Positions 1 through 40,570 of a stretch of 40,570 nt of DNA are shown piece after piece. The notes under the pieces are model-generated. The model saw nothing but the letters and a program-made list of their open reading frames with translations, did no database searches and was not told the origin of the DNA. The first letter of the stretch is position 1. Each line of letters starts with the position of its first letter. The stretch is taken from the NCBI GenBank assembly GCA_030539285.1, contig JAUNSH010000023.1, positions 1 to 40,570 of the forward strand, read 5' to 3'. The position numbers and the translations under genes were made by a program. This DNA comes from Eubacteriales bacterium (GTDB taxonomy: Bacteria > Bacillota > Clostridia > Oscillospirales > Oscillospiraceae).

Positions 1-805
1 CGGTGATGCCGGACAGGCCGTCGGAGCCGCCGCACTTCATGCCCACCACCAGCTCGGAGGCGGGGATCTCCTCCCGCTGGAACTGGGAAGCGAAGGCCGC
101 GCACTGCTGTAGGATCTCCCGTCCCGCTTCCAGCTCGTCCTCAACAGCCTGGCAGGTCAGGAACTTCACCCGGTCTTCGTCGAAATCCCCCAATTCCGCC
201 AGGAACTGCTCGTGGGTCAGGTTTTCACAGCCCAGGCTCAGCACCAGCACCGCACCGGCGTTGGGGTGACGGGTCAGGGCAGCCAGCAGCTTGCGGGTCT
301 GGGCATGGTCAGCGCCGGTCTGGGAACAGCCGAAGGGGTGGGTAAAGGTGTACAGGCCGTCGATGGAGCCTGCGACCAGATCCTGATTGTCCCGCACCAG
401 AGCCTTGGCAACGTCATTGACGCAGCCCACGGTGGGGATGATCCAGATCTCATTGCGGATGCCCACCTTGCCGTCCTTGCGGCGGTAGCCCATAAAGGTG
501 CCGGGCTGCCGGGCTGCGGGAGGCGTGAGCTTGGGATTGTAGGTATATTCGATTTCCCCGGACAGGTTGGTCTTCATATTGTGGGTATGTACCCACTGAC
601 CGGGGGCGATGGAAGTGGTGGTGTGACCAATGGAGAAGCCGTATTTTACGATCTGCTCGCCCTCGGCGATGGCTTTCAGCGCCATTTTATGTCCCTGCGG
701 GATCTCCTCCGCGGCGCGGACACCGGAAAACTCCGTGCCTGCCGGGATGGGGTGCAGGGCTACCGCCACATTGTCATTGGGATGGATATGGATAAAATCT
801 GGCAT
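1..805 (-). CDS. uxaA: altronate dehydratase UxaA, C-terminus beyond window edge
   Basis: UxaA dehydrates D-altronate to 2-keto-3-deoxygluconate, the last step of the saturated galacturonate branch, in the cytoplasm. The leftward frame from the ATG at 803-805 gives 268 residues (begins MPDFIHIHPNDNVAVAL) and runs off the left edge without a stop. It shows the family layout: an N-terminal SAF-like domain with GHTTTSIAPGQWVHTHN, then the linker and catalytic core opening with FMGYRRKDGKVGIRNE and PTVGCVND, then a TFTHPFGCSQTG segment. An AGGAGG site lies 9 bases before the ATG. It follows uxaB by 17 bases and shares its transcript. The missing part (roughly the C-terminal 200-plus residues of a usual ~500) must lie outside the window. 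The related galactarate dehydratase (GarD) is less likely because UxaB is adjacent. Confidence 0.9.
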   Translation of the reverse strand, partial: MPDFIHIHPNDNVAVALHPIPAGTEFSGVRAAEEIPQGHKMALKAIAEGEQIVKYGFSIGHTTTSIAPGQWVHTHNMKTNLSGEIEYTYNPKLTPPAARQPGTFMGYRRKDGKVGIRNEIWIIPTVGCVNDVAKALVRDNQDLVAGSIDGLYTFTHPFGCSQTGADHAQTRKLLAALTRHPNAGAVLVLSLGCENLTHEQFLAELGDFDEDRVKFLTCQAVEDELEAGREILQQCAAFASQFQREEIPASELVVGMKCGGSDGLSGIT

Positions 806-823
806 GGTTGTCCTCCTGATCAT

Positions 824-2323
824 TCACAGGCAGCTGGCGTAGGCAGCAATGGCACCTTCCTCGCGGATCTTCCGGAGGTTCGCCACGGTGGCAGCCTCAA
901 AGCCGGGCACCTTGGTCAGATCCTGACCCCACATCTGCTCGCTCACCATAACGGCGTGCACCAGTTCTTCCACGGTGTCGTTTCTGTGGTCATAGTAGAA
1001 TTCCAGCGCCCAGCGGTCGTCGGAGCAAACATAGGTGTTGCCCTTGGGACGGCGGCAGACCAGGCCCGCGTCGGTCAGCTCCTGAATGTCACTGCTGAAG
1101 AACGCGATGTAGGCGGCGAAGCTCATGGTCAGGCAGACGGGCAGCTTTCCAAAGGCTTCCACATACTCCAGCAGGCTGGGCATATTTCTGGCCCGCCACT
1201 TGGAGGTGGAGTTCAGGGAGATGCTCAGAAGCTCGTGGTCAATGAAGGGGTTATTAAAGCGGTCCTGAACGGCGGCCGCAAACCCTTCCGCGTCCTCTTT
1301 TGCCAGCGGCAGGATGGGGACCACTTCCTCGTAGAGCATCTTGTTCATGTAGCCGCGAACCTTGTCGTCGTGCATACAATCCCGGACGATGTCATAGCCG
1401 CCCAGATAGGCACCCAGTACGAAGCCGGTATGGGCACCGTTGAGGATACGGACCTTGCGCTTTTTGTAGGGCACCACGTCCGGGACCACAGGGCAGTTCA
1501 GCCCAGCGGCCTTGAAGGGCAGCTTCTCCTCCAGCCAATCGGGGCCTTCGATGTTCCAGACACCGAATACCTCGCTGACGACTGCCACCGGATCGCTGTA
1601 GCCGTTCTCTTCCTCCAGCCGGGCGATCTGCGCCGCGTCCCGGATGCTGCCGGGAACGATGCGGTCCACCAGCGTGGAGCAGAAGGTGCAGGTCTCATTG
1701 ACATAGGCCTTGAATTCCGGCTCCAGTCCCCACTGGTCAATGTGCTGATTGACGCACTTCAGAAGTTCCTTGCCGTTGTTGTCGATCAGCTCGCAGGACA
1801 GGATCACAAGACCGCCCTTTCCGGCCTTCCAGCGGGCGTACAGCACCTGAGCCAGCTTGCCGGGAAAGGACGTGCAGGGCTTATCGTCCAACTGGCAGGA
1901 AGGATCATAGACAATGCCCGCTTCGGTGGTGTTGGAGGCCACATACTCCAGGTCATCGGAGACGGCCAGCTCCAGCATGGCGCGGAAGCCATCCTCTTCG
2001 TAGGGATTTACACAGCGGGAAACCGAGGAAATGACACGTCTGCTGTCGATCCGGTTCCCGTTTTCGATTCCTCTGAGGTACAGGGTGTACAGGCCCTGCT
2101 GATCGTTCAGCTGCTGGCAGATTTTGGAGCGGCTGTTGCGGGGCTTGATGATGACGCATTTTCCATTCCAGCCCGCCTTTTCATTGGCCAGATCGAACCA
2201 GTAGTCCACAAATGCCCGCAGGAAGTTGCCTTCGCCGAACTGCATCACCTTTTCCGGTGCGCTTTTCAGAAGAAAGCCTTGATAGCCGGATGCTTCCAAC
2301 GCTGCATAGTTGAGTGTTTCCAT
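824..2323 (-). CDS. uxaB: tagaturonate reductase (altronate oxidoreductase) UxaB
   Basis: UxaB reduces D-tagaturonate to D-altronate with NADH in the cytoplasm. The 499-residue product has the layout of polyol-type long-chain mannitol dehydrogenases: an N-terminal Rossmann region with QFGEGNFLRAFVDYW (about 28-42) and a C-terminal domain carrying the catalytic KKRKVRILNGAHTGFV stretch (about 287-302, K290, N295, H298). Length matches the family (about 480-500). The ATG at 2321-2323 has a near-perfect GGAGGT site. Fructuronate reductase (UxuB) and mannitol dehydrogenase share the fold, but the adjacent UxaA and the pectin enzymes upstream favour tagaturonate. A good promoter at 2369-2397 suggests the uxaB-uxaA pair can also be made independently of the long operon. 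UxaC, which supplies tagaturonate, is not in the window. Confidence 0.9.
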   Translation of the reverse strand: METLNYAALEASGYQGFLLKSAPEKVMQFGEGNFLRAFVDYWFDLANEKAGWNGKCVIIKPRNSRSKICQQLNDQQGLYTLYLRGIENGNRIDSRRVISSVSRCVNPYEEDGFRAMLELAVSDDLEYVASNTTEAGIVYDPSCQLDDKPCTSFPGKLAQVLYARWKAGKGGLVILSCELIDNNGKELLKCVNQHIDQWGLEPEFKAYVNETCTFCSTLVDRIVPGSIRDAAQIARLEEENGYSDPVAVVSEVFGVWNIEGPDWLEEKLPFKAAGLNCPVVPDVVPYKKRKVRILNGAHTGFVLGAYLGGYDIVRDCMHDDKVRGYMNKMLYEEVVPILPLAKEDAEGFAAAVQDRFNNPFIDHELLSISLNSTSKWRARNMPSLLEYVEAFGKLPVCLTMSFAAYIAFFSSDIQELTDAGLVCRRPKGNTYVCSDDRWALEFYYDHRNDTVEELVHAVMVSEQMWGQDLTKVPGFEAATVANLRKIREEGAIAAYASCL

Positions 2324-2368
2324 GTTGTTTACCTCCTGACAGACCGCAGCCTGTGTATTTCTGGTGCT

Positions 2369-2397
2369 ATTATAGAAGCAAAGTTAATCCATGAAAA
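2369..2397 (-). promoter_or_regulatory. internal sigma-A promoter ahead of uxaB-uxaA
   Basis: Read leftwards, TTTTCA (2392-2397) and TATAAT (2369-2374) are separated by exactly 17 bases. They sit in the only sizeable gap (about 150 bases) among the last five genes of the operon, about 45 bases before the uxaB ATG. The -10 is a perfect match and the -35 matches 4 of 6. Function is inferred. Confidence 0.6.
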
Positions 2398-2475
2398 TAG
2401 CGTTTCTTGTGGCAAAACATTGTGTTTCTTGCGCTTCCCCGCATCCACATTTTCCCCGCCTTTCGGCGCGGGATA

Positions 2476-3267
2476 TCAGGGCTGTTTGCCGATGTAGGCC
2501 AGGATACCGCCGTCAACGTACAGGATGTGGCCGTTGACGAAATTGGACGCGTCGGATGCCAGGAACACCGCAGGACCCGCCAGATCCTCCGCTTCGCCCC
2601 AGCGGCCAGCGGGAGTCTTGCCGATGATAAACTGGTCAAAGGGATGGCGGCTGCCGTCGGGCTGCTTCTCGCGCAGGGGCGCAGTCTGCTGGGTGGCGAT
2701 GTAGCCGGGGCCAATGCCGTTGCACTGGATGTTGGCGCCGCCGAACTCGGAGCAGATATTCTTGGTCAGCATTTTCAGGCCGCCCTTGGCTGCCGCGTAA
2801 CCGGCAACAGTCTCCCGTCCCAGTTCGCTCATCATGGAGCAGACATTGATGATCTTGCCGTGGCCCTTTTCCAGCATACCGGGCAGAACGGCCTTGGCGC
2901 AGATGAAGGGGGCGTTCAGATCAACGTCCACCACTTCCCGGAAATCCGCCACGCTCATTTCCAGCATGGGGATGCGCTTGATGATGCCGGCGTTGTTCAC
3001 CAGAATGTCGATGATGCCGTGTTCCTCCCGAATCTTTGCCACCAGGGCGTTCATTTCTTCCTCGCTGGTCACGTTGGCAACATAGCCGTAGGCGGTAATG
3101 CCCTCGGCGGCGTAGTTGGCTTCGCCCCGGACGCGGCTGCCCTCGCTGGTGCAGTTGAAGCAGACAGTAGCGCCGGCCTGGGCCAGGCCCTTGCCGATGG
3201 CAAAGCCGATGGAATGGGCACCGCCGGTGACCAGAGCCACCTTGCCGGTCAAGTCAAACATATTCAT
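2476..3267 (-). CDS. SDR-family dehydrogenase, probable KduD (2-keto-3-deoxygluconate-forming)
   Basis: This is a 263-residue classical short-chain dehydrogenase. It has TGGAHSIG (14-21) for the dinucleotide, NNAGI (91-95), and the catalytic S144, Y157 and K161 within YAAAK. It ends with GHILYVDGG, typical of the gluconate 5-dehydrogenase/KduD branch. In a locus with KduI and GH105 the expected reaction is reduction of 2,5-diketo-3-deoxygluconate to 2-keto-3-deoxygluconate. The insert around PLREKQPDGSRHPFDQFI resembles gluconate 5-dehydrogenases, so a related keto-gluconate substrate cannot be excluded. The ATG has a GGAGG site and lies one base after the TAA of the GH105 gene. Confidence 0.75.
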   Translation of the reverse strand: MNMFDLTGKVALVTGGAHSIGFAIGKGLAQAGATVCFNCTSEGSRVRGEANYAAEGITAYGYVANVTSEEEMNALVAKIREEHGIIDILVNNAGIIKRIPMLEMSVADFREVVDVDLNAPFICAKAVLPGMLEKGHGKIINVCSMMSELGRETVAGYAAAKGGLKMLTKNICSEFGGANIQCNGIGPGYIATQQTAPLREKQPDGSRHPFDQFIIGKTPAGRWGEAEDLAGPAVFLASDASNFVNGHILYVDGGILAYIGKQP

Positions 3268-3268
3268 T

Positions 3269-4408
3269 TTACTTTTCCTCCTTTTTCGTCAGCAGCAGCT
3301 CCGTATAGCACATCAGGAAGGGTGCCAAGCCCTTGGCATCGTTTTCCACAATGGGTTCGGAGATGTAGTATTCGTAAGAGCCATCCCGGCGGCGGTTGTT
3401 TTCCGGGCCGAGTCCGGCAACCAGGCAGATGCCGCCTAAGTTTAGCTTGCCGTCGGTTTCCGTCAGATACCGCTGGCAGATGCTTTCAAAGATTTTTTCG
3501 CCGGTTTCGGCATAGCTTGGATCCAGGATCCCCAGCCGGGCACCCTTCAGATAGAAGTAGGCCACCATGGCAGAGCCGGAGGTCTCCGGGTAGTTGCCCG
3601 GGCCACCCACGCGGTTGGGCACCTGCCAGAGCATTCCGCTGTCAGGATCAATGTAACGCAGTAGATTCTGTGCCAGCTCCCGGGCGATGGACACCATATC
3701 GCTGCGGAAGTCATCGTTTCCGGGGGCGATCTCGGCGGTCACATCGATGAGCGCGGCGCTGAACCAGCCCAGGCTTCTCAGCCAGGGATTCTTCGAGCAG
3801 CCGTCCTCCCCTGCCCAAAACGCGGTTTTGCTGGCATCATAGCCGTGGCGGTACAGTCCGGTCGCCGGGTCATACATATGCGTCCGGACATTGCGGAACT
3901 GGCGGCGGATGTCGGCATAGCCCGCGCCATCTTCAAACTGAGTGGTATAGCGGCAGTAAAACACTTGGGCCATATACAGGCCGTCCAGCCAGACCTGGTT
4001 GGGATAAATGGCCTTGTGCCAGAAATTGCCCTCTTCGGTTCTGGGCTGGCGCAGGATCTGACCGTGGAGGGTCTCGATGGCCTTGCGGTATTTTTCCTTC
4101 CCGCTCAGGGCATAGACGTCAAACAGCACCCGGCCTTCGCAGATATTGTCCAGATTGTATTCTTCCTCCCGGTATCCGCGGATGCTGCCGTCCTCAAAGA
4201 CATAGTAGTCCAGGAAATTCTCGGCAAAGTCGTAGTAACGCTTCTCCCCGGTGATGCGGTACATATTCAGCAGGGCGATCATCATGCAGCCGTCGATATA
4301 GTTCCAGCCGTTGACCTTTCCCTGGGCAATTTTTTCAATGTTCCACAGGGGCCGGTCCGGGGTGGACTCTGCCAGAATTCGGTTCAAATAGGCTTCGATC
4401 TGGTTCAT
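3269..4408 (-). CDS. GH105 unsaturated (rhamno)galacturonyl hydrolase, YteR/YesR type
   Basis: GH105 enzymes release the 4,5-unsaturated uronic acid from the non-reducing end of oligosaccharides produced by pectate or rhamnogalacturonan lyases. The product is 379 residues, the usual size, with the (alpha/alpha)6-barrel motifs of the family: GWNYIDGCMM (34-43), FWHKAIYPNQVWLDGLYMAQ (129-148) containing the likely catalytic D142 (equivalent to YteR D143), HGYDASKTAFWA (188-199), and GGPGNYPETSGSAM further on. No signal peptide is present, so it should act in the cytoplasm on imported products. Its ATG overlaps the TGA of the GH28 gene by four bases (ATGA), implying coupled translation. The released sugar would feed KduI. 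Confidence 0.92.
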   Translation of the reverse strand: MNQIEAYLNRILAESTPDRPLWNIEKIAQGKVNGWNYIDGCMMIALLNMYRITGEKRYYDFAENFLDYYVFEDGSIRGYREEEYNLDNICEGRVLFDVYALSGKEKYRKAIETLHGQILRQPRTEEGNFWHKAIYPNQVWLDGLYMAQVFYCRYTTQFEDGAGYADIRRQFRNVRTHMYDPATGLYRHGYDASKTAFWAGEDGCSKNPWLRSLGWFSAALIDVTAEIAPGNDDFRSDMVSIARELAQNLLRYIDPDSGMLWQVPNRVGGPGNYPETSGSAMVAYFYLKGARLGILDPSYAETGEKIFESICQRYLTETDGKLNLGGICLVAGLGPENNRRRDGSYEYYISEPIVENDAKGLAPFLMCYTELLLTKKEEK

Positions 4409-5946
4409 TGGTCGATCACCTCGTCAACTTGGATGGTGGTCAGCCGGTCACCTTCCTGACCGGACATGGTCACGTTTTTAAGCCGTACCTTCCGCACGCC
4501 GTTAAAATACAGGCCGCGCTTGCATTCTTTGTCGATATAGTCCATCATAGCCGGGAAGCCAGAGGAGGCGTCCTCCTTGAAGGTAAAGCTAACGTTTTCA
4601 ATGGCCACGCTGCCAATGGGCTGCTCGGTCAGGCCATAGAAATAGCCCGCCGCCCATTCGCAGTCCGTGCACTCCATGTCCCGGAACAGGAAGCTGCCCA
4701 GATAGGGCGTCCCGTCGTCCACAGGGTGAGGCTCCTTGCTCCATACGATCTCCTCGTGACCGTCCGGATCACAGAAGTAGTACATATTCATGACCAGCGG
4801 TGCCATCACGTTATCCATCTTGATGTTGGAGAAGGCCACGCCGTCGATGACGGCATATTTGCCCCGTCCCCGGCGGGTCTTGATTCGCAGGCCCCGGTCC
4901 GTATGCCGGAAATAGCACTGGGAAACCGTCAGATCCTTAACGCCGCCGGACATCTCGCTGCCCAGCACCATAGCGCCGTGGGCGTACTCCATCAGGCAGT
5001 TGCGGACCACATGGTTGGTGGCCGGGGTCTGGTACTTCATACCCATGTACATCTTGCCGGATTTGATGGCGATGGCATCGTCACCCACGGAGAAGCGCAT
5101 ACCGATATAGCACACATCGTCGCAGGATTCCGGGTCGGTGCCGTCGGTATTGGGGCTGTCCTTGGGGGCTTCCACGGCCGTGTTGTAGAAGTGCACATTC
5201 CGGCTGAAGAAGGGATGGAAGTTCCAGCAGGCGGAGTTTCTGCCTAAGATGCCATGGAAGCGGACATTCTCGCACTGGTTCAGGAACACCAGCTTGGGTC
5301 TTCCGATGGTGCGCTTCTTCACATCCTGCCACCAGGTGGAATTGACGGCGTTTCCGTCGATCACGCCCTGACCGACAATGGAAATGTTCTTCGCGTAGTG
5401 GGCACTGATGAAGCTCTGGCGGCAGGGGAAGGGATTTCCCTCCCAGGAGCTGAACTGCAGCGCCTCGCCCGTCCGGGCATCCAGCACTTCGCCGGGCAGA
5501 ATCGGATAGTGCTCCTCGCAGGTATCCCCCAGCAGCACCGCGTCCTTTTTCAGCTCCAGCGTCATGTCAGACTTAAGGACCAGTGGCCGGACATAGTAGG
5601 TGCCTTCCGGCACAGTAACTCTACCCCCCGCCGGGCAGCAGTTGATCGCATTCTGAATGGCTGCGGTATCGTCCGCAGCACCATCCCCCACAGCACCAAA
5701 ATCCTTAACACTGATGCAGGCGGATTCCTCCGCCGTGGTGATGGTCACAGTCTCCTCTCCGACCGCTACGGTATAAACCGTTCCGGGTTCCAGATCGAAC
5801 AGGGAAAAAACATTGGTGCGCACGCCCGTAAGGGCGGGCGCACCGTTCACTGTCACGTCGAAAGCAGCGTCCGCATAATACGGACTTGTATTTTCCAGTT
5901 CAAAGCAGGCCGAAACAGAGGAAACATACAGGTTGTGAAATTTCAT
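4405..5946 (-). CDS. GH28 polygalacturonase, probably exo-acting and intracellular
   Basis: The product hydrolyses alpha-1,4 bonds between galacturonic acid residues. It has 513 residues from the ATG at 5944-5946, chosen because a GAGG site lies 9 bases upstream; a GTG 15 bases earlier would destroy that site. Residues 1 to about 75 form a beta-rich, fibronectin-III-like N-domain, followed by the KDFGAVGDG opening of the parallel beta-helix. Catalytic motifs are intact: NTDGTD (266-271), GDD (288-290), HG (323-324) and RIKT (354-357). The FnIII-like domain ahead of the helix is known from bacterial exo-polygalacturonases, which suggests exo action. There is no signal peptide. It lies 51 bases after the ATPase gene, and a weak hairpin is present at 5976-5993. 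Confidence 0.92.
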   Translation of the reverse strand: MKFHNLYVSSVSACFELENTSPYYADAAFDVTVNGAPALTGVRTNVFSLFDLEPGTVYTVAVGEETVTITTAEESACISVKDFGAVGDGAADDTAAIQNAINCCPAGGRVTVPEGTYYVRPLVLKSDMTLELKKDAVLLGDTCEEHYPILPGEVLDARTGEALQFSSWEGNPFPCRQSFISAHYAKNISIVGQGVIDGNAVNSTWWQDVKKRTIGRPKLVFLNQCENVRFHGILGRNSACWNFHPFFSRNVHFYNTAVEAPKDSPNTDGTDPESCDDVCYIGMRFSVGDDAIAIKSGKMYMGMKYQTPATNHVVRNCLMEYAHGAMVLGSEMSGGVKDLTVSQCYFRHTDRGLRIKTRRGRGKYAVIDGVAFSNIKMDNVMAPLVMNMYYFCDPDGHEEIVWSKEPHPVDDGTPYLGSFLFRDMECTDCEWAAGYFYGLTEQPIGSVAIENVSFTFKEDASSGFPAMMDYIDKECKRGLYFNGVRKVRLKNVTMSGQEGDRLTTIQVDEVIDQ

Positions 5947-5997
5947 GCCTTTGTTCCTCACACTAAATTGATTGTGGGTTTCCTTGGAAGCCCTTCG

Positions 5998-7101
<1,104 letters not shown>

Positions 7102-7181
7102 AATCCGATACTCCTTATCAAACAAGTGGATGCGCGTACGCGATCCGTATGCGGTTCATAAAGCGGCGGTCGAAAGTACGG

Positions 7182-7781
7182 TCACGCTTTATTCCTGGCA
7201 TCCCGCCAGATCCGTTTCAGGGTGTTTTTGCACAGGACGAACAACAGGTCAAAGCCCATGCAGAAGACACCAAACAGAACCGGCTCCACACCCAGTGGCA
7301 CGGTGTCCGCGTTCCCGATGATCCAGACAGCTGCCCGGTTGATCATGCCATAGAAAGCATATACGCAACAGATCAGCACCAAGGCATAGACCATATTCAG
7401 GAAGAAACTGGTCATTCCCTTTTTGGGGAACATCAGCCATTTGTCGTTTTCGCCGTCGGCCGGTTCGATGAAACGGATCACATTATTGGTCAGCAGATCC
7501 GTCACCATACCCAGAACGATGCCCAGAATGAAAAGCATGTCGATGAGACTGTTCACATAGATCCCCAGTCCCCACAGGATGAAGTAGCACACCGCCCCGG
7601 CAAACCATGCCTTCAGCAGAACCACTTTTGCCGTGTTGGACAAATTGAATCTGCTTTTGGAGCGGTACTTTTTCAGCTCCTCCTCGGAAAATTCCGGCAC
7701 ATCGCCATTTTCCGCCTGTACCAGCTTTTCAACCGCGTCGCTTTTCAGTTCGTAATTTTTCTTATCCGTATTGTCGCTCAT
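7182..7781 (-). CDS. unassigned small membrane protein, fourth of the transporter-linked set
   Basis: I do not recognise this family. The 199-residue product starts at ATG 7779-7781 (MSDNTDKKNYELKSD), 16 bases after the previous stop. The longer frame would overlap the previous gene and has no ribosome site. It has a charged, acidic N-terminal tail of about 40 residues, then about four hydrophobic spans (near 45-65, 69-88, 125-147 and 165-188) and a basic C-terminus ending KRIWRDARNKA. The charge pattern suggests a cytoplasmic N-terminus. It sits directly ahead of a MalK-type ATPase and behind another small membrane protein, so a role in the pectin oligosaccharide transporter is inferred from position only. 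Confidence 0.75.
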   Translation of the reverse strand: MSDNTDKKNYELKSDAVEKLVQAENGDVPEFSEEELKKYRSKSRFNLSNTAKVVLLKAWFAGAVCYFILWGLGIYVNSLIDMLFILGIVLGMVTDLLTNNVIRFIEPADGENDKWLMFPKKGMTSFFLNMVYALVLICCVYAFYGMINRAAVWIIGNADTVPLGVEPVLFGVFCMGFDLLFVLCKNTLKRIWRDARNKA

Positions 7782-7797
7782 GTTGTTCCAGACCGGA

Positions 7798-8361
7798 TCA
7801 CTCGCTGATTTCAATGTCCGCCATGTCGCCGTTGTCCTCCACATCCACGGAGGTGTTGATCTTTCGGATCAGCTTGCTGTAGAGCGGCAGCGTCAGCACC
7901 AGCACAGCGGTCACACCGATGAGTACCAGGAAGGTTTGCAGCATGTTATAGGCATTGGCAATGTAGATGGTGCTGAGCTCCAGCTTGATGGGGCTTTCCG
8001 CCCGGGTCAGAGCAGCCATGATGGCGTTGCAGTAGTGGATATCACAGTAGACAACGATGCCAAACATCACGAACATCAGCACCACCATGGGAATGACCGG
8101 CTTTTTCCGAGTGGGGAAAGCGTTAAGCATGCACACCATGGACAAAAGCGTGAAGAGCATGATGCAGAACTGGCACAGTCCCATTCCCGTGCCCTGGATC
8201 TTTGCGGTGGTATTGGACATATTGGTGAGGTTAAAGGAATATACGATGAAGGAGATCAGCAGCATCACAAGCGGGATCACCTGGGGCTTCCGCTTCAGGG
8301 AAACCACCTGTTTCCGGAAGAAATCCCGGAATCCGGAGGACTTTTTCACGGTCTTACTCAT
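7798..8361 (-). CDS. unassigned small membrane protein, third of the transporter-linked set
   Basis: Family not recognised. The product is 187 residues with four predicted membrane spans (about 28-46, 62-82, 87-107 and 137-160). A basic N-terminus (MSKTVKKSSGFRDFFRKQ) suggests it starts inside the cell, and an acidic C-terminal tail (DVEDNGDMADIEISE) follows the last span. The second loop includes a DIHYCNAI segment with paired histidine/cysteine. The ATG overlaps the TGA of the upstream ATPase by four bases and has a GGAGGGG site, so expression is tightly coupled to that ATPase. No EAA loop of a canonical permease is visible. Role inferred from position only. Confidence 0.75.
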   Translation of the reverse strand: MSKTVKKSSGFRDFFRKQVVSLKRKPQVIPLVMLLISFIVYSFNLTNMSNTTAKIQGTGMGLCQFCIMLFTLLSMVCMLNAFPTRKKPVIPMVVLMFVMFGIVVYCDIHYCNAIMAALTRAESPIKLELSTIYIANAYNMLQTFLVLIGVTAVLVLTLPLYSKLIRKINTSVDVEDNGDMADIEISE

Positions 8362-9443
8362 ACTTTCCCCTCCATTTTGATGGCGCAGGTGGTTTCCTTG
8401 TCAAAGAAGTGCTTCCGGGTGACGCTGATGGAAGCCACATCGCCGTTGTGATAAGTGCACCAACCGTTCAGCTTACAGGTGACCTTCTCACCCTTGCCGT
8501 CTGCGCCAAGATGGCCGTGTACCAGGGTGTTCATGCCCAGATTCTCGTTGTTGATGACCTTCATCTGGAATTCGCTGCCCACCTTGGTGTTCTCAGGACG
8601 GATGCCCAGCACCACTTCTTTTCCTACATAACCTGCCAGCGCTTTCTTTTCAGAGGCTGTCAGGGGCAAGGTCATGTACTCGGACACCACCCGGTCGGCT
8701 TCCACCTTTACATCCACGAAATTCATGGGCGGCAGGCCGATAAAGCTGGCCACGAACAGGTTCGCCGGCTCGTCGTACAGCTCCAACGGTGTACCGATCT
8801 GCTGGACATGGCCCATGGACATACACACGATGCGGTCAGCCAGGGTCAGAGCCTCGGTCTGGTCATGGGTGACGTAGAGCATGGTGGCGTTGAGCCGCTT
8901 GTGCAGCAGCAGGATCTCTCTTCTGGTGGCGCTTCTGAGCTTGGCGTCCAGATTAGAAAGCGGCTCGTCAAACAGGAACAGCTTGGGGTTCCGGACGATG
9001 GAACGTCCCATTGCCACACGCTGGCGCTGACCGCCGGAAAGCTGGGCAGGCTTCTTGTTCAACTGCTCCATCAGTCCCAGGACTTCCGCCGCTGCCAGAA
9101 CCTTCTGATGGATGACGTTGGGGTCTTCCTTGCGCAGGGTCAGAGAAAACGCCATGTTTTCGTAGACGGTCATATGGCCGTACAGGGCGTAGTTCTGGAA
9201 CACCATGGCGATATCCCGGTCCTTAGCGGGGGCATCGGTGACATCCTTGCCGTCCAGGAGCATCTTGCCCCGGGTAATGTCCTCCAGACCTGCTACCATC
9301 CGCAGGGTGGTGGACTTGCCGCAGCCGGAGGGGCCGACCAGAACGATCAGCTCGCCGTCCTTCACGTCGAGGTTAAAATCAAAAACAGCCTGAACATTAT
9401 TGTCATAGACCTTTTCCAGGTGCTGTAAACTCAATTCTGCCAT
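8358..9443 (-). CDS. ABC transporter ATPase, MalK/MsmK/UgpC type (second of two)
   Basis: This 361-residue ATPase subunit is paralogous to the one at 5998-7101. It has Walker A GPSGCGKST (37-45), Q-loop VFQNYALYG, LSGGQRQ (135-141), Walker B LFLFDEP with E160, H-loop YVTHDQ, and a C-terminal TOBE region with GIRPENTKVG. Motifs fall at identical residue numbers in both proteins, yet the flanking sequence differs widely. They could form a heterodimer or serve separate membrane partners. It is flanked by pairs of small membrane proteins, with a four-base overlap downstream and 13 bases upstream. The ATG has a GAGGTG site. Catalytic residues are complete. Confidence 0.93.
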   Translation of the reverse strand: MAELSLQHLEKVYDNNVQAVFDFNLDVKDGELIVLVGPSGCGKSTTLRMVAGLEDITRGKMLLDGKDVTDAPAKDRDIAMVFQNYALYGHMTVYENMAFSLTLRKEDPNVIHQKVLAAAEVLGLMEQLNKKPAQLSGGQRQRVAMGRSIVRNPKLFLFDEPLSNLDAKLRSATRREILLLHKRLNATMLYVTHDQTEALTLADRIVCMSMGHVQQIGTPLELYDEPANLFVASFIGLPPMNFVDVKVEADRVVSEYMTLPLTASEKKALAGYVGKEVVLGIRPENTKVGSEFQMKVINNENLGMNTLVHGHLGADGKGEKVTCKLNGWCTYHNGDVASISVTRKHFFDKETTCAIKMEGKV

Positions 9444-9456
9444 ATCATTTCACCTC

Positions 9457-9948
9457 TCAAGCTGCCGGATTTTCAATGGAACGCATGTAATCTGCCAGGA
9501 TCTTGTTGTTTCTGGCGCTGGTCACCGCGGCAATGATGCAGCAGACCGCGGACAGTATCAGACAGGTCACGACATAGATATACTGCTTGCTGCCCATGAC
9601 CGGTACATCCACACCGCCGACCAGAGCAGTGGCGGCATGGGCCTTTGCCGGCAGGAAGAATACCCGGGCGATCTGGATCAGTCCCAGAACCACGAGCACG
9701 GGAGCGTATCCATTTCTGCGGTTTTTCACGCTCTCCGACGCCAGAAACGCGGCCAGCAGGAAAATCAGATTGTAAACGATGGAAACGCCGATCACCCAAT
9801 TATAATAGTAGGTTCCAACGTCAGATTGATAGATGCTGACAAAGTAAAGGCAATCCAGTACGATAGCCAGCAGCACCAGGGAGGACGAGAAGCTGTCCTT
9901 GGTGTAGCGCATACGGTCTTTCTGGATGGTCTGAACATCCTGTGTCAT
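9457..9948 (-). CDS. unassigned small membrane protein, second of the transporter-linked set
   Basis: Family not recognised. From the ATG at 9946-9948 (MTQDVQTIQKDRMRYTKDSF) the product has 163 residues and four hydrophobic spans at about 22-41, 48-68, 80-98 and 122-143. The ATG overlaps the upstream stop by four bases and is preceded by AAGGAGG within the upstream gene. The long frame extending back to 10113 has no start signal and is not used. There is a small extracellular or lumenal loop around GGVDVPVMGSKQYIYV. It lies directly before an ATPase gene, mirroring the position of the 7182-7781 gene before the other ATPase. Confidence 0.75.
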   Translation of the reverse strand: MTQDVQTIQKDRMRYTKDSFSSSLVLLAIVLDCLYFVSIYQSDVGTYYYNWVIGVSIVYNLIFLLAAFLASESVKNRRNGYAPVLVVLGLIQIARVFFLPAKAHAATALVGGVDVPVMGSKQYIYVVTCLILSAVCCIIAAVTSARNNKILADYMRSIENPAA

Positions 9949-10538
9949 GCCACTGCCTCCTTTCCGGCCTCGATCAGTGCGTCCTCCGCCTTCATGAGCT
10001 GGAGCTTCCAGATCATGTTGCCGATCAGCGCTGCCACAGACAGCAGGGAAATGGCGGCAACGGCGTAATGCAGGTCGAGCATGAAGGTCGATTCGATATA
10101 GGTCTTGTTCCACATCTCAGCAAAGGCTTTCAGGGCCTCAAAATCCACAGTGGTCAGATACTGAACCTTAAAGGCGGAGATCTCCACATGCGCCCAAATG
10201 GTAACGGCGATCGTGGCAATGCTGTAGATGGCGATGGAAATATAGTTGCCGATGTAATACTTTCTGCGCACCTGGGTGTTCATGAGATAGAGCAGGCAGG
10301 CCGCCAGGATCAGTCCGACGCTGACGTTGGTGTACAGCTTATTGAAGTCCTGCATATCATAGTAGATAACGGAGCCGGGCACAAAGGTCTGCGTCAGATC
10401 GTTAGGATTCATCATTGTGGCGTACAGACTGTCATAGATGTCTGTGATGATGCCGAGGGAATAGAGGAAGGAAACCGCGGCCGCGATCACCGCGAACAGG
10501 CATACATATTTTTGGAAAACCAATTGTTTCTTGTACAT
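9945..10538 (-). CDS. unassigned small membrane protein, first of the transporter-linked set
   Basis: Family not recognised. The 197-residue product starts at ATG 10536-10538 (MYKKQLVFQKYVCLF) after a GGGGGT site. It has four hydrophobic spans (about 10-31, 70-88, 97-114 and 155-178). Two longer polar loops, at about 32-69 (IYDSLYATMMNPNDLTQTF and onwards) and 115-154, probably face outside. It ends with an amphipathic tail KAEDALIEAGKEAVA. It opens the membrane/ATPase block 140 bases after the binding-protein gene, from which it is separated by two hairpins. No permease EAA loop is visible. Function is inferred from position only. Confidence 0.75.
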   Translation of the reverse strand: MYKKQLVFQKYVCLFAVIAAAVSFLYSLGIITDIYDSLYATMMNPNDLTQTFVPGSVIYYDMQDFNKLYTNVSVGLILAACLLYLMNTQVRRKYYIGNYISIAIYSIATIAVTIWAHVEISAFKVQYLTTVDFEALKAFAEMWNKTYIESTFMLDLHYAVAAISLLSVAALIGNMIWKLQLMKAEDALIEAGKEAVA

Positions 10539-10589
10539 AATGACCCCCCGTCGAAAGCTTTTCCAATTGCAAGGAGACACTTTCGCGTC

Positions 10590-10666
10590 AATTGCGTCTT
10601 CGCAATTCAACTATTCTTACAGAAGTTTTGTCTGCCGCGGCAGGCAGGAACGCCTGCCGCGGACAA
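10590..10666 (-). other. two hairpins between binding-protein gene and membrane block
   Basis: The larger hairpin (10628-10666) has an 11-bp perfect GC stem (10635-10645 with 10652-10662), a 6-base loop and an outer TTGT/ACAA pairing. The second (10590-10607) pairs AATTGCG with CGCAATT across four bases. Neither is followed by a U-run in the transcribed direction. They look like mRNA stabilisers or partial attenuators that keep binding-protein mRNA more abundant than the downstream genes, a common arrangement in sugar ABC operons. Confidence 0.55.
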
Positions 10667-10678
10667 TGGGGACGAAGA

Positions 10679-12817
10679 TCAGTTCAGAGTTGCGTAGTAG
10701 GAGGTCAGACGCTCCCATGCCTGCTCTCTCAGAGCCAGGTACTGGGCGCCGCCCCAGGTGTTCTGAACCATCTGCACCGCATCCTCAGCGGAGTTCATGC
10801 CATCCTCGGTGTAGCCGGAGGCAATGATGGACACCAGCATGTTGGAGCCGTCCTTGTTCTGGTCGAACTTGGTCTTCAGATCGGTGTAGCTGTTGATCAT
10901 ATCGTTCTCGACCGTGGTGTTGGGCAGAACGGTGGGGACGATGGTGTACCAGGGGTTCTCGCACAACGCCAGCTCAGGATGCTTGATGGTGCCCAGGGCA
11001 ATGGCGGTGGAGATGTGTCCGGCGCCTTCCTTGCCGACCTCGTGGGTGCACTGGAACTCAAAGGCCTGGCTCTTGGCGAAGGACAGGGTGGAACCCAGAT
11101 ACTGACGGGCATAGTTGGTGTAGTTGCCGGCAGCCTTCTCCCACAGCTCCGCATAGGTGGCATCGGAGATCACAGGCATCTGGGCACCGTTGAACATGAA
11201 GGTCTCACCGGTCTTGATGAAGGCATCGGGGCCGTAGGACATGAGGATCTGACCCTCGGGGCTAAAAGCGTAGTCAATGAGCTTCAGAGCGGCGTTCAGC
11301 TTGTCGGTATCGCCGGCAACGCCCTTGGCAGAGATGCCCCAGCCATCGGTCTTGACACTGCGCCAGGACTCGGTGAAGCGCATATACTTCTCTTCGCCGT
11401 CATTCCAGCGGGCAACAGGCACCATAACGGCCATGTACTTCTCGCCTTCCTGCAGCTTGGTCTCGTTGTATACGGTCTGAGTCTGGTTGTAGTCATAGTG
11501 CATGAAGCCCAGGTCGTTTTCCAGCATGGTAGCGGTGGACTCCTCGGACATATCGATGAAGGACTTGGAGATCAGGCCCTCAGCGGCGATGTCGTTCATC
11601 CGCTCCATGGCCTCATAGGTGGACAGGTCGGTACGGGCATCGTGGAGCTGACCGTCGGTGCCGACATACAGGTAATCCTGACGGGACTCCAGACCGCGGA
11701 CACCGAACAGAGTGCCGGCGAAGCGGAACATATCAACGCGGCGCTGGTTGTTGTTGTCCTCACGGGAGAACAGGCCCTGGACGGAATCGGTGCCGTTCAG
11801 TGTCTGGGCATTGGCCACCACGCAGCGCAGCAGAGCGACCAGCTCGTCGGCGTCCCACGCGGCATTCTGGCCGATGAAGAGGTTGGAACGCTCGGTGCCG
11901 TAGTAACCAGCATAGGCTTCATCGATGTAGGTACGCAGCATATTGACAGCGGCGACACCGTCAACGGTGCCGGCAGCCAGAGCTTCGTTCATCTTGGCAA
12001 CGATGTTGCCGACGGTATCGTAATCCTTGGTCACAGTCTCAACGGCGGTGCCTTCCAGGTTGACAACGTCAATCTGAACCTTGCCGGAGGTGGGCATATA
12101 GGGCTCGTAGGCGGCGGGCTTCAGCGTGCCGCACTTTTCGGCGGTGAACTCACCCTCGCCGTCCAGCAGCTTGGAGACCCAGTCCACACGCATCAGAGGC
12201 ATACGCTCGATGTCGTTGACGCCGTCAAAATAGGGGGAGAAGTAGATAGCACCGGTGGAGGTGTTGCCGGTAATGGACAGACGGACGATGGGGTTGGCTT
12301 CCAGATAGGCCTTGAAGTTGGGCATCTGATCAAGATACTCGGCGATGTTCACCAGAGAACCTGCCTCGCCGTACTCGGTCAGAACAGTCGCGGTGCCGCT
12401 GACCATGTCAACCTCGTTCAGGCGGTCCTTCCAGAACTCGAACTCCTTGGAAGCACTGTTGCCCTGGTACTTGTCTTCAAAGACCATGCCCAGACGGTTC
12501 TGCACCTCCACCCAGGTGGGCTTCAGATCGCCGGTCTGGTAGGTGACGCCGTCGGCCAGGGTGATACCTTCACCGGCCACGTCGGCGCTGAAGAACAGGC
12601 CGGTCTTGGTGCTGTTGTAGCCGGTGGCCATCCGCAGCACGGTTCCGGGAGCAAAGGTCAGCTCAGCTGCCGCTGCCGCCTCAGTAGCCGCGGGAGCAGC
12701 CGCGCCGGCGGTCTCAGCGGGAGTCTGAGCAACTTCCAGCTTGTTACCGCCGCAGCCGGCCAGCAGCGCTGCCAGCATGGACGCAACCAGAATAATGGAA
12801 AATACACGTTTCATCAT
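10679..12817 (-). CDS. sugar-binding lipoprotein of the LplB/LplC-type importer, unusually long
   Basis: This extracytoplasmic solute-binding protein should be anchored by lipid and capture oligogalacturonides. It is 712 residues, longer than the roughly 500-560 usual for LplA-like proteins. A signal peptide with lipobox LLAGC places the lipidated cysteine near residue 22, followed by an Ala/Thr/Glu-rich linker (about 27-55), typical of lipoprotein tethers. The mature part has binding-protein features such as DWVSKLLDGEGEFT-like and WGISAKGVAGDTDKLNAALKLIDY segments and a C-terminal AVQMVQNTWGGAQYLALREQ. Two adjacent ATGs (12815-12817, 12812-12814) follow AAGGAG, and the second has the better spacing. 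Both permease genes lie directly upstream. Substrate is inferred from context. Confidence 0.85.
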   Translation of the reverse strand: MMKRVFSIILVASMLAALLAGCGGNKLEVAQTPAETAGAAAPAATEAAAAAELTFAPGTVLRMATGYNSTKTGLFFSADVAGEGITLADGVTYQTGDLKPTWVEVQNRLGMVFEDKYQGNSASKEFEFWKDRLNEVDMVSGTATVLTEYGEAGSLVNIAEYLDQMPNFKAYLEANPIVRLSITGNTSTGAIYFSPYFDGVNDIERMPLMRVDWVSKLLDGEGEFTAEKCGTLKPAAYEPYMPTSGKVQIDVVNLEGTAVETVTKDYDTVGNIVAKMNEALAAGTVDGVAAVNMLRTYIDEAYAGYYGTERSNLFIGQNAAWDADELVALLRCVVANAQTLNGTDSVQGLFSREDNNNQRRVDMFRFAGTLFGVRGLESRQDYLYVGTDGQLHDARTDLSTYEAMERMNDIAAEGLISKSFIDMSEESTATMLENDLGFMHYDYNQTQTVYNETKLQEGEKYMAVMVPVARWNDGEEKYMRFTESWRSVKTDGWGISAKGVAGDTDKLNAALKLIDYAFSPEGQILMSYGPDAFIKTGETFMFNGAQMPVISDATYAELWEKAAGNYTNYARQYLGSTLSFAKSQAFEFQCTHEVGKEGAGHISTAIALGTIKHPELALCENPWYTIVPTVLPNTTVENDMINSYTDLKTKFDQNKDGSNMLVSIIASGYTEDGMNSAEDAVQMVQNTWGGAQYLALREQAWERLTSYYATLN

Positions 12818-12844
12818 GATTTCTCCTTTTCATTTTTTTCATAA

Positions 12845-12860
12845 CATCGGGGGGCCGATG
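12845..12860 (-). other. short hairpin between permease and binding-protein genes
   Basis: CATCGG and CCGATG pair across four G residues between the LplC-type gene stop (12862) and the ribosome site of the binding-protein gene. It is too short for a terminator. It may mark an mRNA processing point that raises binding-protein expression. Confidence 0.35.
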
Positions 12861-12861
12861 G

Positions 12862-13752
12862 TTATTCCTTCACACCGCCCACATTGACGCCCTTGGCGAA
12901 ATACTTCTGAATAAAGGGATAAATAATCAGGATCGGTACAATAGAGCATACGATCAGAGCATAAATGACGGAATCCGACGCATAGACCTTGTTCCAGCCT
13001 GCCATAGCTTCGGGATCGGTGAACTCCTCCAGCTTCAGACGGATGAACACCTGCAGCGGATGCTCGTTGGCGTTGGAGATCATCTGCCGCGCCCAGAAAT
13101 AGCCGTTCCAGCGGGAGATGGCGAAGAACAGCGCCACGGTGGCAATGGTGGACTTGGACATGGGAATGTAGACCTTGGACAGCACCTGGAACTCTGTGGC
13201 GCCGTCCACGATGGCGGCCTCCTCGATATCGGAGGGAACGCCTTCAAAGGCGTTTCTCAGCAGGATGATGTTCATGGCCGCCATGCCCATGGCAATGACC
13301 ACCAGCCACTTGTCATCCATGATGCCAACGCTGTTGAAGACTTCCTTGGTGTTCAGGTAGTTCAGGTACTGGGGCACAATACCTGCGGAGAACCACATGG
13401 TAAAGACCAGGAAGAAGTTGAAGAACCGCCGGAACAGCAGCCGCTTCTTACTCAGTGCGTAGGCACCCAGGATGGACACGCCCAAGGCCCAGACCGTACC
13501 GTAGACCGTCAGGAACAGGGTGTTGGAGTAGGCGTTCCAGAACATATTGTCGTTGAACATTTGGGAAAAGGCTTCAAACTGAATGTCCTTGGGGAACAGA
13601 ATGATCTCACTGTAATCCACCGCGTGCTGTCCGCTGATGGCAGCGGAGATGGCATACACAAAGGGATAAAGGCAGCACAGTGCGAACATTGTCAGCAAAG
13701 TGTAGCTGATAATTTTGAAAATCAGTTCAGAAGCTTCAAGCTTTCTTTTCAT
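12862..13752 (-). CDS. carbohydrate ABC permease, YtcP/LplC type
   Basis: This 296-residue inner-membrane permease has six hydrophobic spans and the cytoplasmic EAA loop EEAAIVDGATEFQVLSKVYIP (starting 177) that docks the ATPase. The sequence between helices (WFSAGIVPQYL, ILLRNAFEGVP) is typical of the YtcP/LplC branch, which imports complex oligosaccharides such as pectin and other plant-wall fragments. It pairs with the LplB-type permease 12 bases upstream. The ATG has a perfect AAGGAGG site. Confidence 0.92.
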   Translation of the reverse strand: MKRKLEASELIFKIISYTLLTMFALCCLYPFVYAISAAISGQHAVDYSEIILFPKDIQFEAFSQMFNDNMFWNAYSNTLFLTVYGTVWALGVSILGAYALSKKRLLFRRFFNFFLVFTMWFSAGIVPQYLNYLNTKEVFNSVGIMDDKWLVVIAMGMAAMNIILLRNAFEGVPSDIEEAAIVDGATEFQVLSKVYIPMSKSTIATVALFFAISRWNGYFWARQMISNANEHPLQVFIRLKLEEFTDPEAMAGWNKVYASDSVIYALIVCSIVPILIIYPFIQKYFAKGVNVGGVKE

Positions 13753-13764
13753 GCCCGGGCCTCC

Positions 13765-14823
13765 TTAATATAGCGATACATCCGATGCTCTGCGGGCAAT
13801 GGCGTTGGAGCCGATGACCAGCATCATACCGATCACGTTGCTCATCATTTCTGCCGCCGAGGCAAGACCCTGAGCCGAAGAAGAGCCAAGGCCGTAGCGC
13901 TGGGCGAAGGTGGAGACAACGTCCGCGGTGACATAGGTGTTGGGATTGTACAGAAGCAGGACCTTCTCGTAGCCGATCTGCAGCAGAGAACCGATCCGGG
14001 TGATCAGCATGATGACCACAGTGGACAGGATGGCGGGCAGCACCACATAGCGCATCTGTGCCATTTTGTTGGCGCCGTCGATCTGTGCCGCTTCGTAGCT
14101 GGTGGGAGAGATGGCGATGATAGCCGCGAAGAACACGATGCTGTCGTAGCCGGCAGTCTCCCAGATACCGCTGATCTGGTAGATGGCCCGGAAGAAGCTG
14201 GGATTGTTCAGCAGGCCCGCGTTAGCGACCTCCGCCGATATGGCGCCGATACTGTAAAGTCCCCGGGACAGAATGCCCATGCTGGAGGTCAGGGAGCCCT
14301 GCTTGACCAGCATCGTGACCAGGGAGGTCATAACGACGGTGGAGATAAACTTGGGCAGGTAGGTCAGCACCTGATAAACGCTGCGCAGGAGATTGGACTT
14401 GATCTCATTGAAGAACAGTGCCAAGATGATCGGCACAGGGAAGCCGAACAGCAGACCGTAGAAGCTCAGCAGGAAGGTGTTGCGCAGTGCCCGCCAGAAT
14501 TCGGTGGACAGGCCGTCGCCGCTGAACAGCAGGCGCTTAAAATAGGAGAAGCCGGAGAAGAACTGGTCGGCTACAGGCTTGACCTCATCAGAGACCTTGA
14601 AGCAGCCCAGCAGTTCATACATCGGGAAGTATCTCCAGAACAGGAAGACCAGGATCATCGGAATCAGCATGATGTACAAGCGCCAGTCCTTCAGCACCGT
14701 CTGCGCGACGTGCTTCCAGTAGTGCTTTTCCACATCATCGCGCACCAGCTGTTCTGGATTCGCCCGGTAGGTTTTTGAGGACTTATCGTAGATCAGAAAG
14801 TCCCCAGCCAAGGTTTTTTTCAA
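13765..14823 (-). CDS. carbohydrate ABC permease, LplB type
   Basis: This 352-residue permease is the partner of the LplC-type protein. It has an N-terminal cytoplasmic stretch of about 45 residues, then six hydrophobic spans and the EAA loop YEAAQIDGANKMAQMRYVVLP (from 243). The start is a TTG at 14821-14823, which overlaps the upstream TGA (TTGA) and lies 7 bases after an AGGGGAG site. No ATG gives a comparable start. The N-terminal extension, longer than the usual few residues before the first helix, is a feature of this copy. Four-base stop/start overlap with the membrane protein gene upstream implies coupled translation. Confidence 0.92.
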   Translation of the reverse strand: MKKTLAGDFLIYDKSSKTYRANPEQLVRDDVEKHYWKHVAQTVLKDWRLYIMLIPMILVFLFWRYFPMYELLGCFKVSDEVKPVADQFFSGFSYFKRLLFSGDGLSTEFWRALRNTFLLSFYGLLFGFPVPIILALFFNEIKSNLLRSVYQVLTYLPKFISTVVMTSLVTMLVKQGSLTSSMGILSRGLYSIGAISAEVANAGLLNNPSFFRAIYQISGIWETAGYDSIVFFAAIIAISPTSYEAAQIDGANKMAQMRYVVLPAILSTVVIMLITRIGSLLQIGYEKVLLLYNPNTYVTADVVSTFAQRYGLGSSSAQGLASAAEMMSNVIGMMLVIGSNAIARRASDVSLY

Positions 14824-15407
14824 AACGGTTCTCCCCTTTCAACTTGCTGCTCCTGTTGAATGCGGAGCAGGTAGTGTTTTTGGTCTTCGAAAAGACCCTC
14901 TATCCGACGGACGACCCAGACGATGAAGGCGGTAAACAAGATCGACAGGACATCCGTCGTAATAAAGCCAAGACATACTGCGGCAGAGTATCCGAACAGG
15001 GCTGCCATCCCCGCCCGGCCCAGCTGCATCAGAAGCTGGGTTGCAATTGCGAACACGATGCATAAGAAGCCATCCTTCCGCAGCCGCTCCTTGCCCCAGA
15101 TCCGGAACATGAGCAGGGCCAGCAGGGACGCCAGGTTGCCGATTCCGTAGATCAGCAGCTGCTGCCAGCTTCCGCCGGACAGCGCCGCGTAAAGCAGGCC
15201 GCCCAGCACCGCGTGAATTGCCGCCCAGCCGCTCCAGCGCATCATGACCAGCGCCGTCATTCCCGCCACCGGGGACACCACATACAGCTGCTCCGGATAC
15301 CAGAACGAGGTAGCCAGGTGGATCAGGTACTGACAGACCACCAAAACAGCCGCCAGGATGCTCAGATCAATGGCACGGTACTGGCCGAAGGAAATTTGAC
15401 GATCCAT
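14820..15407 (-). CDS. S-component-like integral membrane protein upstream of LplB
   Basis: This 195-residue protein has five or six hydrophobic spans (about 14-33, 40-58, 60-75, 82-102, 112-135 and 140-165) and a charged C-terminal tail (RRIEGLFEDQKHYLLRIQQEQQ) that is probably cytoplasmic and helical. The small-residue-rich SPVAGMTALVMMRWSGWAAIHAVLGG stretch and overall size resemble substrate-binding S components of energy-coupling-factor transporters, but I cannot assign a ligand. No ECF ATPase or EcfT lies nearby. Translation is coupled to lplB by the TTGA overlap, so a role with the importer is plausible. The ATG has a GGAGGTG site. Confidence 0.65.
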   Translation of the reverse strand: MDRQISFGQYRAIDLSILAAVLVVCQYLIHLATSFWYPEQLYVVSPVAGMTALVMMRWSGWAAIHAVLGGLLYAALSGGSWQQLLIYGIGNLASLLALLMFRIWGKERLRKDGFLCIVFAIATQLLMQLGRAGMAALFGYSAAVCLGFITTDVLSILFTAFIVWVVRRIEGLFEDQKHYLLRIQQEQQVERGEPF

Positions 15408-15409
15408 TT

Positions 15410-16291
15410 TCAGCCACCTCCCTGATTGCCCCGGTTGACCCAGGAAGCTCTCCCCGGAACTGCCGGGGTCTCATAAAAGCGGGCTGTTTTGTCACGGCAG
15501 GTATCGTTCCACTTATCGAAGCCCTCTGGCGCGATGTGGGGGCCATAGCCGCAATCTTCAAAGGCAGCCATACCGAAATCCCGCCAGGGCCGGGCCAGAT
15601 ACACGCTTCCGTCTGCCAGGGCTTCATCGCCGGTGAACCGGCACTGCCGGAACAGGAATCCGGAGACCTGATCCTCACTGTGGGCGGGAGCGGCCACAAA
15701 GCCATGGCCCCGTACATCCCACACCGAGTGCAGCCAGCACCTGTCAAACAGCGCGTCGCCGCAGCCGAAGATAAAATCCACGCTGCCCTCGATCCGGCAA
15801 TCCCGGAAGGTCTGCCGGAACGGCCCATCCCGCCGCAGCTCATCGTTCAGGAAGCCATCATAGCGGGCAATGAGATCCGGCGGCAGCGGCCCAAGGAACA
15901 GGGTATCCTGGGTAGAGCGCAGGATGCAGCTTTCCATTTGAAAGCCGTCCGCACAGACGCTCAGCGCCACCTCCTGCCCCTTGACCTCAGGGCGGAGCGC
16001 GTCGTTTTCCACCAACAGGTCCCGCATAGTCACATTGTCGGCACAAACCGCCATCGTGTAGGTTCGGAAGGTGACGTAAGCCACGCCCTGATCATCCAAT
16101 TTTTCGGCATAGTCGTCATAGACGATTTTGGTTTTCTCCGCTCCGGCACCGATAATGGTCAGCCCCGGGGTGCGAATCACAGTCTTCTGCCGGTATTCCC
16201 CCGGCGACAGGCAGATCACGCTGCCCGGCGCGGCCGCGTCAAACAGCCGCTGCAGATCGTCCGCGGGGGATGCCTGAATGGTGTTGCTCAT
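15410..16291 (-). CDS. pectinesterase, CE8 family, apparently cytoplasmic
   Basis: CE8 enzymes hydrolyse methyl esters of galacturonic acid residues, releasing methanol. The product has 293 residues and the right-handed beta-helix signatures: GQEVALSV (105-112), STQDTLF (126-132, D129 as acid), VDFIFG (171-176, D172 as nucleophile) and YLARPWRDFG (231-240, R234 and W236). Most bacterial pectinesterases are exported, but this one begins MSNTIQASPADDLQRLF with no signal peptide or anchor. It would therefore demethylate imported oligosaccharides before the GH28 enzyme. It starts four bases after the kduI stop with a weak ribosome site, so it probably relies on translation from kduI. Confidence 0.93.
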   Translation of the reverse strand: MSNTIQASPADDLQRLFDAAAPGSVICLSPGEYRQKTVIRTPGLTIIGAGAEKTKIVYDDYAEKLDDQGVAYVTFRTYTMAVCADNVTMRDLLVENDALRPEVKGQEVALSVCADGFQMESCILRSTQDTLFLGPLPPDLIARYDGFLNDELRRDGPFRQTFRDCRIEGSVDFIFGCGDALFDRCWLHSVWDVRGHGFVAAPAHSEDQVSGFLFRQCRFTGDEALADGSVYLARPWRDFGMAAFEDCGYGPHIAPEGFDKWNDTCRDKTARFYETPAVPGRASWVNRGNQGGG

Positions 16292-16295
16292 GGAC

Positions 16296-17132
16296 TTACA
16301 GCAGTTCCGAAGTGGGGATGCCGTCCATGTCGTCGAAGTCCTGATTCTCGCCGCACATACCCCAGATGAAGGTATAGTTTGCGGTGCCCACGCCGGAGTG
16401 GATGGACCAGCTGGGAGAGATCACAGCCTCCTCATTGTGCATTACGATGTGCCGGGTCTCCTTGCCCTGACCCATCATGTGGAACACAGCCTGATCGGGG
16501 GCAATGTCAAAGTAGAAGTAGACCTCCATCCGGCGCTCGTGGGTGTGGCTGGGCATGGTGTTCCAGACGTTGCCGGGAAGCAGGGCCGTCATGCCCATGC
16601 TCAGCTGGCAGCTTTCGCAGACAGCGGGATGGATGTACTGGCGCAGGATCCGCTCATTGACGGTCTCCTGAGCGCCCAGATGGTTGTATCTGGCCTTGTC
16701 CATGGGAATGAGGACCGTGGGGCAGGTACGGTGGGCGGGGCAGGAATTGATGTAGAACTTGGCGGGGTTGGCCTTGTCCACGGACTTGAAGACCAGCTCC
16801 TTGGCGCCCATTCCCACATAGATGCCGTCCCGGTTTCCGATGGGATACTCCACACCGTCCACCGTCAGGGTGCCCGCGCCGCCGACGTTGATGGCGCCCA
16901 GCTCCCGGCGTGCCAGGAAGTAGGGGGCCGCCAGCTCCTTGCAGCTCTCCAGCACCAGGGCCTGCTCCACAGGCATGATGCCGCCGGCAATGATCCGGTC
17001 CTGATGGGAATAGGTCAGGTTGATCTCGTCCGGTACAAAGATACCGGAAATGTGGTAATGACGGCGAAGCTCAGCGGTATCATACCGCCGGGAATCGTCG
17101 GGGTGGTTGGCGTAACGAACGTCAAAATTCAT
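16296..17132 (-). CDS. kduI: 5-keto-4-deoxyuronate isomerase KduI
   Basis: KduI isomerises 4-deoxy-L-threo-5-hexosulose uronate, the open form of the unsaturated sugar freed by GH105, to 2,5-diketo-3-deoxygluconate. From the ATG at 17130-17132 ([10 protein letters not shown]) the protein is 278 residues, the same as E. coli KduI. The zinc ligands fall at identical positions: H196 and H198 in [11 protein letters not shown]203, and H245 in SWSIHSG. It also has [19 protein letters not shown] and [11 protein letters not shown]. The start has a GGGAG site; the longer frame would overlap the upstream gene. It lies one base after the TIM-barrel stop. Confidence 0.97.
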
Positions 17133-17133
17133 A

Positions 17134-17973
17134 TCAAACACTCTCCCATATACTTTTGATAGTCGCAACAGCGTGTAATATATGCTCGCCGGTGGTTCCC
17201 TCCAGCGTTAGCACGGCATTTTCGTCGTAGGACTTGATCCGGCTGAGAATGGCCCGCATGTCCATTTCACCGGTACCCAGGGGCACCTGAGCCGGTCTCT
17301 GGCCATTTACGAACTGGCAGTCCTTCATGTGGAACATCAGGATCTCTCCGCCAAACGTGTCCAGCCCCTGCTCCAAAATCGACAGGTAGTCGCCCTGATT
17401 GGTCTCGTCCAGATAATTGTACAGGTCAAAGATCACCTTGGTTTTTCTGCCCATCATCCGTCTGGCTCTGGCCAGGGTCTCCACGTTCCAGCACACATGG
17501 CCGGCCGCGCCCTCCATGGCTACCACAACGCCCTGCTCCTGAGCCACATCGCACAGCTGGGAGAAGGTGGCCACCACGGTTTGCAGCGCTTCCTCGGTGC
17601 GGTTCCGGGGGTGATAGGTCCACTTGTCATCGTTAAAGGAGCCGGTCTCCGACCCTACAGCGCCGCAGCCCATTTGCTTTGCCGCCCGCAGGTAATCCGC
17701 AAAGACAGCAGTGCAGCGCCGGACCTTTTCACTGTCTGAATGGACCGGGTTAAAGTAGGCGCCGATCATGGGGATCAGGACACCCGCATCCCGGAAAGCG
17801 TCTCCGATGCTTTGAGCTTTCTCCGGCGTGATGGCACCGGGCTGATAGGCAATGTCTTCATAAGCCTTGTAGCAGACCATCTGCACGCCGTCCAGTCCCA
17901 GGGTCCGGACCCGTTCCAGAAGCGCCGGTGTTCCCTGAACGCCCAGGTCGTGGGCACGAATACACAGTTTCAT
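17134..17973 (-). CDS. sugar isomerase/epimerase-like TIM barrel, first gene of the pectin operon
   Basis: The 279-residue product from ATG 17971-17973 ([14 protein letters not shown]) belongs to the xylose-isomerase-like TIM-barrel family. Likely metal ligands are E154 (VVAMEG), D183 ([12 protein letters not shown]), H215 (FHMKD) and E258 (LTLEGT). Members isomerise or epimerise free or phosphorylated sugars, keto acids or inositols, and the substrate cannot be told from sequence. Its place as the first operon gene, coupled to kduI by a one-base gap, points to an uronate or deoxy-keto-uronate intermediate. The ATG has GGGAGG at good spacing. A promoter with TATAAT lies about 50 bases upstream. 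Confidence 0.8.
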
Positions 17974-18024
17974 AGGAGCCTCCCTATTATCGGCAATAAT
18001 TACCAATCTGACCGATTAACTAAC

Positions 18025-18053
18025 ATTATATCTCAGCATTTTGCTCAACGCCA
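18025..18053 (-). promoter_or_regulatory. promoter of the pectin operon
   Basis: A perfect TATAAT (18025-18030 read leftwards) lies about 50 bases before the first operon gene. The hexamer 17 bases upstream (TGGCGT, 18048-18053) matches poorly. A good -10 with a poor -35 is typical of a promoter that needs an activator, which fits the AraC-family gene next to it. A 10-base motif shared with the esterase-araC promoter region lies at 18081-18090, about 50-60 bases upstream of the expected start. Confidence 0.6.
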
Positions 18054-18080
18054 TAACAGATTCATCACAGGATATTCACA

Positions 18081-18090
18081 AAACGGACAT
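18081..18090. promoter_or_regulatory. candidate regulator box, copy 1 (AAACGGACAT)
   Basis: The decamer AAACGGACAT occurs here upstream of the pectin operon promoter and again at 19872-19881 next to the esterase-araC promoter, in the same orientation. A possible AraC-family binding site; the claim rests on two copies only. Confidence 0.35.
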
Positions 18091-18103
18091 AATTGAGCAG
18101 AGG

Positions 18104-18180
18104 AGGCCGGGTCGCCCCGGCCTGCCACCGCGCCGGGAGCACAGTTCACGGGCGGATTTCCAACACCTGGAAATCCGCCC
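18104..18180. terminator. hairpins after the AraC-family gene
   Basis: The stem closest to the regulator stop (18150-18161 with 18169-18180, 12 bp, 7-base loop) begins five bases past it. A second GC stem (18104-18111 with 18116-18123) follows. No U-run is present on the leftward strand, so they may end or only stabilise the regulator mRNA ahead of the operon promoter. Confidence 0.45.
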
Positions 18181-18184
18181 CTTG

Positions 18185-18970
18185 TTACTCTTCCAATTCG
18201 ATACGGCTGGGATCCTGCTGGTAGATCGTGTTGCGTTTCTTGGAATAACTGGTAGGAGAGCAGCCGTAATACTTTTTAAATACCCTCGAAAAATACAGGG
18301 CATCCTCAAATCCGCACATATGGGCGATCTCAGAAATGCTGTATGCATTGGCCCACATGGTGGTCAGCAAGGTCTCCGCGTTTTTCATCCGCAGCTTCGT
18401 CAGGTATTCCAGCGGGGAGATCCCCACCTCCTTCTTGAACAGCTTGCGCAGGTAGTCATAATGGAAGGGCATCCCCCGAATGACCTCATCCAGCGCGTAA
18501 TCCGATCGGCAATAGTTCCTTCGGATGCTGGCGCAGAGTTTTTCCACCGGCTCGGACAGCCCTTCGTTGCTGTGGAAGACGATCATATAACCGACGATCA
18601 GGTCTCCCAAAGCGGAGAGCACCAGCTCCGCGTTTTTAAAATCGCCCATATAAAAATACCTGGCCTGCATAAACGCCATCTTCATATTTCCCTCATCGTC
18701 GTCCGAGATCCGGAAGCAGGTCTTATAGGAAAAGGATGGATCCGCCATGGTCACATATATATTGGTAAATCCCTCTTCACTGGAATTGGCATGGACCTGC
18801 CTGGGAGGAATGGCAACCACGTCTCCCGCCTGATAGTGAATGACAGAACCGTTTTCAAACTTGAACGCGCCCTGACCGCTGGTACAGTAGACCAGTTCCC
18901 AATGCTCGTGGGTGTGGCGGCGGACATCAAAGGTCCGCGGGTGTTCGCCCACAAACAAGATCGTATTCAT
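18185..18970 (-). CDS. AraC-family transcriptional regulator of the pectin locus
   Basis: This 261-residue regulator starts at ATG 18968-18970 (MNTILFVGEHPRTF) after GGAGGGG, overlapping the esterase stop by four bases. The N-terminal cupin-like sensor has HTHEHWELVYCTSGQGAF and YQAGDVVAIPPRQVHAN. The C-terminal half carries two helix-turn-helix motifs, ending with the AraC signature SISEIAHMCGFEDALYFSRVFKKYYGCSPTSY. Such proteins usually sense a sugar and activate nearby catabolic genes. The pectin operon promoter just downstream has a weak -35, consistent with activation. The ligand (a galacturonide or a deoxyketouronate) is inferred. Confidence 0.9.
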   Translation of the reverse strand: MNTILFVGEHPRTFDVRRHTHEHWELVYCTSGQGAFKFENGSVIHYQAGDVVAIPPRQVHANSSEEGFTNIYVTMADPSFSYKTCFRISDDDEGNMKMAFMQARYFYMGDFKNAELVLSALGDLIVGYMIVFHSNEGLSEPVEKLCASIRRNYCRSDYALDEVIRGMPFHYDYLRKLFKKEVGISPLEYLTKLRMKNAETLLTTMWANAYSISEIAHMCGFEDALYFSRVFKKYYGCSPTSYSKKRNTIYQQDPSRIELEE

Positions 18971-19821
18971 ACGTTTTCCCCTCCATCTGTGATTTTCAGA
19001 CCGATCTCTCCAAAGAAACGAATGGCGCCCCGAACCCACCCGGGGACATCCCAGCTCACCTCCGGCACAGCCTGCGCCGGATACGCCATGGCATCCGCCG
19101 TAGATAAGCCATGGGGGCCGCGGCGATAGACGTGCAGCGCGAAATCCACTCCCACAGCATCCAGCGCCTGTGCCAGGATCAGGCTGTTGCGGCAGGGCAC
19201 GGAGGCATCATCTCTGGTGTGCCACAAAAATACCGGAGGCATATCCGGCCGCACCAAAGACTCCAGAGACAGCCGCTGCCGCAGCCCGGCATCTCCGCCG
19301 GTGAGATTCTCAAAACTTTCCTCGTGGGTATCTCCCCAGGACACGGCCACCGGGTAGCACAGCGCCAGCGCATCCGGTCGGAGCTGTTCCGGGCTGCCCA
19401 GATCCACCACTTCAGCGGCATCATACAGTGTGCCCAAGCTTCCGCACAAATGGCCGCCAGCGGAAAATCCCAATGCCGCCACCATATGCGGATCGATCCC
19501 ATAGGCATCCGCCATTTCGCGGATACAGCGCATTGCCATCGCAGCCTCCCGCAGCGCCGTCGGGAAACGGCTGGGCGCGCAGGAATAGTGCAGCACAAAA
19601 GCCGCGTAGCCCTCCACCGCGAAGCGCAGTGCCACCGGTTCCGCCTCCCGGGGGGAAGTGTGCCGGTAAGCGCCGCCGGGCAGGATCAGGACAGCCGGAC
19701 GCCGCCTGCTCGTGCTGACCACGGACGGCGTTTCCGGGATCCAGCAAAGCAGCCGACCGCCGGGCACCGTCCCGGTCTTTGACCCCAAATACCCATATAC
19801 GTTCAGTTCCTTGTAAATCAC
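18967..19821 (-). CDS. alpha/beta-hydrolase, acetyl-esterase-like
   Basis: This 284-residue cytoplasmic esterase-type hydrolase has an oxyanion-hole segment LPGGAYRHTS (48-55), nucleophile elbow GFSAGG with S120, acid D203 or D204 (TRDDASVP) and H236 (GPHGLS). It resembles plant-polysaccharide esterases of the BD-FAE/xylan-esterase type, so removal of acetyl groups from pectin oligosaccharides is the likely job. I choose the GTG at 19819-19821 because AAGGAG lies six bases before it; the frame also opens at a TTG seven codons earlier without a ribosome site. It is the first gene of a two-gene unit with the AraC regulator. Confidence 0.85.
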   Translation of the reverse strand: MIYKELNVYGYLGSKTGTVPGGRLLCWIPETPSVVSTSRRRPAVLILPGGAYRHTSPREAEPVALRFAVEGYAAFVLHYSCAPSRFPTALREAAMAMRCIREMADAYGIDPHMVAALGFSAGGHLCGSLGTLYDAAEVVDLGSPEQLRPDALALCYPVAVSWGDTHEESFENLTGGDAGLRQRLSLESLVRPDMPPVFLWHTRDDASVPCRNSLILAQALDAVGVDFALHVYRRGPHGLSTADAMAYPAQAVPEVSWDVPGWVRGAIRFFGEIGLKITDGGENV

Positions 19822-19871
19822 GCTTGTCTCCTTTTCTGCCAAATATCCGTTCTGTCCATTTAATTTGATCT

Positions 19872-19881
19872 AAACGGACAT
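19872..19881. promoter_or_regulatory. candidate regulator box, copy 2 (AAACGGACAT)
   Basis: Second copy of the decamer found at 18081-18090. Here it lies just downstream of the expected transcription start of the esterase-araC unit and forms one arm of a spaced inverted repeat (TGTCC at 19854-19858 with GGACA at 19876-19880). A position between promoter and gene would suit autorepression. Confidence 0.35.
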
Positions 19882-19896
19882 CTTCGACCATAATAT

Positions 19897-19925
19897 ACAA
19901 TAGACTGCGTCTAAATTCCAGTCAA
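19897..19925 (-). promoter_or_regulatory. promoter of the esterase-araC unit
   Basis: TTGACT (19920-19925, 5 of 6) and TATTGT (19897-19902, 4 of 6) are spaced by 17 bases, read leftwards. They lie about 75 bases before the GTG of the esterase gene. Confidence 0.6.
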
Positions 19926-20315
19926 TGTATTATTCGGATATAAATATTGGCATTACGGATAATTTTCCGTTTACTTTGCATAATCACAAGCTCCTTTCCG
20001 CATTGATTTTTGGCAGGAAAACGACTCAATGCAAAGAAAACCGCCGTCTCTATCCGCAGGCCGCGCAGCAGACGTCCGCGCCGGGGGGCACACATCTTTC
20101 TCTGTTTCATCCAGAAGAAATTTCAGACGGTCCATACAGAACGCTTACGGAAACCCGAGTGCATCCGCGCTGGCGGCAAAGCGCGTTGTTTTGGCCTTAC
20201 GGAGTGGGAGCTTTTGCTCCCCGGTATGTACATCCCGGACATGTACAGGTCCACCGCCGAGAAAAGGCGGGCGCACGCAGGAGGCACTTTGGCGGACACC
20301 GGAATCAAATTTTTG
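19926..20315. other. intergenic stretch without a convincing gene, hairpin cluster at 20206-20270
   Basis: No open frame here has a start signal and family features. Three tandem hairpins stand out: 20206-20221 (GGGAGC with GCTCCC), 20228-20246 (GTACAT with ATGTAC) and 20254-20270 (CCGCC with GGCGG). They end about 45 bases before the pgi -35 box. A small structured RNA or an upstream terminator array is possible. I see no tRNA, SRP RNA or known riboswitch signature. Confidence 0.4.
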
Positions 20316-20344
20316 TTGACATTTACATTTCGCGGCGTTACTTT
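20316..20344 (+). promoter_or_regulatory. promoter of pgi
   Basis: A perfect TTGACA (20316-20321) is followed 17 bases later by TACTTT (20339-20344), a weak -10. It lies about 80 bases before the pgi start in an AT-richer zone. Confidence 0.55.
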
Positions 20345-20423
20345 ATAAGAAAAGCGATTTACATACCTGCACAGCGTGATGATACACACAGCGAAACCTG
20401 GTATATTTACATCAAAGGAGGAT

Positions 20424-22010
20424 ATGAAATTGATTACCTGGAAAAACATGGATACCCTGGCTGCCTATGCGGAACTGCAGGCGGCAGACAAAGTCTGCGT
20501 GGCGAGCGCCATGAGCGGCGAAAACGGCGCGGACCGCGTGAAGGATTACACCGTACCTATGGGTGCGGGTATGGACTTTAACTTCGCCGCACGGCCTGTG
20601 GATGACGCGATCCTCTCCATTCTGGAGAAATTCGCCGCCGAGCAGCAGCTGGTGGAGAAGTTCGCCGCCCTGTACAACGGCGAAGTGATCAACACCGGTG
20701 AAAAGCGTCTGGTGCTGCACCACCTGTGCCGTGGCCAGCTGGGCGAAGACGTGGTGGCTGACGGCGTCAACAAGCGTGATTTCTACGTGGGCGAGCAGAA
20801 CCGGATCGCGGCTTTCGCGGGCAAGGTCCACGCCGGTGAGATCACCAACGCCGCCGGTGAAAAGTTCACCACCGTCTGCCAGATCGGCATCGGCGGTTCC
20901 GACCTCGGCCCCCGTGCCATCTATCTGGCGCTGGAGAACTGGGCAAAGGTCAATAACACCCTGAAAATGAAGGCCGCCTTTATCTCCAACGTCGACCCCG
21001 ACGACGCCGCTGGTGTCCTGAGCAATCTGGATCTGGCCCACACCCTGTTCGTGCTGGTGTCCAAGTCCGGCACCACGCTGGAAACCCTGACCAACGAATC
21101 CTTCGTCAAGAACGCCCTGGCGGAGGCTGGTCTGGATGCGGCCCATCATATGGTTGCCGTCACCTCCGAGACCTCTCCCCTGGCCAAGTCTGCCGACTAT
21201 CTGGCGGCTTTCTTCATGGATGACTACATCGGCGGACGGTTCTCCTCTTCCTCCGGCGTGGGCGGCTGCGTGCTGTCCCTGGCCTTCGGCCCCGAGGTCT
21301 TCGCCGACTTCCTCAGCGGTGCCGCTGAGGCCGACCGGCTGGCGACGAACACCGATCTGCGGAAGAACGCGGCCCTGCTGGATGCCCTGATCGGCGTTTA
21401 CGAGCGCAATGTGCTGGGCTATCCCACCACCGCTGTTCTGCCTTACTCTCAGGCGCTGAGCCGCTTCCCCGCTCACCTGCAGCAGCTGGACATGGAGTCC
21501 AACGGCAAGTCCGTCAACCGCTTCGGTGAGCCTGTGAACTACCTGACCGGCCCCGTCATTTTCGGCGAGCCCGGCACCAACGGCCAGCACTCCTTCTATC
21601 AGCTGCTGCACCAGGGCACGAACATTATCCCTCTGCAGTTCGTGGGCTTCCGCAACAGCCAGATGGGCAGTGACGTCCTGATCCAGGGCAGCACCAGCCA
21701 GCAGAAGCTGTGCGCCAATGTGGCCGCGCAGATCGTGGCCTTCGCCTGCGGAAAGGATGACACTGATCTGAACAAGAAGTTCGACGGCGGCCGTCCCTCC
21801 TCCATCATCATTGGCGACAAGCTGACCCCCCAGGCTGTGGGTGCCCTGCTTGCCCACTTTGAGAACAAGGTCATGTATCAGGGCTTCGCCTGGAACATCA
21901 ACTCCTTCGACCAGGAGGGTGTTCAGCTGGGTAAGGTCCTGGCCAAGAAGGTTCTGGCCCACGACACGGATGGCGCTCTGAAAGCCTATAGTGATCTACT
22001 GAATATCTGA
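20424..22010 (+). CDS. pgi: glucose-6-phosphate isomerase
   Basis: Pgi interconverts glucose 6-phosphate and fructose 6-phosphate in the cytoplasm. The product has about 528 residues. Family signatures are present: IGIGGSDLGPRAIY, VSKSGTTLET, DDYIGGRFSSSSGVGG (signature 1) and FDQEGVQLGKVLA (signature 2). In signature 2 the usual glutamate of GVE is glutamine, a minor deviation. The start is uncertain. AAGGAGG (20415-20421) is only two bases from the ATG at 20424 but eight bases from a TTG at 20430, so translation may begin at the TTG (two residues shorter). It is a single-gene unit, divergent from the esterase gene, and is followed by a transposon-like repeat. Confidence 0.95.
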   Translation: MKLITWKNMDTLAAYAELQAADKVCVASAMSGENGADRVKDYTVPMGAGMDFNFAARPVDDAILSILEKFAAEQQLVEKFAALYNGEVINTGEKRLVLHHLCRGQLGEDVVADGVNKRDFYVGEQNRIAAFAGKVHAGEITNAAGEKFTTVCQIGIGGSDLGPRAIYLALENWAKVNNTLKMKAAFISNVDPDDAAGVLSNLDLAHTLFVLVSKSGTTLETLTNESFVKNALAEAGLDAAHHMVAVTSETSPLAKSADYLAAFFMDDYIGGRFSSSSGVGGCVLSLAFGPEVFADFLSGAAEADRLATNTDLRKNAALLDALIGVYERNVLGYPTTAVLPYSQALSRFPAHLQQLDMESNGKSVNRFGEPVNYLTGPVIFGEPGTNGQHSFYQLLHQGTNIIPLQFVGFRNSQMGSDVLIQGSTSQQKLCANVAAQIVAFACGKDDTDLNKKFDGGRPSSIIIGDKLTPQAVGALLAHFENKVMYQGFAWNINSFDQEGVQLGKVLAKKVLAHDTDGALKAYSDLLNI

Positions 22011-22032
22011 GCAAAAAAATACTGACTTCCCC

Positions 22033-22201
22033 TTAAGGAAGCGCTGATTAAATCGGCAAGAGCTGGCGGCAGAAGATTTTAGCTCAGCCGAAAGTTCTGA
22101 AAGTGGAGAAATACTGTATGTATTTCCCACTTTCAGAACTGCACGGATGGGGCAAAAGATTCGCCGACAGGCCGCAGACGATTTATTCAGCGTTTCCTTA
22201 A
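22033..22201 (+). mobile_element. MITE-like inverted-repeat element, copy A
   Basis: This 169-base element starts TTAAGGAAGCGCTGA and ends TCAGCGTTTCCTTAA, giving terminal inverted repeats of about 22 bases with few mismatches. A second internal inverted repeat pairs 22093-22113 with 22119-22139, the AGTTCTGAAAGTGG and CCACTTTCAGAACT arms. No coding capacity. A closely related copy, same orientation, lies at 32231-32398. It begins 22 bases after the pgi stop. Read as a small non-autonomous transposable element from the two copies and their paired ends. Confidence 0.75.
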
Positions 22202-22204
22202 TAC

Positions 22205-22237
22205 ATCACCGCAGAAGGAATAACCTTCTGCGGTGAT
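22205..22237. terminator. hairpin between convergent pgi and spoVAC
   Basis: ATCACCGCAGAAGG pairs perfectly with CCTTCTGCGGTGAT (14 bp) over loop AATAA, in the gap between convergent genes. No clear U-run follows on either strand, so it may be a weak bidirectional terminator. Confidence 0.5.
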
Positions 22238-22319
22238 TCAGTCTATCGGAAATGCGGACACACTACAGGACACGCGACGGACTGCATTCCGATATCCACT
22301 GCCCCTGCCGCTTTCCCGA

Positions 22320-22760
22320 TCATGCCAACAGCATCCACAGCCAGTAAACAAATCCGTAGACCACGCTGGCGGACAGGCCGTACACGATCACCGGCCCGGC
22401 GATGGTGAAGATTTTCGCCCCCACGCCCAGGATAAAGCCCTCGGTCTTGAATTCCACCGCCGGTGCGGCAATGGCATTGGCAAAACCCGTGATGGGCACC
22501 AGTGTTCCGGCCCCGCCATACTTTGCCAGATTGTCATACAGGCTCAGCCCGGTAAGCAGCGCGGACAGCACCACCAGCGTAATGGAGGCAGCAGTTGCGG
22601 CGGCATCCTTGTCCAATCCGGCAGTTCCGTAGCAGTTTGTCAGGATCTGCCCCAGCACACAGATCGCCCCTCCGATCCAAAAGGCGTTCAGGCAGTCCTT
22701 CCCCATGGGTGATTTCGGCGAGGCCTTCTGCACCAGCTTTTCGTATTCCTTTTCCGTCAT
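22320..22760 (-). CDS. spoVAC: stage V sporulation protein AC (SpoVAC), solitary
   Basis: SpoVAC is an inner-membrane protein of the spore channel that moves dipicolinic acid. The product has 146 residues (B. subtilis about 150) with four to five hydrophobic spans and conserved stretches NAFWIGGAICVLGQ, VPITGFANAIAAPAVEFKTEG and KIFTIAGPVIVYG. The ATG at 22758-22760 is chosen because GGAGGG lies six bases upstream; the earlier ATG at 22764 touches it. The partner genes spoVAD and spoVAE, normally adjacent, are absent on both sides: pgi lies downstream (convergent) and a glycosyltransferase upstream beyond a terminator. A sigma-G/F-like promoter lies directly upstream. Confidence 0.9.
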   Translation of the reverse strand: MTEKEYEKLVQKASPKSPMGKDCLNAFWIGGAICVLGQILTNCYGTAGLDKDAAATAASITLVVLSALLTGLSLYDNLAKYGGAGTLVPITGFANAIAAPAVEFKTEGFILGVGAKIFTIAGPVIVYGLSASVVYGFVYWLWMLLA

Positions 22761-22777
22761 ATCCATCCCTCCGGCAT

Positions 22778-22806
22778 TAGGATGTGACAAGAATCCAAAA
22801 ACATTC
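22778..22806 (-). promoter_or_regulatory. sigma-G/sigma-F-like promoter of spoVAC
   Basis: Read leftwards, GAATG (22802-22806) fits the forespore -35 GHATR and CATCCTA (22778-22784) fits the -10 CATNNTA, with a 17-base spacer. It lies between the glycosyltransferase terminator and spoVAC. The expected start leaves a very short leader that just includes the ribosome site. Confidence 0.6.
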
Positions 22807-22813
22807 AAAAAAT

Positions 22814-22848
22814 GAGAAAAAGCTCTGCTTTCGGCAGAGCTTTTTCTC
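22814..22848. terminator. rho-independent terminator after the glycosyltransferase gene
   Basis: A 15-bp perfect stem (22814-22828 with 22834-22848, GC core AGCTCTGC/GCAGAGCT) with loop TTTCG. Read leftwards the stem ends in TTTTTCTC and is followed by ATTTTTTG. It also works in the other direction, but only the leftward gene needs it. Confidence 0.85.
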
Positions 22849-22904
22849 AGCGTGTCAAAAAAGTTTTTGACAGACCGGGGTGGGGCAAACTGTCCCGCCT
22901 CACA

Positions 22905-24071
22905 TCACAGCACGGATTCGTAAATATTCTCAATGGCATCCCCAAAGTTCTTTTTGTCAAAGGCGGAAGCGATCTCCTCGCTGCGCTTGGAGGCATCCTT
23001 GCGCCATTTGGGGTCATGCATCACATGGTCGATGGCGTCCAGGAATTCCTCGGCGCTGGTATATTCATAGCCGTTCTGCCCTTCCTCCAGGACCTCATCC
23101 AGACATTCATCCTGCCGACACAGCAGCGGCAGACCGTTGGCCGCGGCCTCGATGTAGGTCAGGCCCTGGGTTTCGCTGGTGGAAGCGCTGACAAACACAT
23201 CTCCCAGCTGGTAGTAGTTCTGGACCTCGGAAGGCTCCACCATGCCGGTGAAGATCACATAGTCCTCGACACCCAGTTTTTTCGCCTGCTTTTCCAGATC
23301 CTCCTTGGCGGGGCCGTCGCCCACGATCAGGAATTTCAGCTTCTCATTCTCCTGTCGGGCCTCAGCAAACAGGTTCATCAGCTCGCCCAAATTCTTCTCT
23401 CCCCCCAGGCGGCCCAGATTCAGCAGCACCTGGTCGTCGTCGGCAATGCCCAAGGCCCGGCGATGCTCCAAACGCTCCTCTTGGGACAGCCGCTGATGGT
23501 GCTGCTCCAGAGAAATGCCGCTGGGAACCACATTGATGGGGGCGTGGAGCCCGTAGCTTTGCAAAGTATTTTCCACCTTCTGGGTGGGGGCCACCAGCGT
23601 TTTCACATGACGCAGACGCTGCCGGGACAGCACCTTGGCAAGGAAGTCGCCCAGCCGCTTGCTGGGGATGAAATAGGAAGTCAGGTACTGCTCGTACAGG
23701 GTGTGATAGGTGTGCACCAGCGGCGCTCCGGTGATCCTGGAGATCCGTGCCGCGAACTGGAAGCTGAAAAACTCACACTGGCTGTGGACAATATCCGGCT
23801 TCCAGTCGATGATCTCCTGGATCAGCTTATTGCGGTAGGAGGTGGGCATCCGCAGATCGGGATACACCGCCCCCAGGGGTACGGAACGAATATAATACAC
23901 CGCGCCCTCCTTGTGGGAATGGAGGGAGTCGGAAATGGTCAGAATACGGACATCGTGTCCCTTTTCCGTCAGTTCATCAAACAGATTCTGCACACTGGTA
24001 ACAACGCCGTTGGTGTTCGTCGTGTACAGATCCGTGGTAATCAGCACTTTCAGCTTCTCCTGCTCAGCCAT
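22905..24071 (-). CDS. GT4 glycosyltransferase, diacylglycerol-glucosyltransferase-like
   Basis: This 388-residue GT-B fold enzyme belongs to family GT4. The N-domain opens LKVLITTDLYTTNTNGVVTSV, typical of the 1,2-diacylglycerol 3-glucosyltransferase/MgdA group. The middle has HSQCEFFSFQFA and YHTLYEQY; the C-domain has LNLGRLGGEKNLGELM, FLIVGDGP and the donor-binding SETQGLTYIEAAANGLPLL (EX7E type). It probably acts at the inner face of the membrane, making glycolipids or a lipoteichoic acid anchor. The exact acceptor is inferred. The ATG has AGGAGG. It forms its own unit with a TATAAT upstream and a strong terminator downstream. Confidence 0.85.
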   Translation of the reverse strand: MAEQEKLKVLITTDLYTTNTNGVVTSVQNLFDELTEKGHDVRILTISDSLHSHKEGAVYYIRSVPLGAVYPDLRMPTSYRNKLIQEIIDWKPDIVHSQCEFFSFQFAARISRITGAPLVHTYHTLYEQYLTSYFIPSKRLGDFLAKVLSRQRLRHVKTLVAPTQKVENTLQSYGLHAPINVVPSGISLEQHHQRLSQEERLEHRRALGIADDDQVLLNLGRLGGEKNLGELMNLFAEARQENEKLKFLIVGDGPAKEDLEKQAKKLGVEDYVIFTGMVEPSEVQNYYQLGDVFVSASTSETQGLTYIEAAANGLPLLCRQDECLDEVLEEGQNGYEYTSAEEFLDAIDHVMHDPKWRKDASKRSEEIASAFDKKNFGDAIENIYESVL

Positions 24072-24103
24072 GGCAATCCTCCTGATCGATTCTCTTCGGA
24101 TTC

Positions 24104-24109
24104 ATTATA
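24104..24109 (-). promoter_or_regulatory. extended -10 promoter of the glycosyltransferase gene
   Basis: TATAAT preceded by TG at the extended -10 position (TGCTATAAT), read leftwards, about 35 bases before the ATG. No clear -35 is seen. Confidence 0.5.
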
Positions 24110-24199
24110 GCAGATTTTTCCGAAAAATCCACCATTCTTTTCTTAAGAATCGTTTTCATTATATTAAAAAATGTCTTCATTTTCTGGGTGCTCTCCGCC

Positions 24200-24228
24200 T
24201 TGCATTTGCAGCCTGTCCGTGGTAAAAT
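24200..24228 (+). promoter_or_regulatory. promoter of the VanY-type carboxypeptidase gene
   Basis: TTGCAT (24200-24205) and TAAAAT (24223-24228) with a 17-base spacer, about 28 bases before the ATG. Confidence 0.5.
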
Positions 24229-24256
24229 GAGTGTCATCCCAATTCGGAGGAACACC

Positions 24257-25666
24257 ATGAAAACAAAACGCCGGCGGTTTTTACCGCTGATACTCCTTCT
24301 CACGATCCTTGCCTGCACCGCCGGCGGACTATACTGGTACGACAATAACGTGGACCGCAGCGGCTGGGTGGAAAAGGACAATGTACGCTTCTATCAGGAT
24401 TTCCACGCCAGGCCCGTATCCGGCTGGCTGGACTTGCCGGAGGGCCGATACTGCTTTAACGACGACGGTACACCCCTTCTGGGCTGGCAGGAGATCGACG
24501 GCGTTACATATTACTTTGGCAGCACCGGCATCATGACCACCGGCTGGGCGGAAATTGACGGCGACACCTGTTATTTCGGCGGCAACGGTGCCATGGTCAC
24601 CGGCTGGCTCTGGCTGGAGGACGGGCGCTATTACCTGCGGGACGGAACGCTGCTCAAGGGCTGGCAGGATATTGACGGAGGGCGGTGCTACTTCGATGAA
24701 AACGGCATCGCCGCCATGGGACTGACCCAAATCGACGGTGAATCCTACTTCTTCGCCGACGGATTTCTCGCCACCGGGCTGACGGAAATTGACGGAAACT
24801 TCTACTGGTTCGGTGAAGACGGTGCCATGGACACCGGCTGGCAAGAAGACGAAACCGGCCGCCGCTACTTCCTGCCGGGAGGCGAAATGGCCCTGGGCTG
24901 GCAGGAAATGGAGGATGGCCGGCGGCTCTTTGACGAAAACGGTCTCATGACCGTGGGCTGGTACCAATCCGGAGAATACCGCTATTATTTCCACGACGAC
25001 GGCACCATGGCGGTCGGCCCCACGGAAATCGAGGGCCAGACCCACTATTTCACCCCCAAGGGCATCGAGGTCGTGCTGGTCAACGGGCTGAATCCGGTGC
25101 CGGACTGGTACGAATTAAACCTTGTAACCCTGACCGGCGACCATCAGGTGGACAAGCGGTGCTATGACGCGCTGGTAAAAATGCTGGACGACTGCAATGC
25201 CGCCGGCATCGAATACGAATTTAATTCCGGTTACCGAACCCTGTACACCCAGACCGCCATTCTGGAATACCGCACCCGGGAGCATATGGAAACGTACAAG
25301 CTGGATTTCAATGAAGCCCGGGACAAGGCACTTGAAACCGTGGCCGTCCCCGGCACCAGCGAACACCATCTGGGGCTGGCCGTAGATCTGCTGGGCGCGG
25401 AGGCCATCGCCTGGTTCACGGAACACTGCTGGGACTATGGCTTCATCCTGCGCTACACCGAGGAAAAAGAGGACATCACCGGCATTATCGACGAGCCGTG
25501 GCACTTCCGCTATGTGGGCACGGAGGTATCCCTGGATATGAAGGACTCCGGCCTGTGTCTGGAGGAATACCTGGGCGCGGAGCCGGTGTCCTCTGACAAG
25601 GTGCGGGAGCTGTTCGGAGAAAAGCTCTACGAGGAAACCATTTACGGAAAAGAAAATCAACAATAA
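24257..25666 (+). CDS. VanY-type D-Ala-D-Ala carboxypeptidase with cell-wall-binding repeats
   Basis: This 469-residue cell-surface protein trims peptidoglycan stem peptides. A basic start (MKTKRRRFLPL) and one hydrophobic span (about 8-26) export or anchor it. Residues about 35 to 285 contain roughly eleven imperfect repeats of about 20 residues with pattern GWxxxxGxxYYFxxxGxMxxG, the choline-binding/CW_binding type. The C-terminal M15B domain has the zinc motif SEHHLGLAVD (368-377; H370, D377) and EPWH (413-416; E413, H416). The repeats lie between anchor and enzyme, an uncommon order. The ATG at 24257 has a GGAGG site; the frame extending upstream has none. A strong terminator follows. Confidence 0.92.
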   Translation: MKTKRRRFLPLILLLTILACTAGGLYWYDNNVDRSGWVEKDNVRFYQDFHARPVSGWLDLPEGRYCFNDDGTPLLGWQEIDGVTYYFGSTGIMTTGWAEIDGDTCYFGGNGAMVTGWLWLEDGRYYLRDGTLLKGWQDIDGGRCYFDENGIAAMGLTQIDGESYFFADGFLATGLTEIDGNFYWFGEDGAMDTGWQEDETGRRYFLPGGEMALGWQEMEDGRRLFDENGLMTVGWYQSGEYRYYFHDDGTMAVGPTEIEGQTHYFTPKGIEVVLVNGLNPVPDWYELNLVTLTGDHQVDKRCYDALVKMLDDCNAAGIEYEFNSGYRTLYTQTAILEYRTREHMETYKLDFNEARDKALETVAVPGTSEHHLGLAVDLLGAEAIAWFTEHCWDYGFILRYTEEKEDITGIIDEPWHFRYVGTEVSLDMKDSGLCLEEYLGAEPVSSDKVRELFGEKLYEETIYGKENQQ

Positions 25667-25670
25667 CAGC

Positions 25671-25702
25671 TGTGCCGGAGGGAAACCCCTCCGGCACATT
25701 TT
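25671..25702 (+). terminator. rho-independent terminator of the carboxypeptidase gene
   Basis: A 12-bp perfect stem (TGTGCCGGAGGG with CCCTCCGGCACA) with loop AAAC, then TTTT, five bases after the stop. Confidence 0.9.
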
Positions 25703-25761
25703 GCATCCATGGAACGATACCGAGCAGGCCCGATGGCGTAACGACAACAGACCAGTTGGGC

Positions 25762-25788
25762 ACGCATTGGCTGGCGGCCCTGCCGCCT
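25762..25788 (-). repeat. 27-base repeat abutting the polC stop codon
   Basis: The 27 bases ACGCATTGGCTGG...CGCCT recur at 38698-38724 with one mismatch. Read leftwards each begins at the stop codon of its gene (polC here, argS there) and contains a GC inverted repeat (GGCGGC AGG GCCGCC in this copy). Probably a dispersed REP-type sequence acting as a 3' stem-loop. Confidence 0.7.
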
Positions 25789-28700
25789 AGAAGAAGCTGA
25801 CCTGGCTGGTGTCCGGCAGATCGCCGAAGGCTCCCGCTTCTTTCAGCATCTGCATATGGGTCTTGGAGACCTTGGGGCAGGCTGCCGCCACTTCCTCGAT
25901 GGACAGGAAGGTCTTGCCCTTTCTGCCCTCCATCAGATCCCAGGCCGCGCTTTCGCCCAGACCGGAAATGGCCACGAAGGGCGGCAGCAGCTTGCCGTCT
26001 TTGATCAGGAATTTGGTGGCGTGGCTGTCGTAGATGCTGATGGGCGCGAATTCAAAGCCCCGGAGGTAGAATTCGTAGACCACTTCCAGCGTAGTCAGCA
26101 GGTCCTCGTCCTTGGCGGTGGCGTCCTCGTTGCCGTCGATGGCATCGATGTTCGCCATGACCGCCTCCTTGCCGCCGGTCATCAGCACCGCGTCAAAGCC
26201 GCCCTTCTGGCTGCGGCGGTAGAAGTAGGCCGCGTAGAACGGCAGGGGGTGGTGCACCTTGAACCAGGCAATACGGAAGGCCATCATAACATAGGCTACC
26301 GCGTGGGCCTTGGGGAACAGGTACTTGATCTTCTTACAGGAGCCGATGTACCAGTCCGGCACACCCGCCGCCACCATTTCCTCCTCCGCTCCCTCCGGCA
26401 GTCCCCTGCCCTTTCGGACGGCCTCCATGATCTTAAAGGAACGTTTCTCCGGCATTCCGCAGGAGATCAGGTAGATCATGATATCGTCGCGGCAGCCGAT
26501 GGTGGAGTCGACCGTGGCAGTCTTGGAGGTGATCAGGTCCTTGGCGTTGCCCAGCCACACGTCGGTGCCGTGGGAGAAGCCGGACAGCCGCACCAGGGTA
26601 TCAAACCGGGTGGGCATGGTGTCCATCAGCATTCCACGGGTGAACCGGGTGTTGAACTCGGGAATCGCCACGGCGCCGGTGGGGCCAAGGATGGGGTCGT
26701 CCTCATAGCCCAGCACCTTGGAGGAAGTGAAGATGGACATAGTGTCCTTGTCGTCCAGAGGGATGGTCTTAGCGTCCACCCCGGTCATATCCTCCATCAT
26801 GCGGATCATGGTGGGGTCATCGTGGCCCAGCATATCCAGCTTCAGAAGGTTTTCCTCCATGGAGTGATATTCAAAATGGGTGGTGATCTGGTCGGAATTG
26901 GGGTCGTCCGCCGGGTGCTGCACCGGGCAGAAGTCCCAGATCTCGTTCTCCTGGGGAATGACCACCAGACCGCCGGGGTGCTGGCCCGTGGTGCGGCGAA
27001 CGCCCACGCAGCCGTTGGCAAGCCGGGCTTCCTCGGCACGGGATGCAGTCTTTCCCCGTTCCGACAGGTATTTCTTGACATAGCCGAAGGCGGTCTTCTC
27101 CGCCACAGTGCCGATGGTGCCCGCCCGGAACACGTGGGAGGAGCCGAACATGGAGATACAGTAGGCGTGGGCCTTGGACTGGTACTCACCGGAGAAGTTC
27201 AGGTCGATATCCGGCACCTTGTCACCGCCGAAGCCAAGGAAGGTTTCAAACGGAATGTTGAAGCCGTCCTTCTCCATTTTGCTGCCGCACTTGGGGCACA
27301 CCGCGTCAGGAAGGTCCGCGCCGCAGTTGTAGCCCTCCGGCACATTCAGCTCGGTATACTTGCAGTTGGGATTGGGGCAGCGGTAGTGGGGCTGGAAAGA
27401 GTTGACCTCGGTGATGCCGGACATATAGGCAACGATGGAGGAGCCGACAGAACCACGGGAACCCACCAGATAGCCGTTTTCCAGCGAGTTCTGCACCAGC
27501 TTCTGGGCAGACATATAGATCACGTCGTAGTGGCAGGAGATGATGTCGTGCAGCTCCGTCTCCACGCGCTTGGTGAATACCTCCGGGGGATTGTCGCCGT
27601 AGAGACGGTGGAACTTGCCGTAGACCAAGTTCTTCAAATCCTCCACGGAGTTTTCGATCTTGGGGGCAAACAGGTTGTGAGGAACCGGGCGCATAGTCTC
27701 GCACATATCGGCGATTTTGTTGGGGTTTTCCACCACGATCTCGTAGGCCTTTTCCTCTCCCAGATAGGAGAACTCGTTCAGCATATCGTCGGTGGTGCGG
27801 AAGTACAGGGGCATGGGCTTGTCCGCATCGTCAAAGCCTTTGGTGGCAAGCAGAATATGGCGGAACACCTCGTCCTCCGGGTTCAGGAAGTGGACGTCGC
27901 CGGTGGCAACCACCATTTTTCCCAGTTCCTCGCCCAGCTGGATGATCTTTCGGTTGTAGTCCCGCAGGTCCTCGTCAGTCTTCGCCGCGTACTTTTCGTT
28001 TTCCAGCATGAAGCGGTTGTTGGCCAGGGGCTGGATCTCCAAAAAATCGTAGAAGGAGGCGATGCGCTTCAGCTCGTCGTGGCTTTTTCCGTCCAGCAAT
28101 GCCTGAAACAATTCGCCTGCTTCACAGGCAGACCCGATAATCAGGCCCTCCCGCATTTCCAGCAGTTCCGACTTGGGAATTCTGGGGACACGGCGGAAGT
28201 GCTTCAGATTGGAATTGGAAATCAGGTGGTAGAGGTTGCGCAGGCCCACCTGATTTTTGGCGAACAGGATGATGTGCCGGGCCTGCCGGTCAGTGATGCG
28301 TCCGCCGGAGCGCAGGCCCACCATGGCGGGGTTGATGGTTTGCAGGGTGTGGATGTCGTGTTCTTCCTCCAGCATCTGCATGAGCTTGGTCATGATCAGG
28401 CCGCAGGTCATGGCATCGTCCCCGGCCCGGTGGTGGTTGAAGTCCGGCAGATTCAGGGCGTTGGATACGATGTCCAGCTTGAATTTGTTCAGATGACGCA
28501 GAAGGTTCTGAGACAAAATCAGGGTGTCAGCGGCGGTGTACTTATATTCAAAGCCCTGCCGCTCACATTCCGCCCGGATGAAGCCGGTGTCAAAGTCGGA
28601 ATTGTGGGCAACCAGCACCCGATCACCGATAAAGTCCAGAAATTTCGGCAGCACTTCCTCGATTTTCGGCGCGCCCGCCAGCATTTCTTCCGTAATACCG

Positions 28701-30103
28701 GTGAGTTCCACAATTTTCCGTTCCAGATGGCGTTCCGGGTCCACAAAGGTCTGGAACCGGTCGATTTCCTTGCCGTCCTTCAAAATGACAGCGCCGATTT
28801 CAATAATCCGGTCGGTTTTCGAGGACAGGCCGGTGGTTTCCAAATCGAAGGCCACGAATTCGTCGTGGAAGCTCATGTCCTGCTCGCCGTGCACCACGAT
28901 GCGGTCATCTATATCGTTTACATAATATCCTTCACAGCCGTATAGGATCTTGATGGTCTCGTCGGTGCCCGCAACCTTGGGGGGCTTGCGGCCTTCCACG
29001 GTGTGCAGAGCGTCAGTGAAGGACTGGCAGCAGCCGTGGTCGGTGATAGCGATGGCTCGGTGACCCCAGGCGGCGGCCTGCTTGATGGCAGCATCGGTGG
29101 GGGTCAGGGCATCCATGTTGGACATGGTGGTGTGCAGATGCAGCTCCACCCGCTTCATGCCCTCTGCGGTGTCCTTTCGCTTGGGCATACTGCCGGGCTG
29201 CATGGCGTAGGGCTTGAGCACCATTTCGTTCTCGAACCGGTCTTCGATCAGCTTGCCCTGCACCCGCAGAACCGAGCCGATATTCACATTTTCGAGAATT
29301 GGTTTTGCCTCGTTTGCCTCCAAAAAGCGGCTGATGCGTACAGAATTGGTGTTGTCGGTCATATCGAATTTCACCACATAGGCGTTGCGCTTTTTCAGCT
29401 CCTTGTGATCGACGTTGAAGACCTTTCCCTCCACAATGACGGTGCCCATGTCCATGCTCAGATCCTTCATAGGCACGGCGTTACCCTTGAAGGGCTTGCC
29501 GTAGAAGGTCTCGCTGGGGGCGGCGGAAGCTGCCGCCTTTTCCTCCCGTTTGGCGGCGGAAGCTGCGGGCAGGTTCTTCATCATCTGACCCCGCATGGTC
29601 TCCATGGCTTCAAACAAGGCCTTGCCCTCCAGCGCCGCGCCGGTCTCGATGGAAATGGTCACAGGCACGGCAAACCGTTCCCGCAGCACCTGTTGTACGG
29701 CAGGCACCTGCTCCATCAGAGCATCCTTGCCGTTGGCAGCAAGGTGGATGGTCAGTTGCTCCCCTTCCCAGACCCATTTTGCGCCTGCCAGAGACCCACG
29801 AGCCATGGAATCCCGCTGGACAAAGAGGTTCATCAGCTCCTCCGGCTCGACTTTTGTCAGCTGGTCAGCTGGATGGGTCGCGTTCAGAGCCATGCGCCGC
29901 AGACCGTAGAGGGACGCGATCTCCTTCGCCGCCTGATCCATCAGCCGCTGGGGGATATAATTTTCAGAGTGAACCACCACATGGACGGACCGATCCTCGG
30001 CGGAAATGTCCGCAGCGGCGATAGCCGCCTGAGAGAGGGCTGCGTACAGCGTCTCAGGCGGCTCATAGTCGGGAAACATTTGAAATAGATAGACTTTTTC
30101 CAT
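25787..30103 (-). CDS. polC: DNA polymerase III alpha subunit, PolC type
   Basis: PolC is the main replicative polymerase of low-GC Gram-positive bacteria. The product is 1438 residues, near the B. subtilis length of 1437. Order of parts: N-terminal domain (to about 200), OB fold (VIVEGKVFNVDHKELKKRNAYVVKFDMTD, about 220-250), PHP domain (VELHLHTTMSNMDA) split by a DEDD proofreading exonuclease (FVAFDLETTGLSS... HNSDFDTGF), zinc-binding CPNPNCKY...CPKCGSKM, and the polymerase core with PDIDLNF (D965, D967). It ends at a TAG that overlaps a repeat. The start ATG has no clear ribosome site and lies seven bases after the ispG stop, so translation is probably coupled. Last gene of the operon. Confidence 0.97.
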   Translation of the reverse strand: MEKVYLFQMFPDYEPPETLYAALSQAAIAAADISAEDRSVHVVVHSENYIPQRLMDQAAKEIASLYGLRRMALNATHPADQLTKVEPEELMNLFVQRDSMARGSLAGAKWVWEGEQLTIHLAANGKDALMEQVPAVQQVLRERFAVPVTISIETGAALEGKALFEAMETMRGQMMKNLPAASAAKREEKAAASAAPSETFYGKPFKGNAVPMKDLSMDMGTVIVEGKVFNVDHKELKKRNAYVVKFDMTDNTNSVRISRFLEANEAKPILENVNIGSVLRVQGKLIEDRFENEMVLKPYAMQPGSMPKRKDTAEGMKRVELHLHTTMSNMDALTPTDAAIKQAAAWGHRAIAITDHGCCQSFTDALHTVEGRKPPKVAGTDETIKILYGCEGYYVNDIDDRIVVHGEQDMSFHDEFVAFDLETTGLSSKTDRIIEIGAVILKDGKEIDRFQTFVDPERHLERKIVELTGITEEMLAGAPKIEEVLPKFLDFIGDRVLVAHNSDFDTGFIRAECERQGFEYKYTAADTLILSQNLLRHLNKFKLDIVSNALNLPDFNHHRAGDDAMTCGLIMTKLMQMLEEEHDIHTLQTINPAMVGLRSGGRITDRQARHIILFAKNQVGLRNLYHLISNSNLKHFRRVPRIPKSELLEMREGLIIGSACEAGELFQALLDGKSHDELKRIASFYDFLEIQPLANNRFMLENEKYAAKTDEDLRDYNRKIIQLGEELGKMVVATGDVHFLNPEDEVFRHILLATKGFDDADKPMPLYFRTTDDMLNEFSYLGEEKAYEIVVENPNKIADMCETMRPVPHNLFAPKIENSVEDLKNLVYGKFHRLYGDNPPEVFTKRVETELHDIISCHYDVIYMSAQKLVQNSLENGYLVGSRGSVGSSIVAYMSGITEVNSFQPHYRCPNPNCKYTELNVPEGYNCGADLPDAVCPKCGSKMEKDGFNIPFETFLGFGGDKVPDIDLNFSGEYQSKAHAYCISMFGSSHVFRAGTIGTVAEKTAFGYVKKYLSERGKTASRAEEARLANGCVGVRRTTGQHPGGLVVIPQENEIWDFCPVQHPADDPNSDQITTHFEYHSMEENLLKLDMLGHDDPTMIRMMEDMTGVDAKTIPLDDKDTMSIFTSSKVLGYEDDPILGPTGAVAIPEFNTRFTRGMLMDTMPTRFDTLVRLSGFSHGTDVWLGNAKDLITSKTATVDSTIGCRDDIMIYLISCGMPEKRSFKIMEAVRKGRGLPEGAEEEMVAAGVPDWYIGSCKKIKYLFPKAHAVAYVMMAFRIAWFKVHHPLPFYAAYFYRRSQKGGFDAVLMTGGKEAVMANIDAIDGNEDATAKDEDLLTTLEVVYEFYLRGFEFAPISIYDSHATKFLIKDGKLLPPFVAISGLGESAAWDLMEGRKGKTFLSIEEVAAACPKVSKTHMQMLKEAGAFGDLPDTSQVSFF

Positions 30104-30110
30104 ACGTAAA

Positions 30111-31157
30111 TTACAGTGCTTCGATTCGTTTCAGCAGGGCGGGCAGCAGCTCGTCATAGGGAAGCTTTTCCACCTGCTCCCCCTTTTCGAAGATCATGCC
30201 CCAGCCGTCGCCGCCGGCAATACCGATGTCCGCTTCCCGGGCTTCACCGGGGCCGTTGACCACACAGCCCATGACTGCCACGGTGACGGGCTTCTGGCAG
30301 TCCCGCAGGGCTTCGTCCACCCGGTTCACCAGTCCGATCAGGTCGATACGGGTCCGTCCGCAGGTGGGGCAGGAGATGATGTTCACGCCCTCCTTGCGCA
30401 GTCCGGCTGCTTTCAGAATGTCCTTGGCGGCGTAGACCTCCTGCACCGGGTCGTCGGTCAGGCTCACCCGGATGGTGTCGCCGATGCCGTCCAGCAGCAG
30501 CGCGCCGATGCCCATGGCGGATTTAATCAGGCCCTGCTTGACCGGGCCGGTCTCCGTCACGCCGATGTGGATGGGATAGTCGCACTTGGAGCGGAACAGC
30601 CGGGCCGCCGCTACCATGGTGGGCACCGTGGAGGACTTCATGGACACGCAGGTGTCGTAAAAGCCCTGCTTTTCCAGCAGCTCCAAATGTTCAAAGGCGC
30701 TTTCCACCAATGCTTCCGCCGTGGGATGGCCGTACTTTTCCAGCAGCCGCTTATCAAGGCTTCCCCCGTTGACGCCGATGCGGATGGGGATGTGCCTGTC
30801 CTTGCACACCTCCACCACGGCCCTCACCCGGTCTTCCCCGCCGATGTTGCCGGGGTTGATACGGATCTTGCTGGCCCCGCCTTCCGCGGCGGCAATGGCC
30901 AGCTTATAGTCAAAATGAATGTCCGCCACAAGCGGCAGAGGGCTTTCCTTACAAATCTCGGCAAAGCCCCGGGCGGCTTCCATATTGGGCACCGCCAGCC
31001 GGGCGATCTGACAGCCGGCGGCCGCCAGCTGACGGATCTGCTTTAAGCTTCCTTCTACGTCCGTGGTCTTGGTATTGAGCATGGACTGGATCACCACCGG
31101 GGAGCCCCCGCCAATGGGAATTCCACCCACCTTTATCTGTCTCGTCATAATTTTCAT
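30111..31157 (-). CDS. ispG: 4-hydroxy-3-methylbut-2-enyl diphosphate synthase IspG (GcpE)
   Basis: IspG converts 2-C-methyl-D-erythritol 2,4-cyclodiphosphate to HMBPP in the MEP isoprenoid pathway with a 4Fe-4S cluster. The product is 348 residues, the size of single-piece bacterial IspG. Cluster cysteines lie in SCPTCGR and MGCVVNGPGEA. It also has VQSMLNTKTTDVE and KIRINPGNIG. The first ATG (31155-31157) overlaps the rseP stop. A GAGG lies directly before it and nine bases before a second ATG (31146-31148), so MTRQIKVGG may be the true N-terminus. It sits with dxr, uppS and cdsA, which together cover isoprenoid and lipid precursors. Confidence 0.97.
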   Translation of the reverse strand: MKIMTRQIKVGGIPIGGGSPVVIQSMLNTKTTDVEGSLKQIRQLAAAGCQIARLAVPNMEAARGFAEICKESPLPLVADIHFDYKLAIAAAEGGASKIRINPGNIGGEDRVRAVVEVCKDRHIPIRIGVNGGSLDKRLLEKYGHPTAEALVESAFEHLELLEKQGFYDTCVSMKSSTVPTMVAAARLFRSKCDYPIHIGVTETGPVKQGLIKSAMGIGALLLDGIGDTIRVSLTDDPVQEVYAAKDILKAAGLRKEGVNIISCPTCGRTRIDLIGLVNRVDEALRDCQKPVTVAVMGCVVNGPGEAREADIGIAGGDGWGMIFEKGEQVEKLPYDELLPALLKRIEAL

Positions 31158-32215
31158 CCTCGAATCAGCACAAAAATATCCTTGAACATGATCAGGGCCA
31201 TCAGTCCCAGCAGGGCGATCATGCCCACACCGTGGAGATATCCCTCATATTTGGGGTTGATCTTCTTCTTTGTCACGGCTTCCACCGCCGTGGTAATGAG
31301 CAGGCACACCACCCGTCCGCCGTCCAGCGCCGGGATGGGCAGCAGGTTCATCACCGCAAGGTTAATGGCGATAAATGCGCCGAAATACAGCATATTCATC
31401 AGTGCGTCCAGCTTCGTGGGCGAGCTGTCCGCAACCACAGACATCTGCTGCACGATGCCCACCGGGCCGGACATATCCGACAGGCCCACCTGCCCCTTCA
31501 CCAGCATTTGCAGGCTCAGCCGCACCAGCCGCACAGTGTCCATACACTGGTTCCAGGCGTAACGCAGCTTTCCGAACAGCGTCAGTTCCTGAAGCGTAAA
31601 GTTCATGCCGTACAGCTCCCGGGTGGTGCCGTCCCCGGCAGTTACCGTGTGCTTCTCCATGGAGAAATCGGAAAGCGTGACCTTTTTGCCATCCCGTTCC
31701 ACCACGAGGTCGTGGGTGTCTCCGGGATTCAATTGCAGCAGCATGGAAAAGTCGCTCTGAACGTAGATTTTTTCGCCGTCCAGCTCCACGATCCGGTCGC
31801 CGACCTGCAATCCATCCTCGCCATTGATGGTACAAAAGCTTTCAAAGCTGTCGATCACCGGTTCCACCACCTGCTGCGCCGGCAGGTAAATGGCGATCAT
31901 AATGAGAACGCCTGCCAGAAAATTCATGGCAGCGCCCGCCACCAGAATGATCAGCCGCTTCCACCAGGCCGCCTTGCCAAAGGCGCGGGGGTTGTCACTG
32001 TCCTCGTCCTCACCCTCCATGGCACAGAAGCCGCCAATGGGAATAAGCCGCAGAGAATAGGTGGTCTCGCCGATCTGCTTTGACCACAGGAGCGGGCCCA
32101 TGAACATGGAAAACTCGTTGACCTGAACACCAGACAGCTTCGCCGCGACGAAATGCCCCAGCTCGTGAATAAAAATCAAAAAACTGAACAGAAGGATCGC
32201 AAAAAGAACGCTCAT
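31154..32215 (-). CDS. rseP: site-2 intramembrane zinc protease RseP (RasP)
   Basis: This 353-residue membrane protease cuts anti-sigma factors and signal-peptide remnants. The first span carries FIHELGHFVAAK (H17, E18, H21). A PDZ domain occupies about 115-195. The third catalytic residue is in NLLPIPALDGG (about 288-298). Three to four spans in total. The ATG has a GCGAGGAAA site, just inside the boundary of the MITE-like element that separates it from dxr. It overlaps ispG by four bases. Confidence 0.95.
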   Translation of the reverse strand: MSVLFAILLFSFLIFIHELGHFVAAKLSGVQVNEFSMFMGPLLWSKQIGETTYSLRLIPIGGFCAMEGEDEDSDNPRAFGKAAWWKRLIILVAGAAMNFLAGVLIMIAIYLPAQQVVEPVIDSFESFCTINGEDGLQVGDRIVELDGEKIYVQSDFSMLLQLNPGDTHDLVVERDGKKVTLSDFSMEKHTVTAGDGTTRELYGMNFTLQELTLFGKLRYAWNQCMDTVRLVRLSLQMLVKGQVGLSDMSGPVGIVQQMSVVADSSPTKLDALMNMLYFGAFIAINLAVMNLLPIPALDGGRVVCLLITTAVEAVTKKKINPKYEGYLHGVGMIALLGLMALIMFKDIFVLIRG

Positions 32216-32230
32216 AGATTTCCTCGCTTA

Positions 32231-32398
32231 TTAGGAAGCTCTGAATAAATCAGCAAGCGTCGGCGGTGAGAGATTTTGACTCAGCCGAAAGTTCTTAAAT
32301 TGGAGGAATACTTGATGTATTTCCCAATGTAAGAACTGCACGGATGGGGCAAAAGATCCACCGTCCAACCGCAGATGATTTGTTCAGAGGTTCCTTAA
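32231..32398 (+). mobile_element. MITE-like inverted-repeat element, copy B, supplies the dxr stop codon
   Basis: A 168-base element related to copy A at 22033-22201 along its whole length and in the same orientation (shared blocks CTCAGCCGAAAGTTCT and AACTGCACGGATGGGGC). Terminal repeats: TTAGGAAGCTCTGAATAAATC at the left and GATTTGTTCAGAGGTTCCTTAA, reverse complement, at the right. It lies between dxr and rseP inside an operon. The dxr TAA (32395-32397) is within its right end. Confidence 0.75.
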
Positions 32399-33543
32399 GA
32401 TAACGATTTGACCGCGGCCCGCGCCTGACGGTCGGCCTCCAGAATTTCTTCCAGAGTGGGGTTTTTCAGAAAGGGCACAGCTTCCACCGCCTGAGAAACC
32501 AAATTGTAAATATCGTAGAAGCCAATTTCATTCCGCAGGAACATGGCCACCGCTTCCTCGTTGGCACCGTTCATGGCGGGGCAGGCGGTGCCGCCCTGTT
32601 TTGCGCATTCGTAGGCCAGCGCCAGACAGGGGAAGTTCTCCATATCGGGCTTGCTGAAGGTCAGCGGGCCGCAAGTCAGAAGATCCAGCGGCTCCACGGG
32701 ACAGTGGATCCGCTCGGGGTAGGTCAGCGCCAGCTGAATGGGCAGGCGCATATCCGGGGTGCCCAGCTGGGCCATCACCGCCCCGTCGGTGAACTCCACC
32801 ATGGAATGCACCACGCTCTGCCGGTGGATCACCACGTCCACCTGTTCCAGCGGCATCCGATACAGCCGCATGGCTTCGATGACTTCCAGGCCCTTGTTCA
32901 TGAGGGTGGCGCAGTCGATGGTGATCTTGGCCCCCATTTTCCAGTTGGGGTGCTTGAGGGCATCTGCCTGAGTCACGGTTTTCAGCTCCTCACGGCTCTT
33001 GCCGAAGAAGGGGCCGCCGGAACAGGTCAAAATCAGCCGTTTGATCTCTTTTTTATCACCGCAGCCCATGAGGCACTGGAAGATCGCGGAGTGCTCGGAG
33101 TCCACGGGGATGATCTCCGCGTGGTACTTTTCCGCTTCCGCCATCACCAGCTCTCCGGCGCAGACCAGAGTTTCCTTGTTGGCAAGGCCAATGCGCTTGC
33201 CCGCCCGGATAGCAGCAAGTGTGGGCTTCAGGCCCACCATGCCCACCACAGCGGTGATGACGCAATCCGCGCAGGGCATAGATGCAGCTTCCAGCAGGCC
33301 CTGCTCTCCCCATTCTACCCGAATAGGCAGGTCGCTAATCTGAGCAGACAGTTCTTTTGCCGCCGCCTCCGTGGCCATGACGGCAAGCTCCGGCATGAAT
33401 TCCCGGCACTGCGCCGCCATCCGTTCCACGCTGGTGCCCGCAGTTAAAGCCGCCACCTTGATTTTTGGCAGCCGGCTGATAATGTCCAGGCTCTGCCGGC
33501 CGATGGAGCCGGTAGAGCCGAGAATACTGACGCATTTTACCAT
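32395..33543 (-). CDS. dxr: 1-deoxy-D-xylulose 5-phosphate reductoisomerase
   Basis: Dxr makes 2-C-methyl-D-erythritol 4-phosphate, the committed step of the MEP pathway, using NADPH and a divalent metal. The product is 382 residues, normal for the family. Motifs: GSTGSIG (9-15), NKETLV (122-127), VDSEHSAIFQ (147-156; D148, E150 metal ligands) and MNKGLEVIEA. The last codons read into the terminal repeat of a MITE-like element, which provides the TAA. The ATG follows AGGGGAT and lies 13 bases after cdsA. Confidence 0.97.
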   Translation of the reverse strand: MVKCVSILGSTGSIGRQSLDIISRLPKIKVAALTAGTSVERMAAQCREFMPELAVMATEAAAKELSAQISDLPIRVEWGEQGLLEAASMPCADCVITAVVGMVGLKPTLAAIRAGKRIGLANKETLVCAGELVMAEAEKYHAEIIPVDSEHSAIFQCLMGCGDKKEIKRLILTCSGGPFFGKSREELKTVTQADALKHPNWKMGAKITIDCATLMNKGLEVIEAMRLYRMPLEQVDVVIHRQSVVHSMVEFTDGAVMAQLGTPDMRLPIQLALTYPERIHCPVEPLDLLTCGPLTFSKPDMENFPCLALAYECAKQGGTACPAMNGANEEAVAMFLRNEIGFYDIYNLVSQAVEAVPFLKNPTLEEILEADRQARAAVKSLS

Positions 33544-33556
33544 ATCCCTATCCCCT

Positions 33557-34372
33557 TTACAGCCGGATCAGCGGCAGGATCAGCAGAAGCGATTCCATCA
33601 GGGGTGCCACCATGGTCAGGGAATCGAACCGGTCCAGCACGCCGCCGTGACCGGGGATCAGATTGCCATAGTCCTTGATGCCGGTCTGGCGCTTGATGAT
33701 GGAAAAGCACAGGTCACCGAAGGTGCCCGCGGCGGAGCCGACGATGCCGTACAGCAGAGCCACGCCATAGTTCACGTCAAGCTTCAGGGGCAGATCCAGG
33801 ATCAGGGTGTAGATCAGCATACCGATGGTAGCCCCCGCCAGACCGCCCAGCACGCCCTCGATGGTCTTGTTGGGACTGACCACCGGGGCCAGCTTGTGCT
33901 TTCCGAATTTCAGGCCCGTAAAATAGGCGCCGGCGTCGGACATAAAGGCCACGATAAAGGGGATCAGGATCACGTAGCGCCCAATGTCCATGGTCAGAAT
34001 GCGGATCAGCGCCGTCAGCAGATACGGAATGATCACACCGGAGACAAAGCACATGCTGATGGTCTCAAAGTGGATCTTGATGTGATCCAGCATCATTTCG
34101 GCAAACAGCACCATGGAGTAGGCCATGAGCAGCAGCACAAAGTAGGCCCGCACCGCTCCCCAGTAGCTCCACATGGAAATGGCAAAGGCCATGACGGAGG
34201 AATAGACCACCAGCCGGGGGTGCTTTACCAGCCCCGTGCGGTACAGCAGCTCATAGGAGGCAATGGCGAGCAATATACCGAGGATTGCCGCCGCCGCGCT
34301 CTCCGGGGCAACCAGAACGATCAGGAAGAGTACCGGCACCAGTACCGCCGCCGCGATAATTCGAGTCTTCAT
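33557..34372 (-). CDS. cdsA: phosphatidate cytidylyltransferase
   Basis: CdsA makes CDP-diacylglycerol from phosphatidic acid and CTP in the membrane. The 271-residue product has about eight hydrophobic spans and the C-terminal family signature beginning SAAGTFGDLCFSIIKRQTGI and ending GHGGVLDRFDSL. It starts ATG AAA ACT seven bases after the uppS stop, without a strong ribosome site. Confidence 0.95.
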   Translation of the reverse strand: MKTRIIAAAVLVPVLFLIVLVAPESAAAAILGILLAIASYELLYRTGLVKHPRLVVYSSVMAFAISMWSYWGAVRAYFVLLLMAYSMVLFAEMMLDHIKIHFETISMCFVSGVIIPYLLTALIRILTMDIGRYVILIPFIVAFMSDAGAYFTGLKFGKHKLAPVVSPNKTIEGVLGGLAGATIGMLIYTLILDLPLKLDVNYGVALLYGIVGSAAGTFGDLCFSIIKRQTGIKDYGNLIPGHGGVLDRFDSLTMVAPLMESLLLILPLIRL

Positions 34373-34378
34373 ATCTCT

Positions 34379-35092
34379 TTATACCCCTCCAAAGCGGCGG
34401 TTGCGCCGGTGATATTCTTCAATGGCCGCGTCCAGATCCGCAGAGGAGAAATCGGGCCACAGGACATTCATAAATACATATTCCGAGTAGGCGGACTGCC
34501 ACAGCAGGAAATTGCTGGTGCGTTTTTCCCCGGAGGGCCGGATAATCAGCTCCGGGTCGGGAACGTCCGCAGAGTACAGGTAGGTGGAAAGAAGCTCCTC
34601 GGTCAGTTCCTCCGGCTGGCGGTTTCCATCCGCCACATCCCGGGCAAACCGCCGGGCCGCCTGAACGATCTCGTCCCGTCCGCCGTAGTTCAGGCAGAAG
34701 TTCACCTGTACGTCATAGTCTTCACTTTGCTTCTGCGCCCGGTCACACAGGGCCTGAAGATCCGGGCTGAGCTTACTCAGATCACCGAAGAAGCAGAAGC
34801 GGACCCGGTTTTTCTCCATGTCCCGCAGGGCTTCCTCCAGATACCGGCGCAGCAGCTTCATGATGCCCGCCACCTCGTCGGCAGAACGCTTCCAGTTCTC
34901 CGTGGAGAAGGCGTATACCGTCAGGTATTCCACACCCAGGGTGCGGCAGTAATTTGCAATACGCCGGAAGGCTTCCGCGCCGGCGGCGTGACCGGCGGTG
35001 CGGGGCAGGCCCCGCTGCTTGGCCCAGCGTCCGTTGCCGTCCATGATGATGGCAATGTGCCGGGGCGGTTTTGGTTTTTCCGAAAGTGCCAA
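34379..35092 (-). CDS. uppS: undecaprenyl diphosphate synthase (cis-prenyltransferase)
   Basis: UppS adds eight isopentenyl units to farnesyl diphosphate to make the lipid carrier for cell-wall synthesis. Motifs: IAIIMDGNGRWAKQRGLPRTAGHAAG near the N-terminus, VYAFSTENWKR, and the C-terminal IIRPSGEKRTSNFLLWQSAYSEYVF. I place the start at the TTG at 35090-35092 because GAGGTG lies six bases before it. The GTG three codons earlier is part of that ribosome site. This gives 237 residues. A GC hairpin (35128-35152) lies between frr and uppS. Confidence 0.93.
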   Translation of the reverse strand: MALSEKPKPPRHIAIIMDGNGRWAKQRGLPRTAGHAAGAEAFRRIANYCRTLGVEYLTVYAFSTENWKRSADEVAGIMKLLRRYLEEALRDMEKNRVRFCFFGDLSKLSPDLQALCDRAQKQSEDYDVQVNFCLNYGGRDEIVQAARRFARDVADGNRQPEELTEELLSTYLYSADVPDPELIIRPSGEKRTSNFLLWQSAYSEYVFMNVLWPDFSSADLDAAIEEYHRRNRRFGGV

Positions 35093-35127
35093 AATAAGCA
35101 CCTCTTTCTAAATCATAATATGCGTTC

Positions 35128-35152
35128 GTTGGGAGCGCAGCGCGCCCCCAAC
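35128..35152 (-). other. intra-operon hairpin between frr and uppS
   Basis: GTTGGG pairs with CCCAAC and GCGC with GCGC around a 3-base loop, with one internal mismatch. No U-run follows on the leftward strand, so it is more likely an mRNA processing or stability element than a terminator. Confidence 0.4.
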
Positions 35153-35164
35153 GGTTCGTGAGCA

Positions 35165-35719
35165 TTACAGAGACATCAGTTCCTTTTCCTTGGCGGCCAG
35201 AGCGGCATCCACCTTCTTGATATTCTTGTCCAGCAGATCCTGCAAGTCCTTCTCCGCCTTCTTCTGGTCATCCTCGGTGATCTCGTTGTTCTTCTTCAGC
35301 TTCTTCACGTAGTCCATGCCGTCCCGGCGGATGTTGCGCATGGCGACCTTGGCGTCCTCGGCGTACTTCTTGACCTGCTTGGCCAGATCCTTACGGCGCT
35401 CCTCCGTCAGCTGGGGGAACACCAGCCGGATGACCTTGCCGTCGTTCTGGGGGTTGATGCCCAGATCAGAGGTCTGGATCGCCTTCTGGATCTCTTTCAG
35501 GAGCTTGGTATCCCAGGGCTGGATCACCAGCGTCCGTGCGTCGGGGGTGGAGATGGTGGCGACGCCGTTCAGCGGGGTCTCACTGCCATAATACTCCACG
35601 GTGATGCGGTCGAGAACCTTGGCGTTGGCCCGGCCCGCGCGAACGGCACCGAAGTCCTCCTCCAGGTGCTCCAAGGTCTTATCCATTCTTCTTCCGAATT
35701 CCTTGAAATCTACGCTCAT
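35165..35719 (-). CDS. frr: ribosome recycling factor
   Basis: Frr splits post-termination ribosomes together with EF-G. The 184-residue product is the normal size. It has the three-helix-bundle domain sequence RAGRANAKVLDRITVEYYGSETPLN and QLTEERRKDLAKQVKKYAEDAKVA. The ATG has a perfect TAAGGAGG site and lies three bases after the pyrH stop. Confidence 0.97.
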   Translation of the reverse strand: MSVDFKEFGRRMDKTLEHLEEDFGAVRAGRANAKVLDRITVEYYGSETPLNGVATISTPDARTLVIQPWDTKLLKEIQKAIQTSDLGINPQNDGKVIRLVFPQLTEERRKDLAKQVKKYAEDAKVAMRNIRRDGMDYVKKLKKNNEITEDDQKKAEKDLQDLLDKNIKKVDAALAAKEKELMSL

Positions 35720-35722
35720 ACT

Positions 35723-36460
35723 TTAGTCCTCCTTAACAGTAACAGTGGTTCCGATGGCCTCTCCGCGGACGACGCGGAGGATATTTTCGGGGGGATTCAG
35801 GGCGAAGCACACCATGGGCATATCGTTGTCCATGGCAAGGGTCATGGCGGTGCTGTCGGTGGCCTTCAGATGGTCAGCCAGCACCTTGTCATAGGTCAGA
35901 TGGGAGTAGCGCACCGCATCGGGGTTCGTGCGGGGGTCGGCAGAGTAGATGGCATCGATATTTTTCGCCATCAGCACCGCGTCAGCCTCAATTTCCACGC
36001 CCCGAAGCACCGCGCCGGTGTCCGTGGAGAAATAGGGGTTGCCGGTGCCGGCGGCAAAGATGACCACCTTGCCCTCATTTAAGTAGCGGTCGGCGGTGTC
36101 CCGGGTGAAATACTCGGCAAACTTGTTCATTTCCACCGCGGTCAGCACCCGCGCGTCCAGTCCATGCTGTTCCAGCACGTCCGCCACGGCAATGGCATTC
36201 ATGACGGTGGCCAGCATACCCATGGCGTCGCCGTGGGAACGCTGCATTTTCCCGCTGCCGTTTTTCACGCCCCGCCAGAAGTTGCCGCCGCCGATGACCA
36301 GGCCGATCTGGACGCCCAGATCGTGGCACTGGCGGATGACCTCGCATACAGAATGGATCTTGGCAAAATCCAGACCCACTGCCACATTCTCGGAAATCCC
36401 CTCACCCAGCGCTTCTCCGCTGAGCTTCAGCAGGATGCGCCGGTATTTGATGGTAGACAA
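35723..36460 (-). CDS. pyrH: UMP kinase PyrH
   Basis: PyrH phosphorylates UMP to UDP. It belongs to the amino-acid-kinase fold, with RILLKLSGEALGE, IGLVIGGGNFWRG, GDAMGMLATVMNA and TGNPYFSTDTGA. I favour the TTG at 36458-36460 (MSTIKYRRILLK, 245 residues, near the usual 240) because the promoter at 36501-36529 predicts a transcript start near 36494, and GAAGGAG lies within range. The ATG at 36488-36490 (10 residues longer) has a GGAAAGGA site but would leave almost no leader from that promoter. First gene of the operon. Confidence 0.95.
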   Translation of the reverse strand: MSTIKYRRILLKLSGEALGEGISENVAVGLDFAKIHSVCEVIRQCHDLGVQIGLVIGGGNFWRGVKNGSGKMQRSHGDAMGMLATVMNAIAVADVLEQHGLDARVLTAVEMNKFAEYFTRDTADRYLNEGKVVIFAAGTGNPYFSTDTGAVLRGVEIEADAVLMAKNIDAIYSADPRTNPDAVRYSHLTYDKVLADHLKATDSTAMTLAMDNDMPMVCFALNPPENILRVVRGEAIGTTVTVKED

Positions 36461-36500
36461 AGCTATCCACGCTCCTTCTCTCGTTTTCATATCCTTTCCT

Positions 36501-36529
36501 ATTTTAATATAAGACAGCCAAAATGACAA
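36501..36529 (-). promoter_or_regulatory. promoter of the pyrH-frr-uppS-cdsA-dxr-rseP-ispG-polC operon
   Basis: Read leftwards, TTGTCA (36524-36529, 5 of 6) and TAAAAT (36501-36506, 5 of 6) are spaced by 17 bases in an AT-rich gap shared with the divergent glnS promoter. Confidence 0.7.
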
Positions 36530-36643
36530 CCATAATTTTAAGAATTCTTAATTTGTTTTCTGTTTTTTCACATTCTTGTCGGCAATGTACAATTTCCACA
36601 CAACCGCCCCGGAACAAACTGCCGTTTCTGGCACGAATGAATG

Positions 36644-36672
36644 TTGCAAATTTTCCCACAATGGGGTATAAT
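36644..36672 (+). promoter_or_regulatory. promoter of glnS
   Basis: TTGCAA (36644-36649) and a perfect TATAAT (36667-36672) with a 17-base spacer. The leader to the ATG at 36711 is only about 30 bases, so there is no room for a T-box. Confidence 0.75.
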
Positions 36673-36710
36673 GGTTCAACATTGGAAAACCAAAGAGAGG
36701 ATGTTTGGAT

Positions 36711-38390
36711 ATGGCTGAAATGACCGAGAGCAAGAATTTTATCCATGCCTTTATTGATGAGGACATCGCCGAGGGCGGGCAGTACGCGGGCCAGACCGTG
36801 CACACCCGGTTCCCGCCGGAGCCTAACGGCTACCTGCACATCGGCCACTGCAAGGCCCTGTGCATCGACTTCGGCACCGCGGAGAAGTACGGCGGCCTGT
36901 GCAACCTGCGTATGGACGACACCAACCCCACCAAGGAGGATGTGGAGTTTGTGGAGGCCATTCAGGAGGATATCCACTGGCTGGGCTTCGACTGGGGCGA
37001 CCGTTTCTTCTACGGCTCCGACTACTTTGAGAAGGACTATGAGTACGCCGTGGAACTCATTAAAAAGGGTCTGGCCTACGTGTGCGAGCTGACTCCCGAG
37101 CAGTTTAAGGAGTACCGGGGCGACCTGAACACCCCCGCAATTTCTCCCTACCGGGATCGTCCTATCGAAGAAAGCCTTGACCTGTTCGCCCGGATGCGGG
37201 CCGGGGAGTTCGAAGACAACAAGTATACCCTCCGGGCCAAGATCGACCTTGCCTCCGGCAACTTCAATATGCGCGACCCCGTCATCTACCGCATCCGCCA
37301 TATGCACCACCACCGCCAGGGGGACAAGTGGTGCATCTACCCCATGTACGACTTTGCCCACCCCATTCAGGACGCTTTGGAGGGCATCACCCACTCCCTG
37401 TGCTCCCTGGAATTTGAGAACCACCGGCCCCTGTACAACTGGGTCGTCGAAAACGTGTCCGTGCCCCACCACCCCCGGCAGATCGAGTTTGCCCGGCTGG
37501 GCATCGACCACACCGTGCTGAGTAAGCGCAAGCTCCGCGCGCTGGTGGAGAACAACTACGTCTCCGGCTGGGACGACCCCCGGATGCCCACCCTCTGCGG
37601 CCTGCGCCGGAGAGGCTACACCCCCAAGTCCATCCGCAACTTCTGCGAGCGGGTGGGCGTGGCGAAAAGCCCCAACACCATCCCCTACGCATTTTTGGAG
37701 TTCTGCCTGCGGGAAGATCTGAACGAGACTGCCCAGCGGGTCATGGCGGTGCTGAAGCCCGTGAAGCTGACCATCACCAACTATCCCGAGGGTCAGTCCG
37801 AGACCGTCACCGTGGAGAATAACCCCAACCGTCCCGAGGACGGCACCCGGGAAGTCACCTTCTCCCGGAATCTGTGGATCGAGGCTGACGACTTCCTGGC
37901 CCAGCCCATCCCCAAGTACAAGCGACTGTACCCTGACGGCCCCGAGTGCCGCCTGAAGGGCGCTTACCTCATTAAGTGCACCGGCTGTGTCACCGACGAG
38001 AACGGCAATGTGGTGGAGGTTCTCGCCACCTACGACCCCGAGTCCCGGGGCGGCGACCCCGCCGACGGCCGGAAGGTGAAGGGCGCGACCATTCACTGGG
38101 TGGATGCCGAAACTGCCGTGGATGCCGAGGTGCGCCAGTACGACAACCTCTTTGACGATCCCGACCCCGACGCCGCCGGAAAGGATTTTCTGGCCTGCCT
38201 GAACCCCAACTCTCTGGAAGTGCTCACCGGCTGCAAGGTGGAGGCTTCTTTGAAGGATGCCAAGGCTCCCATGAGCTTCCAGTTCATGCGTCTGGGCTAC
38301 TTCTGCCCCGACAGCAAGGATTCCAGCCCTGACCATCTGGTGTTCAACCGCAGCGTCAGCTTGAAGGATTCCTTCAAGCCCGGGAAATAA
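36711..38390 (+). CDS. glnS: glutaminyl-tRNA synthetase
   Basis: GlnRS charges tRNA-Gln directly. The 559-residue product (E. coli 554) has class I signatures PPEPNGYLHIGHCKA (HIGH) and VLSKRKL (MSK-type), plus MDDTNP, PYRDRP and HPIQDALEGITHSLCSLEFE. Two C-terminal beta-barrel anticodon domains follow, including VEASLKDAKAPMSFQFMRLGYF. The ATG at 36711 follows GAGAGG; a TTG six bases earlier has poorer spacing. Many Gram-positives instead use GatCAB, so direct GlnRS is of interest. It is a single gene ending in a GC hairpin. Confidence 0.96.
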   Translation: MAEMTESKNFIHAFIDEDIAEGGQYAGQTVHTRFPPEPNGYLHIGHCKALCIDFGTAEKYGGLCNLRMDDTNPTKEDVEFVEAIQEDIHWLGFDWGDRFFYGSDYFEKDYEYAVELIKKGLAYVCELTPEQFKEYRGDLNTPAISPYRDRPIEESLDLFARMRAGEFEDNKYTLRAKIDLASGNFNMRDPVIYRIRHMHHHRQGDKWCIYPMYDFAHPIQDALEGITHSLCSLEFENHRPLYNWVVENVSVPHHPRQIEFARLGIDHTVLSKRKLRALVENNYVSGWDDPRMPTLCGLRRRGYTPKSIRNFCERVGVAKSPNTIPYAFLEFCLREDLNETAQRVMAVLKPVKLTITNYPEGQSETVTVENNPNRPEDGTREVTFSRNLWIEADDFLAQPIPKYKRLYPDGPECRLKGAYLIKCTGCVTDENGNVVEVLATYDPESRGGDPADGRKVKGATIHWVDAETAVDAEVRQYDNLFDDPDPDAAGKDFLACLNPNSLEVLTGCKVEASLKDAKAPMSFQFMRLGYFCPDSKDSSPDHLVFNRSVSLKDSFKPGK

Positions 38391-38398
38391 ATAACGTT

Positions 38399-38429
38399 CG
38401 TCCCCGTTTGCCTGACGCAAACGGGGACG
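38399..38429 (+). terminator. terminator after glnS
   Basis: A 13-bp perfect stem (38399-38411 with 38417-38429) over loop CTGAC, followed by TTGCTTTA. The U-run is weak but the stem is strong and directly follows the stop. Confidence 0.75.
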
Positions 38430-38475
38430 TTGCTTTATCGCTGTTACGATTTCATCCGCTAAAAGTTGGCGGAGT

Positions 38476-38607
38476 AATATGTCATTGCGAGGAGGGCGAA
38501 GCCCGACGTGGCAATCCGTTCTCCCTTTTTGGAAAATGCGTCATCAGAGTGCAAAATGGAATACGGATTGCCACGCCAGTGTGCACACTGGCTCGCAATG
38601 ACATATT
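38476..38607. repeat. REP-like element with nested inverted repeats
   Basis: Outer 16-base inverted repeats AATATGTCATTGCGAG (38476-38491) and its exact complement (38592-38607). Inner repeats ACGTGGCAATCCGT (38506-38519) and ACGGATTGCCACG (38563-38575). Each arm holds its own small palindrome: GGGCGAAGCCC (38494-38504) and CCAGTGTGCACACTGG (38576-38591). No coding capacity. It lies between convergent glnS and argS. Its form matches small palindromic insertion-type repeats found in intergenic regions. Confidence 0.75.
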
Positions 38608-38697
38608 GCCTTAATCAGCGAAAGGGGAATTTACCTCATTACCGAGCGATTCTGGTCGAGGGGCCCAAAGGATGCAAATTGATCACCCGCGTTCGTA

Positions 38698-38724
38698 ACG
38701 CATTGGCTGGCGGCCCTGTCGCCT
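38698..38724 (-). repeat. 27-base repeat abutting the argS stop codon
   Basis: Second copy of the repeat at 25762-25788, with one mismatch (CTGTCGCC against CTGCCGCC). Read leftwards it begins at the last base of the argS TAA and forms a GC stem-loop. Bases 38608-38697 between it and the REP-like element hold no gene. Confidence 0.7.
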
Positions 38725-40475
38725 TACATTTTCTCCGGCGCACTGAAGCCCAGCAGGCCGATGCTGGTTTCCAGCACGTTTTTCGCAAGGCCGATGAGGG
38801 CGATGTGGCCCGCTTTCACGGTTTCGTCCTCTTCCTTGAGGATGGGCGTTTCGTGATAGAACTTGTTGACACAGCCTGCCAGCTCGTAGATGTAGGCGCA
38901 AACAAGATTGGGCGCGGAGGAATGCAGGGCGCTTTCCAGCGCGGGGCCGAACTTGGTGATGGCCAGCATCAGATCCTTGGCATAGGGGTTGGCGGGAGCC
39001 TGAATGGGCAGGTTTTCCCATGCGCCGTAGCGGCTGAGAATGGACTTGACCCGGACGATGGTGTAGAGAATATAGGGGCCGGTGTTGCCCTCGAAGGCGG
39101 CGAACCTGTCCATATCGAACACATAATCCTTGGTGGGCTGGTTGCTCAGGTCACCGTATTTGAGAGCCGCAAGGGCGATTTTCGCGGTGGTCTCCTCCAC
39201 GGCAGAGTCCTCCACGATCTTGTTCTCCACCACCTTGGCCCGGACAAATTCGGTCATATCGCCGATGAGCTGTTCCAGCCGCATGACGCCGCCGTCCCGG
39301 GTCTTGAAGGGCTTGCCGTCCTTACCGTTCATGGTGCCAAAGCCAAGGTGCTCCAATTCGACATTTTCCGGGATGATGCCGCCCTTTCTGGCGGCCCGGA
39401 ACACCTGCTCAAAGTGCAGGGCCTGCCGCTTGTCGGTAATGTAGAGGATTTTGTCGGGCTTAAAGTCCCGCATTCTCTGAACCATGGTGGCAAGGTCGGT
39501 GGTAGCGTAGATGGCAGAGCCGTCGGATTTCACCAGAATGCAGGGAGGAACTTCCTTCTTGTCGGTTTCCTCGGCCACAGGGATGACCCATGCGCCCTCG
39601 CTCTCCACCGCAAGGCCCTTGGCCTTGAAGTCCGCGATCATGTCGGGAATGAAGGGGTCGGCGTCGCTTTCGCCCAGCCAGCTCTCGAAATGCACGTCCA
39701 GAGAGTTGTAGATCCGGGTCATATCCGCCACGGACAGCTTCATGATATGCTGCCAGATGGCCCGGTAGCCCCGGCGTCCGTTCTGCAATTCATAGGTGGC
39801 GGTATGGGCCTTTTCCGCAAAGACCTCGTCCACCTTCTTCTTGGCGGAGGCGGCGGGGTAAATTTCTTCCAGCTCGGAAATGGTGAAGGGGGCTTCCTCC
39901 GGGTATTCCCCGGTGTAATTTTCATCAAAATAGCACAGATTGGGCTGCCGCTCCTGCAATTCCGCGATGATCAGGCCCATTTGCAGACCCCAGTCACCCA
40001 GATGGATGTCGCCGATGGTATTGTAGCCGAAGAACTTGTACAGCCGTTTCAGGCTCTCGCCGATAATGGCGGAGCGCAGGTGGCCGATGTGCAGGGGCTT
40101 GGCAACGTTAGGCCCGCCGTAGTCCACCACGATGGTCTTGCCCGCGCCCTCCTTCACAATGCCGAAGTCCTCGGTGGTGCGCATTTGCTCCAGATAGGCC
40201 TGCAAGAAATGGTCGGACAGCTTCAGATTGATGAAGCCGGGCATGACCGCCTCCACCAGAGAATAATCCTCGGCATTCAGCTTCTCCACCACCGCCTGAG
40301 CGATCTTGATGGGGGCGCACTTATACTGCTTGGCGGCAGACAGGGCGCCATTGCACTGGTACTCGCACAGGTCGGGCCGGTTGGAGACCGTCACCCGGCC
40401 GTAAGCGGCGTCGTACCCGGCATCAGCAAAGGCCTTCTGCATTTTCGCCGTAATAATGTCAAGAATTTTTTCCAT
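38724..40475 (-). CDS. argS: arginyl-tRNA synthetase
   Basis: ArgRS charges tRNA-Arg. From ATG 40473-40475 (MEKILDIITAKMQ) the product is 583 residues. It has the N-terminal Add-1-type domain, VDYGGPNVAKPLHIGHLRSAIIGE (HIGH), GDWGLQMG, KSDGSAIYATTDLA, and the C-terminal anticodon domain DMDRFAAFEGNTGPYILYTIVR. Like many ArgRS it lacks a clear KMSKS; GFGTMNGKDGKPFKTRDGG occupies that place. AAGGAG precedes the ATG. The gene starts two bases after the stop of the ABC-F-like gene, so both are co-transcribed. Confidence 0.96.
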   Translation of the reverse strand: MEKILDIITAKMQKAFADAGYDAAYGRVTVSNRPDLCEYQCNGALSAAKQYKCAPIKIAQAVVEKLNAEDYSLVEAVMPGFINLKLSDHFLQAYLEQMRTTEDFGIVKEGAGKTIVVDYGGPNVAKPLHIGHLRSAIIGESLKRLYKFFGYNTIGDIHLGDWGLQMGLIIAELQERQPNLCYFDENYTGEYPEEAPFTISELEEIYPAASAKKKVDEVFAEKAHTATYELQNGRRGYRAIWQHIMKLSVADMTRIYNSLDVHFESWLGESDADPFIPDMIADFKAKGLAVESEGAWVIPVAEETDKKEVPPCILVKSDGSAIYATTDLATMVQRMRDFKPDKILYITDKRQALHFEQVFRAARKGGIIPENVELEHLGFGTMNGKDGKPFKTRDGGVMRLEQLIGDMTEFVRAKVVENKIVEDSAVEETTAKIALAALKYGDLSNQPTKDYVFDMDRFAAFEGNTGPYILYTIVRVKSILSRYGAWENLPIQAPANPYAKDLMLAITKFGPALESALHSSAPNLVCAYIYELAGCVNKFYHETPILKEEDETVKAGHIALIGLAKNVLETSIGLLGFSAPEKM

Positions 40476-40477
40476 AA

Positions 40478-40570
40478 TTACGCCTTCTCCTTGTTTTCCG
40501 CCATCCACGCCAGATAATCGTCATAGGTGCCGTACTTGTCGATGATGGTGCCGTCGGGCTGGAAGGCGAT
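40478..40570 (-). CDS. C-terminal end of a probable ABC-F ATPase, rest beyond window
   Basis: Only the last 30 residues are in the window: IAFQPDGTIIDKYGTYDDYL and a charged tail AWMAENKEKA before TAA. The pattern of a hydrophobic strand, acidic-glycine turn and a GxYxDYL motif near a lysine-rich end is like the C-terminus of ABC-F translation factors (EttA, Uup, YdiF). The assignment rests on this short tail only. Confidence 0.45.
   Translation of the reverse strand: MAFQPDGTIIDKYGTYDDYLAWMAENKEKA

Follow-up and report, generated by a model that had tools for sequence, protein, structure and literature searches.

The genes at positions 7182..10538 of the window, by which we mean the whole stretch of 40,570 nucleotides analysed, probably encode part of one enlarged CUT1 importer for pectin-derived uronic-acid oligosaccharides, one in which the ATPases are dedicated and the accessory membrane subunits obligatory. 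The features of this conserved cassette and of the neighbouring pectin genes are as follows, all on the minus strand:

18967..19821, minus strand: alpha/beta-hydrolase esterase
18185..18970, minus strand: AraC-family regulator
16296..17132, minus strand: KduI, 5-dehydro-4-deoxyglucuronate isomerase
15410..16291, minus strand: pectinesterase (CE8)
14820..15407, minus strand: S195, fifth family-less small membrane protein; opens the conserved cassette and overlaps LplB by 4 bases
13765..14823, minus strand: LplB, CUT1-type permease with EAA loop
12862..13752, minus strand: LplC, CUT1-type permease with EAA loop
10679..12817, minus strand: SBP, substrate-binding lipoprotein, 712 aa, distant AlgQ1/AlgQ2 relative
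10539..10678, minus strand: RNA hairpin region between SBP and TM1
9945..10538, minus strand: TM1, 197 aa, about 4 spans, family-less
9457..9948, minus strand: TM2, 163 aa, about 4 spans, family-less
8358..9443, minus strand: ATP1, 361 aa, MalK/MsmX-type ATPase of a dedicated clade
7798..8361, minus strand: TM3, 187 aa, about 4 spans, family-less
7182..7781, minus strand: TM4, 199 aa, about 4 spans, N-terminal tail of ~50 residues, family-less
5998..7101, minus strand: ATP2, 367 aa, second MalK/MsmX-type ATPase, of a dedicated clade
4405..5946, minus strand: GH28 polygalacturonase-like enzyme
3269..4408, minus strand: GH88/GH105-type unsaturated glycuronyl hydrolase (Pfam Glyco_hydro_88)
2476..3267, minus strand: short-chain dehydrogenase; top NCBIfam match gluconate 5-dehydrogenase (above cut-off), KduD models below cut-off

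The four TM genes have the positions and sizes given in an earlier note on this DNA, which also described them as overlapping or nearly overlapping the ATPase genes. Indeed, the coordinates place 4-base overlaps at TM1/TM2 and ATP1/TM3, with gaps of 13 bases between TM2 and ATP1, 16 between TM3 and TM4 and 80 between TM4 and ATP2. Across loci, the median gap is -4 bases for TM1/TM2, -4 for S195/LplB and 2 for ATP1/TM3. Hairpins are sited 3' of SBP and between TM3 and TM4.

The earlier note had made its module idea depend on the block occurring in more than one genome, which is clearly the case. A TM1 profile detected 340 relatives among 84,980 species genomes, 80 of which were read. The order S195-LplB-LplC-SBP-TM1-TM2-ATP1-TM3-TM4 was found in 59 of the 60 loci that have sufficient DNA to either side (L014 and L076, both counted, are the same genome), with the five additional membrane-protein genes co-linear with the importer core; the exception is a locus with a split LplB. 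Counted by side, the order is kept in 61/62 loci upstream and in 78/78 from TM1 to TM4. These counts were drawn from six-frame ORFs. The gene caller misses genes in the AT-rich Spirochaetales loci L055, L057, L059, L062, L077 and L086, for which enzyme counts are too low. The cassette occurs in Clostridia, Erysipelotrichaceae and Spirochaetales (Bacillota and Spirochaetota), and its order recurs where TM1 identity is just 44-81%, which argues for more than chance. The flanking pectin enzymes and regulator permute, while the cassette order stays. Loci were collected by means of TM1, so that any LplB/LplC of this clade that lack the TM proteins could have been missed.

In genome samples drawn at several ranks, the TM1 profile matched 1 of 398 genomes (phylum; the window's own), the TM2 profile 7 of 295 (order) and the TM4 profile 28 of 400 (family) and 5 of 391 (class). 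G213 and G382 were identified by profile search alone. A TM4 match in G1367 proved false, its locus being an ordinary LplB/LplC cluster, and a weak TM3 match in G049 was discarded, inspection of the locus revealing no cassette gene. As regards a mobile-element origin, searches of 72,556 plasmid and 50,697 phage records gave no TM1 match, and viral contigs yielded no TM3 relative. Many of the cassette-bearing records come from herbivore guts, judging by their titles.

No Pfam or NCBIfam model matches TM1-TM4 or S195 of the window above cut-off. Furthermore, no convincing Pfam assignment emerged among 58 relatives of the five families scanned at E up to 0.01, and PDB profile searches returned no convincing solved structure for any of the five, in agreement with the earlier view that the TM proteins lack a known family. 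Weak matches include EI24 (E 0.0008, one of the 58), ThrE (E 0.003, two of the 58) and Acyl_transf_3 (E 0.003, TM2 of the window), while the best PDB profile match of S195 is EMC4, an ER membrane complex subunit (weak, E ~0.01). A DUF624/YesL identity was rejected, no such model being among the families matched by the 58 members at E up to 0.01. By family match, an ECF S or T subunit identity gains no support either, as no ECF S/T family of Pfam or NCBIfam matches S195 or the TM proteins. Nor do the proteins represent one family duplicated four times: when the five small-protein profiles were compared by hhalign with one another and with LplB and LplC, probabilities did not exceed 8, except for the positive control pair LplB-LplC (81). 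Family-averaged hydropathy, a simple scan rather than a trained predictor, gives about four spans for each of TM1-TM4. EAA-like strings were found in 1/86 TM1, 0/83 TM2, 0/80 TM3 and 0/80 TM4 sequences, the single TM1 instance looking chance-like. Both properties had been read correctly from the window, but the set of four was incomplete, S195 having been overlooked. The N-terminal tail of TM4 is tentatively placed in the cytoplasm.

The core components are those of a CUT1 importer. Both LplB and LplC contain BPD_transp_1 (Pfam), and the EAA loop pattern EAA.[ILV]DGA is present in 66/66 LplB and 74/74 LplC sequences, as is typical of the two CUT1 permeases and as already noted for the genes upstream of the block. 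No Pfam match was obtained for SBP. It is distantly similar to AlgQ1/AlgQ2 (E about 1e-9), with ~100 additional residues separating the two matched stretches, and carries a lipobox-like LLAGCG close to the N-terminus; the AlgQ match and this motif identify it as the extracellular lipoprotein of the sugar-binding class found in CUT1 systems. Hence, it is a binding protein as previously described, but a less conventional one given its 712 residues, the lack of a Pfam match and the distance from AlgQ.

Both ATPases contain ABC_tran and OB_MalK (Pfam), with TOBE_2 in ATP2 only, and are thus MalK-type ATPases with the OB/TOBE domain of CUT1 importers. Their best PDB match is MsmX (6yir) and they are also related to AlgS; ATP2 in addition matches NCBIfam ECF_ATPase models with scores of roughly half the cut-off. 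Walker A, Walker B and H-loop motifs are intact in 79/79 ATP1 and 67/67 ATP2 sequences, and LSGGQRQR is present in 79/79 and 66/67, respectively. ATP1 and ATP2 each form one clade (support 100/100 each in a first tree, 100/99 each in a second), and neither falls among the remaining MsmX-like ATPases taken from those genomes. The second tree omitted the long-branched L156, L165 and L174, together with ten rows of cassette ATPases from G-handle genomes that the first had included, and L162 and L169 entered it in longer versions. CUT1 importers use a single homodimeric or a shared multitask ATPase, whereas each cluster here has two dedicated clades.

The published signature of multitask ATPases is D77/R104/E110/K154 (PMC7658222). 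By this definition neither ATPase belongs to the MsmX-type multitask group: the signature residues occur in 0/67 ATP2 sequences at each of the four positions, and in ATP1 D77 is found in 80/80, R104 in 80/80, K154 in 72/80 and E110 in 0/80. Among 17 other MsmX-like sequences used as a control, R104 is present in 8, E110 in 12 and all four residues in 5. Signature loss is thus clear for ATP2; for ATP1 it is weak evidence, because the signature is itself incomplete in the comparison sequences.

The two ATPases differ in placement. ATP1 is fixed between TM2 and TM3 in 78/78 loci. Every locus that extends 6.4 kb or more on the downstream side of TM4 contains ATP2 (57/57). It lies within 100 bases after TM4 in 17/67 loci, 0.6-5.2 kb further downstream in 49/67 (usually after GH28, GH105 and AraC genes) and, in 1/67, on the upstream side of the cassette. 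Because the ATP2 position varies between loci, the two repeated TM-TM-ATPase units proposed from the window are not real. The window's own genome encodes one more MsmX-like ATPase (E below 1e-70) besides ATP1 and ATP2, and five related genomes have 5-8 MsmX-like matches each, ATP1 and ATP2 included.

The alginate importer AlgM1M2SS-AlgQ2 (PDB 4tqu, 4xig, 4xtc) resembles the cassette in its two permeases and MalK-type ATPase, in sequence (SBP to AlgQ1/AlgQ2, the ATPases to AlgS) and in an acidic oligosaccharide substrate, which for the cassette is suggested by the enzymes. It differs in using one ATPase, AlgS, twice (according to PDB chain names), whereas the cassette has two different ones, and SBP is ~200 residues longer than AlgQ. 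We take the alginate importer, partly from the chain names, to be without further membrane subunits, as opposed to five extra in the cassette. TogMNAB, a CUT1-type oligogalacturonide importer, consists of a binding protein, two permeases and one ATPase; it is likened to the cassette by description, not sequence. YesL/DUF624 proteins, which are small, multi-span and functionally uncharacterised, occur next to LplB-type sugar importers. Two different ATPases per importer occur in Opp/Dpp peptide importers and in ECF importers, the latter also having small S subunits, but the cassette combines MalK/MsmX-type ATPases carrying OB_MalK with CUT1-type permeases. In Bacillus subtilis, YtcQP-YteP and YesOPQ import polygalacturonan and rhamnogalacturonan fragments (PMC5730181); MsmX is tabulated twice with YtcP, YteP and YtcQ (PMC11466899), and YesOPQ is powered 'most likely' by the shared MsmX (PMC5730181). 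As described in the available parts of these accounts, such systems employ two identical subunits of a shared MsmX, whereas ATP1 and ATP2 fall outside the general MsmX-like clade, and the same parts make no mention of extra membrane subunits (PMC5730181, PMC11466899). Searches of the PMC open-access library, which excludes preprints and most subscription papers, turned up no description of a cassette of this kind.

In 73 of 86 sources (85 loci, many of them cut by contig ends, and the window), the cassette is accompanied by one or more of the markers GH28, GH105, pectinesterase and KduI. One locus, L087, has the ten genes together with none of these four markers among the flanking genes scanned, its neighbours being housekeeping-type genes. 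A divergent cassette in G077 adjoins heparinase/alginate-lyase-like enzymes and keeps the LplB-to-TM4 order. Its TM1, TM2 and TM4 versions each match the family expected from their position and none of the other small families; TM3' has no detectable similarity to TM3, and S195 was not found in this cassette. From TM4', it is ~18 kb downstream to the next MsmX-like ATPase, which clusters with general MsmX-like proteins, so a dedicated ATPase pair is not established for the divergent type. The suggestion that the block is a general accessory module, occurring next to diverse sugar enzymes, is weakly supported by these data.

LplB and LplC evolve most slowly (mean distance 0.16 and 0.14); the ATPases have values of 0.18 and 0.20, and the small proteins range over 0.39-0.50. 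The slow evolution of the permeases would fit many contacts. Correlation with LplB/LplC distances gives r 0.73-0.83 for the small proteins, 0.50-0.75 for enzymes and regulator, and 0.64 and 0.69 for ATP1 and ATP2. The ATPases thus do no better than enzymes and regulator and the small proteins little better, and co-evolution measured in this way does not separate cassette proteins from enzymes.

Strict co-linearity is also compatible with a shared regulon. TM1-TM4, with or without S195, could then form a separate membrane assembly that organises importer, esterases and cytoplasmic enzymes in the role of scaffold, sensor or assembly factor, with the ATPases serving LplB-LplC alone. The small proteins are without EAA loops and evolve ~3x faster than LplB/LplC, about as fast as the enzymes, and the two hairpins could give different expression levels. 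Such an assembly is nevertheless unlikely, as the small genes are order-locked and partly overlap ATP1 and LplB while the enzymes and the regulator change position, ATP1 is invariably embedded between TM2 and TM3, and L087 retains all ten genes away from pectin-enzyme markers.

Two ATPases and four extra membrane proteins could also point to a further, separate transporter of unknown type, built from TM1-TM4 and one ATPase, the other powering a normal LplB-LplC importer; ATP2, which differs from multitask ATPases at the four docking-region positions tested, could dock elsewhere than on an ordinary CUT1 permease. This appears distinctly improbable, given that both ATPases are MalK/MsmX-type with OB_MalK, that an EAA-type coupling loop is lacking in the small proteins (apart from the chance-like TM1 string) and that ATP2 is unlinked to any TM pair. 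There is a very slight chance that ATP2 is the cell's general MsmX-like sugar-importer ATPase residing in the pectin cluster, with ATP1 homodimers powering the importer. Its mobile position, and the grouping of the G077 downstream ATPase with general MsmX-like proteins, would suit this role. Its separate, fully supported clade, the absence of all four multitask residues and the further MsmX-like ATPases in the window's genome and its relatives argue against it.

An expanded importer, one of the options raised by the earlier note, is the best reading of a recurrent block whose small proteins belong to no family in the libraries searched. In the enlarged CUT1 importer that we propose, the SBP lipoprotein would capture the oligosaccharide and hand it over to the LplB-LplC channel, on which ATP1 and ATP2, as specialised MalK/MsmX-type ATPases, would dock as an asymmetric pair to power transport. 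TM1, TM2, TM3, TM4 and S195 would be obligatory accessory membrane subunits surrounding this core, the conserved TM4 tail and the TM1-TM3 loops being candidate contacts to the ATPases and SBP. More tentatively, the cassette may specify a ten-protein ABC importer with an obligate ATP1:ATP2 heterodimer, five supernumerary subunits and SBP, all in one complex dedicated to long and/or acidic uronate oligosaccharides, while another subtype would be adapted to other uronate polysaccharides. If so, it would combine hetero-ATPases with a surrounding shell of accessory subunits, for which we know of no precedent among CUT1-derived importers.

A type I ABC importer is described as consisting of a binding protein and of pairs of permease and ATPase domains. 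That a set of five additional membrane proteins and two different ATPases is conserved in a single order in both Bacillota and Spirochaetota suggests that importers of a far more elaborate kind may exist for difficult acidic oligosaccharides. The proposed model offers a testable role for five protein families that had none in the libraries searched, and the cassette may serve as a marker of a pectin-uptake guild among rumen and hindgut bacteria.

The pectin cluster of the window was found to run on the minus strand in the following order:

Window, minus strand, first part: esterase, AraC regulator, TIM-barrel protein, KduI and pectinesterase.
Window, minus strand, next part: the small membrane protein S195, the permeases LplB and LplC, the substrate-binding lipoprotein SBP, the small membrane proteins TM1 and TM2, the ATPase ATP1, and the further small membrane proteins TM3 and TM4.
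Window, minus strand, last part: the second ATPase ATP2, GH28, a GH88/GH105-type enzyme and a short-chain dehydrogenase.

By family tests, the core is assigned to the CUT1 importers, and the system probably works like one. Classical CUT1 systems have a single ATPase gene and no further membrane subunits; the cluster has two ATPase genes, and genes for five more membrane proteins, putative subunits, accompany its core. The lengths of TM1–TM4 reported in the earlier note (197, 163, 187 and 199 residues) agree with the window ORFs. None of these proteins nor S195 of the window scores above the cut-off of a Pfam or NCBIfam model, and comparison of 58 relatives of the five small families with Pfam (E up to 0.01) revealed no family in more than two members. 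Profile searches of solved structures with TM1–TM4 and S195 returned nothing convincing. In a profile–profile comparison the five small families are mutually unrelated, while LplB and LplC detect each other.

When 150 genomes from this family were sampled, 6 gave a TM1 match and 7 a TM3 match. Besides the genome of the window, the same five genomes hold both, with the whole block present in identical order in 5/5; the seventh TM3 match (genome G049) is weak, and inspection of that genome gave no cassette gene. A TM1 profile searched against 84,980 species genomes yielded 340 relatives, 80 of which were examined, in Oscillospiraceae, other Clostridia, Lachnospiraceae, Erysipelotrichaceae/Solobacterium and Spirochaetales, including Bullifex porci. 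We analysed 85 loci in addition to the window (L014–L018 and L020–L099, with L014 and L076 from one genome; L019, without the cassette, was left out). The order S195-LplB-LplC-SBP-TM1-TM2-ATP1-TM3-TM4 is found on one strand in 59 of the 60 loci with sufficient DNA on both sides, the sole deviation of the 60th (L066) being a split LplB. Many genes are coupled, with median intergenic gaps of −4 for TM1/TM2, −4 for S195/LplB and 2 for ATP1/TM3. The enzymes and regulator flanking this core vary in place and strand among loci. Directly upstream of the cassette in one locus, L097:1511-3601 encodes a fusion of two domains, the membrane domain PTS_EIIC and the c-di-GMP phosphodiesterase domain EAL.

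Wherever 6.4 kb or more of sequence follows TM4 (57 loci), ATP2 was found. Its position is mobile: across 67 loci, it lies no more than 100 bases after TM4 in 17, 0.6–5.2 kb further in 49 and upstream in 1. Hence, the repeated unit of two membrane proteins and an ATPase described in the earlier note is not borne out; ATP1 is part of the core and ATP2 part of the wider cluster. A tree that also included the other MsmX-like ATPases from these genomes places ATP1 and ATP2 in separate clades (support 100/100 each). The same is seen in a second tree (100/99 each), where 13 of the 14 other MsmX-like rows form their own clade.

The catalytic motifs of both ATPases are intact. Leisico et al. mutated D77, R104, E110 and K154 in the permease-contact region of MsmX, four residues of a putative signature of multitask ATPases (PMC7658222). 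ATP2 has none of the four (67/67). ATP1 retains D77 (80/80), R104 (80/80) and K154 (72/80), with V at the E110 position in 80/80. An imperfect control of 17 other MsmX-like proteins contains D77 in 16, R104 in 8, E110 in 12, K154 in 14 and all four in 5. Set against this control, the loss of signature residues indicates both ATPases are likely dedicated, more clearly so ATP2. ATP1 and ATP2 have docking regions unlike each other. We infer an ATP1:ATP2 heterodimer.

Protein distances were determined for cassette members across 56–64 loci and for enzymes in 41–51 loci. Mean distances are lowest for LplB (0.16) and LplC (0.14), followed by ATP1 (0.18), ATP2 (0.20) and SBP (0.30), with 0.39–0.50 for the small proteins, 0.29–0.40 for the enzymes and 0.54 for the regulator. 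Correlations with LplB/LplC distances (small proteins 0.73–0.83, SBP 0.79, ATPases 0.64–0.69, enzymes and regulator 0.50–0.75) do not separate cassette proteins from enzymes. Reciprocal best pairs of cassette LplC in six genomes (15 pairs) share 78–88% identity; set beside ordinary importers this is no more than suggestive, because 24 pairs of other LplC-like proteins span 25 to 97%. In genome G1367, a 483-aa ORF (L236:3420-4868) adjoins an ordinary LplB/LplC pair; going by its motif, the start may be DUF624/YesL-like.

The cassette also contains RNA structure:

Window 10539-10678: strong RNA hairpin in the SBP-TM1 gap, z −5.2.

In related loci (40 simple shuffles per gap), z is below −2 in 72/76 SBP-TM1 gaps and 44/44 TM3-TM4 gaps (50–250 nt each), compared to 12/56 LplC-SBP gaps. 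Rfam gave no match to window 2000-20500. The hairpins possibly set subunit ratios.

We propose that SBP would pass an acidic oligosaccharide to LplB-LplC, with ATP1 and ATP2 as an asymmetric pair driving the channel and TM1–TM4 and S195 as putative accessory subunits. The conserved tail of TM4 would tentatively lie on the cytoplasmic side, and the TM1–TM3 loops are potential SBP contacts. Between the two stretches that resemble AlgQ, SBP carries an extra ~100 residues. LplB (window 13765-14823) has a conserved N-terminal extension ahead of its first span (PEQ.VRDDVEKHYW); this extension and the conserved N-terminal tail of the TM4 family are candidate contact sites. The firm part of this proposal is genetic, and the importer probably operates along these lines.

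The substrate would be (unsaturated) oligogalacturonides, because GH28, a GH88/GH105-type enzyme, pectinesterase and KduI adjoin in the window. Of 86 sources (the 85 loci plus the window), 73 carry one or more of the four markers; several of the 13 marker-less sources are contig fragments or AT-rich loci with genes missed by the gene caller. L075 contains a beta-helix protein and a pectin acetylesterase, and L097 a GH42 and a GH105-cluster gene. The clear marker-less case is L087, with no pectin enzyme among the flanking genes scanned; its ten genes make a good minimal set for expression:

L087:4934-14563: ten cassette genes, ATP2 last, between TsaD/IspD-type and Lon/M3-peptidase/Sir2-type (housekeeping-type) genes.

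Genome G077 has a normal cassette and a divergent second one elsewhere (L202; LplB'-LplC'-SBP'-TM1'-TM2'-ATP'-TM3'-TM4'):

L202:6812-18867 and L237:2044-16032: divergent cassette region of G077, with an IclR regulator.

LplC' is 54% identical to the window LplC, and the embedded ATPase adjoins ATP1 in the second tree (support 90/66) on a long branch. With hhalign, TM1', TM2' and TM4' match their counterparts (E 1.1e-5, 3.4e-7 and 2.4e-13, respectively), non-counterpart profiles giving E of at least 0.12 except TM1' against TM3 (0.043); TM3' matches no profile (E 0.07 against TM3). The enzymes here are DUF4962 and a Hepar_II_III/Alginate_lyase protein, beyond which lie a dehydrogenase, an ORF of 4210 aa whose start is signal-like, and another MsmX-like ATPase. 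A deep version in G1237, from another family, keeps the usual order and includes S195 and an SBP of 964 residues; GH28 and a GH88/GH105-type enzyme adjoin TM4, and an ATP2 (67% identity) lies ~5.6 kb upstream of S195. Concatenated cassette proteins gave an unrooted tree in which, among Clostridia, the five Spirochaetales loci included group in one clade and the four Erysipelotrichaceae loci in a second; this pattern suggests transfer between gut bacteria. From the divergent and deep versions, the arrangement may predate its link with pectin, although other enzymes were seen in only one case.
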